Both the position numbers and the translations under genes were made by a program. The notes below the pieces were generated by a model. That model made no database searches. It worked only from the letters and a program-made list of their open reading frames with translations, and was not told the origin of the DNA. 54,620 nucleotides of DNA from Actinomycetota bacterium (GTDB lineage: Bacteria; Actinomycetota; JAICYB01), in contig DATLNZ010000159.1 in assembly GCA_035536535.1 (NCBI GenBank), positions 1 to 54,620 of the forward strand. The letters are read 5' to 3'. Of this stretch, positions 1 through 54,620 are shown one piece after another (positions within the stretch are counted from its first letter, which is position 1; every line of letters begins with the position of its first letter).

Positions 1-12
1 GGCTCCGGAGCG

Positions 13-402
13 GTGATCGAACCGCCGCCGCCGTTCGAGGTCCGGCTGGACCGCTCCACGCTCGTCCGCTACGCCGGGGCGTCGGGAGACTTCAACCCCA
101 TCCACTGGGACGAGGGGTACGCGCAGTCCGCCGGCTTCCCGGGCGTGTTCGCCCACGGCATGCTGACGGCCGGAGTCCTCGCCGGCTATCTCACGAGGTG
201 GCTGGGCTCCGACTCCGTCCGCCGCTACAGGGTCCGGTTCTCCGGCATCGTCTTCCCGGGCCAGACCCTCACCTGCACGGGCCGGATCACGAGGTCCTAC
301 GAGGAGGACGGCCGGTTGCTGGTCGACTGCGAGCTGGAGGTGACGACCGCGCCCGGCGAGGTCAAAGCGGCTGCGTTCGCGACCTGCTACCAGCCGCGCT
401 GA
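13..402 (+). CDS. MaoC-like (R)-specific enoyl-CoA hydratase, possibly 5'-truncated by the window edge
   Basis: A 129-residue hot-dog-fold protein of the MaoC/hydratase-2 family, which hydrates trans-2-enoyl-CoA to (3R)-hydroxyacyl-CoA in the cytoplasm. The hydratase motif is GDFNPIH, with the presumed catalytic pair D26 and H31, followed by the conserved GFPGVFAHGM segment at 41-50. The GTG at 13 gives a plausible N-terminus, but the frame is open to base 1, so the true start may lie upstream. The last 16 bases overlap the convergent metallo-hydrolase gene. In actinobacteria such single-domain proteins often sit beside a second MaoC-like subunit; if so here, it lies outside the window. Family assignment is firm, substrate unknown. 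Confidence 0.85.
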   Translation: MIEPPPPFEVRLDRSTLVRYAGASGDFNPIHWDEGYAQSAGFPGVFAHGMLTAGVLAGYLTRWLGSDSVRRYRVRFSGIVFPGQTLTCTGRITRSYEEDGRLLVDCELEVTTAPGEVKAAAFATCYQPR

Positions 403-1004
403 CGCCACCCGGACAGGTGGGGACGCTCGTCGCCAATCGTCGTGTCGTCCCCGTGGCCGGGCAGGACCTGCGTATCGTCGTCCAGCGCAAAGAGCTTGTT
501 CTCAAGTCCGGACATGATCTGCTCAAAGGCCTCCCGGCTCCCGAAGGTGCCGCCGGGCCCGCCCGGGAACAGGGTGTCCCCGCTGAACAAAAGGATTTGG
601 CCGTCACGCTCCAGCACCAGGCAGATGGAACCGGGCGTGTGCCCAGGCGTGTGGAGCACCCTCAGCTCAACGGGTCCCAGCTTCACGGTGTCGCCCTCGC
701 CGATCGTGCCCGTGGGGACCGGGATCATCGTTGCGTCCCCGGGGTGGACCAGCACCGGCGCGCTCGTCTTCTCCACCAGGGCCGGAAGGGCGACCACGTG
801 GTCGCCGTGCCCGTGCGTCTGGACGATCGTGGTCAGCCGCTTGTCGCCCAGCTCCGACAGGATCGCGTCGGCCTCGTTGGACCCGTCGATCAGGACCGCT
901 TCCCCGCCGGACGCCAGCACATAGACGTTGTTGTCCATCGGGCCCACCGACAGCTTCGTGATCTCGACCGGGCCCACGGCCCGGCGCCAGCGAACGTCGG
1001 CCAT
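387..1004 (-). CDS. MBL-fold metallo-hydrolase (glyoxalase II-like)
   Basis: A 205-residue metallo-beta-lactamase-fold hydrolase. The metal-binding set is complete: THGHGDH at 63-69 (H64, H66, D68, H69), H122 in TPGHTPG, D143 in SGDTLF and H184 in LPGHGD. This compact form resembles the glyoxalase II-like group that hydrolyses thioesters or related compounds. The ATG at 1004 directly follows the TAG stop of the SDR gene upstream (1005-1007), so the two are co-transcribed. Its 3' end overlaps the convergent MaoC gene by 16 bases. A thioesterase-like role would fit the acyl-CoA neighbours, but that is inference. Confidence 0.88.
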   Translation of the reverse strand: MADVRWRRAVGPVEITKLSVGPMDNNVYVLASGGEAVLIDGSNEADAILSELGDKRLTTIVQTHGHGDHVVALPALVEKTSAPVLVHPGDATMIPVPTGTIGEGDTVKLGPVELRVLHTPGHTPGSICLVLERDGQILLFSGDTLFPGGPGGTFGSREAFEQIMSGLENKLFALDDDTQVLPGHGDDTTIGDERPHLSGWRQRGW

Positions 1005-1928
1005 CTATCCGCCGGAGGCCATGCTCGACAAAGGAGTGCGGTCGGCGAACGACGTGGGCCGGTCGCCGAACAACTCCGCGGACTTGCCGGCCAGCTCCTC
1101 GACCGTCCACCGGTCGTCCTTGTTCAAAGACGACACCACGTGTGGCTGCTCCACGAGCGAGACCTCGCCTCCGGTCACCACGAACACCTGGCCCGTGATG
1201 TGCGCCGCGTCCGGAGTGCACAGGTAGACCACCCATGGCGCGACGTTGTCCGGGTGCCAGGCGTCGAATCCCTCGCCGGCCGGGATCTCGCCGAACGTCC
1301 CCTCGGTCATTCTCGTGCGGGCGCGGGGAGCGATCGCGTTGGAGGTGACGCCGTAGCGGACCATCTCCCTGGCGATGCACAGAGAGAACGAGCAGATACC
1401 GAGCTTGGCGAAGTCGTAGTTGCACTGTCCGGCGTTTCCGTACAGCCCAGACTCCGAGGACGTGTGGACGATTCGCCCGTAGACCGGCTCCCCGGTCTCC
1501 TTGGACTTCTGCCGCCAGTGGGTGCATGCGAAGTGGGTGGGGGCGAAGTGGCCCTTGCCATGGACCGTCACCACGGCGTCCCATTCCTGCTCGGTCATGT
1601 TGAAGGCCATGCGGTCGCGCAGGATCCCCGCGTTGTTGATCAGGATGTGGAGGTCTCCGAAGGTGTCGATCGCCTGGCGGATCATGTTCTCGGCCCCCGC
1701 CCAGTCCGACACGTTGTCGTGGTTGGCCGCCGCTTCCCCGCCGAGGTCGCGGATCTCCGCGACGACCTGTCCCGCCGGCGTCTGGTCCTCGCCGCTTCCG
1801 TCCCAGGCGACCCCCAGGTCGTTGACAACCACCTTCGCCCCGTGCCTGGCCAGCTCCAGTGCGTGGCCCCGGCCGACTCCGCGTCCTGCGCCCGTAACGA
1901 CAGCGACCTTGCCTTCGAGCAGCTTCAT
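1005..1928 (-). CDS. SDR-family dehydrogenase resembling the MFE-2 (3R)-hydroxyacyl-CoA dehydrogenase domain
   Basis: A 307-residue short-chain dehydrogenase. It shows the cofactor loop TGAGRGVG at 12-19, an acidic residue after beta-2 (VVVNDLG, suggesting NAD), NNAGILRD from 98, and the catalytic S158, Y171, K175. VVVNDLG, NNAGILRDR and the HTSSESGLYGN segment closely match the dehydrogenase domain of eukaryotic multifunctional enzyme 2, which oxidises (3R)-hydroxyacyl-CoA to 3-ketoacyl-CoA. I chose the ATG at 1928 because AGGGAGG lies five bases upstream; the frame stays open further 5' but lacks a better start. Followed without gap by the metallo-hydrolase. Confidence 0.88.
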   Translation of the reverse strand: MKLLEGKVAVVTGAGRGVGRGHALELARHGAKVVVNDLGVAWDGSGEDQTPAGQVVAEIRDLGGEAAANHDNVSDWAGAENMIRQAIDTFGDLHILINNAGILRDRMAFNMTEQEWDAVVTVHGKGHFAPTHFACTHWRQKSKETGEPVYGRIVHTSSESGLYGNAGQCNYDFAKLGICSFSLCIAREMVRYGVTSNAIAPRARTRMTEGTFGEIPAGEGFDAWHPDNVAPWVVYLCTPDAAHITGQVFVVTGGEVSLVEQPHVVSSLNKDDRWTVEELAGKSAELFGDRPTSFADRTPLSSMASGG

Positions 1929-1963
1929 GGTCCTCCCTTGGCCTTCCGCGTGCGGCGCCAGCG

Positions 1964-1971
1964 AGTATAGG
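1964..1971. promoter_or_regulatory. Overlapping divergent -10 boxes
   Basis: On the - strand TATACT (1964-1969) matches the -10 consensus at five of six positions and would start an SDR mRNA with a leader of about 30 bases. On the + strand TATAGG (1966-1971) overlaps it and could serve the membrane protein and livF. Neither has a recognisable -35 box, as is common in actinobacteria. Sequence reading only. Confidence 0.45.
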
Positions 1972-2010
1972 GACATCGCAAGAAAGGGCGCCGTGAGACA
2001 CACTGTAGCC

Positions 2011-2352
2011 ATGGACCAGCGGCCTTCGTGGCTCCCGCTCGTGACCGGCATCCTGCTGATCGCTTCCGGCTGGGCGGTGATCTATCTCGGCTGGCAGCGC
2101 GCGGCGGCGCAGAAGCTGGAGGTGGGACAGCTGCCCTACATCGTCTCCGGAGGGTTCGGGGGGCTCGGCCTCCTGCTGCTGGGGGCCGCGGCGATCCTGA
2201 TGCAGGTCATCCTCCACACGTCGTACAAGGAGCGCCAGGCGCTCCACGATGTGGCGGCGAAGCTGGAGCGCGCAGCCGGGGCAGCCCGTGCGCGCGACGA
2301 CGACACGGAGGAGTCCGGGTCGCGCGGCGGCCGGCGAAACAGCTCCCGCTAG
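2011..2352 (+). CDS. Two-helix membrane protein of unknown function, paralogue of the protein at 18426-18890
   Basis: I do not recognise a named family. The 113-residue protein has two hydrophobic helices (about 8-27 and 41-65) and a charged, Arg-rich cytosolic tail. Residues 41-58 (LPYIVSGGFGG...) align without gaps, at the same residue numbers, with the protein at 18426-18890, so the two are paralogues. The start may instead be the in-frame GTG at 1993, which has AAAGGG just upstream. The TAG stop directly abuts the ATG of livF, so the pair is translationally linked, suggesting a role with the importers, perhaps as a small accessory membrane subunit (inference). Confidence 0.7.
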   Translation: MDQRPSWLPLVTGILLIASGWAVIYLGWQRAAAQKLEVGQLPYIVSGGFGGLGLLLLGAAAILMQVILHTSYKERQALHDVAAKLERAAGAARARDDDTEESGSRGGRRNSSR

Positions 2353-3144
2353 ATGCCGCTGCTGTCGGTCCGCGGCCTGCACGCGGGCTACGGCTCAACT
2401 CTGGTGCTGCACGGCGTGACACTGGAGATCGAAGCGGGAGAGATCGCAGCGGTGCTGGGCCCCAATGGCGCGGGCAAGACCACGACGCTGAGGGCGCTGT
2501 CGGGCCTGATCAAGCCGGCTCGCGGCTCCGTCACGTTCGAAGGCCAGGAGCTGCGCGGGCGGACCGCGGAGCAGATCGTGGCGAAGGGCATCGCCCACGT
2601 CCCCGAGAACCGCGGAGTGTTCCCGGCGCTCACAGTCGAGGAGAACCTGCGGCTGGGCGGCTACCTGGTCCAGCGGCGGCCCGCGGAGTACAGCGCCAAC
2701 CTCGAGCGCGTCCATGAGTTCTTCCCGGTGCTCGCCGAGCGCCGGACGCAGCTGTCGGGGACCCTGTCCGGCGGCGAGCAGCAGATGCTGGCGATCGGAC
2801 GGGGCCTCATGAGTTCCCCGAAGGTCCTGCTCGTGGACGAGGCGTCGCTCGGCCTTGCCCCGATAGTCGTCAAGCGCCTGTTCTCGATCATCCAGCAGAT
2901 AAACGCGTCGGGCACGACCGTGCTGATGGTCGAGCAGAACGCAGCGTTCACCCTGGCCATCGCCCATCGCGCCTTTTTGATGCAGAAGGGGCAGATCGTG
3001 TTCGCCGGGTCCGGCAGTGAGCTGCGTGGCGAGGGGATCGTCCGGGCTTACCTGGGCGAAGGGTCCATCGGTGCCCCCCCGGCCGCTCCTAAGGCCCCTA
3101 AGGCCCCTAAGGCCCCGCCGGCCGGGAGGACGCGCAAGCGCTGA
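2353..3144 (+). CDS. livF: Branched-chain-type ABC importer ATPase, LivF family (orphan)
   Basis: A 263-residue nucleotide-binding subunit with Walker A GPNGAGKTT (36-44), signature LSGGE (138-142), Walker B VLLVDEA (158-164) and the VEQN switch segment typical of LivF rather than LivG. It would energise a Liv-type importer together with LivH, LivM and LivG. It is not adjacent to permease genes on its own strand. Because the second importer (13886-18314) lacks a LivF, this protein may supply it (inference). The C-terminal tail of about 25 residues is low-complexity, with an AAGGCCCCT unit repeated three times encoding KAP triplets, and is not part of the usual domain. Confidence 0.9.
   Translation: MPLLSVRGLHAGYGSTLVLHGVTLEIEAGEIAAVLGPNGAGKTTTLRALSGLIKPARGSVTFEGQELRGRTAEQIVAKGIAHVPENRGVFPALTVEENLRLGGYLVQRRPAEYSANLERVHEFFPVLAERRTQLSGTLSGGEQQMLAIGRGLMSSPKVLLVDEASLGLAPIVVKRLFSIIQQINASGTTVLMVEQNAAFTLAIAHRAFLMQKGQIVFAGSGSELRGEGIVRAYLGEGSIGAPPAAPKAPKAPKAPPAGRTRKR
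3094..3120 (+). repeat. Tandem 9-base repeat in the livF 3' end
   Basis: Three near-perfect copies of AAGGCCCCT encode a Lys-Ala-Pro repeat in the C-terminal tail of the orphan LivF. It is a coding microsatellite and a possible length polymorphism; no separate function is visible. End coordinates are approximate. Confidence 0.7.
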
Positions 3145-3156
3145 CGGCCGGCTGCG

Positions 3157-3837
3157 CTACTTGCGGGCCTGCTCCCGCTGGGTGTCCCACTGCCACCGCA
3201 GAGACACCTTGCGGCCGTCCGAGGCCGTGAGCTCCCGGCAGTGCAGCAGCCCGGACGACCCCTTTCTCGACGTCTCCAGGGTGCAGGGCCGCGACAGGGC
3301 GTCGAACCGCAGGTACGGGATGGGGGACGCGGACGATCCGACCACCTCCACAAAGGCGTCCGATCCCAACGGGCTCTGGACCGTCCCCCCTTCCCCCGGC
3401 ACCGAGATCCCGCGGTCGGTGAGCGTGTACTTTCCGTCGCCTCTGTAGCTCCCGGGCGCGAGGTTGAAAGCCACCCGGAACCGGGTCCCGTCTTCGAGTT
3501 TGAGGTGCTCGATCATGGCGACCGACAAAAAGGTCGCCACCTCGGGCAGTCGCCCGCCGAAGAAGGTCTCCTGCCGGGTGACCACCAGGGCGTCACGCAC
3601 GTGCGCGTCGAAGTCCCCCTCCACGTCGATGCGCACCGGACCGCATTCATTACGGCTGTCCCTGCCCGGGACGGCCGAAGGTGAACCACCGGAAGGAAGG
3701 GCGGTGGACGCCAGCCGCAGGCGGCGCAGCTTTTCCTGACACTCCCGGGACAGGCCCTTGGCCTCGGGGCTCGCGTCCCCGCAGGCTCCGCACGCCAGAA
3801 CCGCCACCAGCACGACCGCGGCCCGGCGGATCAACAT
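3157..3837 (-). CDS. Probable lipoprotein of unknown function
   Basis: A 226-residue protein whose N-terminus MLIRRAAVVLVAVLAC looks like a lipoprotein signal with C16 as the lipidated residue. The mature part has no motif I recognise; it contains mixed beta-type sequence and C-terminal cysteines (SRPCTLE, LLHCREL) that could pair. The ATG at 3837 is supported by GAAGGA four bases upstream, and it overlaps the 3' end of the preceding lipoprotein gene by seven bases. As the last gene of the first importer operon it may be a cell-surface partner of that system (inference). Confidence 0.72.
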   Translation of the reverse strand: MLIRRAAVVLVAVLACGACGDASPEAKGLSRECQEKLRRLRLASTALPSGGSPSAVPGRDSRNECGPVRIDVEGDFDAHVRDALVVTRQETFFGGRLPEVATFLSVAMIEHLKLEDGTRFRVAFNLAPGSYRGDGKYTLTDRGISVPGEGGTVQSPLGSDAFVEVVGSSASPIPYLRFDALSRPCTLETSRKGSSGLLHCRELTASDGRKVSLRWQWDTQREQARK

Positions 3838-4394
3838 GCGTCCTTCACGAAGAACCGTGCCTCCCCTGCCGCCTGCCCGACCTTGGACCTGCCCGCCGCC
3901 ACCCTGACAAACCCGGAACCGAAAGGCGCGTCGGGACGGATCACCCAGCTCCACTCGTAGCGCCCGCTGGCGTCGGAGTACCCGGGGGCCGAGGGGAAGT
4001 CCGGACGGTAGTCGGGGTCCGAGTACTGCGTAGCCACGCCTATCACCACGTTTGGCCGCGTCTGGACCACCGCCTTCATGGCCGCCCCGCGCCGGCCGCA
4101 GTCTGGGACAACCTTCACCTCCAGCGGCATCGTGTTGTTGGGATAGGTGATCGGCCTGTACCCGTCGGGGGCCGCCGTGGGCTCGGGAGTGCTCGCGCCG
4201 CCCGCGTCCGCCGGCGCAGATGAAGGACTCGCGGCAGCCGCGCTTCCGGAAGGGCCGGCTGGGGCCGAGGACGAACCCGGGGCCGCGACGGCGTCCCTGA
4301 GCCCGCTGCCGGTGACCCTGCCCGGCCTCGGCGCGTCCTGGCTAGAGCATCCGGTCAGGGCCAGCGCCACGAGCAGGGGGCCGAGGCGGGTCAT
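3831..4394 (-). CDS. Lipoprotein with Ser/Ala/Pro-rich stalk and beta-rich C-terminal domain
   Basis: A 187-residue protein with a textbook lipobox, LTGC, at residues 13-16. A Ser/Ala/Pro/Gly-rich stalk (about 30-75) is followed by a domain of about 110 residues with two cysteines (VVPDCG and the final C) that could be disulphide-linked; its beta-strand pattern suggests an Ig-like fold, though I cannot name a family. The ATG overlaps the stop of the upstream livF by four bases (ATGA), placing it firmly in the importer operon. A surface-exposed accessory or ligand-presenting protein is possible. Confidence 0.75.
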   Translation of the reverse strand: MTRLGPLLVALALTGCSSQDAPRPGRVTGSGLRDAVAAPGSSSAPAGPSGSAAAASPSSAPADAGGASTPEPTAAPDGYRPITYPNNTMPLEVKVVPDCGRRGAAMKAVVQTRPNVVIGVATQYSDPDYRPDFPSAPGYSDASGRYEWSWVIRPDAPFGSGFVRVAAGRSKVGQAAGEARFFVKDAC

Positions 4395-5152
4395 CGCCGG
4401 CCCCCTCCCGCCGCACCGGTGGCGCCGGGGGCCTCGGCCGCCTCGCCCAGATAGGCCGCGATCACGTCCGGGTCGTCGAGCAGGTCGCGCGACCTTCCCT
4501 CCAGCGCCACTTCTCCCCGCGCGAGGACGTATGCGCGGTCGCTGTTCTCCAATGCCATGTGGACGAACTGCTCCACGATCAAAAGCGCCGTCCCCTCCTG
4601 GTTGACCTGGCGGAGGATCTGAAACAGCTGCTGGACGATCAACGGCGCCAGTCCCAGCGACAGCTCGTCCACCACAAGCAGCCTCGGGGTGCACATCAGC
4701 GCCCGCGCGACTCCGAGCATCTGCTGCTCGCCACCCGACATCGTGCCGGCAGGCTGCTCCCGCCTCTCGAGCAGCTTCGGGAAGAAGTGAAACGCGCGGT
4801 CCAGACCCTGCTTGTAACCGGCGCGATCCTTTCGCTTGGTCCAGTAACCGAAACGCAGGTTCTCCTCGACCGTGAGCGACGGGAACAGGTCCCGGCCCTC
4901 CGGCAGGTGCGCGAGGCCGCGTCCGATCACCTCGTAGGCCGGCAGTCCGGCAATCGGTTCTCCGGCGAAGGTGATGGACCCGGACGAGGGCGCGAGCAGC
5001 CCGGAGATCGTCCGCAGGGTCGTGGTCTTCCCGGCCCCGTTCGACCCGAGAATCGACACGATCTCGCCTTCCGCAACGTCCAGCGAAACTCCCCGCAGCG
5101 CCTGGACTGCCCCGTACCGCACGTCGATGTCGCGCACCTCGAGCAGGCTCAC
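4391..5152 (-). CDS. livF: Branched-chain-type ABC importer ATPase, LivF family
   Basis: A 253-residue LivF-type ATPase with Walker A GSNGAGKTT (36-44), signature MSGGE (138-142), Walker B LLVVDEL (158-164) and the VEQF switch segment. It provides one nucleotide-binding site of the heterodimeric motor; the other is the LivG domain of the fusion encoded just upstream. The GTG start at 5152 overlaps the fusion gene's stop as GTGA, so the two are translationally coupled, which fits a 1:1 complex. The C-terminal tail is Ala/Gly-rich. Confidence 0.92.
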   Translation of the reverse strand: MSLLEVRDIDVRYGAVQALRGVSLDVAEGEIVSILGSNGAGKTTTLRTISGLLAPSSGSITFAGEPIAGLPAYEVIGRGLAHLPEGRDLFPSLTVEENLRFGYWTKRKDRAGYKQGLDRAFHFFPKLLERREQPAGTMSGGEQQMLGVARALMCTPRLLVVDELSLGLAPLIVQQLFQILRQVNQEGTALLIVEQFVHMALENSDRAYVLARGEVALEGRSRDLLDDPDVIAAYLGEAAEAPGATGAAGGGRR

Positions 5153-8037
5153 CGCGCCACCGCCATCTCCTCGACGGGGCGTCCCAGGTAGGCCGCGATC
5201 ACCTGAGGATCGCGCTTCACAGACTCCGGGGGGCCCTGCGCGATGAGCGACCCGCGGTCGAGCACGTACATGTAGTCGCTCACGGATGTGACCATCTTCA
5301 CGTCGTGCTCGATCAGCAGCAGCGTCATCGCCTCCTCGTCGCGCAGGCGGCGAAGCACCTCCGTCAGCTCCTCCGTTTCCGTGCCGTCGAGGCCCGAAGC
5401 GGGCTCGTCGAGCATGATGAACCGGAAACCCGTCACCAGAGCCCGGGCGACCTCCACCATCCGCAGCACGCCGAAGGGCAGATCGGCTACCCGGCGCTGG
5501 GCGACGTCGGCCAGCTCCAGCCGCTCCACCACCTCGGCCACCCTTCGCCTAGCCTGCCGCTCGGTCTGGATCGACCTCGGGGTTACGACCAGATGCGACA
5601 AAAAGCCCGTGGAGTTGTGCAGGTGGGTCGCGACGAGCAGGTTGTCGAACACCGACAGTTGCGGAAATAGCTGGATCGCCTGAAACGTCCTGGCGACGCC
5701 CATGGCCGCGCGCTCGTGCACCGGCATCTCGCCGACGTCGGTCCCGTGCAGGGTGATGTGCCCGGACGAAGGCGTGACGAGTCCGGCGACCGAGTTGAAC
5801 GTGACGGACTTGCCGGCGCCGTTGGGACCGATCAGTCCGACGATCTCGCCCTCGCGGACCTCCAGCGTCACTCCTTGAACCGCGGTCAGGCCGCCGAAAC
5901 GGACGGTTAGGTCGTCGGCCTTCAGAACGACCGTAGTCTGACGCCGGCCGTCCGGTGAAGCGCTGGGGACAAGAACCGGACCGGGTTCCGATGAAATCGC
6001 ATCGTCCTGTAGTTGTCCGGCCTCCGAAGCGGGCTGCATCCCCCAGGACAGCAGCCGGGCACGGCCGCGGTAGCGTACCCGCCCGGCGAGCCACGACAGG
6101 TCCTCGATCATCTGGTCGGTCAGGGCGTCCGCCCGGCGAAGGGCGCTCATCAGCGCCTGCCGCCCCGCGATCAGGCCTACGATCCTGTGTCCCGCGGCGG
6201 CCAGGCCGCCGCGGTACGCCAGCAGGACGATGGCCAGCAGCGCGGTGGCCGTGACCTCCAGAAAGCCGCTCAGGGCCTGAACCTCGTAGAAGACGTAGTT
6301 GAGGGAGGCGAACACCAGCCCCGACGCCATCCCCCCGGCGAGACTGGAGACGCCGCCCACGACCGCGATCGACAGGAGCAGCAGCGAGATGTTGATCTCG
6401 AACTGCAACGGCGAGATCGCGCGGGCCTCCATCATGAGCAGGTTGCCCGCGACGGCGGCCAGGGCCCCGGACAGGCTGAACGCCAGCAGCTTGTAGCGGA
6501 CGACGTTGATGCCCAGCGACGCGGCGGCCATCTCCGAGCCCTGGACCGCGAAGAACGCGCGGCCGGTCTTGGAGTCGCGCAGGTTGGCCATCGTATAGAG
6601 CAGCGCGAAGGCGACCGCCCAGGCGATGAAGTAGAAGACCGTCCGGCTGGAGAAGTCGAAGTAGGGGAAAGTGCCGGCGCGTCCGATAGGGGCCACCGTG
6701 ATCGAGCTGTGCCTCGTGAACCAGGTCTGGCGGAACAAAAACTCGCTGGCCGTCCAGGTGAAGATGAGAGTGGCGACGGCGAGGTACAGGCCGCGCACCC
6801 GGACCGCGACCGCTCCCAGAGCCACGGCGACGAGCGCGCCGGCCCCCGCGGCGAGCGGGAGGTTGAGCGGGAAGGGGATGCCGAGGCCTTGCGCGAACCA
6901 GCCGGTGGTGTAGGCGCCCACGCCGAGGAATGCCGCATGGGCCAGCGAGATTTGCCCAACCCACCCCGTCAGCATGACGAGTGAGACCGCAACGATCGTG
7001 TAGATGGCCCCCTGGTTGGCCGAACCCAGCAGCGCGTAGTTCAACTTAAAGGGAAGCAGGCAGAACAACAGGACCCCGGCCGCCATAGCTAGACGACGGC
7101 CCGGCAGATCGCGGGCCCTCGGACCATCGCCGGACTTCGCCCTGCCGATCGCACCACCGCGTACGTCTGCACCCGCGACGATGCGGCGCCCACGAAAGGC
7201 CATGGCCGCTATCGCGATGACCGCGAGCAGCAGCTGCGGAGCTCCCTGCATCTGTCCCAGGGAGCCGAGGACGGGAACGAGTCCCAGCGTCACGCCCACC
7301 ACCACGGCCCCCAGGACGGCCCCCGGCAGGCTCGCCATCCCGGCGATGAGCGCGGCCACGAATCCGAACAGGGCCTGGAAGGAAAGGACGTACGGGTGCA
7401 GGTTCGTCGTGTTCGACGCGAGCAGGATCCCCGACAGCCCGGCGAGGCTGCCTCCGATGACCCAGGCGAGGGCGGTGATGCGGTCGGGGTTGACCCCCAT
7501 CAACGCAGCGGCACGCCTGTTCTCGGCCGAACCGCGCATGATCAGTCCGAGGTCGGTCCGCGTGAACAGGACGAACAACGCCGCGGTCACGGCCAGCATC
7601 ACGAAAAAGAGTCCGAACTCCCCGTAGTTGATGGACGACTGGCTGACCTTGACGAAGCCCGCGGGGAAGATCCTCACCGAGGGCAGTCCGGTGGTCCCCC
7701 ACACCTTGGCGGCGATGGCTACGAGGATCCCGAGTGCGGCCACGGTCCCGACGGTCTGGGACGTCGTCGACTCCGACCTCAGGCGCCGGATGAAGACCCT
7801 CTCCACCCCGTACCCGAGCAGTCCGCCGGCCGCCACCCCGAGCACGAATGCGATGGCCGCCGGGACGCGCAGCTTCGCGTTGAGCGTGTAGACCACGTAG
7901 GCCGGGATCATGACCATCGCGCCGTGCGCGAGGTTCAGGACCTGGGACGCCCGGTAGATCATCACGATCCCCACGGCCAGGATCGCGTAGGCCCCGATGT
8001 TCCCCAGGGACAGCAGGACCGCCACGAGGATCTTCAT
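5149..8037 (-). CDS. Fused LivH-LivM-LivG branched-chain-type ABC importer subunit
   Basis: A 962-residue polypeptide that joins three normally separate subunits. LivH-type permease occupies roughly 1-290, LivM-type permease roughly 315-640 (WVGQISLAHAAFLG near 366), and a LivG-type ATPase 715-962 with Walker A GPNGAGKS near 732, Walker B MLDEPASG near 876 and switch IEHD. The signature reads LPFGVLRMVE (near 854), which departs from LSGGQ. The ATG at 8037 starts one base after the TGA of the substrate-binding protein gene. With the following livF it would form a complete inner-membrane importer from only two chains. Substrate cannot be read; this superfamily also carries amides, urea and aromatic acids. 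Confidence 0.9.
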   Translation of the reverse strand: MKILVAVLLSLGNIGAYAILAVGIVMIYRASQVLNLAHGAMVMIPAYVVYTLNAKLRVPAAIAFVLGVAAGGLLGYGVERVFIRRLRSESTTSQTVGTVAALGILVAIAAKVWGTTGLPSVRIFPAGFVKVSQSSINYGEFGLFFVMLAVTAALFVLFTRTDLGLIMRGSAENRRAAALMGVNPDRITALAWVIGGSLAGLSGILLASNTTNLHPYVLSFQALFGFVAALIAGMASLPGAVLGAVVVGVTLGLVPVLGSLGQMQGAPQLLLAVIAIAAMAFRGRRIVAGADVRGGAIGRAKSGDGPRARDLPGRRLAMAAGVLLFCLLPFKLNYALLGSANQGAIYTIVAVSLVMLTGWVGQISLAHAAFLGVGAYTTGWFAQGLGIPFPLNLPLAAGAGALVAVALGAVAVRVRGLYLAVATLIFTWTASEFLFRQTWFTRHSSITVAPIGRAGTFPYFDFSSRTVFYFIAWAVAFALLYTMANLRDSKTGRAFFAVQGSEMAAASLGINVVRYKLLAFSLSGALAAVAGNLLMMEARAISPLQFEINISLLLLSIAVVGGVSSLAGGMASGLVFASLNYVFYEVQALSGFLEVTATALLAIVLLAYRGGLAAAGHRIVGLIAGRQALMSALRRADALTDQMIEDLSWLAGRVRYRGRARLLSWGMQPASEAGQLQDDAISSEPGPVLVPSASPDGRRQTTVVLKADDLTVRFGGLTAVQGVTLEVREGEIVGLIGPNGAGKSVTFNSVAGLVTPSSGHITLHGTDVGEMPVHERAAMGVARTFQAIQLFPQLSVFDNLLVATHLHNSTGFLSHLVVTPRSIQTERQARRRVAEVVERLELADVAQRRVADLPFGVLRMVEVARALVTGFRFIMLDEPASGLDGTETEELTEVLRRLRDEEAMTLLLIEHDVKMVTSVSDYMYVLDRGSLIAQGPPESVKRDPQVIAAYLGRPVEEMAVAR

Positions 8038-8038
8038 G

Positions 8039-9514
8039 TCACTCCAGGGCCGGGTCCGCCAGAAAACCGGATCCCGGGCCGAATCCCGCGAACGACCCCT
8101 GCGCCACCACGATCGAAAAGGCCTGGGCACGGATGTTGGCATGGTGCTTGCCGGGTTTCCAGGACAGGGGAGCCGAGACCCCGGCCGGATGCTCCATCGA
8201 ATCGAGCACCTGTTTGAGCCGCGCCCTCGTCAGCTGCGGCCCGACCTTCCTAAGTGCCTCCACGAACACGTTCATGCCCAGGTACGCACCCTCCAGGAAC
8301 TGGTTGGTGGTGTCCACGGTGGGCGACACGCTCTTTACGTCGTTGACGTAGGCGGCCACGGCGGGATCCGACGCCAGCGTTCCGACCGGCGGGTTGTAGC
8401 CCGTCCACACGAGCATCCCGCTGCACGGCTTTCCGCAGTTGGACGCGAACCGCTCGTTGAAAAGAGTCTGCGACCCGGACGTGATCATGGTCCCGAACTG
8501 AGGACGTCCGGCGATCCAGGTCTCGGCCGTCGACGGCTCCAGCAGCAGCGCGACCATGTCGCACTGGCCGTTGCACGCGGTATTGAACGACTGGATGTCT
8601 GAGCTGTAGGAGGCCTGTCCGGGAAGGATGCCGGTGTACGCCTTCAGCTGGGCCCCCGGCTTGGACTCCACGTACTGCTTAAACGCCTCGGCCCCCTCCC
8701 GGCCGAACCGGTAGAACTTGTCGTAGACGATCCCGAAGCTGCGGGCACCCTTGTCGTAGGCGTGACGCGCCATGACCCGCATCGTCGAGATCGTCGCCGT
8801 CGCCACGGGCCACACGTACGGGTCGCGGTACTGCTGAATGAGCATCCCGTCGGACCCGACCACCGGAATGCCCGCCTTGGAGATGTCGCCGGACTCGATG
8901 GCGGCCGTCAGTCCCTCCGAAGACGGCGTGACCGGCAGGGCGAACACGCCCTCGTTGATGAAGTTGCGGATGAACGTCAAGCCGCGGTCGGCCTGCCAGC
9001 CGTCGTCCACCAGCTTGATGTCCAGCAGCCGCCCGCAGATTCCGCCTGACGAGTTCACCTTCCGGACGACGGCCTGGATCCCGACCGGAGACTGCCCAAG
9101 GAACGATGCCCCGATCCCGGACTGGACCACGGTCGCCGCGAGCTTGATCTTGTCGGCGGTGACGCCGGTGTCGGTGGCGCCGCCGTTCTTGCCGCGCGAG
9201 CACTCCAGTCCCTTCGGCTGCGCAAGCGCGCCACCCGGGCCCGCCGCAGCTCCGGCCGTGCTGCCTCCGGCCGCTGCCGGGTCCCCGATGGCCCCACCTG
9301 CGTCGGCGGCCTCGGCTGCGGCCCCCTCACCGTCGACCGCGGCGGACTCCGCTCCTCCACCGGCGACCGCCGACTTTTGCGGAGCCGCACGGTCCTGAAC
9401 CACCACGTAACCGAGCAGTCCTGCCATGGCGAGGTAGAGAAGCGGACGGTTCCGCCCGGCGAACAGCGACCCCGCCAGCAATCCGATTCCTATTCCGATG
9501 AGCAGAAGGGTCAT
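8039..9514 (-). CDS. Membrane-anchored substrate-binding protein of a Liv-type importer
   Basis: A 491-residue periplasmic-binding-protein type 1 (LivK-like) receptor. Instead of a lipoprotein signal it has two hydrophobic helices (about 1-20 and 24-40) joined by a short basic turn, then an Ala/Gly-rich stalk (about 45-100), then the two-lobed binding domain from about 103. Cysteine pairs, for example in SNCGKPCSG, probably form disulphides. It captures substrate outside the membrane and delivers it to the permease encoded one base downstream. The double-helix anchor is unusual for the family, where lipidation or free diffusion is the rule. Confidence 0.88.
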   Translation of the reverse strand: MTLLLIGIGIGLLAGSLFAGRNRPLLYLAMAGLLGYVVVQDRAAPQKSAVAGGGAESAAVDGEGAAAEAADAGGAIGDPAAAGGSTAGAAAGPGGALAQPKGLECSRGKNGGATDTGVTADKIKLAATVVQSGIGASFLGQSPVGIQAVVRKVNSSGGICGRLLDIKLVDDGWQADRGLTFIRNFINEGVFALPVTPSSEGLTAAIESGDISKAGIPVVGSDGMLIQQYRDPYVWPVATATISTMRVMARHAYDKGARSFGIVYDKFYRFGREGAEAFKQYVESKPGAQLKAYTGILPGQASYSSDIQSFNTACNGQCDMVALLLEPSTAETWIAGRPQFGTMITSGSQTLFNERFASNCGKPCSGMLVWTGYNPPVGTLASDPAVAAYVNDVKSVSPTVDTTNQFLEGAYLGMNVFVEALRKVGPQLTRARLKQVLDSMEHPAGVSAPLSWKPGKHHANIRAQAFSIVVAQGSFAGFGPGSGFLADPALE

Positions 9515-9548
9515 CTGATCTGGTTCTCCGAAGCCGGGCGGACGCGCT

Positions 9549-12389
9549 TCAGCTGATCGTGACTCGGATGGCGCGCCGGCGCATGGCCAGGTAGACGGGC
9601 GCGCCGAGGACCATCCAAATCATCGTCGCCAGCAGGCCCTCACGGGGTCGCCGGAGCAAAAACGACAGCCCGTAGGCGAAGCGCTTGACCGTCCTCGCGA
9701 TCGCGTTTCCCACGGCTCCGGCCACCACCGGAGGAGCGGCGACGCCGCCGATCTCCGGAAGCGGGCCGTAGGCGATCTCGGACAGGACCTCCGTGAGGGG
9801 CACGTCGGGCAGGGTGTCTCCCGCGGCGAGATCCACGTCGCCGAGGCCCTCCAGGCCCAGCGCGTTGAGCAGGTAGATGCCGTAGGTCGCGGAGGCGTCG
9901 ACGCCGGCGATCTGGTAGATCTGGCGGCCGCGGCCGAGGGTGGGGTCGTCGTTGAAGACCGACATCTCGATCGCGGGAACCTGCGTGGACGCGTCGTTGT
10001 TGATCGCGCGAGCGGAGACCTCCTGCCCGCGGTCCTTCTGGATGGAGGCCAGGTAGCCGCCGGGAGTCCCGCGGCTCAGGCCGGGGTCCGGCTCCGGGAA
10101 GACGACGCGTGCCCGGCCGCTGAGGGCGCGGTTCAACTGCGTCTCGATGGGCGACTTGCCCAGCGCGGACTCGATCTGAGGGGACACGTTGCTCTCGGGC
10201 AGGACGCATCCCTGGACATCGACCTTCTGGCTCGGGATGCTCACCCCGCACAGGATTCGGCTGAACTTCGTGCCTGCCGTTCCGGGCTGTCCGCCGGCGA
10301 ACGACTCAGCCACGGTGCCGGCGGCTTCGATGCGGAAGACGCCCGGCACCTCGACCCCCCTGGCCCACGACTCGCTGTGGACGACCAGTCCCCGGTCCGT
10401 GGTCTTCATGAGGCTCACCTGCGACGACGTGTCCACCACCTTCAGGGGGCCGAAGTTGACGCCGCCGGCGTTCGGGGGGCTGAGCGTCAGGTTCTGGCTG
10501 CGGGCGCTGGCGAGCACCTTCGGCTGCGCGTCGGACTGCGCGCAGTTGACCTCCGCGGTGTAGCCCGGGAGGTTCGTGGTGCCGGCGTTGCCCGTGCCGT
10601 CGTTCGAGCACTCCGCGGCCTTTGTAGGCCAGGTCGTGCCGAGTGCCTCGTCGGCGTCGTTGTTGCCGTCGCGGTCCGCGTCGAGGTCGGGCCGTGGCCA
10701 GAAGGACTGAAAAGGGTCGGCGCCGAGCGGCTGCGGGCGCGCCCAGCACCGGGAGACGACCTCCGCCGCGTCGGTCTTCGTACCTGGATCGGCCTCCAGA
10801 GGGATCGCGGCCGCCCCGGCGAGGTTGTTGGACAGCGCCGCCTGCCTGACGAAGCCGAAGACGATCTCGCGGTCGGCCCGTCCGCACGGGGAGCCGGCCG
10901 AGGCTATGCCGCTGCGTCCGGGCCTGATCGACCCGACGCTCGGCCCCCCGGGAGGAAGGCCCTCGACACCGCCGACGAACAGCGCGCGCAAGCCGTAGCC
11001 GTGGGCGGTGCCGGTGAAGTTGGAAGCGGTCGTGGCCGGGTTCTCCGGCTCGTCGGTGGTGAACCGGTCCTGGTCCTCCAGAGGGGGGTCGGTGGACACC
11101 TCGACGGAGTCCTCGTACACGGTGAAGAAGGCGTCGGTGCCGCGCCGGACGAACACCCTGGTAGCCAGATCCTCTCCGGAGTCGGCCTGGATCCGCATCA
11201 CGCCGTTACCCGCCTGGTCTTCGAACGCCAGAGCTTGGGGGACGGGCGACCGGCGAGCATCGGCGATGAGCAGCCCTCCGGCATTGCGCTGCCTGCCCTT
11301 CTGAGTGGATGGGGCCAGCGTGTACAGCCTGCCGGTGAACGGGTCCACTCCGGACGACGCGGGCACGGGCTCCAGCGTCATCCCGATCACCCCGACGTAG
11401 GCCGAGCTGTCGCCGTCGAACACCCACCAGGACTCGCCCTCCTCGTTCATGACACGCATGAGCATGCGGTCGGACTCGGGGTCCGACAGGACGTCGGCGA
11501 CTCCAAGCGGCCCGGGGAACACCTCCTCGACGACCGGACGTCCACTCGCGTCGGTCAGCAGCCGGACCACCTGCCCGGTCCCACCGGCCCCCTGGCAGGC
11601 GAGGTAGACCGACGACCCGTGCCGGCTCTGGAACAGGCTCAGCTGGTACCGCGATTGCGGATGTATCGGGAGCTTGAAGTTCCCGCAGGCGGCGACCCTG
11701 TAGATCCAGTCCTGCTTGCCGGTCTGGGTGTCCCACTGGGAGGCCCAGACGATGTTGAAGTTGTTCTCCGTCCCGGGCGCCCTCTGCTCCTGCATCAACA
11801 GCAGGATCTTCGGAGAGCCTCCGGACAGCGCGGAAGGCGTTATGTCGATGCCCCGCAATCCGGCCGCCACCCCCGCGGGCAGCGGCACGCAGGAGCTCGT
11901 GGAGGTGCACAGGCCGTTGGAGGCGGGCGTGGGAGGCGCGTCCTCGCGCCGGAACGTCTTGATCTGGGTGAGCGTCGGACCGTCCAACACCACGAATCCC
12001 CCGAACAAACTCAGGCTGTCGAGGAAGGCGAAGTACAGGCGCCCGCTGTTTTCGTCGACGGCCTGGATGAACTCCCCGGACGTGATCCCCACCGGAGTGC
12101 TGGCCGTGAACGCAAAGGACTTGTAGGCCAAAGGCTCCAGGGTGTCCAGGTTGAACGACTGGACGCCCGTCCCACGGGTCAGGGCGAAGACCTGGTACCC
12201 GATGCGCCGCTTGCGGTCCAGCAGCAGCGATCCGTTGGACGAGAAATCGGCCGCATCGTGCGGCCTGAAGATCGGAAGCTTGCCGCGGGGAACCAGCTTC
12301 GGGTCCGCGGCCCCCACGCCCACGGGCAGCAAGGCCAGCAGGAGCACGGCCGTCACCGGCCAGACCCACAGTCCCCGCGTCCGCTTCAC
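9549..12389 (-). CDS. Large exported, C-terminally membrane-anchored protein of unknown function
   Basis: A protein of about 946 residues that I cannot place in a family. A clear signal peptide (MKRTRG, hydrophobic core, cleavage near GVGA) opens it. The GTG at 12389 is preferred because AAAGGG lies six bases upstream; a GTG at 12407 is the alternative. The first 450 residues have recurring strand-turn sequence suggestive of a beta-propeller (inference). Near 570 is a DxDxDG calcium-loop motif, DLDADRDGNNDADE. Near the C-terminus is a hydrophobic helix flanked by basic residues (RRPREG...MRRRAIR), a stop-transfer anchor. It lies 34 bases upstream of the first substrate-binding protein gene, so it may belong to that operon. 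Confidence 0.75.
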   Translation of the reverse strand: MKRTRGLWVWPVTAVLLLALLPVGVGAADPKLVPRGKLPIFRPHDAADFSSNGSLLLDRKRRIGYQVFALTRGTGVQSFNLDTLEPLAYKSFAFTASTPVGITSGEFIQAVDENSGRLYFAFLDSLSLFGGFVVLDGPTLTQIKTFRREDAPPTPASNGLCTSTSSCVPLPAGVAAGLRGIDITPSALSGGSPKILLLMQEQRAPGTENNFNIVWASQWDTQTGKQDWIYRVAACGNFKLPIHPQSRYQLSLFQSRHGSSVYLACQGAGGTGQVVRLLTDASGRPVVEEVFPGPLGVADVLSDPESDRMLMRVMNEEGESWWVFDGDSSAYVGVIGMTLEPVPASSGVDPFTGRLYTLAPSTQKGRQRNAGGLLIADARRSPVPQALAFEDQAGNGVMRIQADSGEDLATRVFVRRGTDAFFTVYEDSVEVSTDPPLEDQDRFTTDEPENPATTASNFTGTAHGYGLRALFVGGVEGLPPGGPSVGSIRPGRSGIASAGSPCGRADREIVFGFVRQAALSNNLAGAAAIPLEADPGTKTDAAEVVSRCWARPQPLGADPFQSFWPRPDLDADRDGNNDADEALGTTWPTKAAECSNDGTGNAGTTNLPGYTAEVNCAQSDAQPKVLASARSQNLTLSPPNAGGVNFGPLKVVDTSSQVSLMKTTDRGLVVHSESWARGVEVPGVFRIEAAGTVAESFAGGQPGTAGTKFSRILCGVSIPSQKVDVQGCVLPESNVSPQIESALGKSPIETQLNRALSGRARVVFPEPDPGLSRGTPGGYLASIQKDRGQEVSARAINNDASTQVPAIEMSVFNDDPTLGRGRQIYQIAGVDASATYGIYLLNALGLEGLGDVDLAAGDTLPDVPLTEVLSEIAYGPLPEIGGVAAPPVVAGAVGNAIARTVKRFAYGLSFLLRRPREGLLATMIWMVLGAPVYLAMRRRAIRVTIS

Positions 12390-12429
12390 ATCGTCCCTTT
12401 CGCCCACATTGTCACCCGAGACAGTCGCA

Positions 12430-12461
12430 CGGGAGCGCCGATGTCTCCATCGGCGCTCCCG
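12430..12461 (-). terminator. Strong hairpin after the small secreted-protein gene
   Basis: A perfect 14-base-pair stem (CGGGAGCGCCGATG pairing with its complement) closed by a TCTC loop, located between the stop of the 12490-13170 gene and the start of the large exported protein. There is no U-run on either strand, so it is either a GC-rich terminator of the kind seen in actinobacteria or an mRNA-stabilising/processing hairpin. Confidence 0.65.
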
Positions 12462-12489
12462 GTGAAACCGTCCTTCTTGCGTGCGGCTG

Positions 12490-13170
12490 CTAGAACGAAA
12501 CCGTCATCCCCTCCACCTGGAACTGAGTGGTGGCCTGCGAGATGCCGCAGTCGCCGGCGCCGCTGAGGCCACGCGAGCTCGTGAACCCGACCAGCGTCGA
12601 GCGCTTGCCCGTGTCGAGATCGATCCCGGACCCAACGATCGGAAGGACCGTGGCTCCCGACTGCTCCCACGTGTACTCGTAGGAAACCCTCACGACCCGG
12701 CCGCTGACGGAGCTTTGAGCCGACCTGGTGTCACTGCGCAGCCGTCCCCGGGACGACCCGCAGTAGGCGCCGAGTCCCACTGCGCTGGGAAACACCCCGT
12801 AGTTGCCGTCCGGCGAGTAGGAGTGGATCGAGCATCCGGGCCCTCCCAGCGTGCTCACGCAGAAGCTGTCCGGAGCCTTCAGGTCCGGACCTGCCGCGAA
12901 CTCCACCGGCGAGCGCAGGATGCGGGGGCCGAGCCCGGGCCAGAAGAAGCCCTGGCACCCGGAAAAGCAGTGGGCGTTGGTGACCTTGTTCCAAAGCGGG
13001 TCCTCGAGGTCGTAGGTGCAGTTGGCGCCGGCGGCGTTGCAGACGAAGCCGACTCCCTCCAGAACGCTGACCGCGACGACCTCGTCGGGGTTCTGTGCCG
13101 ATGCGGGCGAGGCGGTGACCGCTGCGAGCGCCGCTACGGCGGCCGCCGCGACGAGCTTTCTGAATCTCAT
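12490..13170 (-). CDS. Secreted cysteine-rich protein of unknown function
   Basis: A 226-residue exported protein with a Sec signal peptide, MRFRKL plus an Ala-rich core, predicted to be cleaved after ASA (residue 25). The mature chain has eight cysteines, enough for four disulphides, arranged as C..C, HCFSGC, FC, GC, YC and DC. No catalytic motif was recognised. The ATG at 13170 has GGAGG seven bases upstream; an ATG 18 bases further 5' lacks such a site. It follows the 13198-13767 gene by 27 bases and probably shares its transcript. Confidence 0.75.
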   Translation of the reverse strand: MRFRKLVAAAAVAALAAVTASPASAQNPDEVVAVSVLEGVGFVCNAAGANCTYDLEDPLWNKVTNAHCFSGCQGFFWPGLGPRILRSPVEFAAGPDLKAPDSFCVSTLGGPGCSIHSYSPDGNYGVFPSAVGLGAYCGSSRGRLRSDTRSAQSSVSGRVVRVSYEYTWEQSGATVLPIVGSGIDLDTGKRSTLVGFTSSRGLSGAGDCGISQATTQFQVEGMTVSF

Positions 13171-13197
13171 GTGAGGTCCTCCAGTCATGTCAGTTGT

Positions 13198-13767
13198 CTA
13201 TCGAACCGCGGTGCACACGTCGTAGCGGCGCAGCTGCGCGAACATCGGCTCGTCGGCCGTGAAGGCGTGGGGTCCGACATCACCTACAGCGTCGGAGGAC
13301 CTCGCACGCCCGTTGCCGGCGCTGGCGCGGTCCGACACGCTGCAGCCTGCTCCCCTGTAGGCGGCGTCGCCGGGAATGCCCTGGATGGCGAGGTCGATCG
13401 CAACGTCGCCCAGGGCCCAGGTCCCCGAGGTGGGGATCGTCCCGCGCACTGTGGCCGTGCTCGTCTGGGGGGTCGAGCCCCAGTCGACGCTCACCTGCAG
13501 CGTCCCGCGGGGCACGATGCCTGCGGCCGTTCCGTACGCCTGGGATGTGGCGGTAAGGACCGCTGCCCCCGTTTCGTCGGCGACGAGGCGCCAAAGGCCC
13601 GGGTCGGCCCCGGGAGTGAACTGCAGGTACACCTGACGGTGGTCCTGCGCAACGCAAACGTCCGGCGTGATGCCCGCGCAGTCCTCGGCGCGGGCGCCGG
13701 CTGCCGCGGGAGTCATCGCGATCACGGCCAGTGCCGCCACAGCGGTGACCAATCGTCCTGCTCTCAT
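13198..13767 (-). CDS. Secreted protein of unknown function
   Basis: A 189-residue exported protein. The signal peptide (MRAGRL, hydrophobic core, cleavage near GARA) is followed by a mature region with four cysteines (EDC, DVC, GAGC, YDVC) and alternating Val/Thr-rich strands, suggesting a beta-sandwich. AAGGGGGA three bases before the ATG at 13767 supports this start. It is the first of three exported-protein genes lying between the two importers; no homologue comes to mind. Confidence 0.72.
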   Translation of the reverse strand: MRAGRLVTAVAALAVIAMTPAAAGARAEDCAGITPDVCVAQDHRQVYLQFTPGADPGLWRLVADETGAAVLTATSQAYGTAAGIVPRGTLQVSVDWGSTPQTSTATVRGTIPTSGTWALGDVAIDLAIQGIPGDAAYRGAGCSVSDRASAGNGRARSSDAVGDVGPHAFTADEPMFAQLRRYDVCTAVR

Positions 13768-13885
13768 AAATCCCCCTTGCCGCAACTGAACTTCTTGCGC
13801 ACTGTGTTCGCCGCCGGGCCGCTCATTCCTTCCGGGAGCCAACCCCCCGGGGTCCGCCCAACCTGGCCATTTGAGTGACCGGCGG

Positions 13886-15958
13886 TCAGACCGACGGCTG
13901 GGCCGCCGCGGAGACCAGCGCCTCTTCGCCCCCCAGGTCGCCCTCGTCGGATCCCAGGTAGGCGGCGATCACCTCCGGGTGCCGCGCGATGGCCGAGGGC
14001 TCCCCCTCGGCCAGGAGCTCTCCGAAATTCAGGACGTAGACGTAGTCGGCCACGGACAGCACCAGGGGGACATGGTGCTCGATCATCAGCACCGTCACGT
14101 CGAACGCCGCCTGGATCTCCTTGAGCGTCCGCCCCAGCTGCTCGGCCTCCGGGGGGGCCATTCCGGACGAAGGCTCATCCAGCAGAAGGATCCGGGGGCC
14201 CGTCACGAGAGCCGCACCAAGCTCGACGACCTTGAGCAGGCCGTGCGGCAGGTCGTGGACCACTCTTCCGGCGAGCTCGAGCAGCCCCAGCCGGGTCAGG
14301 GCCTCCTCGGCCCGCTCACGCAGCTCGTCCTCGGACCGCCGGACGGCCTGAGTGCGCAGGATTCCCTCCAGCGGCCCATACCCTGCCACCGAGTGCTGGG
14401 CGATCATCAGGTTCGCCAGCACCGTCTCGGACTTCACCAGCCCGATGTTCTGGAAAGTCCTGCCGAACCCCATGCAGGCCCTGCGGTAGGCAGGGGTCGA
14501 GGTGACGTCGCGGCCGCCGAACCACACCTGTCCGGAATTGGGCTTGGCGAATCCGGAGACGCAATTGAAAAGAGTCGTCTTGCCGGCGCCGTTGGGCCCC
14601 ATCAGGCCTACGATCTCCCCCTCACGGACCTCCAGCGTCACCCCGTCCAGCGCCTGGACCCCGCCGAACCGGATCGACACCTCCCGCACCTCCAGCAGCG
14701 GACCGCGGGCGGACCGGCCGAGCGCGTTGCGCCGCAGTACCGACCCCGACACGGCCGCCTGGCCCACGGAGGTCGTCGCCAGCACCTGCGCCGCCTCCGG
14801 GTCGTGCTCTTCGGCGGCCTGCGCCTGGTGTTCCGCCCTTGCATGACGCCGCTCGCGCAGAGCGCGCGGAAGCCGGGCCCAGCCCCCCGCCGCGGCCGCC
14901 GCGGACGGCAGGGAGCTCACGGCCCGAGCCACCGATGCGGGAAGGCGCAGCAGGCCAAGGGCGACGTGGCGCCGGTGCTTCCAGAGGTGAGTCGCCAGGT
15001 GAGCCAGCTCCCTGCCCTGCTCCGCGAGGCCGCCTCTGTAGCGGGTCAGCGTCAGGATGAGCAGGAACCCCCCGAGCACGATCGACCACGTCTGCAGGTT
15101 GGTGAAGATCTGCGTGAAGAAGATCGGGAACATCGTCGAGATGAAGACGCCGGCCCGGGAGCCGAGCCCGCCGATGACGCCGTAGACGAGCAGCTCCAGG
15201 GACCGGTCGTAGTCGAACAGCTCCGCCCCCGCCGAGCGCAGCAGGGTCGAGAAAAGCGCCCCGGCCAGACCCGCGTAGAAGCCGGCGATGGCGAAGGCGA
15301 GCAGCTTGTAGCGCTGCACGGAGATGCCGAACGACGCCGCGACCTGTTCGTCCTCGCGGATCGCGTAGAAGGCCCGGCCCCCGCGCGTGGAGGCGAGGTT
15401 GCGGTCGGCCATCCAGATGACGAGCAGCGTCACCGCGATCACGTACATGAACGTCTGCTCCGTCAGGCGGCGGCCCCCGATCCACATCGGCATCTCGATG
15501 TCGATGCCCGCGGCCCCGGACGTGATCACGTCCTGCCGGAACACGACGCGCGCCATCACGAACTGGAAGCCCAGCGTGACGATCGCGAGGTGAAGGCCCC
15601 GGATGCGAAGGGCGGGGATGCCGATGAGCACAGTGACCGCCGACGTCACCAGCCCGGCGATGGGGTAGGCGACCCAGAACGGGACGCCGTGCAGCGAGTA
15701 GAGGATGCCGAGCGTGAAAGCGCCGGACCCCATCAGCGCCGCCTGGGCAAGGGACATCTGGCCGGCATACCCGGTGAGCACGTTGATCGACAGTCCCACC
15801 AGCCCCCAGATCAGAGCCCGGGAGAAAAGGAACGTGTTGTCCTTGACGATGCCGATCTCGGGCAGGCAGAGAAGGAGCCCGGCAGCGGCGGCTCCGGCGA
15901 TAAACCGGCGGCGCCTGCGGGCCATCTGCTGCGGGTCTGCCACCGCCGGCGAAGTCAA
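13886..15958 (-). CDS. Fused LivM-LivG branched-chain-type ABC importer subunit
   Basis: A 690-residue fusion of a LivM-type permease (about 1-330; GYAGQMSLAQAAL near 63) and a LivG-type ATPase (about 430-690; Walker A GPNGAGKTT near 453, Walker B LLLDEPSSG near 593). The linker of about 95 residues is Ala- and Arg-rich and probably cytosolic. The signature reads LPHGLLKVVE, again unlike LSGGQ. The start is taken as the TTG at 15958, whose TTGA overlap with the LivH stop fits the coupling seen throughout the region. No LivF follows; the orphan LivF at 2353-3144 is a candidate partner. Confidence 0.9.
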   Translation of the reverse strand: MTSPAVADPQQMARRRRRFIAGAAAAGLLLCLPEIGIVKDNTFLFSRALIWGLVGLSINVLTGYAGQMSLAQAALMGSGAFTLGILYSLHGVPFWVAYPIAGLVTSAVTVLIGIPALRIRGLHLAIVTLGFQFVMARVVFRQDVITSGAAGIDIEMPMWIGGRRLTEQTFMYVIAVTLLVIWMADRNLASTRGGRAFYAIREDEQVAASFGISVQRYKLLAFAIAGFYAGLAGALFSTLLRSAGAELFDYDRSLELLVYGVIGGLGSRAGVFISTMFPIFFTQIFTNLQTWSIVLGGFLLILTLTRYRGGLAEQGRELAHLATHLWKHRRHVALGLLRLPASVARAVSSLPSAAAAAGGWARLPRALRERRHARAEHQAQAAEEHDPEAAQVLATTSVGQAAVSGSVLRRNALGRSARGPLLEVREVSIRFGGVQALDGVTLEVREGEIVGLMGPNGAGKTTLFNCVSGFAKPNSGQVWFGGRDVTSTPAYRRACMGFGRTFQNIGLVKSETVLANLMIAQHSVAGYGPLEGILRTQAVRRSEDELRERAEEALTRLGLLELAGRVVHDLPHGLLKVVELGAALVTGPRILLLDEPSSGMAPPEAEQLGRTLKEIQAAFDVTVLMIEHHVPLVLSVADYVYVLNFGELLAEGEPSAIARHPEVIAAYLGSDEGDLGGEEALVSAAAQPSV

Positions 15959-16878
15959 GCCTCACCCCCCAGCAGTCCTCGCGGACGGAGCGTGAGGACG
16001 CCGACGATCAGCGCGAACTGGGCCACGAACTGCAGCCCGGGGATGTCCTGCTTGAGGTACCGCGACGCGACGTACTTCGACAGGCTCGTGACCACGCCGA
16101 CGACCATGCCCCCGACAAACGCCCCCGGCAGGCTCGTGAGCCCGCCCACAAGGGCCGCGGCGAAGCTGGGGATCAGGATCAGGGTCATGAAATAGGGGTG
16201 GAAGGACCCGATGGTGGGGGCCAGGATGATCCCCGCCAGCGCAGCCAGCACCCCCGCCACTCCCCAGGTGAACATCGACACGACCGACAGCCTGATGCCC
16301 ATCAGCCGCAAGGACGTCGGGTTCTGCGACGCCGCCAGCACCCCCAGACCGAACGTCGACCTCTTAAAGAAGACGTAGAACACAACTCCCAGGACGACGG
16401 TCACCGCCAGCGCGAGAAGCCGGCCCCGGTCCACGAAGATCCCGCCGATCCCGACGGCCTGCCCCGACAGAAGAGAGGGCAGGTTCTGGGGGCGCTCGCC
16501 CCAGATGATCAACTCCAGCCCGCCCAGGACGGTGGACACCCCCAGCGTGGCCACGGTGATCGTCAGAGGGGCCGCGTCGGACATCGGCCGGACCACCAGC
16601 CGCTCCATCGCCACGCCCAGACCTGCGGCAAGCAGGACCGCCAGCGTCACAGCGAACACGAGCGGCAGGCCCAGGCCCCCGAAGCTGAACGGACCTATCT
16701 GCGCGAGCGTGGTCCCCGGCCGACTCGTGGCCATCCATGCCAGGTAGATGGCAACGGTGCCGATCTCGCCCTGCGCGAAGTTGATGACCCGGGTCGCCTT
16801 GTACACCAGGACGATGCCCAGCGCCATGAGCCCGAAGGTGGCGCCGTCCGTCACGCCGGTGATGACGGCGCTGAGCAT
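15955..16878 (-). CDS. livH: Branched-chain-type ABC importer permease, LivH family
   Basis: A 307-residue inner-membrane permease with about eight hydrophobic helices and the family segment RVINFAQGEIG near 30-42. It forms half of the translocation path with the LivM domain of the fusion downstream. The ATG at 16878 overlaps the stop of the substrate-binding protein gene by one base (TGATG), and its own stop overlaps the next start (TTGA), so receptor, LivH and LivM-LivG are translated as a coupled set. Confidence 0.92.
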   Translation of the reverse strand: MLSAVITGVTDGATFGLMALGIVLVYKATRVINFAQGEIGTVAIYLAWMATSRPGTTLAQIGPFSFGGLGLPLVFAVTLAVLLAAGLGVAMERLVVRPMSDAAPLTITVATLGVSTVLGGLELIIWGERPQNLPSLLSGQAVGIGGIFVDRGRLLALAVTVVLGVVFYVFFKRSTFGLGVLAASQNPTSLRLMGIRLSVVSMFTWGVAGVLAALAGIILAPTIGSFHPYFMTLILIPSFAAALVGGLTSLPGAFVGGMVVGVVTSLSKYVASRYLKQDIPGLQFVAQFALIVGVLTLRPRGLLGGEA

Positions 16879-18314
16879 CAGACCCTATCGATGCAGGCGG
16901 CGAGCAGCTTCCACTTGGCGCCGTCGAGCCGGTAGACGTTTACGGCGTGGGCTCCCCGGCCCTTGTCGCGGGTGAAGTCCAGCGCGCAGGCGGGTCCGAC
17001 CTGTGCTGGGTTCTCCTTGTAGGTGTCCAGAAGCGTCCACACCTTTGTCCGGGTCAGGTCGCGGCCCGCCTGGCGCAGTATCCGCTCCAGTCCCTTTGCG
17101 GCCAGATACGCGGAGTAGTCGAAGTCGTCCGGACACAACGGATCGTTGGCTTCGCACTTCTCAGGCGAGTACTTGTCGAAGATCCTGCGGAACTCGGTTA
17201 TGTCGCCCGCCCACGGAAGGTTCCGGTCGGTGTGGTCGTAGGGCGGGTTGAAGTGGTGGAAGAGGATGGCCTTGGCGTTGGAGTCGGCCAGTGCCGCGGC
17301 GATGATGTTGTAGCCCGCGGCCGGGGACACCGCCGTGAAAAGGGGCTTGTAGTTCGGGTTGTTGTTCTGCTTCAGCAGCTTTATCCAGATGTTGGGCGTC
17401 GTGAAGTTGTTGATGATGTCCACGCCCTTTTGCTCCATCTCCAGCATCACGTCGGTGAACTGGTTCTCGTCCTTCTCCACCTGCTTGTCGACGGCGAGGG
17501 AGAAGCCGCGCTTGCGCAGTTCCTCGACGAACACGTCGTGGCCGGCGGTGAAGAACGGAGAGTTGACGCGGAGCATCCCGAACACCGGCTTGGCCTTGCC
17601 CGTCAGCTGCTGCGCGTTTTTGATCAAGTAGTCGGCGAGCAGAACGTGCTGAGACTCGTAGTCGGGGCCGACCATCTTCACCTGGGGGATGTTGCCTATG
17701 TCCTTCACGGATGCCGGCCCGGCCAGGTAGGGCACCTTGTTTGCGGCCGCCCACTTTCCGACCGCGACGATCTGGTCGGTGCCGGCGGCGCCCGCGTACA
17801 GAAAGGTCCCGTTGCGCTTGCAGTCGTTGACGGCCTGCAGCGCGCCGGCGGGGTAGTACTTGTCGTCGAGGGTGACGAACTTCACGTTCCGGCCGTGGAT
17901 CCCTTTCAGCTCTTTGTTGACGTAGTCGAAGTAGAACTTCCCGAACCGGCCCGGGTGCCTGGGAATGGGTGCCGCTCCCGTCATGGGGATGTGGGAGCAG
18001 ATGGTCACCTGCGTGTCGGTCACGCCTTCGGTGTCGTTCGGGAAAAGCTTGGCCCCCGAGACACCGGCCGGGCCCTCGCCCGCTTTGCCGGCGGCGGCCT
18101 TGGCCGCGGGGCCCCCGGCTGCCGCGGCGGCGCCACCGGCCTGCGCTCCGCCGGCCTCCGCGCTGACCGAAGCCCCTTCGGCCCCCGCCTCGGCCGCCTC
18201 GACTGCCGCGCCTTCGCCGGACGAAAGACGGGAACTGGAGTCGGCCGGGACCTTCAGCCCGCAGGCCGACGAGATCACCGACGACAGTGCAAGAAGAAAG
18301 ATCGCGCGCCGCAT
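16878..18314 (-). CDS. Substrate-binding protein of the second Liv-type importer
   Basis: A 478-residue periplasmic-binding-protein type 1 receptor. The N-terminus MRRAIFLLALSSVISSAC looks like a lipoprotein signal (C18), although Ser at -3 is atypical. A stalk of about 60 residues rich in Ala, Gly and Glu precedes the binding domain from about 97. The ATG at 18314 has GGAG eight bases upstream. The sequence differs greatly from the receptor at 8039-9514 and probably binds a different ligand. It leads the operon with livH and the LivM-LivG fusion. Confidence 0.88.
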   Translation of the reverse strand: MRRAIFLLALSSVISSACGLKVPADSSSRLSSGEGAAVEAAEAGAEGASVSAEAGGAQAGGAAAAAGGPAAKAAAGKAGEGPAGVSGAKLFPNDTEGVTDTQVTICSHIPMTGAAPIPRHPGRFGKFYFDYVNKELKGIHGRNVKFVTLDDKYYPAGALQAVNDCKRNGTFLYAGAAGTDQIVAVGKWAAANKVPYLAGPASVKDIGNIPQVKMVGPDYESQHVLLADYLIKNAQQLTGKAKPVFGMLRVNSPFFTAGHDVFVEELRKRGFSLAVDKQVEKDENQFTDVMLEMEQKGVDIINNFTTPNIWIKLLKQNNNPNYKPLFTAVSPAAGYNIIAAALADSNAKAILFHHFNPPYDHTDRNLPWAGDITEFRRIFDKYSPEKCEANDPLCPDDFDYSAYLAAKGLERILRQAGRDLTRTKVWTLLDTYKENPAQVGPACALDFTRDKGRGAHAVNVYRLDGAKWKLLAACIDRV

Positions 18315-18425
18315 GTGCGGCTCCACCCCCTGATCAGCTGACTGCGGCTCGCAGGAGCCCCCGGCCACCGTAATTCGACCCGACGCCGGCGAGTTCCTGC
18401 CACGAAACTCCCAAATCGGACGGCG
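18315..18425 (-). other. Structured leader between the paralogue gene and the second importer receptor
   Basis: This 111-base gap contains a hairpin on the - strand (GGCTC CTGC GAGCC), a GCAGGA...TCCTGC pairing about 45 bases apart that could enclose it, and a CGCCGGCG palindrome. It may be a terminator, a processing site or a leader controlling the importer. It does not fit any tRNA or riboswitch consensus I know. TTACGGT could contain a -10 box. Confidence 0.3.
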
Positions 18426-18890
18426 TCACGGCTTGCAAACCCTGCAGGCCAGCAGCCCCGTGCGCTCGGCCTCCGCGCGCGGCAGGACCCGGACGCCTTC
18501 CTTGCCGGTCACGAGCCTGCACTCGGACCGGTGGAAGCTGGAGCTGCCGCGGGTCACCGACACCAGCTCCCCGCCGGAGCCACGATTGTCGGCCGGCTCG
18601 AACTCCCGGTGGGACAGGGCCTCCGTCATCTCCCGGATCGACCCGTCCAGGACCTCCAGCCCCTCCCGGATGCCCGCCTGGACGTGCACGAGCACAAAGG
18701 CCAGAACACCGGTGGCCCCGAGCACGATCAGGATCACCCCGGTGAAGCCTCCGGACACGAGGTATGGCACCTGCTGGACGACATTGGCGTGGGTCGCGGC
18801 CCCGTTGTAGCCGATGTAGAGCACGATCAGCCCGACGAGCACGAGGAGCACGCCCGCGTAGAGCGCGAGCCGGCCCGCACGCTTATCCAT
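18426..18890 (-). CDS. Two-helix membrane protein with a C-terminal Cys/His metal-site motif
   Basis: A 154-residue paralogue of the protein at 2011-2352: helices at about 8-28 and 44-68 and the shared VPYLVSGGF segment at 41-49. Unlike the paralogue it ends in a compact motif with H120, C124, C149 and C152 (SFHRSEC ... LLACRVCKP). This resembles the small zinc-binding unit found in Ada-type and other proteins (FHxxxC ... PCxxCxP). The ATG at 18890 is chosen because the open frame upstream is low-complexity and runs into the divergent gene's promoter. Function unknown; position ahead of the importer suggests a regulator or scaffold (inference). Confidence 0.72.
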   Translation of the reverse strand: MDKRAGRLALYAGVLLVLVGLIVLYIGYNGAATHANVVQQVPYLVSGGFTGVILIVLGATGVLAFVLVHVQAGIREGLEVLDGSIREMTEALSHREFEPADNRGSGGELVSVTRGSSSFHRSECRLVTGKEGVRVLPRAEAERTGLLACRVCKP

Positions 18891-18941
18891 GCGGGCCAGC
18901 CTACCGGAGGTCCCGAAAGCCCCGGCCCGGGGGGGCGCGGG

Positions 18942-18947
18942 TATCCT
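18942..18947 (+). promoter_or_regulatory. -10 box placing the VOC transcript start at its ATG (leaderless)
   Basis: TATCCT lies six bases before the ATG at 18954, so transcription would begin at the start codon. No ribosome-binding site is present. No -35 box was recognised. Confidence 0.5.
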
Positions 18948-18953
18948 TCGCCG

Positions 18954-19442
18954 ATGCTCGACCTCCCGGTTGAAGTCGTGAGGATGGACCACGTCGCGAT
19001 CGCCACATGGGACGCATCCGGCCCGGCGCGGATGCTGACGGAGGTCCTGGGGGCGAGGTTCCTGACCGGCGGCGACTCAAAGCGCGCAGGGTTCAGGTGG
19101 CTCCAGTTCACGCTCCCGGACGGCAAGATCGAGGTCATCGAGCCCCTCCACGACCAGGGCTTTCTGTACAGGTTCCTCACCCGCCGGGGGCCGGGGCTGC
19201 ACCACGTGACGCTGTTCGTGAAGGACCTGGCGGGAAGCATCCCGAAGCTCGCGGCGGCGGGCTTTGCGCCGGTGGACGTCGACCTCTCGCACGAGTCGTG
19301 GAAGGAGGCTTTTTTGCACCCGAGGGACACCTCAGGCATCTTGATCCAGCTGGCTCAGGTGGCCGCGGGTGCCCAGCCGCCGAAGCCGTCGCGCACGCTG
19401 GAGGAGTTCCTGGCGGACAGGCCCGGTCTGCAACCGGACTAG
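18954..19442 (+). CDS. VOC-family protein (methylmalonyl-CoA epimerase/glyoxalase I-like)
   Basis: A 162-residue protein with two beta-alpha-beta-beta-beta modules of the vicinal-oxygen-chelate fold. Metal-ligand positions are visible: H in MDHVAIAT, E in KIEVIEP, H in HHVTLFV, and Q in GILIQLAQ where Glu is usual. The layout is like methylmalonyl-CoA epimerase, which would handle propionyl-CoA products of odd-chain or branched substrates, but the exact reaction is not certain. The ATG at 18954 has no ribosome-binding site and lies six bases after a TATCCT box, so the gene is probably leaderless. Divergent from the gene at 18426-18890. Confidence 0.78.
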   Translation: MLDLPVEVVRMDHVAIATWDASGPARMLTEVLGARFLTGGDSKRAGFRWLQFTLPDGKIEVIEPLHDQGFLYRFLTRRGPGLHHVTLFVKDLAGSIPKLAAAGFAPVDVDLSHESWKEAFLHPRDTSGILIQLAQVAAGAQPPKPSRTLEEFLADRPGLQPD

Positions 19443-19506
19443 CCCGAGCCCCTCCAAGGGGGACTGGACGCGACGAAGCGCAGGGCGCCCCCACCGCGCC
19501 ATCGAC

Positions 19507-19535
19507 TTGCCCGGGGGTTGCGTGTGGGACACAAT
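19507..19535 (+). promoter_or_regulatory. Predicted promoter of the SCP2 gene
   Basis: TTGCCC (19507-19512), a 17-base spacer, then CACAAT (19530-19535), about 30 bases upstream of the SCP2 start codon, which has its own GGAGG. Match quality is moderate. Confidence 0.4.
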
Positions 19536-19569
19536 CACGCAGCACCGCCATGTCCGACAAGGAGGAATG

Positions 19570-19956
19570 ATGGCCAAGTACCTGAGTGACGAGTGGGCCA
19601 CCGCCGCCCGGGAAGCGTTGAACTCCAGCGACTCCTTTAAGAACGCGTCAAAGGGAGTGGACCTCACGATCGAACAGGTCATCACGGGAGCGCCGGAGTC
19701 CGGCGAGGCGCGCTACTGGATCGAGATCAAGGACAGCAGCGTCGACGGAGGAACGGGAAGCGCGTCCAACCCAGACGTGACGATCTCACAGAGCTATGAG
19801 ACGGCCGTGGCCATCAACAAGCAGGAACTCAACGCACAAGCCGCGTTCATGCAGGGCAAGCTGCGGGTAACCGGGAACATGGGCAAGCTCCTGCAGCATC
19901 AGGCGCTCTTTCAGACCATGGCACCGATCCTGGCTCAGGTGCCCACCGAGTACTGA
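19570..19956 (+). CDS. SCP2 sterol-carrier-domain protein
   Basis: A 128-residue single-domain protein of the SCP2 family, which binds lipids or acyl-CoA in a hydrophobic tunnel. Support comes from the YWIEIKDSSV strand, NPDVTISQSYETAVAI and the closing GKLRVTGNMGKLL segment, the standard SCP2 fingerprint near the C-terminus. The second of two adjacent ATGs (19570) is preferred because GGAGG ends four bases upstream; 19567 would place it too close. It sits downstream of the VOC gene on the same strand but has its own probable promoter. Confidence 0.88.
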   Translation: MAKYLSDEWATAAREALNSSDSFKNASKGVDLTIEQVITGAPESGEARYWIEIKDSSVDGGTGSASNPDVTISQSYETAVAINKQELNAQAAFMQGKLRVTGNMGKLLQHQALFQTMAPILAQVPTEY

Positions 19957-19978
19957 GCTACCGGGGTCCGAGGTTGCG

Positions 19979-21100
19979 TCAGGGCCTGGCCGCGCCCCGG
20001 TAGTCGCGCCGGTCGATCGACTGCCGGCGCACCTTCTCGCCGGTCTGCGGGGCGGCGATCATGCTGCCCCCACCCTCGTAGATCCCGACGTGGTGGATCG
20101 GGTTGCCGAAGAACACCAGGTCGCCCGGCTGGAGCTGGCTGCGGTCGACCTTGGGCAGCGCGTTGTACTGGGCCTGCGAAGAGTGCGGCAGGGACACGCC
20201 CGCCGACGCCCACGCGTACTGCGTGAGTCCCGAGCAGTCGAATGAGTCCGGACCGGCTCCCCCCCACTTGTAGGGCTTGCCGATCTGCGCCGCCGCGGTG
20301 GCAACCGCCTTGCCGGCCCCCGACTTCACCGGCGCGGCCGCCTTCTGGGGTGCCGCCGATGCGCCGGGTGAAGCCTTGACCTTGTTGGAGCCGGGAGCGA
20401 TCGACGACTGAGGGCGTCCTGCGGGCGGGGCGGCGGCCGCTACGGACCTGGGCGCAGACCTGACCGCGCGGACCTCATCCAGCTCACGTCGTCGCTGCTC
20501 GGCCTCCACCAGGGTTGCGATGTCGCCGCGAAGGCTGGACAGCACCCTCTGCTGAGCTCCGACCTCCCGGCTGACAAGCGACTGGCGCTCCTGAAGGCGC
20601 CGCTCGTTGTCCCGCGCCTGGACCTTCAGCTTGTCCAGCTGCTTCTCGCGCTGCGAGACCTCCGACCTGGCGCGCTTTGTGCGCTGGAGCAGCTCTGTGT
20701 CCGACATCAGGACGGTTCCGGACAGCACCCTGGCCCGGGCAAGGTCGTTGATGCTGCCGGACTCCAGCACCGGCTGCGCCCAGGATCCCGGGTGCATGTA
20801 GAGAACGCGTGCCCGCTGGCTGAACCGGTCCTTGAGCTCGTTCCACCGTTCCTGAGCGGCCAGCCTCTCGCGCCTGAGATCGCCGAGCCTCGTCTCCAGG
20901 CCCTGGCGGGCGAGCCTCGCCTTGTTGAACTCCTCGGTTGCGATCGACAGGCGCTCCCCGCGCTGAGCGATCTCACGTTCGATCCGCTGGGCCTCCCGGC
21001 GCTTGTCGTCGACGCCGGTGGGGGCCGCGCCGGCCGGTGCCGTCGCCGACACCAGGAGGGCAACCACGGCCGCCAACGCAATCGGTCGCATCGTCTTCAT
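19979..21100 (-). CDS. Secreted NlpC/P60 peptidoglycan endopeptidase with coiled-coil domain
   Basis: A 373-residue exported hydrolase of the RipA type. A signal peptide (1-25) is followed by a long coiled coil (about 30-215), a Pro/Ala/Lys-rich linker, and a C-terminal NlpC/P60 domain from about 260. The catalytic Cys is C289 in SFDCSGL and the catalytic His is H337 in HHVGIY, with KPYKWGGAGPDS ahead. The family cleaves the stem peptide of peptidoglycan, usually D-Glu to diaminopimelate, in cell separation; the coiled coil usually restrains the enzyme. Predicted promoter at 21155-21183. Confidence 0.92.
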   Translation of the reverse strand: MKTMRPIALAAVVALLVSATAPAGAAPTGVDDKRREAQRIEREIAQRGERLSIATEEFNKARLARQGLETRLGDLRRERLAAQERWNELKDRFSQRARVLYMHPGSWAQPVLESGSINDLARARVLSGTVLMSDTELLQRTKRARSEVSQREKQLDKLKVQARDNERRLQERQSLVSREVGAQQRVLSSLRGDIATLVEAEQRRRELDEVRAVRSAPRSVAAAAPPAGRPQSSIAPGSNKVKASPGASAAPQKAAAPVKSGAGKAVATAAAQIGKPYKWGGAGPDSFDCSGLTQYAWASAGVSLPHSSQAQYNALPKVDRSQLQPGDLVFFGNPIHHVGIYEGGGSMIAAPQTGEKVRRQSIDRRDYRGAARP

Positions 21101-21130
21101 AGGGTCCCTGTCCGGGCTTCTCGGGGAGAG

Positions 21131-21147
21131 GCCCGAAGAACTCGGGC
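21131..21147 (-). other. Hairpin at the predicted 5' end of the NlpC/P60 mRNA
   Basis: GCCCGA pairs with TCGGGC around a five-base loop. Given the predicted promoter, the transcript would begin at or just before this stem, a layout that protects mRNA 5' ends. It does not match the c-di-AMP riboswitch that sometimes precedes such genes. Confidence 0.35.
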
Positions 21148-21154
21148 AACCCTC

Positions 21155-21183
21155 TTCTTAACCGACCCGGCGGGGCCGGTCAA
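21155..21183 (-). promoter_or_regulatory. Predicted promoter of the NlpC/P60 gene
   Basis: On the - strand: TTGACC (-35, 21178-21183), 17-base spacer, TAAGAA (-10, 21155-21160). The -35 matches consensus at five of six positions, the -10 at three. Start of transcription would be near 21148. Confidence 0.4.
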
Positions 21184-21264
21184 ATAACCGAATCACACCG
21201 GTGAAACCTTGGACGCCCCCGCCGAGTCCTTCTTGGTGTCGAAACTTCGAAGGAGGTGAAGGGA

Positions 21265-21597
21265 ATGTACGAGTTCACGATCCTGCTCCTGGGTGGACTT
21301 CTGACCCTGAAGACGGTGGATCTTCTGGACCACCTGACGCCCAAGAGCATGCACGCCGCCGCGGCCGTGGTCGTGTCGGCCCTGATCGGGATCGGCTACG
21401 CGTTCCTGTTCGACTTCTCGGTCTTCGCAGCGTGGGACATCGGAGTCCGCAGCGAGGTCGTTGGGACCATCGCAACCGGGCTGTTCATGTCCGCTCTCGC
21501 TTCGGTCTGGCCGGCCATGCTGGGCGCCGTGAGTGGCTGGATCCACCGCGACGAGCCGCAGCGAGCCGGAGAGACCAGGCTGACGCAGGCCGCCTGA
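21265..21597 (+). CDS. Small integral membrane protein of unknown function
   Basis: A 110-residue protein with three hydrophobic helices (about 2-17, 31-50 and 65-90) and a charged C-terminal tail. No family recognised. AGGAGG eight bases upstream fixes the ATG at 21265; an in-frame GTG at 21256 overlaps that site and is unlikely. It is divergent from the NlpC/P60 gene and followed by a strong terminator, so it is probably monocistronic. The perfect ribosome-binding site suggests high expression. Confidence 0.75.
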   Translation: MYEFTILLLGGLLTLKTVDLLDHLTPKSMHAAAAVVVSALIGIGYAFLFDFSVFAAWDIGVRSEVVGTIATGLFMSALASVWPAMLGAVSGWIHRDEPQRAGETRLTQAA

Positions 21598-21613
21598 ACG
21601 CAACGCTTCGGAC

Positions 21614-21645
21614 AGAAGGGGCCTTCGGGCCCCTTCTTCCTTTAG
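21614..21645 (+). terminator. Rho-independent terminator of the small membrane-protein gene
   Basis: AGAAGGGGCC pairs perfectly with its complement around a TTCG tetraloop, followed by the T-rich stretch TTCCTTT. It lies about 17 bases after the stop codon. Confidence 0.85.
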
Positions 21646-21688
21646 TGGGCGAGCGGCGAAGGGGTGGCTCCGGAGAGGCCTGCGGAGG

Positions 21689-21694
21689 CATACT
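21689..21694 (+). promoter_or_regulatory. -10 box placing the zinc-ribbon transcript start at its ATG (leaderless)
   Basis: CATACT lies exactly six bases before the ATG at 21701, the same geometry as at 18942 and 28219. A GGAGG occurs 12 bases before the ATG, too far for normal use. Confidence 0.45.
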
Positions 21695-21700
21695 CCGGGA

Positions 21701-21952
21701 ATGGCGCAGTGCCTGTACTGCGGAGTGCTCGCTTCGGATCCTCAGCGGGGTCCTTCCGATTGGGCGCGAGCGGTCGTCCGGGGCGAGCAGGTGCTCGTCT
21801 GTCCCGGTTGCCAGAGGCTGAGGCCGGAGTGGACCGAGGAGGCCGAGGACTGTCCCGTCTGCCGGTCCAAGCGGCTGTCCAAGGCGCTGGGGGACAAGGT
21901 CTGCCGCAAGTGCGGCCATCAATGGAGCGAGGAGAGCTTCAGCCTCGACTGA
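21701..21952 (+). CDS. Small zinc-ribbon protein
   Basis: An 83-residue protein with four CxxC pairs: CLYC, CPGC, CPVC and CRKC, enough for two zinc sites. The last two form a typical zinc ribbon (CPVC...KVCRKCGHQW). Such proteins often act in nucleic-acid or protein binding, but no specific function can be read. Probably leaderless, since a CATACT box lies six bases before the ATG. The last 14 bases overlap the end of the convergent exchanger gene. Confidence 0.72.
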   Translation: MAQCLYCGVLASDPQRGPSDWARAVVRGEQVLVCPGCQRLRPEWTEEAEDCPVCRSKRLSKALGDKVCRKCGHQWSEESFSLD

Positions 21953-23234
21953 CTGCCGTCTTGGCGCCGCGACTGCGAATGATGTCTATAAACGCACCCC
22001 TCCTGGTCCTGCTGACCGCCAGGACGCCGACCCCCAGCAGAATGTAGATCGCCGAGAACCCCACCCTCGTCGACTCGGCCGAGAACGGCACATCCACCAG
22101 CAGGTCGATGGCGGGAATGAGCAAGGGCAGGAAGAACTGGCTCAGGAACAACACGAGCAGCACCCACGCCTCACGCACGTTCAGGTCGAGGTTGACGAGC
22201 AGGATCGCAGCGAACAGCGACTGCGCGGACGTCAGGAAGATCTCCTCGGACTGCAGCACGTCCAGGGGCATGGCCCAGGTGAAGCCGTGGCCGTGGACCA
22301 TGTGGGAAACGACGTACACCGCCGGCAGGGCGCCGATGAGAAGGGTCCACTGGTTGACCTTGGACGACACCAGGGAGCCGAGAGCCGACTCCGGCATGGC
22401 CTTGATCGCAAACATGGATGCGACAACCAGCTCGGGAAACTCCGACGCCAGCGGAGCGACCCACTGCACGGTCAGGAACTTCGCCTGCTCTGCGCCCAGC
22501 AGCCCGGACAGCAGCTTGTCGCCTGTGACGATCAACGACTCCGCGAACGGCTCGGCCGCCGCGATGATGCCGATGGCCGCCCAGCCGAACATGATCAGGA
22601 CGGTGCGGCGGCGTTTGGTCTTGCCCCGGGACGCGATCCTCTCGGCCACTCCCTCCAGGTGCGGCGGCTCGTCCCCGTGTGTCTTCGACGCCCTTATCGC
22701 GTACCAGACGAACATCGACGCGAGCAGGACGAAGTCCACGAGGTGGATCTGCCGCCGGAACGGGATCGTGAACGAATAGGCGGTGGCCAGCAGCAGGAAG
22801 AAGATTTCCAGGCGGAACGGCGAGTCCAGCACGATGCGGTCCCGCTTGTGGCGTATCGCGAACACAAAGACCACGACCGGCCAGAACAGCCCGATCAGCA
22901 GCCTGTTGGCGCCCGTCATGTTCGCCGTGGCGTACACGATGTTCTTCGGGTCGTCGCCGCCCTTCCACGCGAACACCATGTCCACGGCGTACTCGGGCAG
23001 GATCGCTATGAGGGCCAAAAACGCCAGGGCCAGCGACCTCGAGATGTCGACCTGGGCGACCTCAGCCCCCACGGACAGCAGGTAGGCGGCGCCCAGGATC
23101 GCCAGCCCGGCCAGGATCGCCACGGGGTAGGGGTGGTCGTGCGGGGAGAGCGTGTGCGACCCGGTGACCAGGTCGAACACCCGGACGCCCAGCCAGGGCA
23201 CGGAAGCAACAGCCGAAAGGACGATCCAGGTCAA
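21939..23234 (-). CDS. Sodium/calcium exchanger-family membrane protein
   Basis: A 431-residue membrane protein with about eleven hydrophobic helices. Two alpha-repeat-like segments are visible: LALIAILPEYAVDMVFAW followed by ATANMTGANRLLIG, and VAPLASEFPELVVASMF followed by SSKVNQWTLLIGAL. These carry the acidic residues (LPE, SEFPE) and Asn/Ser expected of the CaCA superfamily, which exchanges cations such as Ca2+ for H+ or Na+. A basic loop separates the halves. The start is uncertain: no ATG or GTG fits and the TTG at 23234 is the best candidate, with a TACGAT box about 30 bases upstream. Confidence 0.8.
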   Translation of the reverse strand: MTWIVLSAVASVPWLGVRVFDLVTGSHTLSPHDHPYPVAILAGLAILGAAYLLSVGAEVAQVDISRSLALAFLALIAILPEYAVDMVFAWKGGDDPKNIVYATANMTGANRLLIGLFWPVVVFVFAIRHKRDRIVLDSPFRLEIFFLLLATAYSFTIPFRRQIHLVDFVLLASMFVWYAIRASKTHGDEPPHLEGVAERIASRGKTKRRRTVLIMFGWAAIGIIAAAEPFAESLIVTGDKLLSGLLGAEQAKFLTVQWVAPLASEFPELVVASMFAIKAMPESALGSLVSSKVNQWTLLIGALPAVYVVSHMVHGHGFTWAMPLDVLQSEEIFLTSAQSLFAAILLVNLDLNVREAWVLLVLFLSQFFLPLLIPAIDLLVDVPFSAESTRVGFSAIYILLGVGVLAVSRTRRGAFIDIIRSRGAKTAVSRG

Positions 23235-23280
23235 AGCGTTCGGCGGGTCCCGGTCACAAGGGAGTCATCGTATCAGGGGG

Positions 23281-23310
23281 TCCGGGGCGCCCTGCGTATG
23301 CCGCCCCGGA
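23281..23310 (-). terminator. Second hairpin downstream of groEL
   Basis: TCCGGGGCG (23281-23289) pairs with CGCCCCGGA (23302-23310) around a 12-base loop. With the hairpin at 23347-23373 it forms a tandem terminator between groEL and the exchanger gene. No U-run. Confidence 0.5.
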
Positions 23311-23346
23311 TGGTGAGGGGGGACCCGCATCCTCCGGCAAGGACGC

Positions 23347-23373
23347 GGCCCGGGGCGCTACGCGCCCCGGGCC
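23347..23373 (-). terminator. groEL terminator hairpin
   Basis: A perfect 12-base-pair stem (GGCCCGGGGCGC and its complement) with a three-base loop, 12 bases beyond the groEL stop. It lacks a U-run, as GC-rich actinobacterial terminators often do. Confidence 0.7.
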
Positions 23374-23385
23374 GGTCGACTTTGG

Positions 23386-25008
23386 CTAGTGGGCGTGCCC
23401 GTGGTGGGCGTCGGCCCCCTGCGGCTCCTCTTCCTTCTGCTCAACAACCAGGACCTCGGTCGTCAGCAGCAGTGCGGCGATCGAGGCGGCGTTCTGCAGC
23501 GCCGACCGCGTCACCTTGAGCGGGTCGACGATCCCGGCCTTGCGGACGTCGCCGTACTCGCCGGTCGCGGCGTTGAACCCGAAGCCGGGCTTGCCGGACC
23601 GCACCTTCTCGACAACGACCGAGCCCTCGAAGCCGGCGTTGGACGCGATCCAGCGCAGCGGAGAGGCAAGAGCCGTCCCCACCAGCTGAACTCCCGTCCG
23701 GACGTCGCCCTCGACGCTCTCGGCCGCGGCAGCGACCGCCCGCTCGCAGTTGACGAGCGCGACTCCGCCACCGGGGACGATGCCCTCTTCGACCGCTGCC
23801 TTGGTGGCCGACAGGGCGTCCTCGATGCGGTGCTTCTTCTCCTTGAGCTCGACCTCGGTCGCGGCGCCGACCTTGACCACGGCGACACCCCCGGACAGCT
23901 TCGCCAGGCGCTCCTGTAGCTTCTCGCGGTCCCAGTCAGAGTCGCTCTTGTCGATCTCCGCCCGGATCTGGGCGATGCGCCCGCGGATGTCCGCGTCGTT
24001 GCCCGCACCCTCGACGATCGTCGTGTTGTCCTTGGTGACGACCACCTTGCGCGCGCGTCCGAGCTGGTCCAGTGCGACGTTCTCGAGCTTCATCCCCAGC
24101 TCATCGGTGATGACTGTGCCACCGGTCAGGATGGCCATGTCCTGGAGCATCGCCTTGCGGCGGTCTCCGAAGCCGGGAGCCTTGACGGCCGCGGCCTGAA
24201 GGGTCCCGCGGATCTTGTTGACGACCAGGGTCGCCAGGGCCTCGCCCTCGACGTCCTCCGCGACGACCAGCAGGGGCTTCCCGGCCTGGACGACGCGCTC
24301 CATGAGCGGCAACAGGTCTCCGACGGCGCTGATCTTCTTGTTCACCAGAAGGATCAGCGGCTGGTCGAGGATCGCTTCCATGCGGTCCTGGTCGGTGACG
24401 AAGTACGGCGAAATGTAGCCGCGGTCGATCTGAAGGCCCTCTACGGCTTCAAGCTCCAGCCCGAACGTCTGCGACTCCTCGACAGTGATGACCCCGTCCT
24501 TGCCGACCTTCTCCATCGCCTCGGCGATCATGTCCCCGATCTCAGGGTCGGCCGCCGAGATGGCCGCGACGTGGGCGATCTGCTCGCGTCCGGCGACCTC
24601 CTTGGCCTGCGACCTCAGAGCCTCGACCGCGGCCTCAACGCCGCGCTCCACGCCCCTCTTCAGGCCCATCGGGTTGGCCCCGGCGGCGACGTTGCGAAGC
24701 CCCTCGTGGACCATGGCCTGTGCGAGCACGGTCGCCGTGGTCGTCCCGTCACCGGCCACGTCGTTGGTCTTGGAAGCGACCTCCTTGGCCAGCTGTGCGC
24801 CGAGGTTCTCGAAGGGATCCTCGAGCTCGACCTCCTTGGCGATCGTGACGCCGTCGTTGGTGATCGTGGGGGGACCCCACTTCTTGTCCAGGACGACGTT
24901 GCGGCCCTTCGGGCCGAGGGTGATGCGTACCGCGTTGGCCAGCCGGTCCACGCCTGCCTCGAGGGCCTCGCGTGAGTCCGACCGGAACTTCAGGATCTTG
25001 CTTGGCAT
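23386..25008 (-). CDS. groEL: 60-kDa chaperonin GroEL
   Basis: A 540-residue chaperonin, full length for the family. The ATP-binding segments [10 protein letters not shown] and [10 protein letters not shown], and the apical-domain segment [13 protein letters not shown], are all present. It assembles the folding chamber that works with GroES. The C-terminus ends in a short His-rich tail (DAHHGHAH) rather than the Gly-Met repeat of E. coli GroEL; His-rich tails are known in the actinobacterial GroEL1 type. It follows groES by nine bases in one operon under the CIRCE-bearing promoter. Two hairpins lie downstream. Confidence 0.98.
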
Positions 25009-25017
25009 GAGGTCTCC

Positions 25018-25329
25018 CTAGTCGGCGATCTTGGCGAGCACGTCGCGGGAAGACACGACGAGAAGCTCTTCGCCGTCGATCTTGACCTCGGTGCCTGCGT
25101 ACTTGGAGTACAGAACCCTGTCACCTTCGGACAGGTCCAGCGGGATGCGCTTTTCGCCGTCCTCGTCCCAGCGGCCCGGTCCGACTGCGATGACCTGGCC
25201 CTCCTGGGGCTTCTCCTTGGCGGTGTCCGGAATGACGAGCCCGGAAGCGGTGATCTCCTCGCCCTCCAGGGGCCGGATTACGATCCGGTCCTCGAGCGGG
25301 ATGATCTTGGTCCTGGTCTTGGTTGCCAC
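25018..25329 (-). CDS. groES: 10-kDa co-chaperonin GroES
   Basis: A 103-residue co-chaperonin that caps GroEL. The family segments [10 protein letters not shown], the mobile loop ([17 protein letters not shown]) and [16 protein letters not shown] are intact. The GTG at 25329 is chosen because AAAGGAGG lies four bases upstream and the resulting N-terminus, [14 protein letters not shown], matches the family; an ATG further 5' would add nine atypical residues. First gene of the groES-groEL heat-shock operon. Confidence 0.97.
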
Positions 25330-25363
25330 GACTCCTCCTTTGACCTGCGGAAACATACTGTCG

Positions 25364-25390
25364 TTAGCACTCTAACCAGGGGAGTGCCAG
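25364..25390 (-). promoter_or_regulatory. CIRCE operator for HrcA
   Basis: TTAGCACTC (25364-25372), nine-base spacer, GAGTGCCAG (25382-25390). The left arm is a perfect match to the CIRCE consensus and the right arm matches six of nine. It overlaps the -10 box, as expected for repression by HrcA of the groES-groEL operon at normal temperature. Confidence 0.85.
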
Positions 25391-25398
25391 CACGTCAA
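25369..25398 (-). promoter_or_regulatory. groES-groEL promoter
   Basis: On the - strand: TTGACG (-35, 25393-25398), 18-base spacer, TAGAGT (-10, 25369-25374). This is the best housekeeping-sigma promoter in the window. The -10 lies inside the CIRCE left arm. Confidence 0.7.
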
Positions 25399-25413
25399 CC
25401 GGACGAGTGCTGA
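25387..25413 (-). promoter_or_regulatory. Second, imperfect CIRCE-like dyad overlapping the first
   Basis: CCAGCACGT (25387-25395), nine-base spacer, GAGTGCTGA (25405-25413). The right arm matches CIRCE at eight of nine positions and the left arm keeps the AGCAC core. It shares four bases with the first element and covers the -35 box. Confidence 0.5.
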
Positions 25414-25449
25414 CACGGCGACCACCAGCGGAAACGGCCTGCGGGCCGC

Positions 25450-26490
25450 TCAGGCCACTGCGGAGGGAAGCTTCAGGGACGGGTCCGCCGGGGCCTCCGC
25501 CGGCGTCACCTCTCCCCGGCTGAGGCGGAAGAACCCGGCGGCGGCGATCATCGCGCCGTTGTCCACGCACAGCTTTCTGTCGGGGATCACCAGGCGCGCG
25601 CCCCGGCGCGACGCCTCCTCCGCCAGCCTCGCCCGCAGCCGGGTGTTCGCCGCCACCCCGCCCCCGACGACGAGGGTGGAGGCCCCCTGCATCTCCAGCG
25701 CGCGCATCGCCTTTTCGACCTGCACGTCCACGACCGCCTCCTGGAACGAGGCGGCGATGTCCGCCTTGACGACCTTCTCTCCTGCGGCCTGTGCCCGGTG
25801 CACGTGACGCACCACCGCCGTCTTCACGCCCGAGAAGCTGAAGTCCAGTCCCTTGCCGGTCAACCCCCGGGGAAATGCCACCGCCTGCGGGTCGCCGCGC
25901 TTGGCCAGCCGGTCGATCGCCGGCCCCCCGGGGTACCCGAGGTCCAAAAAGCGCGCGACCTTGTCGAACGCCTCGCCGGCCGCGTCGTCCAGCGTCGAGC
26001 CCAGCGTCTGGTAGACACCCTCCTCCTGGACCGAGTACAGCGCGGTGTGGCCGCCGGACACGACCAGAGCAACGTACGGCGGCTCCGTAGCCGGGTCCTC
26101 CAGCCGCACCGCCAGCACGTGGCCCTCGAGGTGATGCACCCCCGAAAAGGGGACGCCGAGCGCCGACGCCATGGCCTTGCCCGCCGAAAAGCCCACGATC
26201 AGCGCGCCTATCAGCCCCGGCCCCCTGGTGGCCGCTACCGCGGACACCTCGGCCATCTTGACCCCAGCCTCCCTGAGGGCCTGGTCGATCACCTGCGGCA
26301 GCCGCGCGTCGTGGGCGCGAGCGGCGATCTCCGGGACGACCCCGCCGAACCGCTCGTGCAGGCGCGCCTGCGAATCGATCACGTTGGACAGCACCCGCCT
26401 GCCCCCTCGCACGACCGCTACCGCGGTCTCGTCGCAGGAGGTTTCGATCCCCAGGATCAGGGCGTCTTCGGCGACCGCGGAGCCGGTCAT
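25450..26490 (-). CDS. tsaD: tRNA N6-threonylcarbamoyladenosine transferase TsaD
   Basis: A 346-residue enzyme that transfers threonylcarbamoyl from its AMP adduct to A37 of ANN-decoding tRNAs, working with TsaB and TsaE. Metal ligands H120 and H124 (HHLEGH) and D310 (VDNGAM) are present, as are VVPEIAARAH at 51-60, the SGGHT nucleotide segment and GGGVAAN near 276-282. The ATG at 26490 overlaps the rimI stop by four bases (ATGA). Last gene of the tsaE-tsaB-rimI-tsaD unit, ending just before the divergently regulated groES promoter area. Confidence 0.97.
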   Translation of the reverse strand: MTGSAVAEDALILGIETSCDETAVAVVRGGRRVLSNVIDSQARLHERFGGVVPEIAARAHDARLPQVIDQALREAGVKMAEVSAVAATRGPGLIGALIVGFSAGKAMASALGVPFSGVHHLEGHVLAVRLEDPATEPPYVALVVSGGHTALYSVQEEGVYQTLGSTLDDAAGEAFDKVARFLDLGYPGGPAIDRLAKRGDPQAVAFPRGLTGKGLDFSFSGVKTAVVRHVHRAQAAGEKVVKADIAASFQEAVVDVQVEKAMRALEMQGASTLVVGGGVAANTRLRARLAEEASRRGARLVIPDRKLCVDNGAMIAAAGFFRLSRGEVTPAEAPADPSLKLPSAVA

Positions 26491-27014
26491 CCGTCGAGGC
26501 CGGCTCGAATCGCCTCCAGACGCTCCGCGTACTCGCGCGTCCAGATCCCCTCGGCCCACATCACGTACGCGTCCTCGCCCGTCTCGATGTAGTAGCCGCG
26601 CCGGACGCCGACGGTTTGGAACCCGAACTTGCGGTACATCGCCTGAGCGCCCGCGTTGGACTTTCGCACCTCAAGCGTCACGGCGCGGGCACTTCGTGCC
26701 CGCGCCTCGTCGACCATCTGGATCATCAGGCGGGTGCCGACCTTGCCGCGATGGTGGTCGGGGTCCACGGCGATGTTGGTTACGTGCCCCTCGTCGCCCA
26801 GCAGCATGATCCCCGCATAGCCGACGACCTTTCCGCCGCTGCGGGCGACGTAGTAGGCGCGGGAATCCTTCTGCGCCAGCTCCGACAGGAACAGGCCGGC
26901 CGACCACGGCCGCGGGTAGACCTTCGCCTCGATCCGCAACACCGACGGGATGTGACGCCGCCGCATCGGCATGATCTGGACGTCCAGCGCCTGCCGGACC
27001 TGCTCGGTGACCAT
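26487..27014 (-). CDS. rimI: Ribosomal-protein-type N-acetyltransferase RimI
   Basis: A 175-residue GNAT acetyltransferase. The acetyl-CoA binding region reads VTNIAVDPDHHRGKVGTRLM, and NAGAQAMYRKFGFQTVGVRRGYY is the typical RimI C-terminal block. The family acetylates N-terminal amines, classically ribosomal protein S18. The ATG at 27014 overlaps the tsaB stop by one base. The stretch of about 20 residues after the core (AEGIWTREYAERLEAIR) is longer than in E. coli RimI but common in actinobacterial versions. Confidence 0.93.
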   Translation of the reverse strand: MVTEQVRQALDVQIMPMRRRHIPSVLRIEAKVYPRPWSAGLFLSELAQKDSRAYYVARSGGKVVGYAGIMLLGDEGHVTNIAVDPDHHRGKVGTRLMIQMVDEARARSARAVTLEVRKSNAGAQAMYRKFGFQTVGVRRGYYIETGEDAYVMWAEGIWTREYAERLEAIRAGLDG

Positions 27015-27712
27015 CAGCGTCCCATCCGCTCCCAGTTCAGCTCCGCGTCGGACTTGCGAATGTACAACGGCCTGAGGTCCGCGAGCCGGTCCGACTCCTC
27101 GCGTTCGAACAGGCGCACGGCCAGCTCGGTCAGGGGCACCGCCGTGGGGGTGGAGTCGGTCATCCCGGCGATCTCTATGCCGAGGTCGGCCGAGTCGAAC
27201 ATCGAACGGTAGACAAGCGGTCCGTTGCCCACCGCCAGGACGGGCTCGCTGCGCGCCTCGATCTCGTTGACGCAGTGTTCCGGCCGGGCGCAGCGGAACT
27301 CCGTCATGCGCTGCACTCCTCCGGGCATCGGCCTGTAGAAGGCCCAGTAAACCTCGCCGCGGCGTGCGTCCACGCACGTGCAGATCGTGCGCCGCGAGTG
27401 ACGGACGTTGTACGCCAGAACGTCCATCGATGACAGTCCCACCGCCGGCACCGCAAGCGTCTGAGCCAGGGCCTTGGCCGTGGACACCCCCACGCGCAGG
27501 CCCGTGAACAGGCCGGGACCTATCCCCACGGCGATTCCGTGGACCTGCTTGTAGGTCAGGCCCGCGTCCTCCAGCAGCCTTTCGATCGCCGGCACGAGGA
27601 TCTGGTCCTGGCTGCGGAAGCGCCCCAACTGGTAGGCCCCCACCAGTTCGGTGGCCGAACCCAGCGCCACCGAAGCCTGTGGAGTGGAGGTCTCGATCCC
27701 GAGGACGAGCAT
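27014..27712 (-). CDS. tsaB: tRNA threonylcarbamoyladenosine biosynthesis protein TsaB
   Basis: A 232-residue inactive paralogue of TsaD that scaffolds the t6A complex. The N-terminal LVLGIETSTPQASVAL, the GPGLFTGLRVG segment and DARRGEVYWAFY are diagnostic. The TsaD metal-binding HxxxH is absent, as expected. The ATG at 27712 overlaps the tsaE stop by one base (TGATG). Confidence 0.95.
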   Translation of the reverse strand: MLVLGIETSTPQASVALGSATELVGAYQLGRFRSQDQILVPAIERLLEDAGLTYKQVHGIAVGIGPGLFTGLRVGVSTAKALAQTLAVPAVGLSSMDVLAYNVRHSRRTICTCVDARRGEVYWAFYRPMPGGVQRMTEFRCARPEHCVNEIEARSEPVLAVGNGPLVYRSMFDSADLGIEIAGMTDSTPTAVPLTELAVRLFEREESDRLADLRPLYIRKSDAELNWERMGR

Positions 27713-28212
27713 CAGGCCGAGCCTCGCGACCAGTCGTGGACGGAGTCGCTGACAACCCGCATCCGGTCGCGCCAACGGCCGAACGGACGGAACTGGATGA
27801 TCCGGCTGTCGTCGCCCGTGTCGTCCCAGGCGAACTCGATCTCCAGGTGGTCCTCACCAACCATCGGACCGGCCTTCTCGCCCCACTCGATCGCAGCCAC
27901 CCACGGGGGGTCGAGCATCTCCTCGAGTCCGAGGTCTGCTACCTCCGCCGGACCGCTGCACCGGTACAGGTCCACGTGCAGGAGCGGGTATCGCCCTTCG
28001 TAGGAGCGCATCAGGGTGAACGAAGGCGAAACGCACGGGTCCTCGACCCCCAGGCCCTTCGCGAGCCCCTGGACGAACGTCGTCTTGCCGGAGCCGAGCG
28101 TGCCGGTCAGGAGCAGGACCTCGCCGGGCAGGAGCAGCCGGCCCAGCTGCTCGCCTAGCGCGGTGGTTTCGTCCGAGGAACGCGTACGGACGGCCAGAAA
28201 GGGAAGCCGCAT
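27712..28212 (-). CDS. tsaE: tRNA threonylcarbamoyladenosine biosynthesis ATPase TsaE
   Basis: A 166-residue P-loop ATPase that drives turnover of the TsaD-TsaB complex. Walker A GTLGSGKT (37-44), SPSFTL (62-67) and the conserved E109-W of AAIEWGE are present. The ATG at 28212 has no good ribosome-binding site but lies six bases after a TACTCT box, so the operon probably begins here with a leaderless mRNA. The first gene of tsaE-tsaB-rimI-tsaD, all joined by one- to four-base overlaps. Confidence 0.94.
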
Positions 28213-28218
28213 CCGCCA

Positions 28219-28224
28219 AGAGTA
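28219..28224 (-). promoter_or_regulatory. -10 box placing the tsaE transcript start at its ATG (leaderless)
   Basis: TACTCT on the - strand, six bases before the ATG. It lies in the 50-base gap after the glycosylase gene. No -35 box was seen. Confidence 0.45.
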
Positions 28225-28261
28225 CGGCGTTCGATCGCACCCGGCTTGGCGCCGTCTCCCG

Positions 28262-28966
28262 TCAGAACAGTCCGAGCTGCCGCGCCGCGGCGTCTGCCGG
28301 CCCGAGACGGGACACCGTCTGCGGCTGGGCCTCATCGGGCTCCCCCGGATCCGCCTGCGGCGGGCCCTGCCCGGTGCCGAGGTCGTCCAGGGCCCGGCGG
28401 ATCTCCTCGAAGTCCTGGGTGATGCCGTTCATCGCCGAGGAACCCCGGAGCGCGGCCGACGGGTGGAACGTGGGGATCAGCGTCGCCCCCCCGAACGGGT
28501 ACCGCTTGCCTCTCAGTCGCGTGATGCCGGTGTCCGTGCGCAGCAGCAGCTTTGAGGCGAAGTTGCCCAGCGTGACCACGACCTTGGGCTCGACCACCTC
28601 GAGCTGCGACTTCAGAAAGCTCGCGCAGGCCCGGACCTCCTCCGGCAGCGGGTCCCGGTTGCCCGGAGGACGGCACTTGAGGACGTTGGCTATGTACACG
28701 TCCGGCCGATTCAGGCCGAGCTTCGTCTCGATCAGCCTCGTGAGCAGCCGTCCGGCCGCGCCCACGAACGGCTCCCCCTTGCTGTCCTCGTTGACGCCCG
28801 GCGCCTCCCCCACGAACATGACGTCGGCGGCCGCAGAGCCCGTGCCGAAGACCGCCTGGGTCCGTTGGAACCCGAGTGGGCATGCGCGGCACGCCTCCGC
28901 CTGGAGGGAAAGCCTCGTCAGCGCCTCCTCGGACGGGGTCCGGCGCAGCGTCGTCACTCGTTCCAC
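28262..28966 (-). CDS. Family 4 uracil-DNA glycosylase with a [4Fe-4S] cluster
   Basis: A 234-residue base-excision repair enzyme that removes uracil from DNA. Four cluster cysteines can be assigned: C26 and C29 (CRAC), C98 (LKCRPPGNR) and C114 (RACASF). The uracil-pocket motif GEAPG is at 53-57 and the second motif HPS begins at H168. The Pro/Gln-rich tail is variable in the family. The GTG at 28966 has GGGAGG five bases upstream; a GTG six bases further 5' overlaps that site. Confidence 0.95.
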
Positions 28967-29051
28967 GGGCACCTCCCGGCCGGCGATCTCGGGCGGAGAC
29001 TGCCAGCCGCCGCCGACATCCGCGCAGGCTGGACGGAAAAGGCTCGAGCCG

Positions 29052-29960
29052 CTAGCGGCGGCGGCCGTCGGCCAGGCCGGGAATGCCCGCCAGGCCCGTG
29101 GCCAGCCGGACGCTGCGGCGCATCGCCTCCGCCACGGCCTCGGCCCCCAGCGCGCCTACCACCGTCGGCTCGGCGGGCACCTCACCCGTGGCTCCGACGA
29201 AGGTGACGTCGCCGTCGAACTGGGTGTGGGCGGGGCGGACGCTGCGCGACACACCTGCGGTCGCCATGACGGCCACGTGCGAGGCGGTGGCTTTGTCCAG
29301 CTTCGCGTTGGTAACGACCGCCGCGAGAACCGTCGCCTGGCGCGGGCGCAGCGCCCAGGGTGCTTCGGCCGGGACCCGGGCCGCCGCCAGCGGCCGTCCT
29401 TGCTCGTCGACGATGTCCCCCGCGGCGTTGTTCACAACCAGCGCTCCGACGATCACGTCGCCGCTCGACGCCGACGCCGTCCCGACTCCGCCCTTGCGCG
29501 CTCCGTGCATGCCGCCCCACTTCGCGACGGTGGCACCGGTCCCGGCCCCCACCGACCCCTCCTCGAAGTGCTCGGTGGCGCTCTCGGCCGCCGCGCGTCC
29601 CTCCGCGGGGCCGGGGCGGCGTGCGGCGTCGCCTATCCCCAGGTCGAAGATCACGGCGGTGGGCACAATCGGCACGACGGCGCCCCCGAAACCGATCCCG
29701 ATCCCCCGGGACTCGCAGACCTGCATCACGCCGTCTGTGGCGGCGAGCCCGAACGAGCTTCCACCGGAGAACAGAAAGGCGTTCACATCGGACACGATTC
29801 CCGACGGGCGCAGGTCGTCGGTCTGTCTGGTGCCGGGTGCGCCGCCGACTATCGCGCAGGCGCCGATCGTCCCCGCGGGCAGCATGATGACCGTGCATCC
29901 GGTAGCGGCCTCGGGATCGCTCCAGTGCCCGACGAGGACCCCTGGCACCGAGGTGATCAT
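29052..29960 (-). CDS. P1-family peptidase / NylC-like N-terminal nucleophile hydrolase
   Basis: A 302-residue member of the DmpA/NylC fold group, enzymes that self-cleave to expose an N-terminal Ser or Thr and hydrolyse peptides or amides. The opening [23 protein letters not shown] and [15 protein letters not shown] are characteristic. The likely cleavage site by analogy with NylC is before T200 ([10 protein letters not shown]); the residue before it is Ala rather than Asn. It begins 46 bases after the alpha/beta hydrolase gene. Substrate unknown. Confidence 0.85.
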
Positions 29961-30006
29961 CGCAATCCCCCCGCGACCTGCCCGGCGGGCACACGCAGCG
30001 GACGCA

Positions 30007-31095
30007 TCACCGCAGCACCCTGCGGGCGAAGTCGCTCACGAGCCGGGTCACTTCCCGGTGCCGTTCCAGCATCGCCATGTGCCCCACTCCTTCGAACACG
30101 ACCAGCTCGGCCTCCGGGATGCGATCGACCATCTCCCGGGCCAGCCAGACGGGCGTGACCACGTCCCGGTCTCCGGCCAGCACCAGCACCGGGACGTCGA
30201 TCGACTCCAGGCCGCGAACCCCGTCGAACTCCGAAAGCCCGGGGACCGCCGCCGCCATCGTCTCCCCGGGCGTCGCCTTGGCCATGGCGGCCGTGAACGC
30301 GACGTGCGTCGCAGACGGGCGGGGGCCGAACCCGATCCGCGACACGAGCATGGCGAGGTCACCCGGCGGCATGCGCAACCGCCCGAGCTGTCCGAGCGCC
30401 TCCCAGGCGCCCAGCACGGCCTTGCGCGCCGCCTGGAACCTCGGGTTGCCGTCGCGCCACAGTCCCAGCTCAGCGGTGAAAGTGGTGTTCACGAGGACCA
30501 GGCCCTTTACGTGGGAGCCGAGTTCCTCCGGGAAGTCGCGTGCGAACTCGACCAGCGACTGCACGGTCATCCCGCCCATCGAATGGCCGACGACCACGCA
30601 GGGTGCCGCCCCCGTCTGGTGGACCACGGCCCACAGGTCCTGGGCCAGGGTGTCCGGACTGAAGGCAGTGCTGCCCTTCGGGCCCCTGGCGGGTCCGGAC
30701 CGGCCGTGCCCGCGGGCGTCGAACGCGATCAGCCTCAGGTCGCGTTCGGACCGCAACTCCATGAGCTGGTAGTGCCACACGTCCATGCAGTGCGTGAAAC
30801 CGTGGACGAACACGATCGTGGCGACGTCCTCCGGGTGCTCCGGGGAGTCGAACACCTCCGCGTGCAGACGGGTCCCGTCGAAGCTCTCCACTTCCACCTC
30901 GCGGCCGCGCACCCAGCCGAACTTGTGGGAGCCGAAGGGGTCCCTGACCGGCAGTAGCCGCCGGTAGACGAGCTCCTCGGCCGCCGCACCGGCCGCGGCT
31001 GCGCCTGCGAGCACCGCCATCGACAAAACCCCGCTGCGCGCGCGCCTTCGGCTGCTCTTCGGCTCCCGGGATCGGGATCTACCCGCAGCGCTCAC
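30007..31095 (-). CDS. Alpha/beta-fold hydrolase with basic N-terminus and membrane helix
   Basis: A 362-residue hydrolase. The catalytic triad can be placed: nucleophile S152 in GHSMGG, acid in the [12 protein letters not shown] segment, and His in GVGHMAML; the oxyanion segment VHGFTH is near 97-102. The N-terminus has many Arg residues (to about 20) then a hydrophobic Ala-rich helix (about 23-40), suggesting an N-in membrane anchor. The GTG at 31095 overlaps the stop of the preceding gene (GTGA). Esterase- or lipase-like activity is likely; substrate unknown. Confidence 0.88.
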
Positions 31096-31532
31096 TCGAC
31101 CACCAGCTCGTCGCGGAGCGTCCCGGCGAACCCTTCGGCTGCGAACTCCGCCATCACCTCGTAGGTGCCGGCCTGGCCGGGGGTCCAGGACTCGGAGAAG
31201 TGGGCTCCGGTCTGGCCCTGCAACTCCTGGGACTGCTCGGCCTGGGTGAACACCCTGTCCTTCGACCATCGCCAGACTTCGCGGCCGTCACGTGTGGCCC
31301 AGAAATCGTACTTCTGTCCGGACGCGAACCTCAGCGTCTGGGCCTGTCCCGAGACGTTCTGGAGGCCCAGCGTCAGCCGAACCGAACGCCCGAGCTTCAC
31401 CCGGGATGGATCGACCCGCAGCGTCACGGTGACGGACCCGACCCGCCGCTGGTCCCCGCCGACGGGCGCACCACTCGACGCGCACGAGCAGAAAGCCAGC
31501 GCAGCCACCGCGACAAGCGTCCTGGCCTTCAT
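31092..31532 (-). CDS. BsuPI-domain protein, probable exported or lipid-anchored
   Basis: A 146-residue protein dominated by a beta-sandwich resembling the BsuPI domain (named from an intracellular proteinase inhibitor of Bacillus): the VTVTLRVDPSRVKLG start, NVSGQAQTLRFASGQKYDF and a closing QAGTYEVMAEF strand. The N-terminus is hydrophobic and ends in C15/C17, an imperfect lipobox, so export is probable but lipidation uncertain. The ATG at 31532 overlaps the alr stop (ATGA). Placement between alanine racemase and a hydrolase is unexplained. Confidence 0.8.
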   Translation of the reverse strand: MKARTLVAVAALAFCSCASSGAPVGGDQRRVGSVTVTLRVDPSRVKLGRSVRLTLGLQNVSGQAQTLRFASGQKYDFWATRDGREVWRWSKDRVFTQAEQSQELQGQTGAHFSESWTPGQAGTYEVMAEFAAEGFAGTLRDELVVE

Positions 31533-32644
31533 CCCAGGTAGACCCTCGGCACCCTCGCCCCCACCCCGCACACGACCTCGTAGTGGATCGTCTGAAGGCG
31601 GCCGGCTATCTCGTCGGCGGTGATCGCGTCCGCGCCCTGGGAACCCATGAGCACGGCCTCGTCTCCGGCCGAAACCGCATCGTCTCCACAGTCGACCATG
31701 ATCGTGTCCATCGTGACCCTTCCCACCACGGGCCGGCGCACACCCCCGATCAGGACCTCGCCGCTGTTGGACAGAAGCCGCGCAAAGCCGTCCGCGTACC
31801 CGAGCTGCACCGTTGCGATGGTTGTCTCCTTTTCGGGGGCCCATGTCAGGCCGTAGGAGACTCCCTCGCCGGCGGGGACGCGCCTGGACAGCCCGACGCT
31901 GCTGACCAGGCGCATGGCCGGACGCAAGGTCACCTTGTCGGCCATCCAAGGGGCGGGCAGCAGCCCGTAGCAGGCGACGCCGGTCCGGACCATGTCGTGA
32001 TGCGCCTCGGGGCGCGCGATGGTGGCCGCCGAGTTGGCCAGATGGAACAGGGGCGCCCGCAGGTTCTGCGACTCGAGCGCCCGTCGAAGCTGGGCGAAGC
32101 GGCCGATCTGAAGGCCGGTCGACTCAGCCGCCGGATCGTCCGGAGAGGCAAGATGACTCCAAACCCCCTCCAGCGACAGCGAGCGTTCCTCGCGGACCCA
32201 TCCGATGAGTCCGGCCGCCTCCTCCAGCGACACGCCCTCGCGGTGCATCCCCGTGTCCACGGCGACGTGCACAGGATGAACAGACCCGGCGTCGGAGGCC
32301 GCCTTGGCGATGGATTCGGCCCCCGCGCGCGTGGACACGCTCGGCGTGAGCCCGCGCGAGACGATCTCGCCGGCCGCGTCCGGGGGCGCCTCGATCAGGA
32401 CCAGGACGGGGACGTCGATGCCCGCTTCTCGGAGCCGGACCCCCTCCTCCACCAGAGCGACCGCCAGACGCTGGACCCCGGACTCCAGGCACGCCCGGGC
32501 CACCTCGACATCGCCGTGTCCGTAGCCGTTGGCCTTCACCACCTGCAGGTGGACCACCTGGGGGCCGAGCAGCGCCCGCAGGGCCCGGCAGTTGGACCGG
32601 ATCGCATCGAGGTCGATCTCGGCGTAGGTCGGCCGCCACCTCAT
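31529..32644 (-). CDS. alr: Alanine racemase
   Basis: A 371-residue PLP enzyme that interconverts L- and D-alanine for peptidoglycan. The PLP lysine is K37 (VVKANGYGHG; Gly replaces the usual Ala after KAN) and the second catalytic base is Y264 (SYGLTW). VAVDTGMHREG and GRVTMDTIMVD segments are typical. The ATG at 32644 overlaps the nnr stop (ATGA), a coupling seen often in actinobacteria. Confidence 0.97.
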   Translation of the reverse strand: MRWRPTYAEIDLDAIRSNCRALRALLGPQVVHLQVVKANGYGHGDVEVARACLESGVQRLAVALVEEGVRLREAGIDVPVLVLIEAPPDAAGEIVSRGLTPSVSTRAGAESIAKAASDAGSVHPVHVAVDTGMHREGVSLEEAAGLIGWVREERSLSLEGVWSHLASPDDPAAESTGLQIGRFAQLRRALESQNLRAPLFHLANSAATIARPEAHHDMVRTGVACYGLLPAPWMADKVTLRPAMRLVSSVGLSRRVPAGEGVSYGLTWAPEKETTIATVQLGYADGFARLLSNSGEVLIGGVRRPVVGRVTMDTIMVDCGDDAVSAGDEAVLMGSQGADAITADEIAGRLQTIHYEVVCGVGARVPRVYLG

Positions 32645-34203
32645 CGCTGGGCTCCCTCGAGCACAGTCCGCAGCGGCCCGTGCCCGAACGGCAACTCCCC
32701 GGCCACACGGCGGAGCACGCGCGGGAGCCACGCTGAAAGCTCGGACGCCGTCGCGCTTCCCGGTCCGGCCTTGACCGCCGAATCGGATGCCGCACCGTGC
32801 AGCCACGCGCCCGCCCAGGTGGCGGCCGCGGGAGCAGCCCCCCCGGCGATCAGCGCCGTGATCACCCCGGTCAGGACGTCGCCGGTGCCCGCGGAGGCGA
32901 GTCCCGGCCCCCCGGTGGCGTTCACCAGAACCTCTCCCTTCGGGGTGGCGGTGATCGCGCGCGGCCCCTTCAGGTGGACCACCGCGCCCCACTCCCGCGC
33001 CGCCCGCCGCGCCTCGTCCAGCAGGTCGGGACCGGGCTCGCGTCCGAGCAGATTCCGGAACTCACCCGCATGCGGAGTAAGGACGGTCGCGGCCTCGCGG
33101 TCCCGCAGCACGTCCGGCTGGTCCCGCAGAAGCTCGGCCAGCGCCCACAGGCCGTCTGCGTCCAGGACCACGGGCAACGGCGTCCGCAGTGCATCGCGAA
33201 CCACCTCGGACGGCCCCGGCCCCCGCCCGAGCCCAGGCCCCACGGCCAGGGCACGAGCCTTGCCGAGCGACTGATCGAATCGCTTCAGCGAACTGCCCGT
33301 CAGCATGCCGGACTCCGAATCCAGGCCCACCTTCACTGCCTCCGGCACCCGCACCTCCAGCACGCCCAGGACGTCCTGGGGGACCCCGGCCATCACCATT
33401 CCGGCGCCGGCGCCCAGTGCCCCCAGCACGGTCAGGACCGCCGCCCCGCTCATCCCGGACGACCCGGCGACGACCGCGACCGCGCTCGAGTACTTGTTGG
33501 AGTCGGCAGCGCGCCGGGGAATCACGGCCGCAACGTCAGCGGCATCGGGGAGCTTCACGCTTGTCTGCGGCAACGGGATCCCGATGTCCGCCACGTCCAC
33601 GCGGCCGCACCGCAGCGCCCCGGGGGGCCTGACGTGGCCGACCTTCAGGGCCTGCACGGCTACGGTCACGTCGGCGTGCACGGCCGGACCGTCGACGGCG
33701 CCGCTGCCGGCGTCAACCCCCGAAGCCATGTCCACCGACAGCACGCGCCCGGGGTGGCCTGCGATCGCGGACAGGGCCTCCGCCGCGGGACCGGTCGCCT
33801 CGCCGGAGAACCCGGTCCCGAACACCGCGTCCACCACCAGGTCCGCCCGTTTCGACTCCGCCTGCCACGCGCCGGGACTCCATCCGGCGACCCTTACGGA
33901 CGCCGTGCGCCGCGCAGCTTCCAGGTGCACCGCCGCCGCTCCGGACGGCTGTGCCACGAGAAGGACCGAAGCCCAGGCGCCACGCGCCGCCAGGTGGCGG
34001 GCCACGGCTATGCCGTCGCCGCCGTTGCTCCCCTTCCCGCACACGCACAGGACCCTGCGGCCGTAACCGCCCCGCGTCATGCGCAGGGCGACGGAGGTGC
34101 AGGCAGCCGCCGCGCGGTCCATGAGGATGTGGGCCGGCGTGCCGTCCCGGATCGCCGACTCGTCGGCCTCCCGCATCTCACTTGGAGTCAGGACCGCTTC
34201 CAT
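32641..34203 (-). CDS. nnr: Bifunctional NAD(P)H-hydrate epimerase/dehydratase
   Basis: A 520-residue metabolite-repair enzyme. The N-terminal epimerase domain (about 1-215) has GKGSNGGDG at 56-64 and DAVFGTG. The C-terminal ADP-dependent dehydratase domain (about 220-510) has NKYSSAVAVVAGS, DADGLWAL, TPHAGEF and AGTGDVLTGVI. Together they restore NAD(P)H from its hydrated, damaged forms. It starts ten bases after the glmS stop and couples to alr. Confidence 0.96.
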   Translation of the reverse strand: MEAVLTPSEMREADESAIRDGTPAHILMDRAAAACTSVALRMTRGGYGRRVLCVCGKGSNGGDGIAVARHLAARGAWASVLLVAQPSGAAAVHLEAARRTASVRVAGWSPGAWQAESKRADLVVDAVFGTGFSGEATGPAAEALSAIAGHPGRVLSVDMASGVDAGSGAVDGPAVHADVTVAVQALKVGHVRPPGALRCGRVDVADIGIPLPQTSVKLPDAADVAAVIPRRAADSNKYSSAVAVVAGSSGMSGAAVLTVLGALGAGAGMVMAGVPQDVLGVLEVRVPEAVKVGLDSESGMLTGSSLKRFDQSLGKARALAVGPGLGRGPGPSEVVRDALRTPLPVVLDADGLWALAELLRDQPDVLRDREAATVLTPHAGEFRNLLGREPGPDLLDEARRAAREWGAVVHLKGPRAITATPKGEVLVNATGGPGLASAGTGDVLTGVITALIAGGAAPAAATWAGAWLHGAASDSAVKAGPGSATASELSAWLPRVLRRVAGELPFGHGPLRTVLEGAQR

Positions 34204-34213
34204 CGCGGTCGCG

Positions 34214-36043
34214 TCACTCCACCGTGACCGTCTTGGCGAGGTTCCTCGGGCGGTCCGGGTCGAGCCCGCGGATCCGGGCGACGTAGTAGGCGAGCAGTTG
34301 GAGGGGGATGACGTCGAGCATCGGGGACAGGAGCTCGTGGGTCTGGGGCACCCACAGGACGTGGTCGACCCCCGACGTCGCCGCCTCGTCGCCGTCGTTG
34401 GCGACCAGGACGGTGGTGGCGCCGCGCGCCTTGACCTCCTGGACGTTGGACAGCAGCTTTGCCGAGACCCGGGACCGCGTACCGACCACCACCACCGGGA
34501 CCCCCTTCTCGAGCAGTGCTATGGGACCGTGCTTCATCTCCCCCGCCGGGTAGCCGGAGGCGTGCACGTACGCGATCTCCTTGAGCTTGAGCGCGCCCTC
34601 CAGGGCCACGGGGAAGCCGACGTTGCGTCCGAGGAACAGCGCCAGGGGGGCGTCGGCCATTGCCTCGGCCACGACACGCACATCGCCGGCTCGGTCGATG
34701 CAGGTCTGGACCTTGTCCGGGATCTCCTCCATGCGCTCGAGCAGCTCCCGGGACTCCGACGGGTACACCGCGCCGAGCGTCTGCGCGATGAACAACGCCA
34801 CCGTCTGGAGCGCGGCCACCTGTGTGGTGAACGTCTTCGTGGCGGCCACCGATATCTCGGGCCCGGCCCGCGTGTACAGGACCGCCTCCGCCTCGCGCGC
34901 GATGCTCGAGCCGACGACGTTGGTGACGGCAATGACCCGTGCCTTCTGGTCGCGCGCGTGGCGGACCGCCTCCAGCGTGTCGAGAGTCTCCCCCGACTGC
35001 GAGACCGCGATCACGAGCGTGTTGCGGTGCAGGACGGGGTCCCGGTATCGGAACTCGCTGGCCACCTCGACCTCCACAGCCAGCCGCGACCAGTGCTCGA
35101 TGCCGTGTCGGGCAATCAGGCCGGCATGAAACGCCGATCCGCAAGCGACGATGAAGACCTTGTCTATGCGGCGGATGTCCTCTTCGGTCAGGCGCAGTTC
35201 GTCGAGCTGAATCACGCCGTCGTGCTCCCAGCGCCCCAGCAGCGTGTCGCGCAGCGCCTGCGGCTGCTCGTGGATCTCCTTGAGCATGAAGTCGGGAAAA
35301 CCTCCGCGCTCGGCCGCCGCCTGGTCCCACGTGACTTCCATCGGCTCTACGACCACAGGAAGCCCCGAGAGGTCCGTGACCTCGACGGACCCCTTGCGGA
35401 TCTGGACGACCTGGCCGTCTCCCAGGGCCAGCACCCGGCGCGTGTAGCCCAAGAGGGCGGGGATGTCCGATGCCAGAAAAGACTCCCCTTCCCCCAGGCC
35501 CACGATCAGCGGGGCCGACATCCGCGCTCCGACCACGAGATCAGGGTCATCCGCGCTCACCACGGCTATCGCATACGCCCCCTGAAGCTCCGCGACCGCC
35601 TCCCGGACGGCGTGGGCCAAGCCATCCTCGCCGAGCTTTTCCTCGATGAGGTGAGCGATGACCTCTGTGTCGGTGTCGGACCGAAGCTGATGCCCACGCT
35701 TCTCGAGATGGGCCCGGACCTCAGCGAAGTTCTCGATGATGCCGTTGTGCACCACCGCGATCCGCCCGGAGCAGTCGGTGTGAGGGTGCGCGTTGGAGTC
35801 GCTGGGAGGCCCGTGCGTGGCCCACCTCGTATGACCGATGCCGGACTCTCCCGACGGAGGCGCGGAGGCAATCGCCTGCTGCAGCTGTGACAGGGCGCCC
35901 TTGCGCCGGACGATCTCCACTCCCCCGGGGCCGGACATGGCCACGCCGGCGGAGTCGTAGCCCCGGTACTCGAGCCTGGCGAGGCCGTCCAGAAGCACGT
36001 CCAGAGCGCGTCTCGAACCTGTGTAACCGACGATTCCGCACAT
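34214..36043 (-). CDS. glmS: Glutamine-fructose-6-phosphate aminotransferase
   Basis: A 609-residue enzyme that makes glucosamine-6-phosphate from fructose-6-phosphate and glutamine. The catalytic Cys is the second residue (MCGIVGYTG), exposed after removal of Met. Residues up to about 240 form the class II glutaminase domain (EYRGYDSAGVA, GHTRWATHG, HNGIIEN); two SIS domains follow (SQSGETLDT, LGRNVGFPVALEGALKLKE), ending in PRNLAKTVTVE. It starts one base after the glmM stop, so successive pathway steps are co-expressed. Confidence 0.98.
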   Translation of the reverse strand: MCGIVGYTGSRRALDVLLDGLARLEYRGYDSAGVAMSGPGGVEIVRRKGALSQLQQAIASAPPSGESGIGHTRWATHGPPSDSNAHPHTDCSGRIAVVHNGIIENFAEVRAHLEKRGHQLRSDTDTEVIAHLIEEKLGEDGLAHAVREAVAELQGAYAIAVVSADDPDLVVGARMSAPLIVGLGEGESFLASDIPALLGYTRRVLALGDGQVVQIRKGSVEVTDLSGLPVVVEPMEVTWDQAAAERGGFPDFMLKEIHEQPQALRDTLLGRWEHDGVIQLDELRLTEEDIRRIDKVFIVACGSAFHAGLIARHGIEHWSRLAVEVEVASEFRYRDPVLHRNTLVIAVSQSGETLDTLEAVRHARDQKARVIAVTNVVGSSIAREAEAVLYTRAGPEISVAATKTFTTQVAALQTVALFIAQTLGAVYPSESRELLERMEEIPDKVQTCIDRAGDVRVVAEAMADAPLALFLGRNVGFPVALEGALKLKEIAYVHASGYPAGEMKHGPIALLEKGVPVVVVGTRSRVSAKLLSNVQEVKARGATTVLVANDGDEAATSGVDHVLWVPQTHELLSPMLDVIPLQLLAYYVARIRGLDPDRPRNLAKTVTVE

Positions 36044-36044
36044 G

Positions 36045-37448
36045 TCAGGCCCCCTTCCCCGCCGACGCCGGTCCGGCCGGCTGCGCAGCGGCAGGTTCGT
36101 CGTGACCGTTCAGGTCACGGTGCACCATGGCGGCGATCGCTTCGGCTCCCGACCGCGCGTCGGCTTCCGTCGCGGCCTCGACCATGACACGGACCAGGGG
36201 CTCTGTCCCGGAGGCCCTCACCAGGACGCGTCCCTGGTCCCCGAGCCTGGCCTCCACCGCCCTGACGGCGTCCAATACGCCGACCGCGGAACCGAGCCCG
36301 TCGCGAGCGGAAGTCCTCACGTTCAGCAGGACCTGCGGGAAGGGCCGGAACGGGACGACGCCCTCGAGGCGCCCGCCTTCCTCGGCTACCGCCTCCAGCA
36401 GCCCCAGCGCCGTCAGAATCCCGTCCCCGGTCGTGGCCAGGTCCAGGCGCAAAATGTGACCTGACTGCTCGCCGCCGCACACGATGCCCTTTGTGCGCAT
36501 GGCGTCGAGCACATGTCGGTCGCCGACCGGGGTCTCCACAAGCGAAATCCCCTCCCGTGCAGACCACGCCCTGAGCGCCTGGTTCGCCATCACCGTCACC
36601 GCGACCATGTCGTGCGTCAGGCGGCCTCGCCTTCTCAGGCGTGATGCCAGGATGGCGAGAATCGCGTCGCCGTCCACCACGGCCCCGGACTCGTCACCGG
36701 CCAGGACCCGGTCCGCGTCGCCATCGTGGGTCAGTCCGATAGACCCGGACTCCGCCGCCGCCGCCGCGACCACCTCCGGGTGGGTGGCTCCACAGCCGTC
36801 ATTGATCATCGCCCCGTCCGGCTCGCCGTGGATCTCCGCGACCTCCACTCCGAGCCTGCGCAGGATCTCCGGCGCCAGTCCGCACGCGGCTCCGTGGGCG
36901 CAGTCGACCACGACCTTCAGGCCGCGCAGGTCGGCGGTAACCGACTGCTCGAGGTGTGAGAGGTATCTCTCGCGAGCGTCCGGAATCCACCGGACCGAAC
37001 CGACGTCAACTCCGGCAGGAAGTGCCGCCGGCTGCCCGATCAGCTGCTCCAGCGCCTCCTCCCGGATCTCCGAGGGCTTCCATCCTCCCGGACCGAACAC
37101 CTTGATCCCGTTGTCGGCCGCGGGGTTGTGCGACGCGGACAGCACCACGCCCGCATCGGCGCCGTCGCCCGCTACGAGAAAGGCGACGGCAGCGGTCGGC
37201 ACCACTCCCGCCAGAAGGACGTCGGCCCCCGCGGACGCCAGGCCCGCCACGAGCGCCGCCTCCAGCAGGGGACCGGAGGGCCGGGTGTCCCGTCCGACGA
37301 CGACGCGCGGACGGGCAGACGTGCCCTGGCCGAGGACGCCCGTCGACGCGGCACGGGCGACTGCACGGCCCACGTCCAGCGCGAGCTCCGCGGAAAGATC
37401 TGCGTTGGCCCGGCCGCGGATGCCGTCGGTTCCGAAGAGCCTGCCCAT
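36045..37448 (-). CDS. glmM: Phosphoglucosamine mutase
   Basis: A 467-residue enzyme converting glucosamine-6-phosphate to glucosamine-1-phosphate. The phosphoserine is S106 in LSASHNPAADNGIK, the metal loop is DGDADR, and the N-terminus GRLFGTDGIRG is diagnostic. A tail of about 15 Ala/Pro-rich residues extends past the usual end. It follows rpsI by 39 bases and is the first of the cell-wall precursor genes attached to the ribosomal cluster. Confidence 0.98.
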   Translation of the reverse strand: MGRLFGTDGIRGRANADLSAELALDVGRAVARAASTGVLGQGTSARPRVVVGRDTRPSGPLLEAALVAGLASAGADVLLAGVVPTAAVAFLVAGDGADAGVVLSASHNPAADNGIKVFGPGGWKPSEIREEALEQLIGQPAALPAGVDVGSVRWIPDARERYLSHLEQSVTADLRGLKVVVDCAHGAACGLAPEILRRLGVEVAEIHGEPDGAMINDGCGATHPEVVAAAAAESGSIGLTHDGDADRVLAGDESGAVVDGDAILAILASRLRRRGRLTHDMVAVTVMANQALRAWSAREGISLVETPVGDRHVLDAMRTKGIVCGGEQSGHILRLDLATTGDGILTALGLLEAVAEEGGRLEGVVPFRPFPQVLLNVRTSARDGLGSAVGVLDAVRAVEARLGDQGRVLVRASGTEPLVRVMVEAATEADARSGAEAIAAMVHRDLNGHDEPAAAQPAGPASAGKGA

Positions 37449-37487
37449 CTCAGCCCTTTCGATGGCCCGGCGGCGAGGCCGGAGGCG

Positions 37488-37880
37488 TCAGCGCTTCGAG
37501 AACTGCGGGGCCTTGCGAGCCTTGCGCAGGCCGTACTTCTTCCGCTCCTTGACACGCGGGTCGCGCGTCAGGAGCCCGGCCCGCTTGAGTGCAGGCCGCT
37601 GCTCGGGGTCCAGTTCGAGGATCGCGCGGGCAACCCCCAGGCGCAGTGCACCGGACTGCCCCGTCGTACCCCCGCCCTCGACGCGCGCAATCACGCTGTA
37701 GCGGCCTTCCATCCCGGCCACCCGGAGCGGGTCCATGATCCTCATGCGCTGCACGCGGGACGTGACGTAATTGTCGAAGGTGCGGTCGTTGACCGTGATG
37801 GTTCCGTCCCCGGGAAGGACCCTCACGCGCGCGACGGCGCCCTTGCGCCGTCCTGTTCCCCAACCGATGCGATCCGCCAC
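37488..37880 (-). CDS. rpsI: Small-subunit ribosomal protein S9
   Basis: A 130-residue S9 with [12 protein letters not shown] near the N-terminus and the invariant C-terminal KAPQFSKR that reaches the ribosomal P site. It lies five bases after rplM, the usual rplM-rpsI pair. Confidence 0.98.
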
Positions 37881-37885
37881 GTCTC

Positions 37886-38389
37886 CTACGCCTCCTTGTT
37901 ATCACTGGATTCGGGAGCCGCGCCCGCGAAAGCGGGGGCTCCGCGATGGCCGGCCGCCAGCGTCGCCGGCAGCGGCTCGGGCTTCTGGGCCTCGTGTGGA
38001 TGCTCGGGGCCGCGGTAGACCTTCAGCTTGCGGATCTGCTGGCGGCCCAGCCGCCTCTTCGGGAGCATTCCCCAGACGGCCTTCTCAACCGCCCGTTCCG
38101 GATGCGTCTGAAGGAGCTTGCCGTACTCGATCGACCTCAGCCCCCCCGGATACCCGGAGTGGCGGTGGAACAGCTTCTTCTCCAGCTTGTTGCCGGTCAG
38201 CTTGATCTTCTCCGCGTTCACCACGATGACGAAGTCGCCCGTGTCCAGGTGCGGCGTGAACTGAGGCTTGTGCTTGCCCCTCAGCACGACGGCGATCTGC
38301 GTCGCCAGTCGTCCCAGCACCTGGTCGGTCGCGTCGACGACGTACCAGTGCCGCGGCACTTCTCCTGGCTTGGCCGAGTAGGTCTTCAT
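37886..38389 (-). CDS. rplM: Large-subunit ribosomal protein L13
   Basis: A 167-residue L13. [38 protein letters not shown] and the [18 protein letters not shown] region are typical. The tail of about 25 Pro/Ala-rich residues (KPEPLPATL onward) is an extension beyond the E. coli length of 142. The ATG at 38389 has a purine-rich AGGGA upstream. Confidence 0.98.
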
Positions 38390-38400
38390 GGTCCCTTCCT

Positions 38401-39201
38401 TCAGATCGTCGCGGGCTGAGGCACGGAAGCCCACGGCCACGCCGCGGCCGCGCGCCGGGGCCAGGGGGCATCCTCGTAAAGCACCTCGGTCAGAGTCAAG
38501 CCGCGGGCGGGGGCGACGTTGCCGGCTCCCGCACGGCTGCGCGACTCGAGCAGCTGCTCCATCCAAGACAGAGGCCTGCGTCCCGAAGCCACCTCGAGGG
38601 CCGAGCCCATGATGCTCCGCACCATCTGGTGCAGGAAAGCGTTGGCGGACAGCCGGCACATGACCAGCGACCCGGACCTGCGGCAGGACGCCTCCACGAC
38701 CGTCCGGACCGGTGACTGATCGTCGCGGATCCGGGCAAAGGAACTGAAGTCATGCGTGCCGACGATGGACGCCAGAGCCTCCGCGAGCAGGTCGTCGTCG
38801 AGAGTGCGTGGCTCCCAGATCGAGAACCGGTCCATGAGGGGGTTGCGGACGTCGGCGTTCCATAGCAGGTAGACGTAGGTCCGGCCACGCGCTGAGTGCC
38901 TGGCGTGAAAGCCCTCCGGCCCCTGCTGCGCGTCCTCGAGGCTCAGATCGGACGGCAGCAGGCCCGCGGCCCCGCGCAGGATCCGCTCGGCGTCGGCCTC
39001 CGGATCCTCGAACGACACGACCTGGCCCGTCGCGTGGACGCCGGCGTCGGTGCGGCCGGCAGCGGCGATACGGACTTCCCGTCCGAGGACCTGCTCCAGC
39101 GCGGACTCGATCTCACCCTGGACAGTCCGCACGCCCGGCTGGACCTGGAATCCGGCGAAGGCGGTGCCGTCGTAGGAGACGAGCAGCCTCACGAGGGACA
39201 A
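38401..39201 (-). CDS. truA: tRNA pseudouridine(38-40) synthase
   Basis: A 266-residue enzyme that isomerises uridines 38-40 of the tRNA anticodon arm. The catalytic Asp is D52 in [22 protein letters not shown] and [11 protein letters not shown] are also conserved. The TTG at 39201 is chosen because GGAGG lies seven bases upstream; a GTG nine bases downstream is the alternative but its spacing is poor. It begins two bases after rplQ, its common neighbour. Confidence 0.95.
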
Positions 39202-39203
39202 GA

Positions 39204-39575
39204 TCAGTCCTCCTTGCCCGGCTGGTCTACGAACTCGACGATGGCCATGGGGGCGGCGTCGCCGCGGCGGTAGCCGAGCTTCAGGATGCGGGTGTAGCCG
39301 CCCGGCCGTTCCCCCACCCTGGGGGCGACCTCGGCGAAAAGACGGTGCACGATCCCCTTGTCACGCAGCTCCGACAGCACCATCCGTCTGGAGTGGACGT
39401 CACCGCGGCGGGCCTTCGTGATCAGGTTCTCCACAAAGGGGCGCAGCCGCTTGGCTTTCGTGTGCGTGGTCACGATCCTGCCGTGCTCGATGAGCGACCG
39501 GGAGAGGTTGCGCATGATGGCGCGCTCATGGGAGGCACTGCCTCCCATCCGGGGACCGCGTGTGGGGGCCGCCAT
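39204..39575 (-). CDS. rplQ: Large-subunit ribosomal protein L17
   Basis: A 123-residue L17 with HERAIMRNLSRSLIEHGRI, TTHTKAKRLRP and the closing GYRRGDAAPMAIVEFV. The ATG lies one base after the rpoA stop. Confidence 0.98.
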   Translation of the reverse strand: MAAPTRGPRMGGSASHERAIMRNLSRSLIEHGRIVTTHTKAKRLRPFVENLITKARRGDVHSRRMVLSELRDKGIVHRLFAEVAPRVGERPGGYTRILKLGYRRGDAAPMAIVEFVDQPGKED

Positions 39576-39576
39576 G

Positions 39577-40512
39577 CTACAGCCCCTTCTCCTTGAGCCC
39601 CAGGCCCATCTCCTTGAGCTTCTCGTCGACTTCGACCACCGACTTCTCCCCGAAGTTGCGGATGTCCATGAGGTCTTCCATCGAGTACTCCAGCAGCTGG
39701 CCCAGCGTGTTGATCCCCTCGCGCTTGAGGCAGTTGAGCGCCCGGACCGAAAGGTCCAGCTGCTCCACGGGGCGTTCCGTATCGACGCGGGGGCCGGGAC
39801 CGGCCTGCTTTTCGTCGCGTCGTTCCGCCCCCTCCTCGAGCTCGTCGAACAGGCCGACCAGCTGTCCGAGGTGGCGCGCCGCGTGCATGGTCGCCTCCTT
39901 CGGCGCCACAGCGCCGTTCGTCTCGACCTCCAGCACGAGCCGGTCGTAGTTGGTCATCTGCTCGACCCGCGTGTGCTCAACGACGTACGTCACGCGCCGG
40001 ACCGGCGAGAACATGGCGTCCACGAGAATCTCACCGATGACGTCCCGGCCGGCCATGCGGTCGGCCACCTGGTAGCCACGGCCACGGGAGACGGTCAGCT
40101 CGATGTCGAGCTTCCCCTTGGTGTTCAGCGAGGCGATGTGGGAGTCGCGGTTGATGATCTCGACCCCAGCCGGGGCCTCTATGTCGCCGGCCACGACTTC
40201 CTTCGCGCCGCGGGCACGCAGGTGAAGCGAGGCAGTCGCCTCGTCGCCCTCGAGCCGAACGACCACGTCCTTCAGGTTGAGGACGATGTCGGTGACGTCC
40301 TCCTTGACGCCGGCGACGGTGGTGAACTCGTGGAGCACGCCGTCGATCTTGGCGGCCGTGATGGCCGCCCCTGGGACCGAAGAAAGCAAAGTCCGGCGCA
40401 TGGCGTTTCCGAGCGTGTAGCCGAACCCCGGCTCGAGCGGCTCGATCACGAACTTCGAGATCGACTCCGAGACGGGTTCCTCTGAAACGGTCGCCCTGGC
40501 AATCGTGAGCAC
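39577..40512 (-). CDS. rpoA: RNA polymerase alpha subunit
   Basis: A 311-residue alpha subunit. The N-terminal dimerisation domain (about 1-230) contains FVIEPLEPGFGYTLGNAMRR; a linker of about 20 residues is followed by the C-terminal domain (about 250-311; LSVRALNCLKREGINTLGQL) that contacts promoter UP elements and regulators. The GTG at 40512 has AAGGAGG four bases upstream, a strong site. Middle of the alpha operon. Confidence 0.99.
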   Translation of the reverse strand: MLTIARATVSEEPVSESISKFVIEPLEPGFGYTLGNAMRRTLLSSVPGAAITAAKIDGVLHEFTTVAGVKEDVTDIVLNLKDVVVRLEGDEATASLHLRARGAKEVVAGDIEAPAGVEIINRDSHIASLNTKGKLDIELTVSRGRGYQVADRMAGRDVIGEILVDAMFSPVRRVTYVVEHTRVEQMTNYDRLVLEVETNGAVAPKEATMHAARHLGQLVGLFDELEEGAERRDEKQAGPGPRVDTERPVEQLDLSVRALNCLKREGINTLGQLLEYSMEDLMDIRNFGEKSVVEVDEKLKEMGLGLKEKGL

Positions 40513-40552
40513 AAAGCCTCCTTATGCGTAAGAAGCGAAACTGCCCGCGGAT

Positions 40553-41182
40553 CTACCGCGAGTAGAACTCGACGATGAACGACTCCTTGACGGGGACGTC
40601 GATCTCGCCTCGCTCGGGCAGGGAGGTCACCTTGGCCTCCATGCGTGAGTAGTCAGCCGAGACCCAGGAGGGGACCGTTCGCGACTGCGCACGCTCGGTT
40701 GCTTCCTGGACCCGGACGATTCCCCGGGACTTCTCCTTCACGGAGACGACGTCCCCGGGTCGGCACAAAAAGGACGGGATGTTCGTGAGACGCCCGTTGA
40801 CAAGGACGTGACGGTGCAGGACCAGCTGCCGGGCGTCGTCACGCGAGTGGGCGAACCCGGCCCGGTACACGACGTTGTCCAAGCGGCGCTCCAGAATCCG
40901 GAGCAGGTTCTCACCGGTGGCGCCCTTCTGGCGGGCAGCCACGCCGTAATAGCCACGGAACTGCTTCTCCAGCACGCCGTAGATCCGGCGCGCCTTCTGC
41001 TTCTCACGCAGCCGCTCCAGGTACGGCGATGCCTTGCCGGCGCGCCGGCGGCCGTGCTGGCCCGGCGGGATCGGACGCTTTTCGATGGGGCACTTGGGGG
41101 TCTCGCACTTGCTGCCCTTGAGATACAGCTTGATCCCCTCGCGCCGGCAGTGCCTGCAGTCGGCCTCCGCGTATCTGGCCAT
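40553..41182 (-). CDS. rpsD: Small-subunit ribosomal protein S4, zinc-binding form
   Basis: A 209-residue S4 of the C+ type: C9, C12, C26 and C31 form the zinc site. The S4 RNA-binding domain (RRLDNVVYRAGFA ... VLVNGRLTNIPS) is intact. In many bacteria S4 represses its own operon by binding the leader mRNA. The ATG is at 41182, two bases after rpsK; an upstream in-frame ATG overlapping rpsK is less likely. Confidence 0.98.
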   Translation of the reverse strand: MARYAEADCRHCRREGIKLYLKGSKCETPKCPIEKRPIPPGQHGRRRAGKASPYLERLREKQKARRIYGVLEKQFRGYYGVAARQKGATGENLLRILERRLDNVVYRAGFAHSRDDARQLVLHRHVLVNGRLTNIPSFLCRPGDVVSVKEKSRGIVRVQEATERAQSRTVPSWVSADYSRMEAKVTSLPERGEIDVPVKESFIVEFYSR

Positions 41183-41184
41183 GG

Positions 41185-41586
41185 CTACACCCTCCGCCGC
41201 TTGCGGGGACGGCACCCGTTGTGGGGCACCGGCGTCACATCGGTGATGCTGGCGACCTCGAGGCCGGCGGCCTGCAGCGCCCGAATGGCCGTCTCGCGTC
41301 CGGAGCCGGGGCCCTTGACGAAGACGTCCACTCGCCGCATGCCGTGCTCCATCGCCTTGCGCGCGGCGGCCTCGGCCGCCAGCTGCGCCGCGAACGGAGT
41401 CGACTTGCGGGAACCCTTGAAGCCGACGGTGCCGCCCGTCGACCAGGAGACCACACCACCCTCGGGATCCGTGATCGCGATGGTCGTGTTGTTGAAGCTG
41501 GACTTTATGTGGGCCTCGCCGGCGGCGATGTTCTTTCGCTCGCGCCGCTTTACGCGCTCGCCGACACCCTTCTTCTTCGCAGTCAC
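41185..41586 (-). CDS. rpsK: Small-subunit ribosomal protein S11
   Basis: A 133-residue S11 with [21 protein letters not shown] and the C-terminal [16 protein letters not shown] start at 41586, 32 bases after rpsM. Confidence 0.98.
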
Positions 41587-41618
41587 CCGTTACCGCTCCC
41601 GTCCGGACGCCACTGGGA

Positions 41619-42005
41619 CTATCCCTTCTTGCCGACCTTCTTCTTCTTGGCCCCCACCGTCTTGCGGGGACCCTTGCGCGTGCGGGCGTTGGTCTGAGTG
41701 CGCTGTCCCCGGACAGGCAGTCCGAGGACGTGCCTCATGCCCTGGTAGGACCCGATCTCGATCTTTCGGCGGATGTTCTCCTGAACCTCCCGCCGCAACT
41801 CGCCCTCGACCTTCACGTTTACGTCGATCCACTGCCTGATCCGGGCGACCTCCTCGTCGCTCAGGTCGCGTACCTTGGCCGCGGGATCGATGTTCGCGCG
41901 CTCGCAGATCTGCTTCGCCTTCACGTTGCCCACACCGAAGATGTAGGTCAGGGACACGTCCGCGCGCTTGTCGCGCGGCAGGTCGACCCCCGCGATACGT
42001 GCCAA
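41619..42005 (-). CDS. rpsM: Small-subunit ribosomal protein S13
   Basis: A 128-residue S13. [20 protein letters not shown], the [20 protein letters not shown] block and a Lys-rich tail are typical. ATG one base after the rpmJ stop. Confidence 0.98.
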
Positions 42006-42006
42006 A

Positions 42007-42123
42007 TCAGGCCCCCTGGCGCTGCTTGTGGCGCGGGTTCTCGCAGATCACGAGAACCCGGCCGTGCCGGCGGATGACCTTGCACTTGTCACACATCTTC
42101 TTCACGGACGCGCGAACCTTCAC
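42007..42123 (-). CDS. rpmJ: Large-subunit ribosomal protein L36
   Basis: A 38-residue L36, easily missed because of its size and GTG start. It reads [17 protein letters not shown] and continues to the expected KQRQGA end. Zinc ligands C11, C14, C27 and H32 are complete. A purine-rich AGG precedes the GTG at 42123. It heads the rpmJ-rpsM-rpsK-rpsD-rpoA-rplQ set and may have its own promoter at 42211-42239. Confidence 0.95.
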
Positions 42124-42210
42124 TACGCCTGCTTTCTGTCGGTTTCAAGCTCTCGCCCTAGGCCCGGACGCGCGAACGCGGCCGTACCCTTGCCGGGGCG
42201 GCGAACGGCA

Positions 42211-42239
42211 AGTTTAGCGTAGTCGGCCCCCTGCGTCGA
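42211..42239 (-). promoter_or_regulatory. Predicted internal promoter ahead of rpmJ
   Basis: On the - strand: TCGACG (-35, 42234-42239), 17-base spacer, TAAACT (-10, 42211-42216), in the 123-base gap between map and rpmJ. Moderate match. The gap holds no gene; infA, which usually sits here, is missing. Confidence 0.4.
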
Positions 42240-42246
42240 CCGCCGC

Positions 42247-42996
42247 TCAGGGCAGGGTGAGCACAAGCGGATCACCGTCGGTCACTGCGACCGAGTGCTC
42301 GAAGTGGGCGGACAGGGACCGGTCCGCGGTCACGACCGTCCACTCATCGGCGAGTACCTCCGTCTCCCACCCCCCGGCGTTGACCATCGGCTCGATCGCC
42401 AGCGCCATGCCGGGCTCCAGCTTCGGCCCCCGGCCGGGCGCGCCATAGTTCGGGATCTGTGGCTCCTCGTGCAGGTTGCGCCCGAGCCCGTGCCCCACGT
42501 ACTCGCGGACCACGGTGAACCCCGCCCCCTCGGCGACCTGCTGCACGGCGTGCGAGATGTCGGACAGCCGCTGCCCGGGCCTCACCTGGCGGATGCCGGC
42601 CCACAGCGACTCCTCGGTGGCTTTGAGCAGCCCCTGGACCTCCTCGGGCGGGGACTCCCCCGCGTAGAAGGTGGCGGCCGAGTCGGCGTGGTACCCGTCG
42701 TGGATCGCCCCGACGTCGATCTTCACCAGGTCCCCCTCCTCGATGCGGCGCGGACCCGGGATCCCGTGGACGACCTCTTCGTTGATCGAGATGCAGACGC
42801 TGCCGGGAAAGCCGCGGTACCCCTTGAACGAAGGCACGCAGCCGGCTGCGCGGATGACCTTCTCGACGACCGCGTCGACCTCGGACGTCCGGACACCCGG
42901 CCTCACGTGCTCCCGCGCCGCCTGAAGCGCGGTGGCCACCACCTTGCCGGCCGAACGCATCCGGTCGAGCTCGTCCGGCGACTTCTTGATGATCAC
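42247..42996 (-). CDS. map: Type I methionine aminopeptidase
   Basis: A 249-residue enzyme that removes the initiator Met from new proteins. The metal-binding Asp, His and Glu residues lie in KIDVGAIHDGYHADSA, GHGLGRNLHEEPQIPNY and the IEPMV segment, with a final Glu in HFEHSVAVTD. No N-terminal zinc-finger extension. GTG at 42996, 16 bases after adk. Confidence 0.97.
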   Translation of the reverse strand: MIIKKSPDELDRMRSAGKVVATALQAAREHVRPGVRTSEVDAVVEKVIRAAGCVPSFKGYRGFPGSVCISINEEVVHGIPGPRRIEEGDLVKIDVGAIHDGYHADSAATFYAGESPPEEVQGLLKATEESLWAGIRQVRPGQRLSDISHAVQQVAEGAGFTVVREYVGHGLGRNLHEEPQIPNYGAPGRGPKLEPGMALAIEPMVNAGGWETEVLADEWTVVTADRSLSAHFEHSVAVTDGDPLVLTLP

Positions 42997-43012
42997 GGTG
43001 TCGCGCCGGCCA

Positions 43013-43669
43013 TCAAGGACCCGCCTCGATGGCCTTGTCTATCCGTTCGGAGACGAGCTCCATGCCGTCCATGCCGTCCACCGTCACCACCAGACCCTGC
43101 TTGTCGTAGTGGTGGATCAGCTCCTCGGTGTCGCGGTGGTACACCTCGAGCCTGTGCATCACGGTGTCCGGCTGATCGTCGGTCCTGGTCACAAGGGGGG
43201 AACCGTCGTCGTCGCACTTCTCGTCGTCGGCCGGCGGGTTGTAGATCATGTGGTACGGGTGCTGGCAGACGGGACACATCCGCCGTCCCGTCAGGCGCCG
43301 GACGACCTCCTCGTCGGTCGCCGTGAGGTGCACCACGATGTCCAGCGGCCTGCTCGCCTCTTGCAGCGCCAGGTCCAGCGCCCCGGCCTGCGTGACCGTG
43401 CGGGGGAAACCGTCCAGGACGAAGTGTTCCGCGTCCGCAGAGTCGATCCGGGCGGATATGAAATGGATCATCAGCTCGTCGGGGACGAGGTCGCCGCGCT
43501 CCACATAGTCCCGGACCTGGTCGCCCACAACGGAGTGGTCGGCCATGGCCTGGCGCAGGAGCTCGCCCGACGCGATGTGGGGGACCCCCAGGCGCTCGGC
43601 GAGACGCCGGGCCTGGGTGCCCTTCCCCGCGCCAGGAGGGCCCACCATCAGCAGCCGCACGATAGGCAT
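43013..43669 (-). CDS. adk: Adenylate kinase, zinc-type LID
   Basis: A 218-residue kinase interconverting ATP + AMP and 2 ADP. The P-loop GPPGAGKGT is at 10-18. The long LID carries C132, C135, C152 and D155, the Cys3-Asp zinc site seen in Gram-positive enzymes. VLDGFPRT is present. ATG at 43669, 26 bases after secY, in the usual secY-adk-map order. Confidence 0.98.
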   Translation of the reverse strand: MPIVRLLMVGPPGAGKGTQARRLAERLGVPHIASGELLRQAMADHSVVGDQVRDYVERGDLVPDELMIHFISARIDSADAEHFVLDGFPRTVTQAGALDLALQEASRPLDIVVHLTATDEEVVRRLTGRRMCPVCQHPYHMIYNPPADDEKCDDDGSPLVTRTDDQPDTVMHRLEVYHRDTEELIHHYDKQGLVVTVDGMDGMELVSERIDKAIEAGP

Positions 43670-43695
43670 CCTTTTCGGCGAGGCGGTGTCGGGCG

Positions 43696-44988
43696 CTACT
43701 TGAGGAAGCCCTCGTAGTTGCGCATGAGGAGCTGGGACTCGATCTGTCGCATGGTCTCGAGCGCCACACCCACCGCGATCAGTATCGTCGTCCCGCCGAA
43801 CGGGAACGTCTGCGCGGGCAGTCCCGTGATGACGGCTATGACGGATGGGACCACCGCAACCAGCGCGAGAAAGAGGCTTCCGGGGACCGTGAGCCGCGTG
43901 AGGACCTTGTTCAGATACTCGGCGGTCGGGCGGCCGGGTCGAATCCCGGGGATAAAGCCGCCGTACTTGCGGATGTAGTCCGCCTGCTGCGTCGGGTTGA
44001 ACGTGATCGCCACGTAGAAGAACGTGAACAGCAGGATGAGGATGGCGTAAAGGACGATGTACGGCACCGTGGCCGGGTTGACGAACCACCTCTCGACGAA
44101 CTCGCGCATCCCCTTCCAGGGGGCGGCGCTGGAGACCAGCACGGGGATGTACAGAACAGAGGACGCGAAGATGATCGGGATGACACCGGCCTGGTTGACC
44201 TTGATCGGTATGTAGGTGGACCCGCCCCCGGTCATCCTGCGTCCGACGATCCGTTTCGCGTACTGGACCGGGATTCGGCGCTGGCCCTGCTCGACGAGCA
44301 CGATTGCCACCACGATCATCAGCCCGATCAAAAGGAAGATGACGGACCCGATGATCTTCAACTGCTCGTAGACCGCGGCGCCCTGGCCCGGGAGCCCGGC
44401 GATGATCCCGGCAAAGATCAGCAGCGACATGCCGTTGCCTATGCCGCGCTGGGTTATGAGCTCACCCAGCCACATGATCAGGCCGGTGCCCGCGGTCAGC
44501 GTCAGGACGATGAGCGCCACCCTCGGTGGAGTGAAGTTAGGGACGACATCCGCCCCCACCGGGGAGTTCTCCGGGCTGTGGAACAGGAACACGAGGCCCG
44601 TCGACTGGATCAGGGCCAGGACGATCGTCAGGTAACGCGTGAACTTCGTGATCTGCCGGTGACCGACCTCGCCCTGCTTCTGCCACTCCTCGAGCCGGGG
44701 GATGACCACGGCGAGCAGCTGCATGATGATCGAGGACGTGATGTACGGCATGATGCCCAGCGCGAAGATGGCGAAGTTGGTGAGCGCCCCTCCCGAGAAC
44801 AGGTTCAGGAAAGCGGCGACTCCTCCGACCTGCTGGCGCTGCTCGATCTGGCGGTTCAGCGTCGCCAGGTCGATCCCAGGGACGGGGATGTGGGCGCCGA
44901 GCCTGAAGACGGCCAGGATGAAGAAGGTGAAAAGCAGCTTGCGCCTGAGATCCGGGACCTTGAACGCGTTGCGCAGCGCCGTCAGCAC
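43696..44988 (-). CDS. secY: Protein translocase channel subunit SecY
   Basis: A 430-residue ten-helix membrane protein forming the Sec channel through which this organism's many exported proteins pass. AVFRLGAHIPVPGID at the start, LGIMPYITSSIIMQL, RGIGNGMSLLIFAGI and the C-terminal NYEGFLK are typical. GTG start at 44988, three bases after the rplO stop. Confidence 0.98.
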   Translation of the reverse strand: MLTALRNAFKVPDLRRKLLFTFFILAVFRLGAHIPVPGIDLATLNRQIEQRQQVGGVAAFLNLFSGGALTNFAIFALGIMPYITSSIIMQLLAVVIPRLEEWQKQGEVGHRQITKFTRYLTIVLALIQSTGLVFLFHSPENSPVGADVVPNFTPPRVALIVLTLTAGTGLIMWLGELITQRGIGNGMSLLIFAGIIAGLPGQGAAVYEQLKIIGSVIFLLIGLMIVVAIVLVEQGQRRIPVQYAKRIVGRRMTGGGSTYIPIKVNQAGVIPIIFASSVLYIPVLVSSAAPWKGMREFVERWFVNPATVPYIVLYAILILLFTFFYVAITFNPTQQADYIRKYGGFIPGIRPGRPTAEYLNKVLTRLTVPGSLFLALVAVVPSVIAVITGLPAQTFPFGGTTILIAVGVALETMRQIESQLLMRNYEGFLK

Positions 44989-44991
44989 GTC

Positions 44992-45429
44992 CTAGATCAC
45001 CTCGGCCGTGCCGCCCGCATGCTGAATCTTGTCGACGGCCTGCTTTGAGAACGCGTTGGCGCGGATCGTCAGGGACTTGCTGATGTCGCCTTGGCCGAGG
45101 ACCTTCACGGGCATCCGCTTCCGAACGAGCCCCCGCCGGCGCAGCTCGTCGGGGTCGATCACAGACCCGCCCTCGAACGCGCTTTCGAGCCGGGCCAGGT
45201 TGACCACAGCGTATTCCACGCGGTTTCTGGAAGTGAACCCGCCCCACTTGGGCAAACGGCGCTGCAGGGGCATTTGACCTCCGGCGAAAGCAGCGGGAAC
45301 CTGCCCGCGCGCCTTCGTGCCCTTCATTCCGCGTCCCGAGGTCTTGCCGAGTCCGGAGGACTCGCCGCGACCAACTCTCTTGGACCTGTGCGTCGCCCCC
45401 TTGGCGGGGCGGAGGTCGTGAATCTTCAT
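44992..45429 (-). CDS. rplO: Large-subunit ribosomal protein L15
   Basis: A 145-residue L15 with the Gly/Lys-rich N-terminus ([21 protein letters not shown]) shortened here to its key positions 19-39, and [14 protein letters not shown]-like [19 protein letters not shown] overlaps the rpmD stop (ATGA). Confidence 0.97.
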
Positions 45430-45629
45430 GAGCTCCCTCCGGACTCGCCGTTCTCGGGCTCGACCTTGACCAGGTGCCTGACCTTGAAAGCCATCCCGCG
45501 CAGCGACGGGGTGTCCTCATGCACGACGCTCTGCCCGATCTTGCGCAGGCCCAGCGAGCGAACGGTTCTGCGCTGGCCGTCGGGACACCCGATGACGCTT
45601 CGGAACTGTGTGATACGGATCCTGGGCAT
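45426..45629 (-). CDS. rpmD: Large-subunit ribosomal protein L30
   Basis: A 67-residue L30: [37 protein letters not shown] and [14 protein letters not shown] are the family pattern, with a short Gly/Ser tail. The ATG at 45629 overlaps the rpsE stop by one base. Confidence 0.96.
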
Positions 45630-46291
45630 CACGAACCGTCTTTCGCGGGCTCGGCGCCGTCGCCTGCGGGCTGCGGCTCCGACGCGGCTTCGGGAGCCGC
45701 GCCCTTGGTCTTCGCCGCTTCCATCCGGCGCAGCATGACCCTGGGAGCCACCTGCTCGAGTGACTTGCCCCGCACCCTGGCGACCTCCTCTGGACGACGC
45801 AGCGACTTGAGGCCCTCCATCGTCGCGTGAACCACGTTGATCGGATTGTTCGTGCCGAGGATCTTCGCCAGGCAGTCCTCTACCCCCGCACACTCCAGCA
45901 CGGCGCGAACCGGTCCCCCAGCGATGACCCCCGTACCCGGGGCCGCAGGCTTGAGCATCACGCGTGCCGCTCCGTGGGCGCCGATGACCTCGTGGGGGAT
46001 GGTCGCGCCGATCATCGGGACGGTGAACATCGACCGCTTCGCGTACTCCTTGGCCTTGTCGATCGCCGCGGGCACCTCCTTGGCCTTGCCGTAGCCCATG
46101 CCGACGCGGCCCGCCTTGTCGCCGACGACCATCGTCGCGGTGAAGGAGAACCGGCGGCCGCCCTTCTGGACCTTGGCGACCCTGTTGGGCCGTCCGATCA
46201 GTCTGTCCTCGAGCTGAGGACGTCCGTCATCGGCCTGGTCGCGGTCGCGTCGGCGTCCTCGCCCGGCATCTGATCTGCGTTGCGCGCTCAG
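45629..46291 (-). CDS. rpsE: Small-subunit ribosomal protein S5, with a probable CTG start
   Basis: S5 of about 220 residues. The conserved block [17 protein letters not shown] lies upstream of the first in-frame ATG (46132), so that ATG would remove an essential part of the RNA-binding domain. The frame is open back to a TGA at about 46307, with no ATG, GTG or TTG in between. The CTG at 46291 overlaps the rplR stop as CTGA and has GGGAGG about nine bases upstream, mirroring the ATGA junctions around it. The resulting N-terminus ([19 protein letters not shown]) is the Arg-rich kind expected in actinobacteria. An Ala/Pro-rich tail ends the protein. Confidence 0.88.
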
Positions 46292-46671
46292 AACTGCAAC
46301 CCTCCCTCACGTGCCCCTTCGGCCAGGGCTGCGACCCTGCCGTGGTAGGCATAGCCGCCTCTGTCGAACGCGACCTTCTCGACCCCCGCCGCCTTGGCTC
46401 TCTCGGCCACGATCGACCCTACTCGCTTGGCCGACTCTGCTTTGCGGGCCTGCTCCCCGCGCAGCGAAGCATCCAGCGACGAGGCCGAGGCGAGCGTACG
46501 TCCGGCCACGTCGTCGATCACCTGGGCGTAGATGTGCCGGGCAGACCGGAAAACCACGAGGCGCGGGCGCTCGGGCATGCCGAGAACCCTCTTGCGGACC
46601 CGCCGATGCCGCCGGACGCGTGACAGCCGGCGCTCCTGGGCCTTGTTGCGCGCGGACAGGGCACCGGCCAT
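46288..46671 (-). CDS. rplR: Large-subunit ribosomal protein L18
   Basis: A 127-residue L18, a 5S rRNA binder: [34 protein letters not shown] and [18 protein letters not shown]. The ATG overlaps the rplF stop by one base (TAATG). Confidence 0.98.
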
Positions 46672-47234
46672 TACTTCGCCGCCTTTCCGGCCTTGCGCCT
46701 GACGTACTCGCCTTCGTAGCGGATCCCCTTGCCCTTGTAGGGCTCCACGGGACGGATCTTCCTGACTGTGGCGGCGACCTGTCCCACGAGCTCCTTGGAG
46801 GCACCCTTCACGATCACCAGGTTCTGGACCGGCGGAGTGCCGCCGGGGGGGCCCGGCTGCACCTCGAAAGTGATGCCCTCGGGTGCATCGACCCGCACGG
46901 GATGCGAAAAGCCCAGCTGCATGGTCAGGTCCTTGCCGTCCATGGCGGCCCGGTACCCGACTCCCCTCAGCTCGAGGACCTTTTGAAACCCTTGCGAGAC
47001 CCCTTGCACGGCGTTGGCCACCAGGGCCCTGGCCAGTCCGTGGAAAGCCCGCTCGCGGCGGGCGTCAGACGACCGCGTCACAGTCAGCGTGTCGTCCTCA
47101 CGCACGACCTGCACGACGTCCGGGAACTTCGCCTGCTGCTCTCCCAGAGGGCCGCGCGCGGTGACAACGCCGGGCTCGATCCGCAGCTCGACGCCGTCCG
47201 GGATTTGAATGGGCATCCTGCCTATCCGACTCAT
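46671..47234 (-). CDS. rplF: Large-subunit ribosomal protein L6
   Basis: A 187-residue L6 with two similar domains: [27 protein letters not shown] and the C-terminal [19 protein letters not shown] Gly/Pro insertion (PGPPGGTPP) in the second domain is slightly longer than usual. ATG at 47234, one base after rpsH. Confidence 0.98.
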
Positions 47235-47235
47235 C

Positions 47236-47643
47236 TCACCAGACCTCACACAGGACTTCGCCGCCGATACGTGAGCGGCGTGCTTCGCGATCAACCATCA
47301 GACCGCGGGAGGTGGACAGTATGGCCACCCCGAGTCCGCCCTGCACCTTGCGGACCTCGTCCCACCCGGCGTACACACGCAGGCCCGGCTTGGAGACCCT
47401 GCGCAGCCCCAGAATGACCGGCTTGCGATCGGGGGTGTACTTCAGCGTGACCCGCAACTTCCCCTGCACCGCGGACGGCTCGATCTGGACGTCGGTCAGG
47501 TAACCCTCCTGCATCAAAATCTCCGCAATCCGCGCCTTGACGCTCGAATGCGGAAGCACCACCTCCGCGTGCCGGGCGTGAAGCCCGTTGCGGATGCGGG
47601 TCAGCAGGTCGCCGATCGGGTCGCTTATGACGCCTGTGCCCAT
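47236..47643 (-). CDS. rpsH: Small-subunit ribosomal protein S8
   Basis: A 135-residue S8: DPIGDLLTRIRNGLHARH, LRRVSKPGLRVY and LSTSRGLMVDREARR followed by GGEVLCEVW. Binds the central domain of 16S rRNA. ATG overlaps the rpsZ stop by one base. Confidence 0.98.
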   Translation of the reverse strand: MGTGVISDPIGDLLTRIRNGLHARHAEVVLPHSSVKARIAEILMQEGYLTDVQIEPSAVQGKLRVTLKYTPDRKPVILGLRRVSKPGLRVYAGWDEVRKVQGGLGVAILSTSRGLMVDREARRSRIGGEVLCEVW

Positions 47644-47831
47644 TACCAGCTCGCTTTCCGCATGCCCGGGATCTCACCCGCGTGGCAAAGCTCGCGGATG
47701 CAGATTCTGCACAGCTCCAGCTTGCGGTAGACCGACCTCGGCCTGCCGCAACGCCGGCAGCGCGTGTACTTGCGCACCTTAAAGCGCGGCTCTTTCTCGA
47801 ACGTCTTCACGTACAGCGATTTGCGCGTCAT
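47643..47831 (-). CDS. rpsZ: Small-subunit ribosomal protein S14, type Z
   Basis: A 62-residue zinc-binding S14 with C25, C28, C41 and C44 ([20 protein letters not shown]) and the closing [11 protein letters not shown]. This short form is the zinc-dependent version; no zinc-free paralogue is in the window. It starts eight bases after rplE. Confidence 0.97.
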
Positions 47832-47839
47832 CTGGGTCC

Positions 47840-48541
47840 TTATCCGGCCTGGGCCTGGGCTTGGGCCTCGGCTCGAGCCCGGAAGGGGAAGCCGAGCTCC
47901 TTCAGGAGCTGGTAGCCCTCCTCGTTCTCCCGCGCCGTGGTCACGCAAGTGATGTCCATGCCCAGCTGCCGCTCGATCTTGTCGTACTCGATCTCGGGAA
48001 AAATCAATTGCTCGGTGACGCCCATCGTGTAGTTGCCCTGACCATCGAAGGACTGGGGGTTCAGTCCTCTGAAGTCCCGGATGCGGGGAAGGGCGATCGA
48101 CAGCAGCCGGTCCAGGAATTCCCACATCCGGGGGCCCCGAAGGGTCACCTTCGCCCCGATGGGCATCCCCGCGCGGAGCTTAAAGCCGGCGATGGACTTG
48201 CGAGCGTGCGTAACCACCGGCTTCTGCCCCGCGACCACCTGCAGGTCGCGCACGGCGAGCTCGATGATGCGCGGATCGCGCACGGCCTCACCCAGGCCCA
48301 TATTGAGGACGATCTTCTCCAGCCGCGGAACCTGCATCGGGTTGGAGTACCCGAAGCGTTCCATCAACACGGGAACGATGTCCTCGCGGTATCGACTGCG
48401 CAGCCTAGGCTCGTACGTGTCGGGGGCCGGCTGGAACGAGGGGGCGTCGCGCTTGCGATCCTGCGCGGACTGTCCGCCGCCCTTGCCTCCCTTGCCCTTC
48501 CCCTGCGGAGCCTGAGCGCTCTTCTTGGTGTCCTTGGCCAT
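47840..48541 (-). CDS. rplE: Large-subunit ribosomal protein L5, N-terminally extended
   Basis: A 233-residue L5, a 5S rRNA binder. The core begins near residue 43 ([20 protein letters not shown]) and includes [12 protein letters not shown] and the [10 protein letters not shown] block. About 40 residues of Gly/Lys/Gln-rich sequence precede it and an Ala/Gln repeat tail follows, making it longer than the usual 180. The start at 48541 keeps close spacing to rplX. Confidence 0.97.
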
Positions 48542-48544
48542 GTC

Positions 48545-48868
48545 CTACAGCTCCCCGCCGCACTTACGGCAGACCCTGACGTGGAGTCCGTCCTCCTGGA
48601 CGTTGTGACCGACCCTGGTCGGCCCGCAGGACGGACACAGCACCTGCACGTTGGAGATCGCTATGGCCGCCTCGCGCTCCACGATCCCACCCTCCTGGCC
48701 CGACCGGCCGCGCGCGGGACGCAGCTTCATGTGGCGCTTGGTCAGGTTCACGCCCTCCACGAGGATCCGGGCCTCACGGGGGATCACCTTGAGGACCCGG
48801 CCCTGCTTGCCCCGGTCCTTCCCGGTCATGACCCGGACCTGGTCTCCACGCTTGACGGTCAGCTTCAC
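48545..48868 (-). CDS. rplX: Large-subunit ribosomal protein L24
   Basis: A 107-residue L24 with the KOW motif (KRGDQVRVMTGKDRGKQGRV) at the N-terminus, a primary assembly protein. The C-terminal half has CPSC and CRKC pairs that could bind zinc. GTG overlaps the rplN stop by one base (TAGTG). Confidence 0.97.
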   Translation of the reverse strand: MKLTVKRGDQVRVMTGKDRGKQGRVLKVIPREARILVEGVNLTKRHMKLRPARGRSGQEGGIVEREAAIAISNVQVLCPSCGPTRVGHNVQEDGLHVRVCRKCGGEL

Positions 48869-49236
48869 TACAGCACCTCCGGCGCGAGCGAGACGATCCG
48901 CATGAACTTCCGCTCGCGCAATTCTCTGGCGACCGGGCCGAAGATGCGGGTCCCCTTGGGGTTGCCCGCCTCGTCGATGATGACGATCGCGTTGTCGTCG
49001 AACTTGATGTACGAGCCGTCCTGGCGCCGGGACTCCTTGACGCAGCGGACGACGACGCCCTTGATGACCGATCCCTTTGAGACCGATGCTCCGGGAACCG
49101 CGTCCTTGACGGTCCCCACAATGATGTCACCAAGGCGCGCGTAGCGCTTGCCCGACCCGCCGAGCACGCGGATCACGAGCACCTGGCGCGCGCCGGTGTT
49201 GTCGGCCACCCGGACCCTCGTCTCCTGCTGGATCAC
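48868..49236 (-). CDS. rplN: Large-subunit ribosomal protein L14
   Basis: A 122-residue L14: [30 protein letters not shown] and [14 protein letters not shown] are diagnostic. Overlaps the rpsQ stop by four bases. Confidence 0.98.
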
Positions 49237-49502
49237 TCACGCGCCCTTTCCACGACCTCGACCACACGCCACCGCTTGAGCTTCGACAGCGGACGCGTCT
49301 CAGCGATCCGGACGACATCGCCTACCCTGCAGCTGTTTTCCGGGTCGTCGGCGTAGAACTTCTCTACGCGCCTGACGGCCTTCGAGTAGAGCGCGTGCTG
49401 GCCGGTAGTGCGCACCCGCACCACTACCGTCTTGTCCATGGCGTTGGAGACCACGTGTCCGGTCCGGACCCTGCGCATGCCCCGCTCCTGAGGCTCGGTC
49501 AT
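49233..49502 (-). CDS. rpsQ: Small-subunit ribosomal protein S17
   Basis: An 89-residue S17: [37 protein letters not shown] and [18 protein letters not shown]. The ATG at 49502 overlaps the rpmC stop (ATGA); an earlier start would add only six residues inside rpmC. Confidence 0.97.
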
Positions 49503-49711
49503 GCCCCACCTCCGGTCCACTCCTGGATCTCCCTTTCGCGAAGCACCGTCCGGACGCGCGCGACGTCCTGCTTGACGATGCGCATCCGCCGGTGGTTGTC
49601 CAACTGGCCCGTGGCCAGTTGGAAGCGCAGGTTGAAGAGCTCCTCCTTGAGCTCGCGCAGCCTGTCCTCCAGCTCCTCGGTCGCCAGGTCACGGACTTGC
49701 ATTGGCTTCAT
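49499..49711 (-). CDS. rpmC: Large-subunit ribosomal protein L29
   Basis: A 70-residue L29: [20 protein letters not shown] and [18 protein letters not shown] are the two-helix pattern. ATG at 49711 overlaps the rplP stop (ATGA). Confidence 0.97.
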
Positions 49712-50127
49712 ATGGGCAGCTCCCCTCGCCGCAGGAACCGGCACCGAAGCGGCAGCTTGTGCGCGGCGAGTCTGAGCGCTTCGCGGGCGACGTCCTCCGG
49801 GACGCCGGCCAGCTCGAACAGCACTCGCCCCGGCCGGACGACTGCCACCCAGATCTCGGGGTTGCCCTTTCCGGACCCCATTCGGGTCTCGGCCGCCTTT
49901 TTCGTGCGGGGACGGTCGGGGAAAATGTTCACCCAGACCTTGCCTCCGCGCTTGATGTACCGGGTCATGGCGATACGAGCCGCCTCGATCTGACGGTTCG
50001 TCAGAAAGCCCGGCTCCAGCGCCTGCAGGCCCCACTCGCCGAACGCCACCGTCACCCCGCCTTTGGGGTGAGAGCGCAGCTTCGGCCTGTGCTGCTTGCG
50101 GTGCTTGACCTTCTTCGGCATCAACAT
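49708..50127 (-). CDS. rplP: Large-subunit ribosomal protein L16
   Basis: A 139-residue L16: [32 protein letters not shown]-type [14 protein letters not shown], and [16 protein letters not shown]. Two in-frame ATGs (50127, 50121) are possible; the first is better placed after GAGGGG. Confidence 0.98.
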
Positions 50128-50133
50128 GAGCGG

Positions 50134-50949
50134 CTACCCCTCGCTTCCTGCGGAAGTCTCAGGCGCGGGCTGCGCGGGTTCGGACTGGGCCGGCGCCGCA
50201 TCGGCGGGTGCCGACTGCACGGGAGCCGAGGTCTCCTCGACGGGCCTGCGCGGCCTGCCGCCCCCGCGTCTGCGGACCCTCTCCTGGGCTGCCTTGCGGA
50301 TGCGCTCCTCCTCCGGCTTGGGAAGGATCTGGCCCTTGTAGATCCAGACCTTCACCCCGATGCGGCCGTACTTGGTGCGGGACTCGTAGAAGCCGTAGTC
50401 GATGTCCGCGCGCAGGGTGGTGAGCGGGACCTGGCCGTCGCGGTCGGCGACGGTCCGGGCCATCTCGGCTCCCGCAAGGCGTCCGGAGCACTGCACCTTC
50501 ACGCCTTTGGCGCCGAAGCGCATGGCCTCTCCGACCGCGCGCTTCATCGCCTTGCGGAACTGGACCCGTCCCGCGATCTGCTCCGCGATGACCTGGGCGA
50601 GCAGAGGCGCCTCCAGTTGAGGCAGTTTGATCTCCAGCGCGTCGACGCGCACCTCGGCGGCCCCCGTCATCTTCTGGATGCGCTCCTTGAGGTGCTCGAC
50701 CTCCGCTCCACGCCGGCCGATGACGATCCCGGGACGGGCGGTGTGAATGTCCACACGCACGCGGTCGCGGGTCCGCTCGATCTCAACTCGGGAGATCCCC
50801 GCCTGCGGGAGCTCCTTCTGGATGAACTGCCTGATGCGCAGATCCTCGTGCAGGTAGAGCTTGTACTGCTTGCGGTCCGCGAACCAGCGCGACTTCCAGT
50901 CGGTCGTCACGCCGAGCCGGAACCCGTAGGGGTTGACCTTCTGGCCCAT
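50134..50949 (-). CDS. rpsC: Small-subunit ribosomal protein S3
   Basis: A 271-residue S3 at the mRNA entry site. [20 protein letters not shown] opens it; the KH domain contains [19 protein letters not shown] and the C-terminal domain [20 protein letters not shown]. An Ala/Pro-rich tail of about 50 residues, common in actinobacteria, ends it. Confidence 0.98.
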
Positions 50950-51320
50950 TAGGACTCCTCTCCAGCTGCGCGGACGACGACGGTGACGTGGCTGCGGCGC
51001 TTGCGGATCCGGCCGGCCCGGCCGTAGGCCTTGGGCCTCCAGCGCTTGTAGGTCGGTCCCTCGTCCACGAACGCGCGGTAGACGAACAGACGGTCCTCCG
51101 GCAGGTGAAAGTTGTTAACGGCGTTGGCTGCGGCCGAGTCCAGAACCTTGAGCAGCACCCTGGAACCACGCAGCGGGGAGAACGCCAGCAGGCGGCGTGC
51201 CTCGAGCAGCGGCTTGCCGCGCATCAGGTCGGCCGACCGCCGGATCTTGGACGGCGACATGGCGACGAACTTCGCCACCGCCTTGCCCTCGCGTGTGTTC
51301 TCTTCGAGCCTTCTGGCCAT
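50949..51320 (-). CDS. rplV: Large-subunit ribosomal protein L22
   Basis: A 123-residue L22 lining the exit tunnel: [39 protein letters not shown] and the loop [23 protein letters not shown] overlaps the rpsC side by TAATG; directly follows the rpsS stop. Confidence 0.98.
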
Positions 51321-51602
51321 CTATCTCGTCCTCGATGACTTCTCGGTGGCGCCGTGGCGCCGGTAGGTCCGGGTGGGGGCGAATTCGCCGAGCTTGTGTC
51401 CGACCATCGCCTCCGTCACGAACACCGGGACGTGCTTGCGCCCGTCGTGGACCGCGATCGTATGCCCCACCATGTCGGGGGTGATCGTGGACCGACGCGA
51501 CCACGTCCTGATCACGCGGCGGTCGTTGCGGTCGTTGAGCAGCGACACCTTGCGTGCCAGGTGCTCGTCTACGAAGGGTCCTTTTTTGAGGCTTCTCGGC
51601 AT
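51321..51602 (-). CDS. rpsS: Small-subunit ribosomal protein S19
   Basis: A 93-residue S19: [39 protein letters not shown] and [19 protein letters not shown] at 51602, 14 bases after rplB. Confidence 0.98.
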
Positions 51603-51616
51603 GTTGGCTCCAGCGG

Positions 51617-52450
51617 CTACTTGCGCCGCTTCTTCTCCCGCCTTCGGACGATGAACGTGCTCGATGTCTTGCGCTTCTGACGCGTCCGCCGCTCCGGCTG
51701 TCCCCACGGGGTGGAGGCCGGACGTCCGCCGGACGCCTTGCCCTCGCCGCCTCCGTGGGGGTGGTCGACGGGGTTCATGGCCACTCCTCGCACCTTGGGC
51801 CGCCGGCCCTTCCACCTGTTGCGCCCGGCCTTGCCCAGCGAGACCAGCTCGTGCTCCGTGTTGCCGACCTGCCCGACCGTGGCCTTGCACTGCGCGTGGA
51901 CCAGCCGGATCTCCCCGGAGGGCATCCGCAGGTTTGCGTAGCCCTTCTCCTTGGCCATGAGCTGGACGCTGGTCCCAGCGGAACGGGCGATCCGCCCGCC
52001 CTGTCCGGGGACAAGCTCCACGTTGTGGATCACGGTTCCGTCCGGTATCCGCGCCAGCGGCAGCGAGTTGCCGGGCTTGATCTCGGCCCCCGTCCCGGAC
52101 TGCACCATGGCACCTGCGCGCAGGCCGTCGGGCGCAAGGATGTATCGCTTTTCGCCGTCGGCGTAGTGCAGCAGCGCGATGCGGGCCGACCGGTTCGGGT
52201 CGTATTCGATCGCCGCGACCTTCGCCGGGATCCCATCCTTGTTGCGCCTGAAATCGATGATCCGGTAGCTGCGCTTGTTGCCGCCGCCACGCCGGCGCGA
52301 CGTGATGCGGCCGTGCGCGTTGCGCCCCCCGGTCTTCGGCAGAGGGACGGTGAGAGCCTTTTCGGGCCTCTTGGTCGATATGCCCTCGTAGGTCGCGACG
52401 GTCTGGAACCGGCGTCCTGAGGATGTGGGCTTTCGCTGTCTGATGGGCAT
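51617..52450 (-). CDS. rplB: Large-subunit ribosomal protein L2
   Basis: A 277-residue L2, needed for peptidyl transferase assembly. [40 protein letters not shown] and the conserved [20 protein letters not shown] are present. Confidence 0.99.
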
Positions 52451-52453
52451 CGG

Positions 52454-52744
52454 CTATCCCGTGTTGAAAATCTCGATCTTCTCGCCGGGCGCCAGGGTGA
52501 CGACTGCCCGGCGGGTGTCCCGGCGCTGTCCTTGGACGAGGTGGCGGCGCACCATCTTCCCGCGGCGCTTCACCGTGTTGACCTGCTTGACGTGAACGCC
52601 CCAGATCGTCTCGACGGCGCGGCGGATGTCCGGCTTGGTGGCCTTGGCCGCGACCACGAACGTGTACTTGCCGCCCTCGGCCGCCGCGTAGGACTTCTCC
52701 GAGACGACGGGCCGGATGATGACGTCCCTCGCTTCAAGGCTCAT
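52454..52744 (-). CDS. rplW: Large-subunit ribosomal protein L23
   Basis: A 96-residue L23 at the tunnel exit: [39 protein letters not shown] and [19 protein letters not shown] at 52744 overlaps the rplD stop (ATGA). Confidence 0.98.
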
Positions 52745-53406
52745 GACGCCTCCTCCGGCGCGGGAGCCGTGCGCCGGCCGGGAAGATCGGCGGCTCTCTG
52801 CTGAAACGCCTCCACGGCCGTGCGCGTGAAGACGATGCTGTCGTGGCGCAGAACGTCGTAGACGTTCAGCTGGGTCTCGTCGATGCAGTGCGACCGTGCC
52901 AGGTTGCGGAAAGCCACCGCCGTAAGGACCTGGGAGGAGTCCACGACCACGAGAACCTTGCCCTGAACGCTCCAGGCGCCCAGGGCGGCGGCCGCCCGGC
53001 GGGTCTTGGGAACCTCGAACGGCGGGTCCGCGACCACGAACAGACCCCCGGACGACATCCTGGACGACAGCGCGGACCTCAGGGCCAGCGCCTTCATCTT
53101 CTTGGGGACCGACACGGCGTGCGATCGCGGCTTCGGACCGAACACGGTCCCGCCGCCCTTCCACTGCGGCTCGCGGGTCGAACCGTGACGCGCGCGTCCG
53201 GTGCCCTTCTGGCGCCATGGCTTTTTGCCGCCCCCGCTGACCTCCGCCCGGGTCTTGGTGGAATGGGTCCCGCTGCGGGCAGCGGCGAGCTGGGCCGTCA
53301 CGACCTGGTGCATCAGCGGCACGTTCACCTTCGCCGCGAAGATCTCGTCGGACAGCTCGATCTGCTCCGCGCTGGACCCGTCCTCAGCCAGTAGTGGGAC
53401 GTTCAC
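52741..53406 (-). CDS. rplD: Large-subunit ribosomal protein L4
   Basis: A 221-residue L4: the [20 protein letters not shown] loop that lines the tunnel and [20 protein letters not shown] are intact. GTG at 53406 overlaps the rplC stop (GTGA). Confidence 0.98.
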
Positions 53407-54050
53407 CGCTTCCCCCTCACCGAGGACCGGACGATGACAAGCCCGCCGTTGGGACCGGGCACGGCTCCCTTGACGAGCAGAAGGTTTCGCTCGGCGTCGA
53501 CCTTCACGACGGGCAGGTTCAGGACCGTCACGCGCTCGTGGCCGTACCGCCCCGGCAGCTTCAAGCCCTTGAACACACGGGCGGGGGTCGAGCCGCCGCC
53601 GACGGACCCGGGTGTGCGGTGCTTGCGCTCCGTGCCGTGGCTCGCGGGGGCGCCTCCGAAATTGTGGCGCTTGTAAACACCGGAAAAGCCCTTGCCTTTG
53701 GACGTCCCAACCACGTCGACCTGTTCGCCCTGCTCGAAGACGTCCGCTCGCAGCTCCTGGCCCACGGAGAAGACCGAAGGATCCGCCACCCGCAACTCGA
53801 CCAGATGGCGGTGGCCGTCCAGCCCCGCCTTGCGGAGGTGTCCGGCCTCCGGCTTGTTCAGCTTGCGGTCCGGGATCTCGTCGAACGCCAGCTGGACCGC
53901 GGAGTAGCCGTCGCGCTCAGGGGTGCGCAGCTGCGCGACCCGGCACGGGCCGACCTGCACCACCGTGACGGGCAGCGCGCGGGCAGCCTCGTCGAAGACC
54001 TGGGTCATGCCCAGCTTCCGCCCGATGATTCCCTTGGTCACGGTAGGCAT
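53403..54050 (-). CDS. rplC: Large-subunit ribosomal protein L3
   Basis: A 215-residue L3: [37 protein letters not shown] and [20 protein letters not shown] are typical. ATG five bases after rpsJ. Confidence 0.98.
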
Positions 54051-54055
54051 GGCGA

Positions 54056-54388
54056 TCAGCGGGCACCCGCACCTGCGAGCTTGATCTCGATGTCCACGCC
54101 CGCCGGCAGATCCAGGCGCGTCAGGTCCTCGATCGTGCGGGGGGTCGGGTCTATCACGTCGATCAGCCGCTTGTGGGTGCGCATCTCGAAGTGCTCCCGC
54201 GAGTCCTTGTCCTTGTGCGGTGACCGGATGAGGCAGATGATCCCCCGCTCCGTCGGCAGAGGCACCGGGCCCGACACGCGCGCGCCGGAGCGCAGCACCG
54301 TGTCGACGATGCGCTTGGCCGAAAGGTCGACGACCTCGTGGTCGAAGGCCTTCAGCTTGATCCTGATTCGTTGCTGCGGGGGTGCCAT
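54056..54388 (-). CDS. rpsJ: Small-subunit ribosomal protein S10
   Basis: A 110-residue S10, also the NusE antitermination factor: [40 protein letters not shown] and [17 protein letters not shown]. First gene of the S10 operon, 72 bases after the tuf stop. Confidence 0.98.
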
Positions 54389-54430
54389 CGCTGCCGTTGC
54401 CGCCTCTTCTCGCTCGCTCGCCGGACAGTA

Positions 54431-54457
54431 GTCACGGGGGCCGCGGGGCCCCGTGAC
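54431..54457 (-). terminator. Hairpin between tuf and rpsJ
   Basis: GTCACGGGG pairs perfectly with CCCCGTGAC around a nine-base loop, starting three bases after the tuf stop. No U-run; a GC-rich terminator or attenuator separating tuf from the S10 operon. Confidence 0.6.
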
Positions 54458-54460
54458 TGG

Positions 54461-54620
54461 CTACTTGATGATCTTGGTAACTCGGCCCGCACCCACGGTG
54501 CGGCCGCCTTCACGGATGGCGAAGCGCTGGCCCTCCTCCATGGCGATGGGGGTGATCAGCTCCACGTCCATCTCGGTGTTGTCTCCGGGCATGACCATCT
54601 CCACTCCCTCCTGCAGGGTG
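54461..54620 (-). CDS. tuf: Elongation factor Tu, C-terminal 52 residues (cut by the window edge)
   Basis: The frame reads [20 protein letters not shown] and continues to the standard end [10 protein letters not shown]. This is domain III of EF-Tu, the GTPase that delivers aminoacyl-tRNA to the ribosome. The rest lies beyond base 54620. Confidence 0.97.

Follow-up and report, generated by a model that had tools for sequence, protein, structure and literature searches.

The analysed window, a DNA stretch of 54,620 nucleotides, is contig C159 of genome G000, which totals 2.6 Mb in 205 contigs and whose class is represented by three genomes in the sample. Other genomes, contigs and loci are given below by numbered handles (G, C and L, respectively). 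The minus strand carries, in order, LivK2, LivH, LivM-LivG, C, B, A, LivK_TM, LivH-LivM-LivG, LivF2 and two small lipoproteins (Table 1). The first-pass annotation had placed three exported-protein genes between two importers, and the open reading frames of A, B and C are indeed present and co-directional with both flanking LivKHMGF-type (HAAT) importers. Neighboring genes overlap or are separated by only about 10-120 bases, and terminator-like patterns are few, no more than expected by chance, with none between the cluster genes. It is thus plausible that the cluster from LivK2 through the lipoproteins forms one long operon. No LivF seems to adjoin the upstream (LivK2) importer, since LivF1 is encoded on the other strand at the distant end of the cluster; judged by its sequence identities, LivF1 is probably the displaced second ATPase of that importer.

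Table 1 Features of the cluster, with positions in the window.
Feature	Position	Strand	Remarks
LivK2, lipobox-bearing receptor of upstream importer	16878..18326	-	Peripla_BP_6 E 1.5e-29; lipobox SSAC
LivH permease, upstream importer	15955..16878	-	homologues, in identical order, in G001 and G011
LivM-LivG fusion, upstream importer	13886..15958	-	BPD_transp_2 and ABC_tran
C, small secreted protein	13198..13767	-	189 aa, 4 Cys; window and G001 only
B, small secreted protein	12490..13188	-	window, G001, G011
A, anchored ectoprotein	9549..12389	-	propeller (predicted), beta domain, C-terminal transmembrane anchor
LivK_TM receptor, N-terminal membrane anchor, no lipobox	8039..9514	-	Peripla_BP_6 domain from residue 122
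LivH-LivM-LivG triple fusion	5149..8142	-	two BPD_transp_2 stretches and ABC_tran
LivF2, second ATPase of LivK_TM importer	4391..5152	-	83% identical to G001, 66% to G011, same position
lipo1, small lipoprotein	3831..4397	-	relatives after LivF in G001, G011, G025 (L017)
lipo2, small lipoprotein	3157..3840	-	relatives in G001, G011
LivF1	2353..3144	+	59.6% identical to LivF after LivMG in G011, versus 48% for LivF2

The downstream importer has the components of a HAAT system: LivK_TM contains a type-I periplasmic-binding domain (Peripla_BP_6, E 4.4e-38), the BPD_transp_2 and ABC_tran domains lie in the triple fusion, and LivF2 supplies the second ATPase. The two lipoproteins reported earlier behind this importer are real, and the pair (3157-4397) also follows LivF in G001 and G011. 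Small proteins that share a Q[ILV]PY[IL][IV]SG motif, carry one or two hydrophobic segments and match no curated family recur beside these importers; they were found in the window at 18426-18890 (-) and 2041-2352 (+), and elsewhere at L015:7702-8205 and L054:14695-15162.

Predicted architecture of protein A and its neighboring receptor

Protein A is 946-952 residues long and begins with a signal-like segment. At its C-terminus, a hydrophobic helix (residues 918-936) is followed by RRR, which predicts a membrane anchor from hydropathy, and both the helix and the arginines are kept in the copies of A that reach the end; the earlier description of a large, C-terminally anchored protein is thereby upheld. 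As that description also had it, A, B and C belong to no recognised family, with no score above the curated thresholds of Pfam or NCBIfam for any of them, and A profiles searched against PDB sequences retrieved nothing up to E 10. Comparison with G001, a genome of the same family, gave dN/dS values of 0.25/1.08 and 0.31/1.18 for A, 0.42/1.12 for B and 0.58/2.0 for C. With dN well below dS in all three, these are real genes that are selected as proteins.

The N-terminal domain of A (residues about 27-430) is predicted to be a beta-propeller. This part contains internal repeats, and a model of residues 27-440, of low confidence and built on a 3-sequence alignment (pLDDT 54, pTM 0.51), shows successive four-stranded antiparallel sheets. 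Foldseek returned 741 matches to this model at E <= 1e-3, with TM-scores below 0.5, and the named entries among the top 50 are all propellers or propeller-containing structures. The repeats, the strand pattern and the matches thus agree on a propeller, the model itself being weak. A full-length AlphaFold model from three sequences was set aside for its pLDDT of 33; its matches were also mostly propellers. Residues about 590-850 form a beta domain with a remote likeness to choice-of-anchor P (NF040603) in relatives, where the best match (E 1.1e-4, 22.2 bits, in G274 at L051) falls below the curated cut-off of 27 bits; A of the window has no match to this model. Nine full-length copies of A all share the two cysteine pairs 235/265 and 594/616, and the further conserved positions are scattered Gly, Asp and Arg residues. 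A calcium loop had been noted near residue 570, and a DxDxDG loop does lie at about residues 568-584 of 946. Only the window and G001 have a clear version of it; in G011 it is degenerate and more distant copies lack it, so the loop was rejected as a feature of the A family. The A gene of G011 (JACQXY010000033; L014:11231-14234, the same as L041:9776-12779) has a frame change near residue 290, which is either a real frameshift or an assembly error.

The receptors encoded beside A differ from ordinary HAAT receptors in their N-terminus. A lipobox cysteine near the N-terminus is absent from all 13 A-linked receptors, versus its presence in four receptors of other importers in these genomes (LivK2 of the window, L015, L019 and L065). 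Most A-linked receptors have a hydrophobic segment within the called start, and the others show one when the upstream in-frame sequence is read, so that all 13 appear to be membrane-anchored. The two-helix anchor described for LivK_TM holds for the window and G001, and elsewhere a single N-terminal segment is found. The loop between the two segments is positively charged (GRNRP in the window, GRHQP in G001), which by the positive-inside rule would place the receptor domain outside the membrane. This domain, with four invariant cysteines, is joined to the anchor via a long Gly/Ala/Pro-rich linker. Its nearest solved structure by profile is PDB 4n03 (E 4.9e-12), which we take to be a HAAT-like receptor from Thermomonospora curvata with a bound fatty acid, and for which no A partner is known.

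Linkage and co-occurrence of A with one importer branch

Gene neighborhoods were read by tblastn and codon-model gene calls across the copies of A. In all 11 copies that have a downstream neighbor on the same contig, A immediately precedes a co-directional LivK_TM gene, and the order A-LivK_TM-LivHMG-LivF continues on that strand (the window, G011, two copies in G025, two in G039 on C118 and C56, and five in G274 on C43, C15, C39, C7 and C3). The same order is found in G001 across two contigs: C28 carries LivK2-LivH-LivMG-C-B and the N-terminal part of A, and C196 carries the C-terminal part of A followed by LivK_TM-LivHMG-LivF-lipo1-lipo2, matching the window. The remaining copies, on G039 C166 and G274 C36, end at a contig end. 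The latter (L053) is the one exception in order, with a lysyl-oxidase-like gene directly upstream of the receptor operon and A placed after LivF. Fusion of A with the receptor was not seen among the copies examined. Proteins of the lysyl-oxidase family (PF01186) were noted beside four A-type loci (L048:3765-4481, L049:2496-3311, L053:926-1660 and L054:2881-4104).

Co-occurrence with the anchored receptor, the test proposed in the first-pass annotation, was then read from profile searches. A 17-row A profile matches 6 of the 397 genomes of the phylum, and a 13-row LivK_TM profile at E <= 1e-60 matches the same six; G002, from the family of the window, has neither. The probability of this overlap is 1.9e-13 if genomes are independent, a value that overstates the case because the six genomes fall in three families and are not independent events. 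Across 41 relatives, receptor matches reach E 1e-66 or better in A-bearing genomes and about 1e-11 in the rest; two intermediate receptors with 30-35% identity (G039 C166 and G025 C70) both have a lipobox. Copy numbers agree within G274, with six strong receptors and six places for A. The distances in the A and receptor trees are correlated (r = 0.84, Mantel p 5e-5, with genome relatedness not removed), and the two trees have 5 of 9 splits in common. A marginal A match in G377 (E 4.9e-4) disappeared with a broader profile. In a search of genome contigs, a single A protein found nothing and the A alignment found one locus, on the same contig as G011.

The conserved unit is therefore A plus the downstream LivK_TM-LivHMG-LivF importer, not the A-B-C trio. 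The proposed link between the exported proteins and the importers is strongly supported for A, by near-invariant gene order, perfect co-occurrence across genomes and correlated trees, and A keeps company with the LivK_TM importer only; a hand-over of substrate to the importer, and all the more to both importers, is a step beyond this link. The three-gene cassette does not stand as a unit, since B is limited to the window, G001 and G011, and C to the window and G001. Both proteins are small and cysteine-rich as first described: B has 232 residues from the first ATG, or 226 from the ATG at 13170, with eight cysteines (six in relatives), and C has four. As conserved subunits, B and C were rejected outside close relatives. 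Immediately upstream of most other copies of A stand small secreted proteins, one or more per copy and mostly unrelated; in G274 several of them form one family. The comparison of B with this G274 family is suggestive at most (hhalign E 5.5e-4, probability 30%). Three of these, with 60-78% mutual identity, lie in tandem ahead of A at one G274 locus (L049:11767-13853). Beyond G001, no relative of C was found apart from one weak match in the genome of the window itself (G000:C175:8016-8327, E 8.5e-5, 37% over 109 residues). The replacement of B and C, rather than their conservation, suggests that the role of the small secreted proteins changes between lineages.

Possible role of A and comparison with known systems

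Since A adjoins and co-occurs with only the anchored-receptor branch of importers, it probably serves that importer as a dedicated additional component, which would meet the nutrient ahead of its uptake. We lean modestly towards A being a dedicated extracellular accessory subunit, for capture or gating, of the anchored HAAT importer clade LivK_TM-LivHMG-LivF. Capture and hand-over is the most likely mechanism, proposed by analogy with the propeller lid on the BtuG-BtuB transporter. A, by its C-terminal helix, and the receptor, by its N-terminal helix and long flexible linker, would both be tethered to the outer face of the membrane. The propeller of A would most likely bind the substrate, or a substrate carrier, beside the transporter and present it to the tethered receptor, which would dock on LivHM, and uptake would be driven by ATP hydrolysis at LivG/LivF. 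Farther from the membrane, B, C or their stand-ins may serve as soluble scavengers or adaptors. The physical contact between A and the importer, like the capture step and the roles of B and C, is something that we infer.

Linkage and co-occurrence show A as a partner and not as a ligand binder, and they would also suit a regulatory or structural partner of the importer (a sensor, a gate, or an assembly or quality-control factor) that does not touch the substrate. Response-regulator-like genes, by sequence reading, lie near two copies (L048 and L053), and the conserved positions of A, two cysteine pairs and scattered Gly, Asp and Arg, would fit a scaffold. However, the A paralogues within G274 are strongly diverged, roughly in step with the receptor, a pattern that suits a part carrying specificity better than a fixed scaffold. 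We consider this alternative unlikely, yet the most serious of those weighed. Many propellers are enzymes, and A might instead act outside the cell as an enzyme of this fold, such as a hydrolase or lactonase, freeing or altering the substrate ahead of its import, as the lactonase-like and glycosidase structures among its Foldseek matches and the lipase or lysyl-oxidase-like genes near some copies may indicate. This is distinctly improbable, as 17 A sequences gave no credible enzyme-family match in Pfam or NCBIfam and the nine full-length copies show no conserved cluster that looks catalytic. That A, B and C are unrelated cell-wall or S-layer-like proteins hitch-hiking beside a common importer, in a phylum whose genomes are rich in importers and secreted beta proteins, is very improbable and already contradicted by the gene order and the co-occurrence, because A occurs beside this receptor clade only, both occur in the same six genomes, and their trees are correlated.

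For an accessory subunit of this kind, our favored guess from the gene neighbors is that the substrate is a hydrophobic or CoA-activated carboxylate, such as an acyl-CoA-linked lipid or acid. MaoC, SDR and SCP2 genes lie near A in the window, CoA-transferase III and MaoC genes lie directly downstream of the A-type locus in G025 (L016), AMP-ligases are near the L052 and L054 copies, and an enoyl-CoA hydratase (L054) and a GDSL lipase (L052) are also found. Other copies of A lie among housekeeping genes, and L049, L050 and L051 have no catabolic neighbors, so the hint is weak.

To our knowledge, the usual account of an ABC importer in single-membrane bacteria includes one lipid-anchored receptor as its sole extracellular subunit. 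The nearly copy-for-copy co-occurrence of A and its importer clade points to an additional layer on the outside of the membrane, for capture or gating, whose logic would resemble that of the surface lipoproteins serving TonB-dependent transporters, and gives the unnamed A family a testable role tied to one receptor clade. A broader pattern is possible and is held more tentatively: some deep lineages of the phylum may have a hitherto undescribed class of ABC importers with an obligatory, co-evolving anchored propeller co-receptor, and other HAAT importers may also have a dedicated ectoprotein. If this is true, the single-receptor picture of HAAT importers is incomplete. In two genomes, anchored ectoproteins of 586 and 617 residues (L019:12025-13785 and L065:14627-16480), mutually alike and without a family match, lie after LivF of lipobox-type HAAT importers and before a metallo-beta-lactamase-fold gene (the L065 gene as judged from its sequence). 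Placing an ectoprotein next to a HAAT importer may therefore be more widespread in these lineages. A beta domain common to A and the ectoproteins of types 2 and 3 has a consistent position and weak E values (3e-4 to 7e-3), and is not claimed here.

The importer itself is of a known kind. It resembles the HAAT systems LivKHMGF and UrtABCDE in its Peripla_BP_6 receptor, BPD_transp_2 permeases and LivG/LivF-type ATPases, and differs from them in three respects: the receptor has an uncleaved-looking N-terminal anchor in place of a lipobox, most copies join the permeases and LivG in a single polypeptide, and the locus also encodes a large ectoprotein with a predicted propeller. As far as searched, the combination of a dedicated, predicted propeller ectoprotein with an anchored-receptor HAAT importer is undescribed in the libraries and papers. 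In Pseudomonas, the PedA1/PedA2/PedB/PedC ABC transporter locus places a substrate-binding protein beside a beta-propeller protein, but PedB carries an efflux-ATPase annotation and the locus has been connected with PQQ alcohol oxidation (PMC12997753); the NCBIfam models of the PQQ-associated ABC (PedA2) are absent among the matches of A and its relatives. A parallel in logic is BtuG-BtuB of Bacteroides vitamin B12 uptake, in which a surface-anchored beta-propeller captures and hands over a small molecule (PMC10404256, PMC6143338). A does not belong to the BtuG family, and no sequence relation between the two was found. BtuG, a lipoprotein, forms a lid over a TonB-dependent transporter of the outer membrane, whereas A has a predicted transmembrane helix at its C-terminus, followed by RRR, carries an additional beta domain and is partnered with an ABC importer. 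The likeness would lie in a surface-anchored propeller, predicted in the case of A, that is encoded together with a transporter, to which the hand-over proposed for A would add a similar function.

Follow-up and report, generated by a model that had tools for sequence, protein, structure and literature searches.

The rpsE gene of the actinobacterial genome studied here, which encodes ribosomal protein S5 (uS5), very probably starts at a CTG codon, assisted by a Shine-Dalgarno (SD) sequence and coupled to termination of the preceding rplR (uL18) gene. Starts of this kind are known but rare, and this one has an unusual cause: its first letter doubles as the third position of the final rplR codon, a Phe codon (TTY), which allows CTG but neither ATG nor GTG.

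The rplR/rpsE junction and the S5 reading frame

The window, the whole stretch of 54,620 nucleotides that was analyzed, is contig C159 of the source genome (G000), a 2.62-Mb draft in 205 contigs rated 100% complete, and carries the S10-spc-alpha ribosomal protein operon on its minus strand. The rpsE coding region (45629–46291, minus strand) comprises 220 codons between the proposed CTG start at 46289–46291 and its TGA stop. The rplR gene (46288–46671, minus strand) ends in TTC TGA (46288–46293), its last Phe codon and stop, and the TGA at 46290–46288 shares bases with the CTG at 46291–46289 as CTGA on the same strand; the junction TTC TGA / CTG AGC (46293–46286) is thus a 4-nt overlap of the NTGA type, in which the start takes its C from the wobble position of the Phe codon. 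An SD-like GGGAGG lies inside rplR at 46301–46306 (minus strand), its core GGAGG (46301–46305) being 9 nt before the CTG, a usual distance for an SD inside the upstream gene of an NTGA pair. From GGGAGG into rpsE the codons read GGG AGG GTT GCA GTT CTG AGC GCG CAA. The rpsE frame is bounded upstream by an in-frame TGA at 46307–46309 (minus strand), and no ATG, GTG or TTG was found between this stop and the first in-frame ATG at 46130–46132 (minus strand), which lies within the S5 domain. The segment without these codons downstream of the CTG (46133–46288, minus strand) holds the conserved S5 RNA-binding block, so that the frame has no canonical start upstream of the conserved domain. The CTG is in frame with the ATG and 53 codons upstream of it, and is the only NTG in frame from the upstream TGA to a second CTG at codon 31, which is followed by an ATC at codon 32. 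At the other end of the gene, the rpsE stop and the start of rpmD (L30) overlap by 1 nt as TGATG (45627–45631, minus strand). ATGA or GTGA junctions occur elsewhere in the operon, for example at rplP/rpmC, rpmC/rpsQ, rpsQ/rplN, rplC/rplD and rpmD/rplO. As a separate observation on the operon, infA is absent from its usual site between map and rpmJ (42005–42247 of the window), and the infA of this genome is on contig C191.

The open frame from just upstream of the CTG to the rpsE stop (P0001) was compared with protein families. It matches the bacterial S5 model TIGR01021 (rpsE_bact) over positions 3–155 of 156 with 212.7 bits, against a curated cutoff of 164.05, and is thus a full-length bacterial S5. 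Both Pfam S5 domains were matched, PF00333 at residues 41–97, and the ATG at 46132 is residue 59 of P0001. A mechanical open reading frame call gives a protein of 167 residues (45629–46132) in place of the 220 obtained from the CTG. A second rpsE was not found in this genome, and the gene is therefore single copy within an assembly rated complete.

An earlier note on this DNA had described a gene with no canonical start, an in-frame TGA at about 46307, a conserved S5 block upstream of the first ATG, a CTGA overlap with the rplR stop preceded by GGGAGG, and ATGA and GTGA junctions elsewhere in the operon, and had expected automatic annotation to truncate the protein at 46132; all of this agrees with the positions and the mechanical call given above.

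Conservation of the junction and the origin of its first base

The family and the class are sampled by three genomes (G000, G001 and G002), each its own genus. In G001, whose S5 is 81% identical, the junction is GAAGGAGGGCTGGACTTCTGAACGCGCAG, with the CTGA and the GGAGG-N9 spacing found in G000, and no ATG, GTG or TTG was found within the 75 codons upstream of the NRVAKV block. In G002 the junction is GAGGGAGGACTCGAGTTTTGAGCGATC, with TTGA, a TTG start and again the same GGAGG-N9 spacing. The arrangement GGAGG-N9-YTGA is therefore present at the rplR/rpsE junction in all three genera, and the position of the start is kept, as CTG in one relative and TTG in the other. In a scan of 55 rpsE loci, drawn from the phylum and from some outgroups, a canonical start was present in a plausible interval at 53, the only exceptions being G000 and G001; manual reading of three loci that the scan had missed showed canonical starts there too, giving two loci without ATG, GTG or TTG among the 58 inspected. 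Codons 15–53 of the two exceptional genes include 23 that are identical, 13 with synonymous differences and three with nonsynonymous differences, and the base changes fall 14 times at the third codon position, four times at the first and once at the second. This pattern is that of purifying selection, and because the codon differences are mostly synonymous, the segment upstream of the ATG at 46132 is read as protein. The absence of a canonical start is beyond chance, since a second genus is likewise without one and the region is under coding constraint. The alignment with related genomes that the earlier note had proposed thus favors its choice of the CTG as the likely start, through the shared architecture in G001, the TTG in G002, the coding constraint and the SD at 9 nt.

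What that note had missed is the source of the C: the start shares its first base with the wobble position of the final rplR codon. Phe is the last residue of L18 in 45 of 56 loci, and with a 4-nt overlap a Phe codon followed by TGA allows only CTG (from TTC TGA) or TTG (from TTT TGA) as the start. In all five readable 4-nt overlaps that are used as starts, the start begins with the base that ends the final L18 codon: TTC gives CTG in G000 and G001, TTT gives TTG in G002 and G045, and in G046, where L18 ends in Leu (CTG TGA), the start is GTG. Relatives without the overlap have their rpsE start beyond the L18 stop, in many cases a TAG. The GGAGG within the last rplR codons is present at eight of the 10 loci in which rpsE overlaps the rplR stop and at none of the 46 others (Fisher p about 3e-8, for loci that are related to each other), which supports its assignment as the SD of the overlapping rpsE start. 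In the genes sampled, Phe is encoded by TTC in 86% of cases in G000 (a figure that may include some non-coding frames), 99.7% in G001 and 97.5% in G002. That G002 has TTT exactly at the junction hints, as a single case, at selection favoring TTG over CTG.

Beyond the family, the pattern GGAGG-N9-YTGA at the end of L18 was matched in 17 of 397 genomes of the phylum. From the positions of the pattern and of the S5 match, NTGA places its N in the S5 frame in G320, G263 and G143, which have TTC TGA, and in G111, G175, G340, G331 and G303, which have TTT TGA; in G231, G298, G288, G079, G293 and G357 the N falls outside that frame. In family f43 the junction has TTT in G111 and G175 and TTC in G320, with a nearly equal distance to the S5 block, and a parallel switch from TTG to CTG is plausible there. 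Independent CTG starts in other actinobacterial families are possible on the same positional grounds at about 76300 of contig C1 in G320, about 51647 of C46 in G263 and about 103635 of C11 in G143, as are canonical starts lying a few codons further down.

Proposed initiation at CUG and alternative readings

We infer that S5 synthesis would begin with fMet-tRNA at the CUG at 46291 in a termination-coupled manner. Ribosomes that finish rplR at the TGA (46290–46288) would then be positioned over the shared CUGA, with the 30S subunit kept at the right distance by the GGAGG within the final codons of rplR, and the same ribosome, or one newly recruited, would begin S5 at the CUG. The evolutionary route may have been synonymous drift to TTC in a GC-rich family, which would have created CTG in the genera of G000 and G001, with the rare TTT, and hence a TTG start, retained in G002. 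NTGA is the commonest close spacing among co-directional genes (PMC12548453), and termination-reinitiation has been tested on 14 overlapping pairs (PMC6728339); there is good documentation for coupling by restart. The rplR/rpsE junction resembles the NTGA pairs of these two studies in being a co-directional ribosomal pair with shared stop and start bases and an internal SD; it differs from the usual examples, ATGA and TGATG, in that N is C and depends on the residue with which the upstream protein ends. Initiation complexes on CUG are less stable in Escherichia coli than those on AUG, GUG or UUG (PMC11497404), which counts against a CTG start and is awkward for a protein that every ribosome needs. 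Start codons also switch to CUG very rarely, a further point against this reading: comparisons of close genomes give 3.2e-5 to 4e-4 switches per gene, with a handful of instances in about 69,000 genes (PMC5622118). The rpsE start is like these rare prokaryotic CUG starts in that it would have been reached by substitution from a canonical start, and differs in occurring in two genera, in a core ribosomal protein and with an overlap constraint that explains the base. A report of reinitiation at non-canonical starts in eukaryotic cells (PMC4648390) was set aside.

Features that might help initiation at CUG were looked for, and none was found. A special initiator tRNA was rejected, as the tRNA-Met with the GGG/CCC anticodon stem and CAU detected in the contigs sampled looks like an ordinary initiator; an absent or odd IF3 was likewise rejected, as IF3 is present and scores above its cutoff. 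No strong RNA structure was found at the rpsE start (z-scores 0.66 and -0.99).

Initiation at another near-cognate codon of the frame, either the CTG at codon 31 or the ATC at codon 32, is quite unlikely. Both codons share the rpsE frame and precede the RNA-binding block, and the ATC is kept in G001, but it follows constrained coding sequence: codons 15–30, upstream of both candidates, are conserved as protein. Moreover, the CTG at codon 31 is CTC in G001, the sequence directly upstream of either codon has no GGAGG-like SD on reading, and G002 has its TTG at the overlap position. A sequencing or assembly error hiding a true TTG (TTT TGA), ATG or GTG is very unlikely. Such an error is conceivable in a draft of many contigs, and TTT TGA does occur in G002 and G045; yet the CTG is also present in the separate genome of another genus, which makes the masking indel or substitution raised in the earlier note unlikely, and TTC is the preferred Phe codon. 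Unless the masked start were TTG, rplR would also end in Leu, the outcome of an ATG or GTG at this position, instead of its near-universal and conserved Phe.

At the junction rpsE lies in the -1 frame of rplR, as would be needed for a -1 frameshift at the end of rplR that yields an L18-S5 fusion with no separate S5 start. This reading is highly improbable, given that no slippery heptamer is present at CAG TTC TGA, GAC TTC TGA or GAG TTT TGA, that the ribosome needs both proteins at about 1:1, and that the first-base rule extends to relatives with GTG and TTG starts. It is scarcely credible that S5 is truncated at the ATG at 46132, or that this gene is defunct and another copy has taken its place. 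The truncated form is what the mechanical call returns, but it would lose the start of the S5 N-terminal domain, as residue 59 falls within PF00333; the region upstream of the ATG is under coding constraint, and the genome has no other rpsE.

Other near-cognate starts and significance

Surveys for CTG starts in G000, based on coding potential and covering about a quarter of the genome (about 410 genes), gave rpsE as the only clear case, and general use of CTG starts was not seen among these genes. On inspection the remaining hits either had a plausible canonical start or were beyond judging, and a Streptomyces-like control gave a similar number of hits to G000, so that the survey method is noisy. 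A stop-to-stop homology screen was at first dominated by antisense and out-of-frame overlaps; once it had been filtered, rpsE and infC alone stood out, and a deoB-like gene was found separately.

In all three genera infC starts at ATA after an AGGAG-type SD (L040 in G000, L202 in G001 and L203 in G002) and has no canonical start before the conserved N terminus. The infC gene of E. coli starts at AUU, and infC is a known case of autoregulation through IF3. The ATA start would fit this known rare-start autoregulation. The infC and rpsE genes are alike as essential translation genes without ATG, GTG or TTG, but they differ in that a regulatory role for the rpsE CTG is only conjectural. A deoB-like phosphopentomutase gene has an apparent ATC start at the same alignment position in G000 (L204) and G001 (L114, minus strand, near 6985), preceded by an SD-like GGGGGAG or GGAGG; the only canonical codons before its conserved N terminus are within the upstream gene, together with an internal GTG in G000. 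An acyltransferase-like frame in G000 (L046, 15571–16503, plus strand) has 48 codons without a canonical start after a CTGA overlap and no clear SD, and is a possible second CTG start in this genome. A small frame of G001 that overlaps an upstream stop (L123, 928–1143) shows a coding signal before its first canonical start and no in-frame NTG, possibly owing to a frameshift or a misjudged boundary.

The CTG might also be kept for a function. S5 contributes to the fidelity and the assembly of the 30S subunit, and its G28D substitution leads to miscoding and to defects in biogenesis (PMC2440530). The weak CUG could be read better by ribosomes that are poorly assembled and less discriminating, such that a shortage of S5 would raise S5 synthesis, a feedback that may be likened to IF3 acting through infC. 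In a weaker form of this reading, the class would be unusually tolerant of near-cognate starts, as in the CTG of rpsE, the ATA of infC and the apparent ATC of deoB. Taken together, the two forms seem unlikely.

CTG is hardly used as a bacterial start, and gene finders that allow only ATG, GTG and TTG lose 53 residues of S5 here. The overlap rule predicts further CTG starts in lineages that combine a 4-nt rplR/rpsE overlap with TTC TGA. As a core single-copy gene with a CTG start in two genera, rpsE would provide a natural test of whether termination coupling relaxes the choice of start codon.
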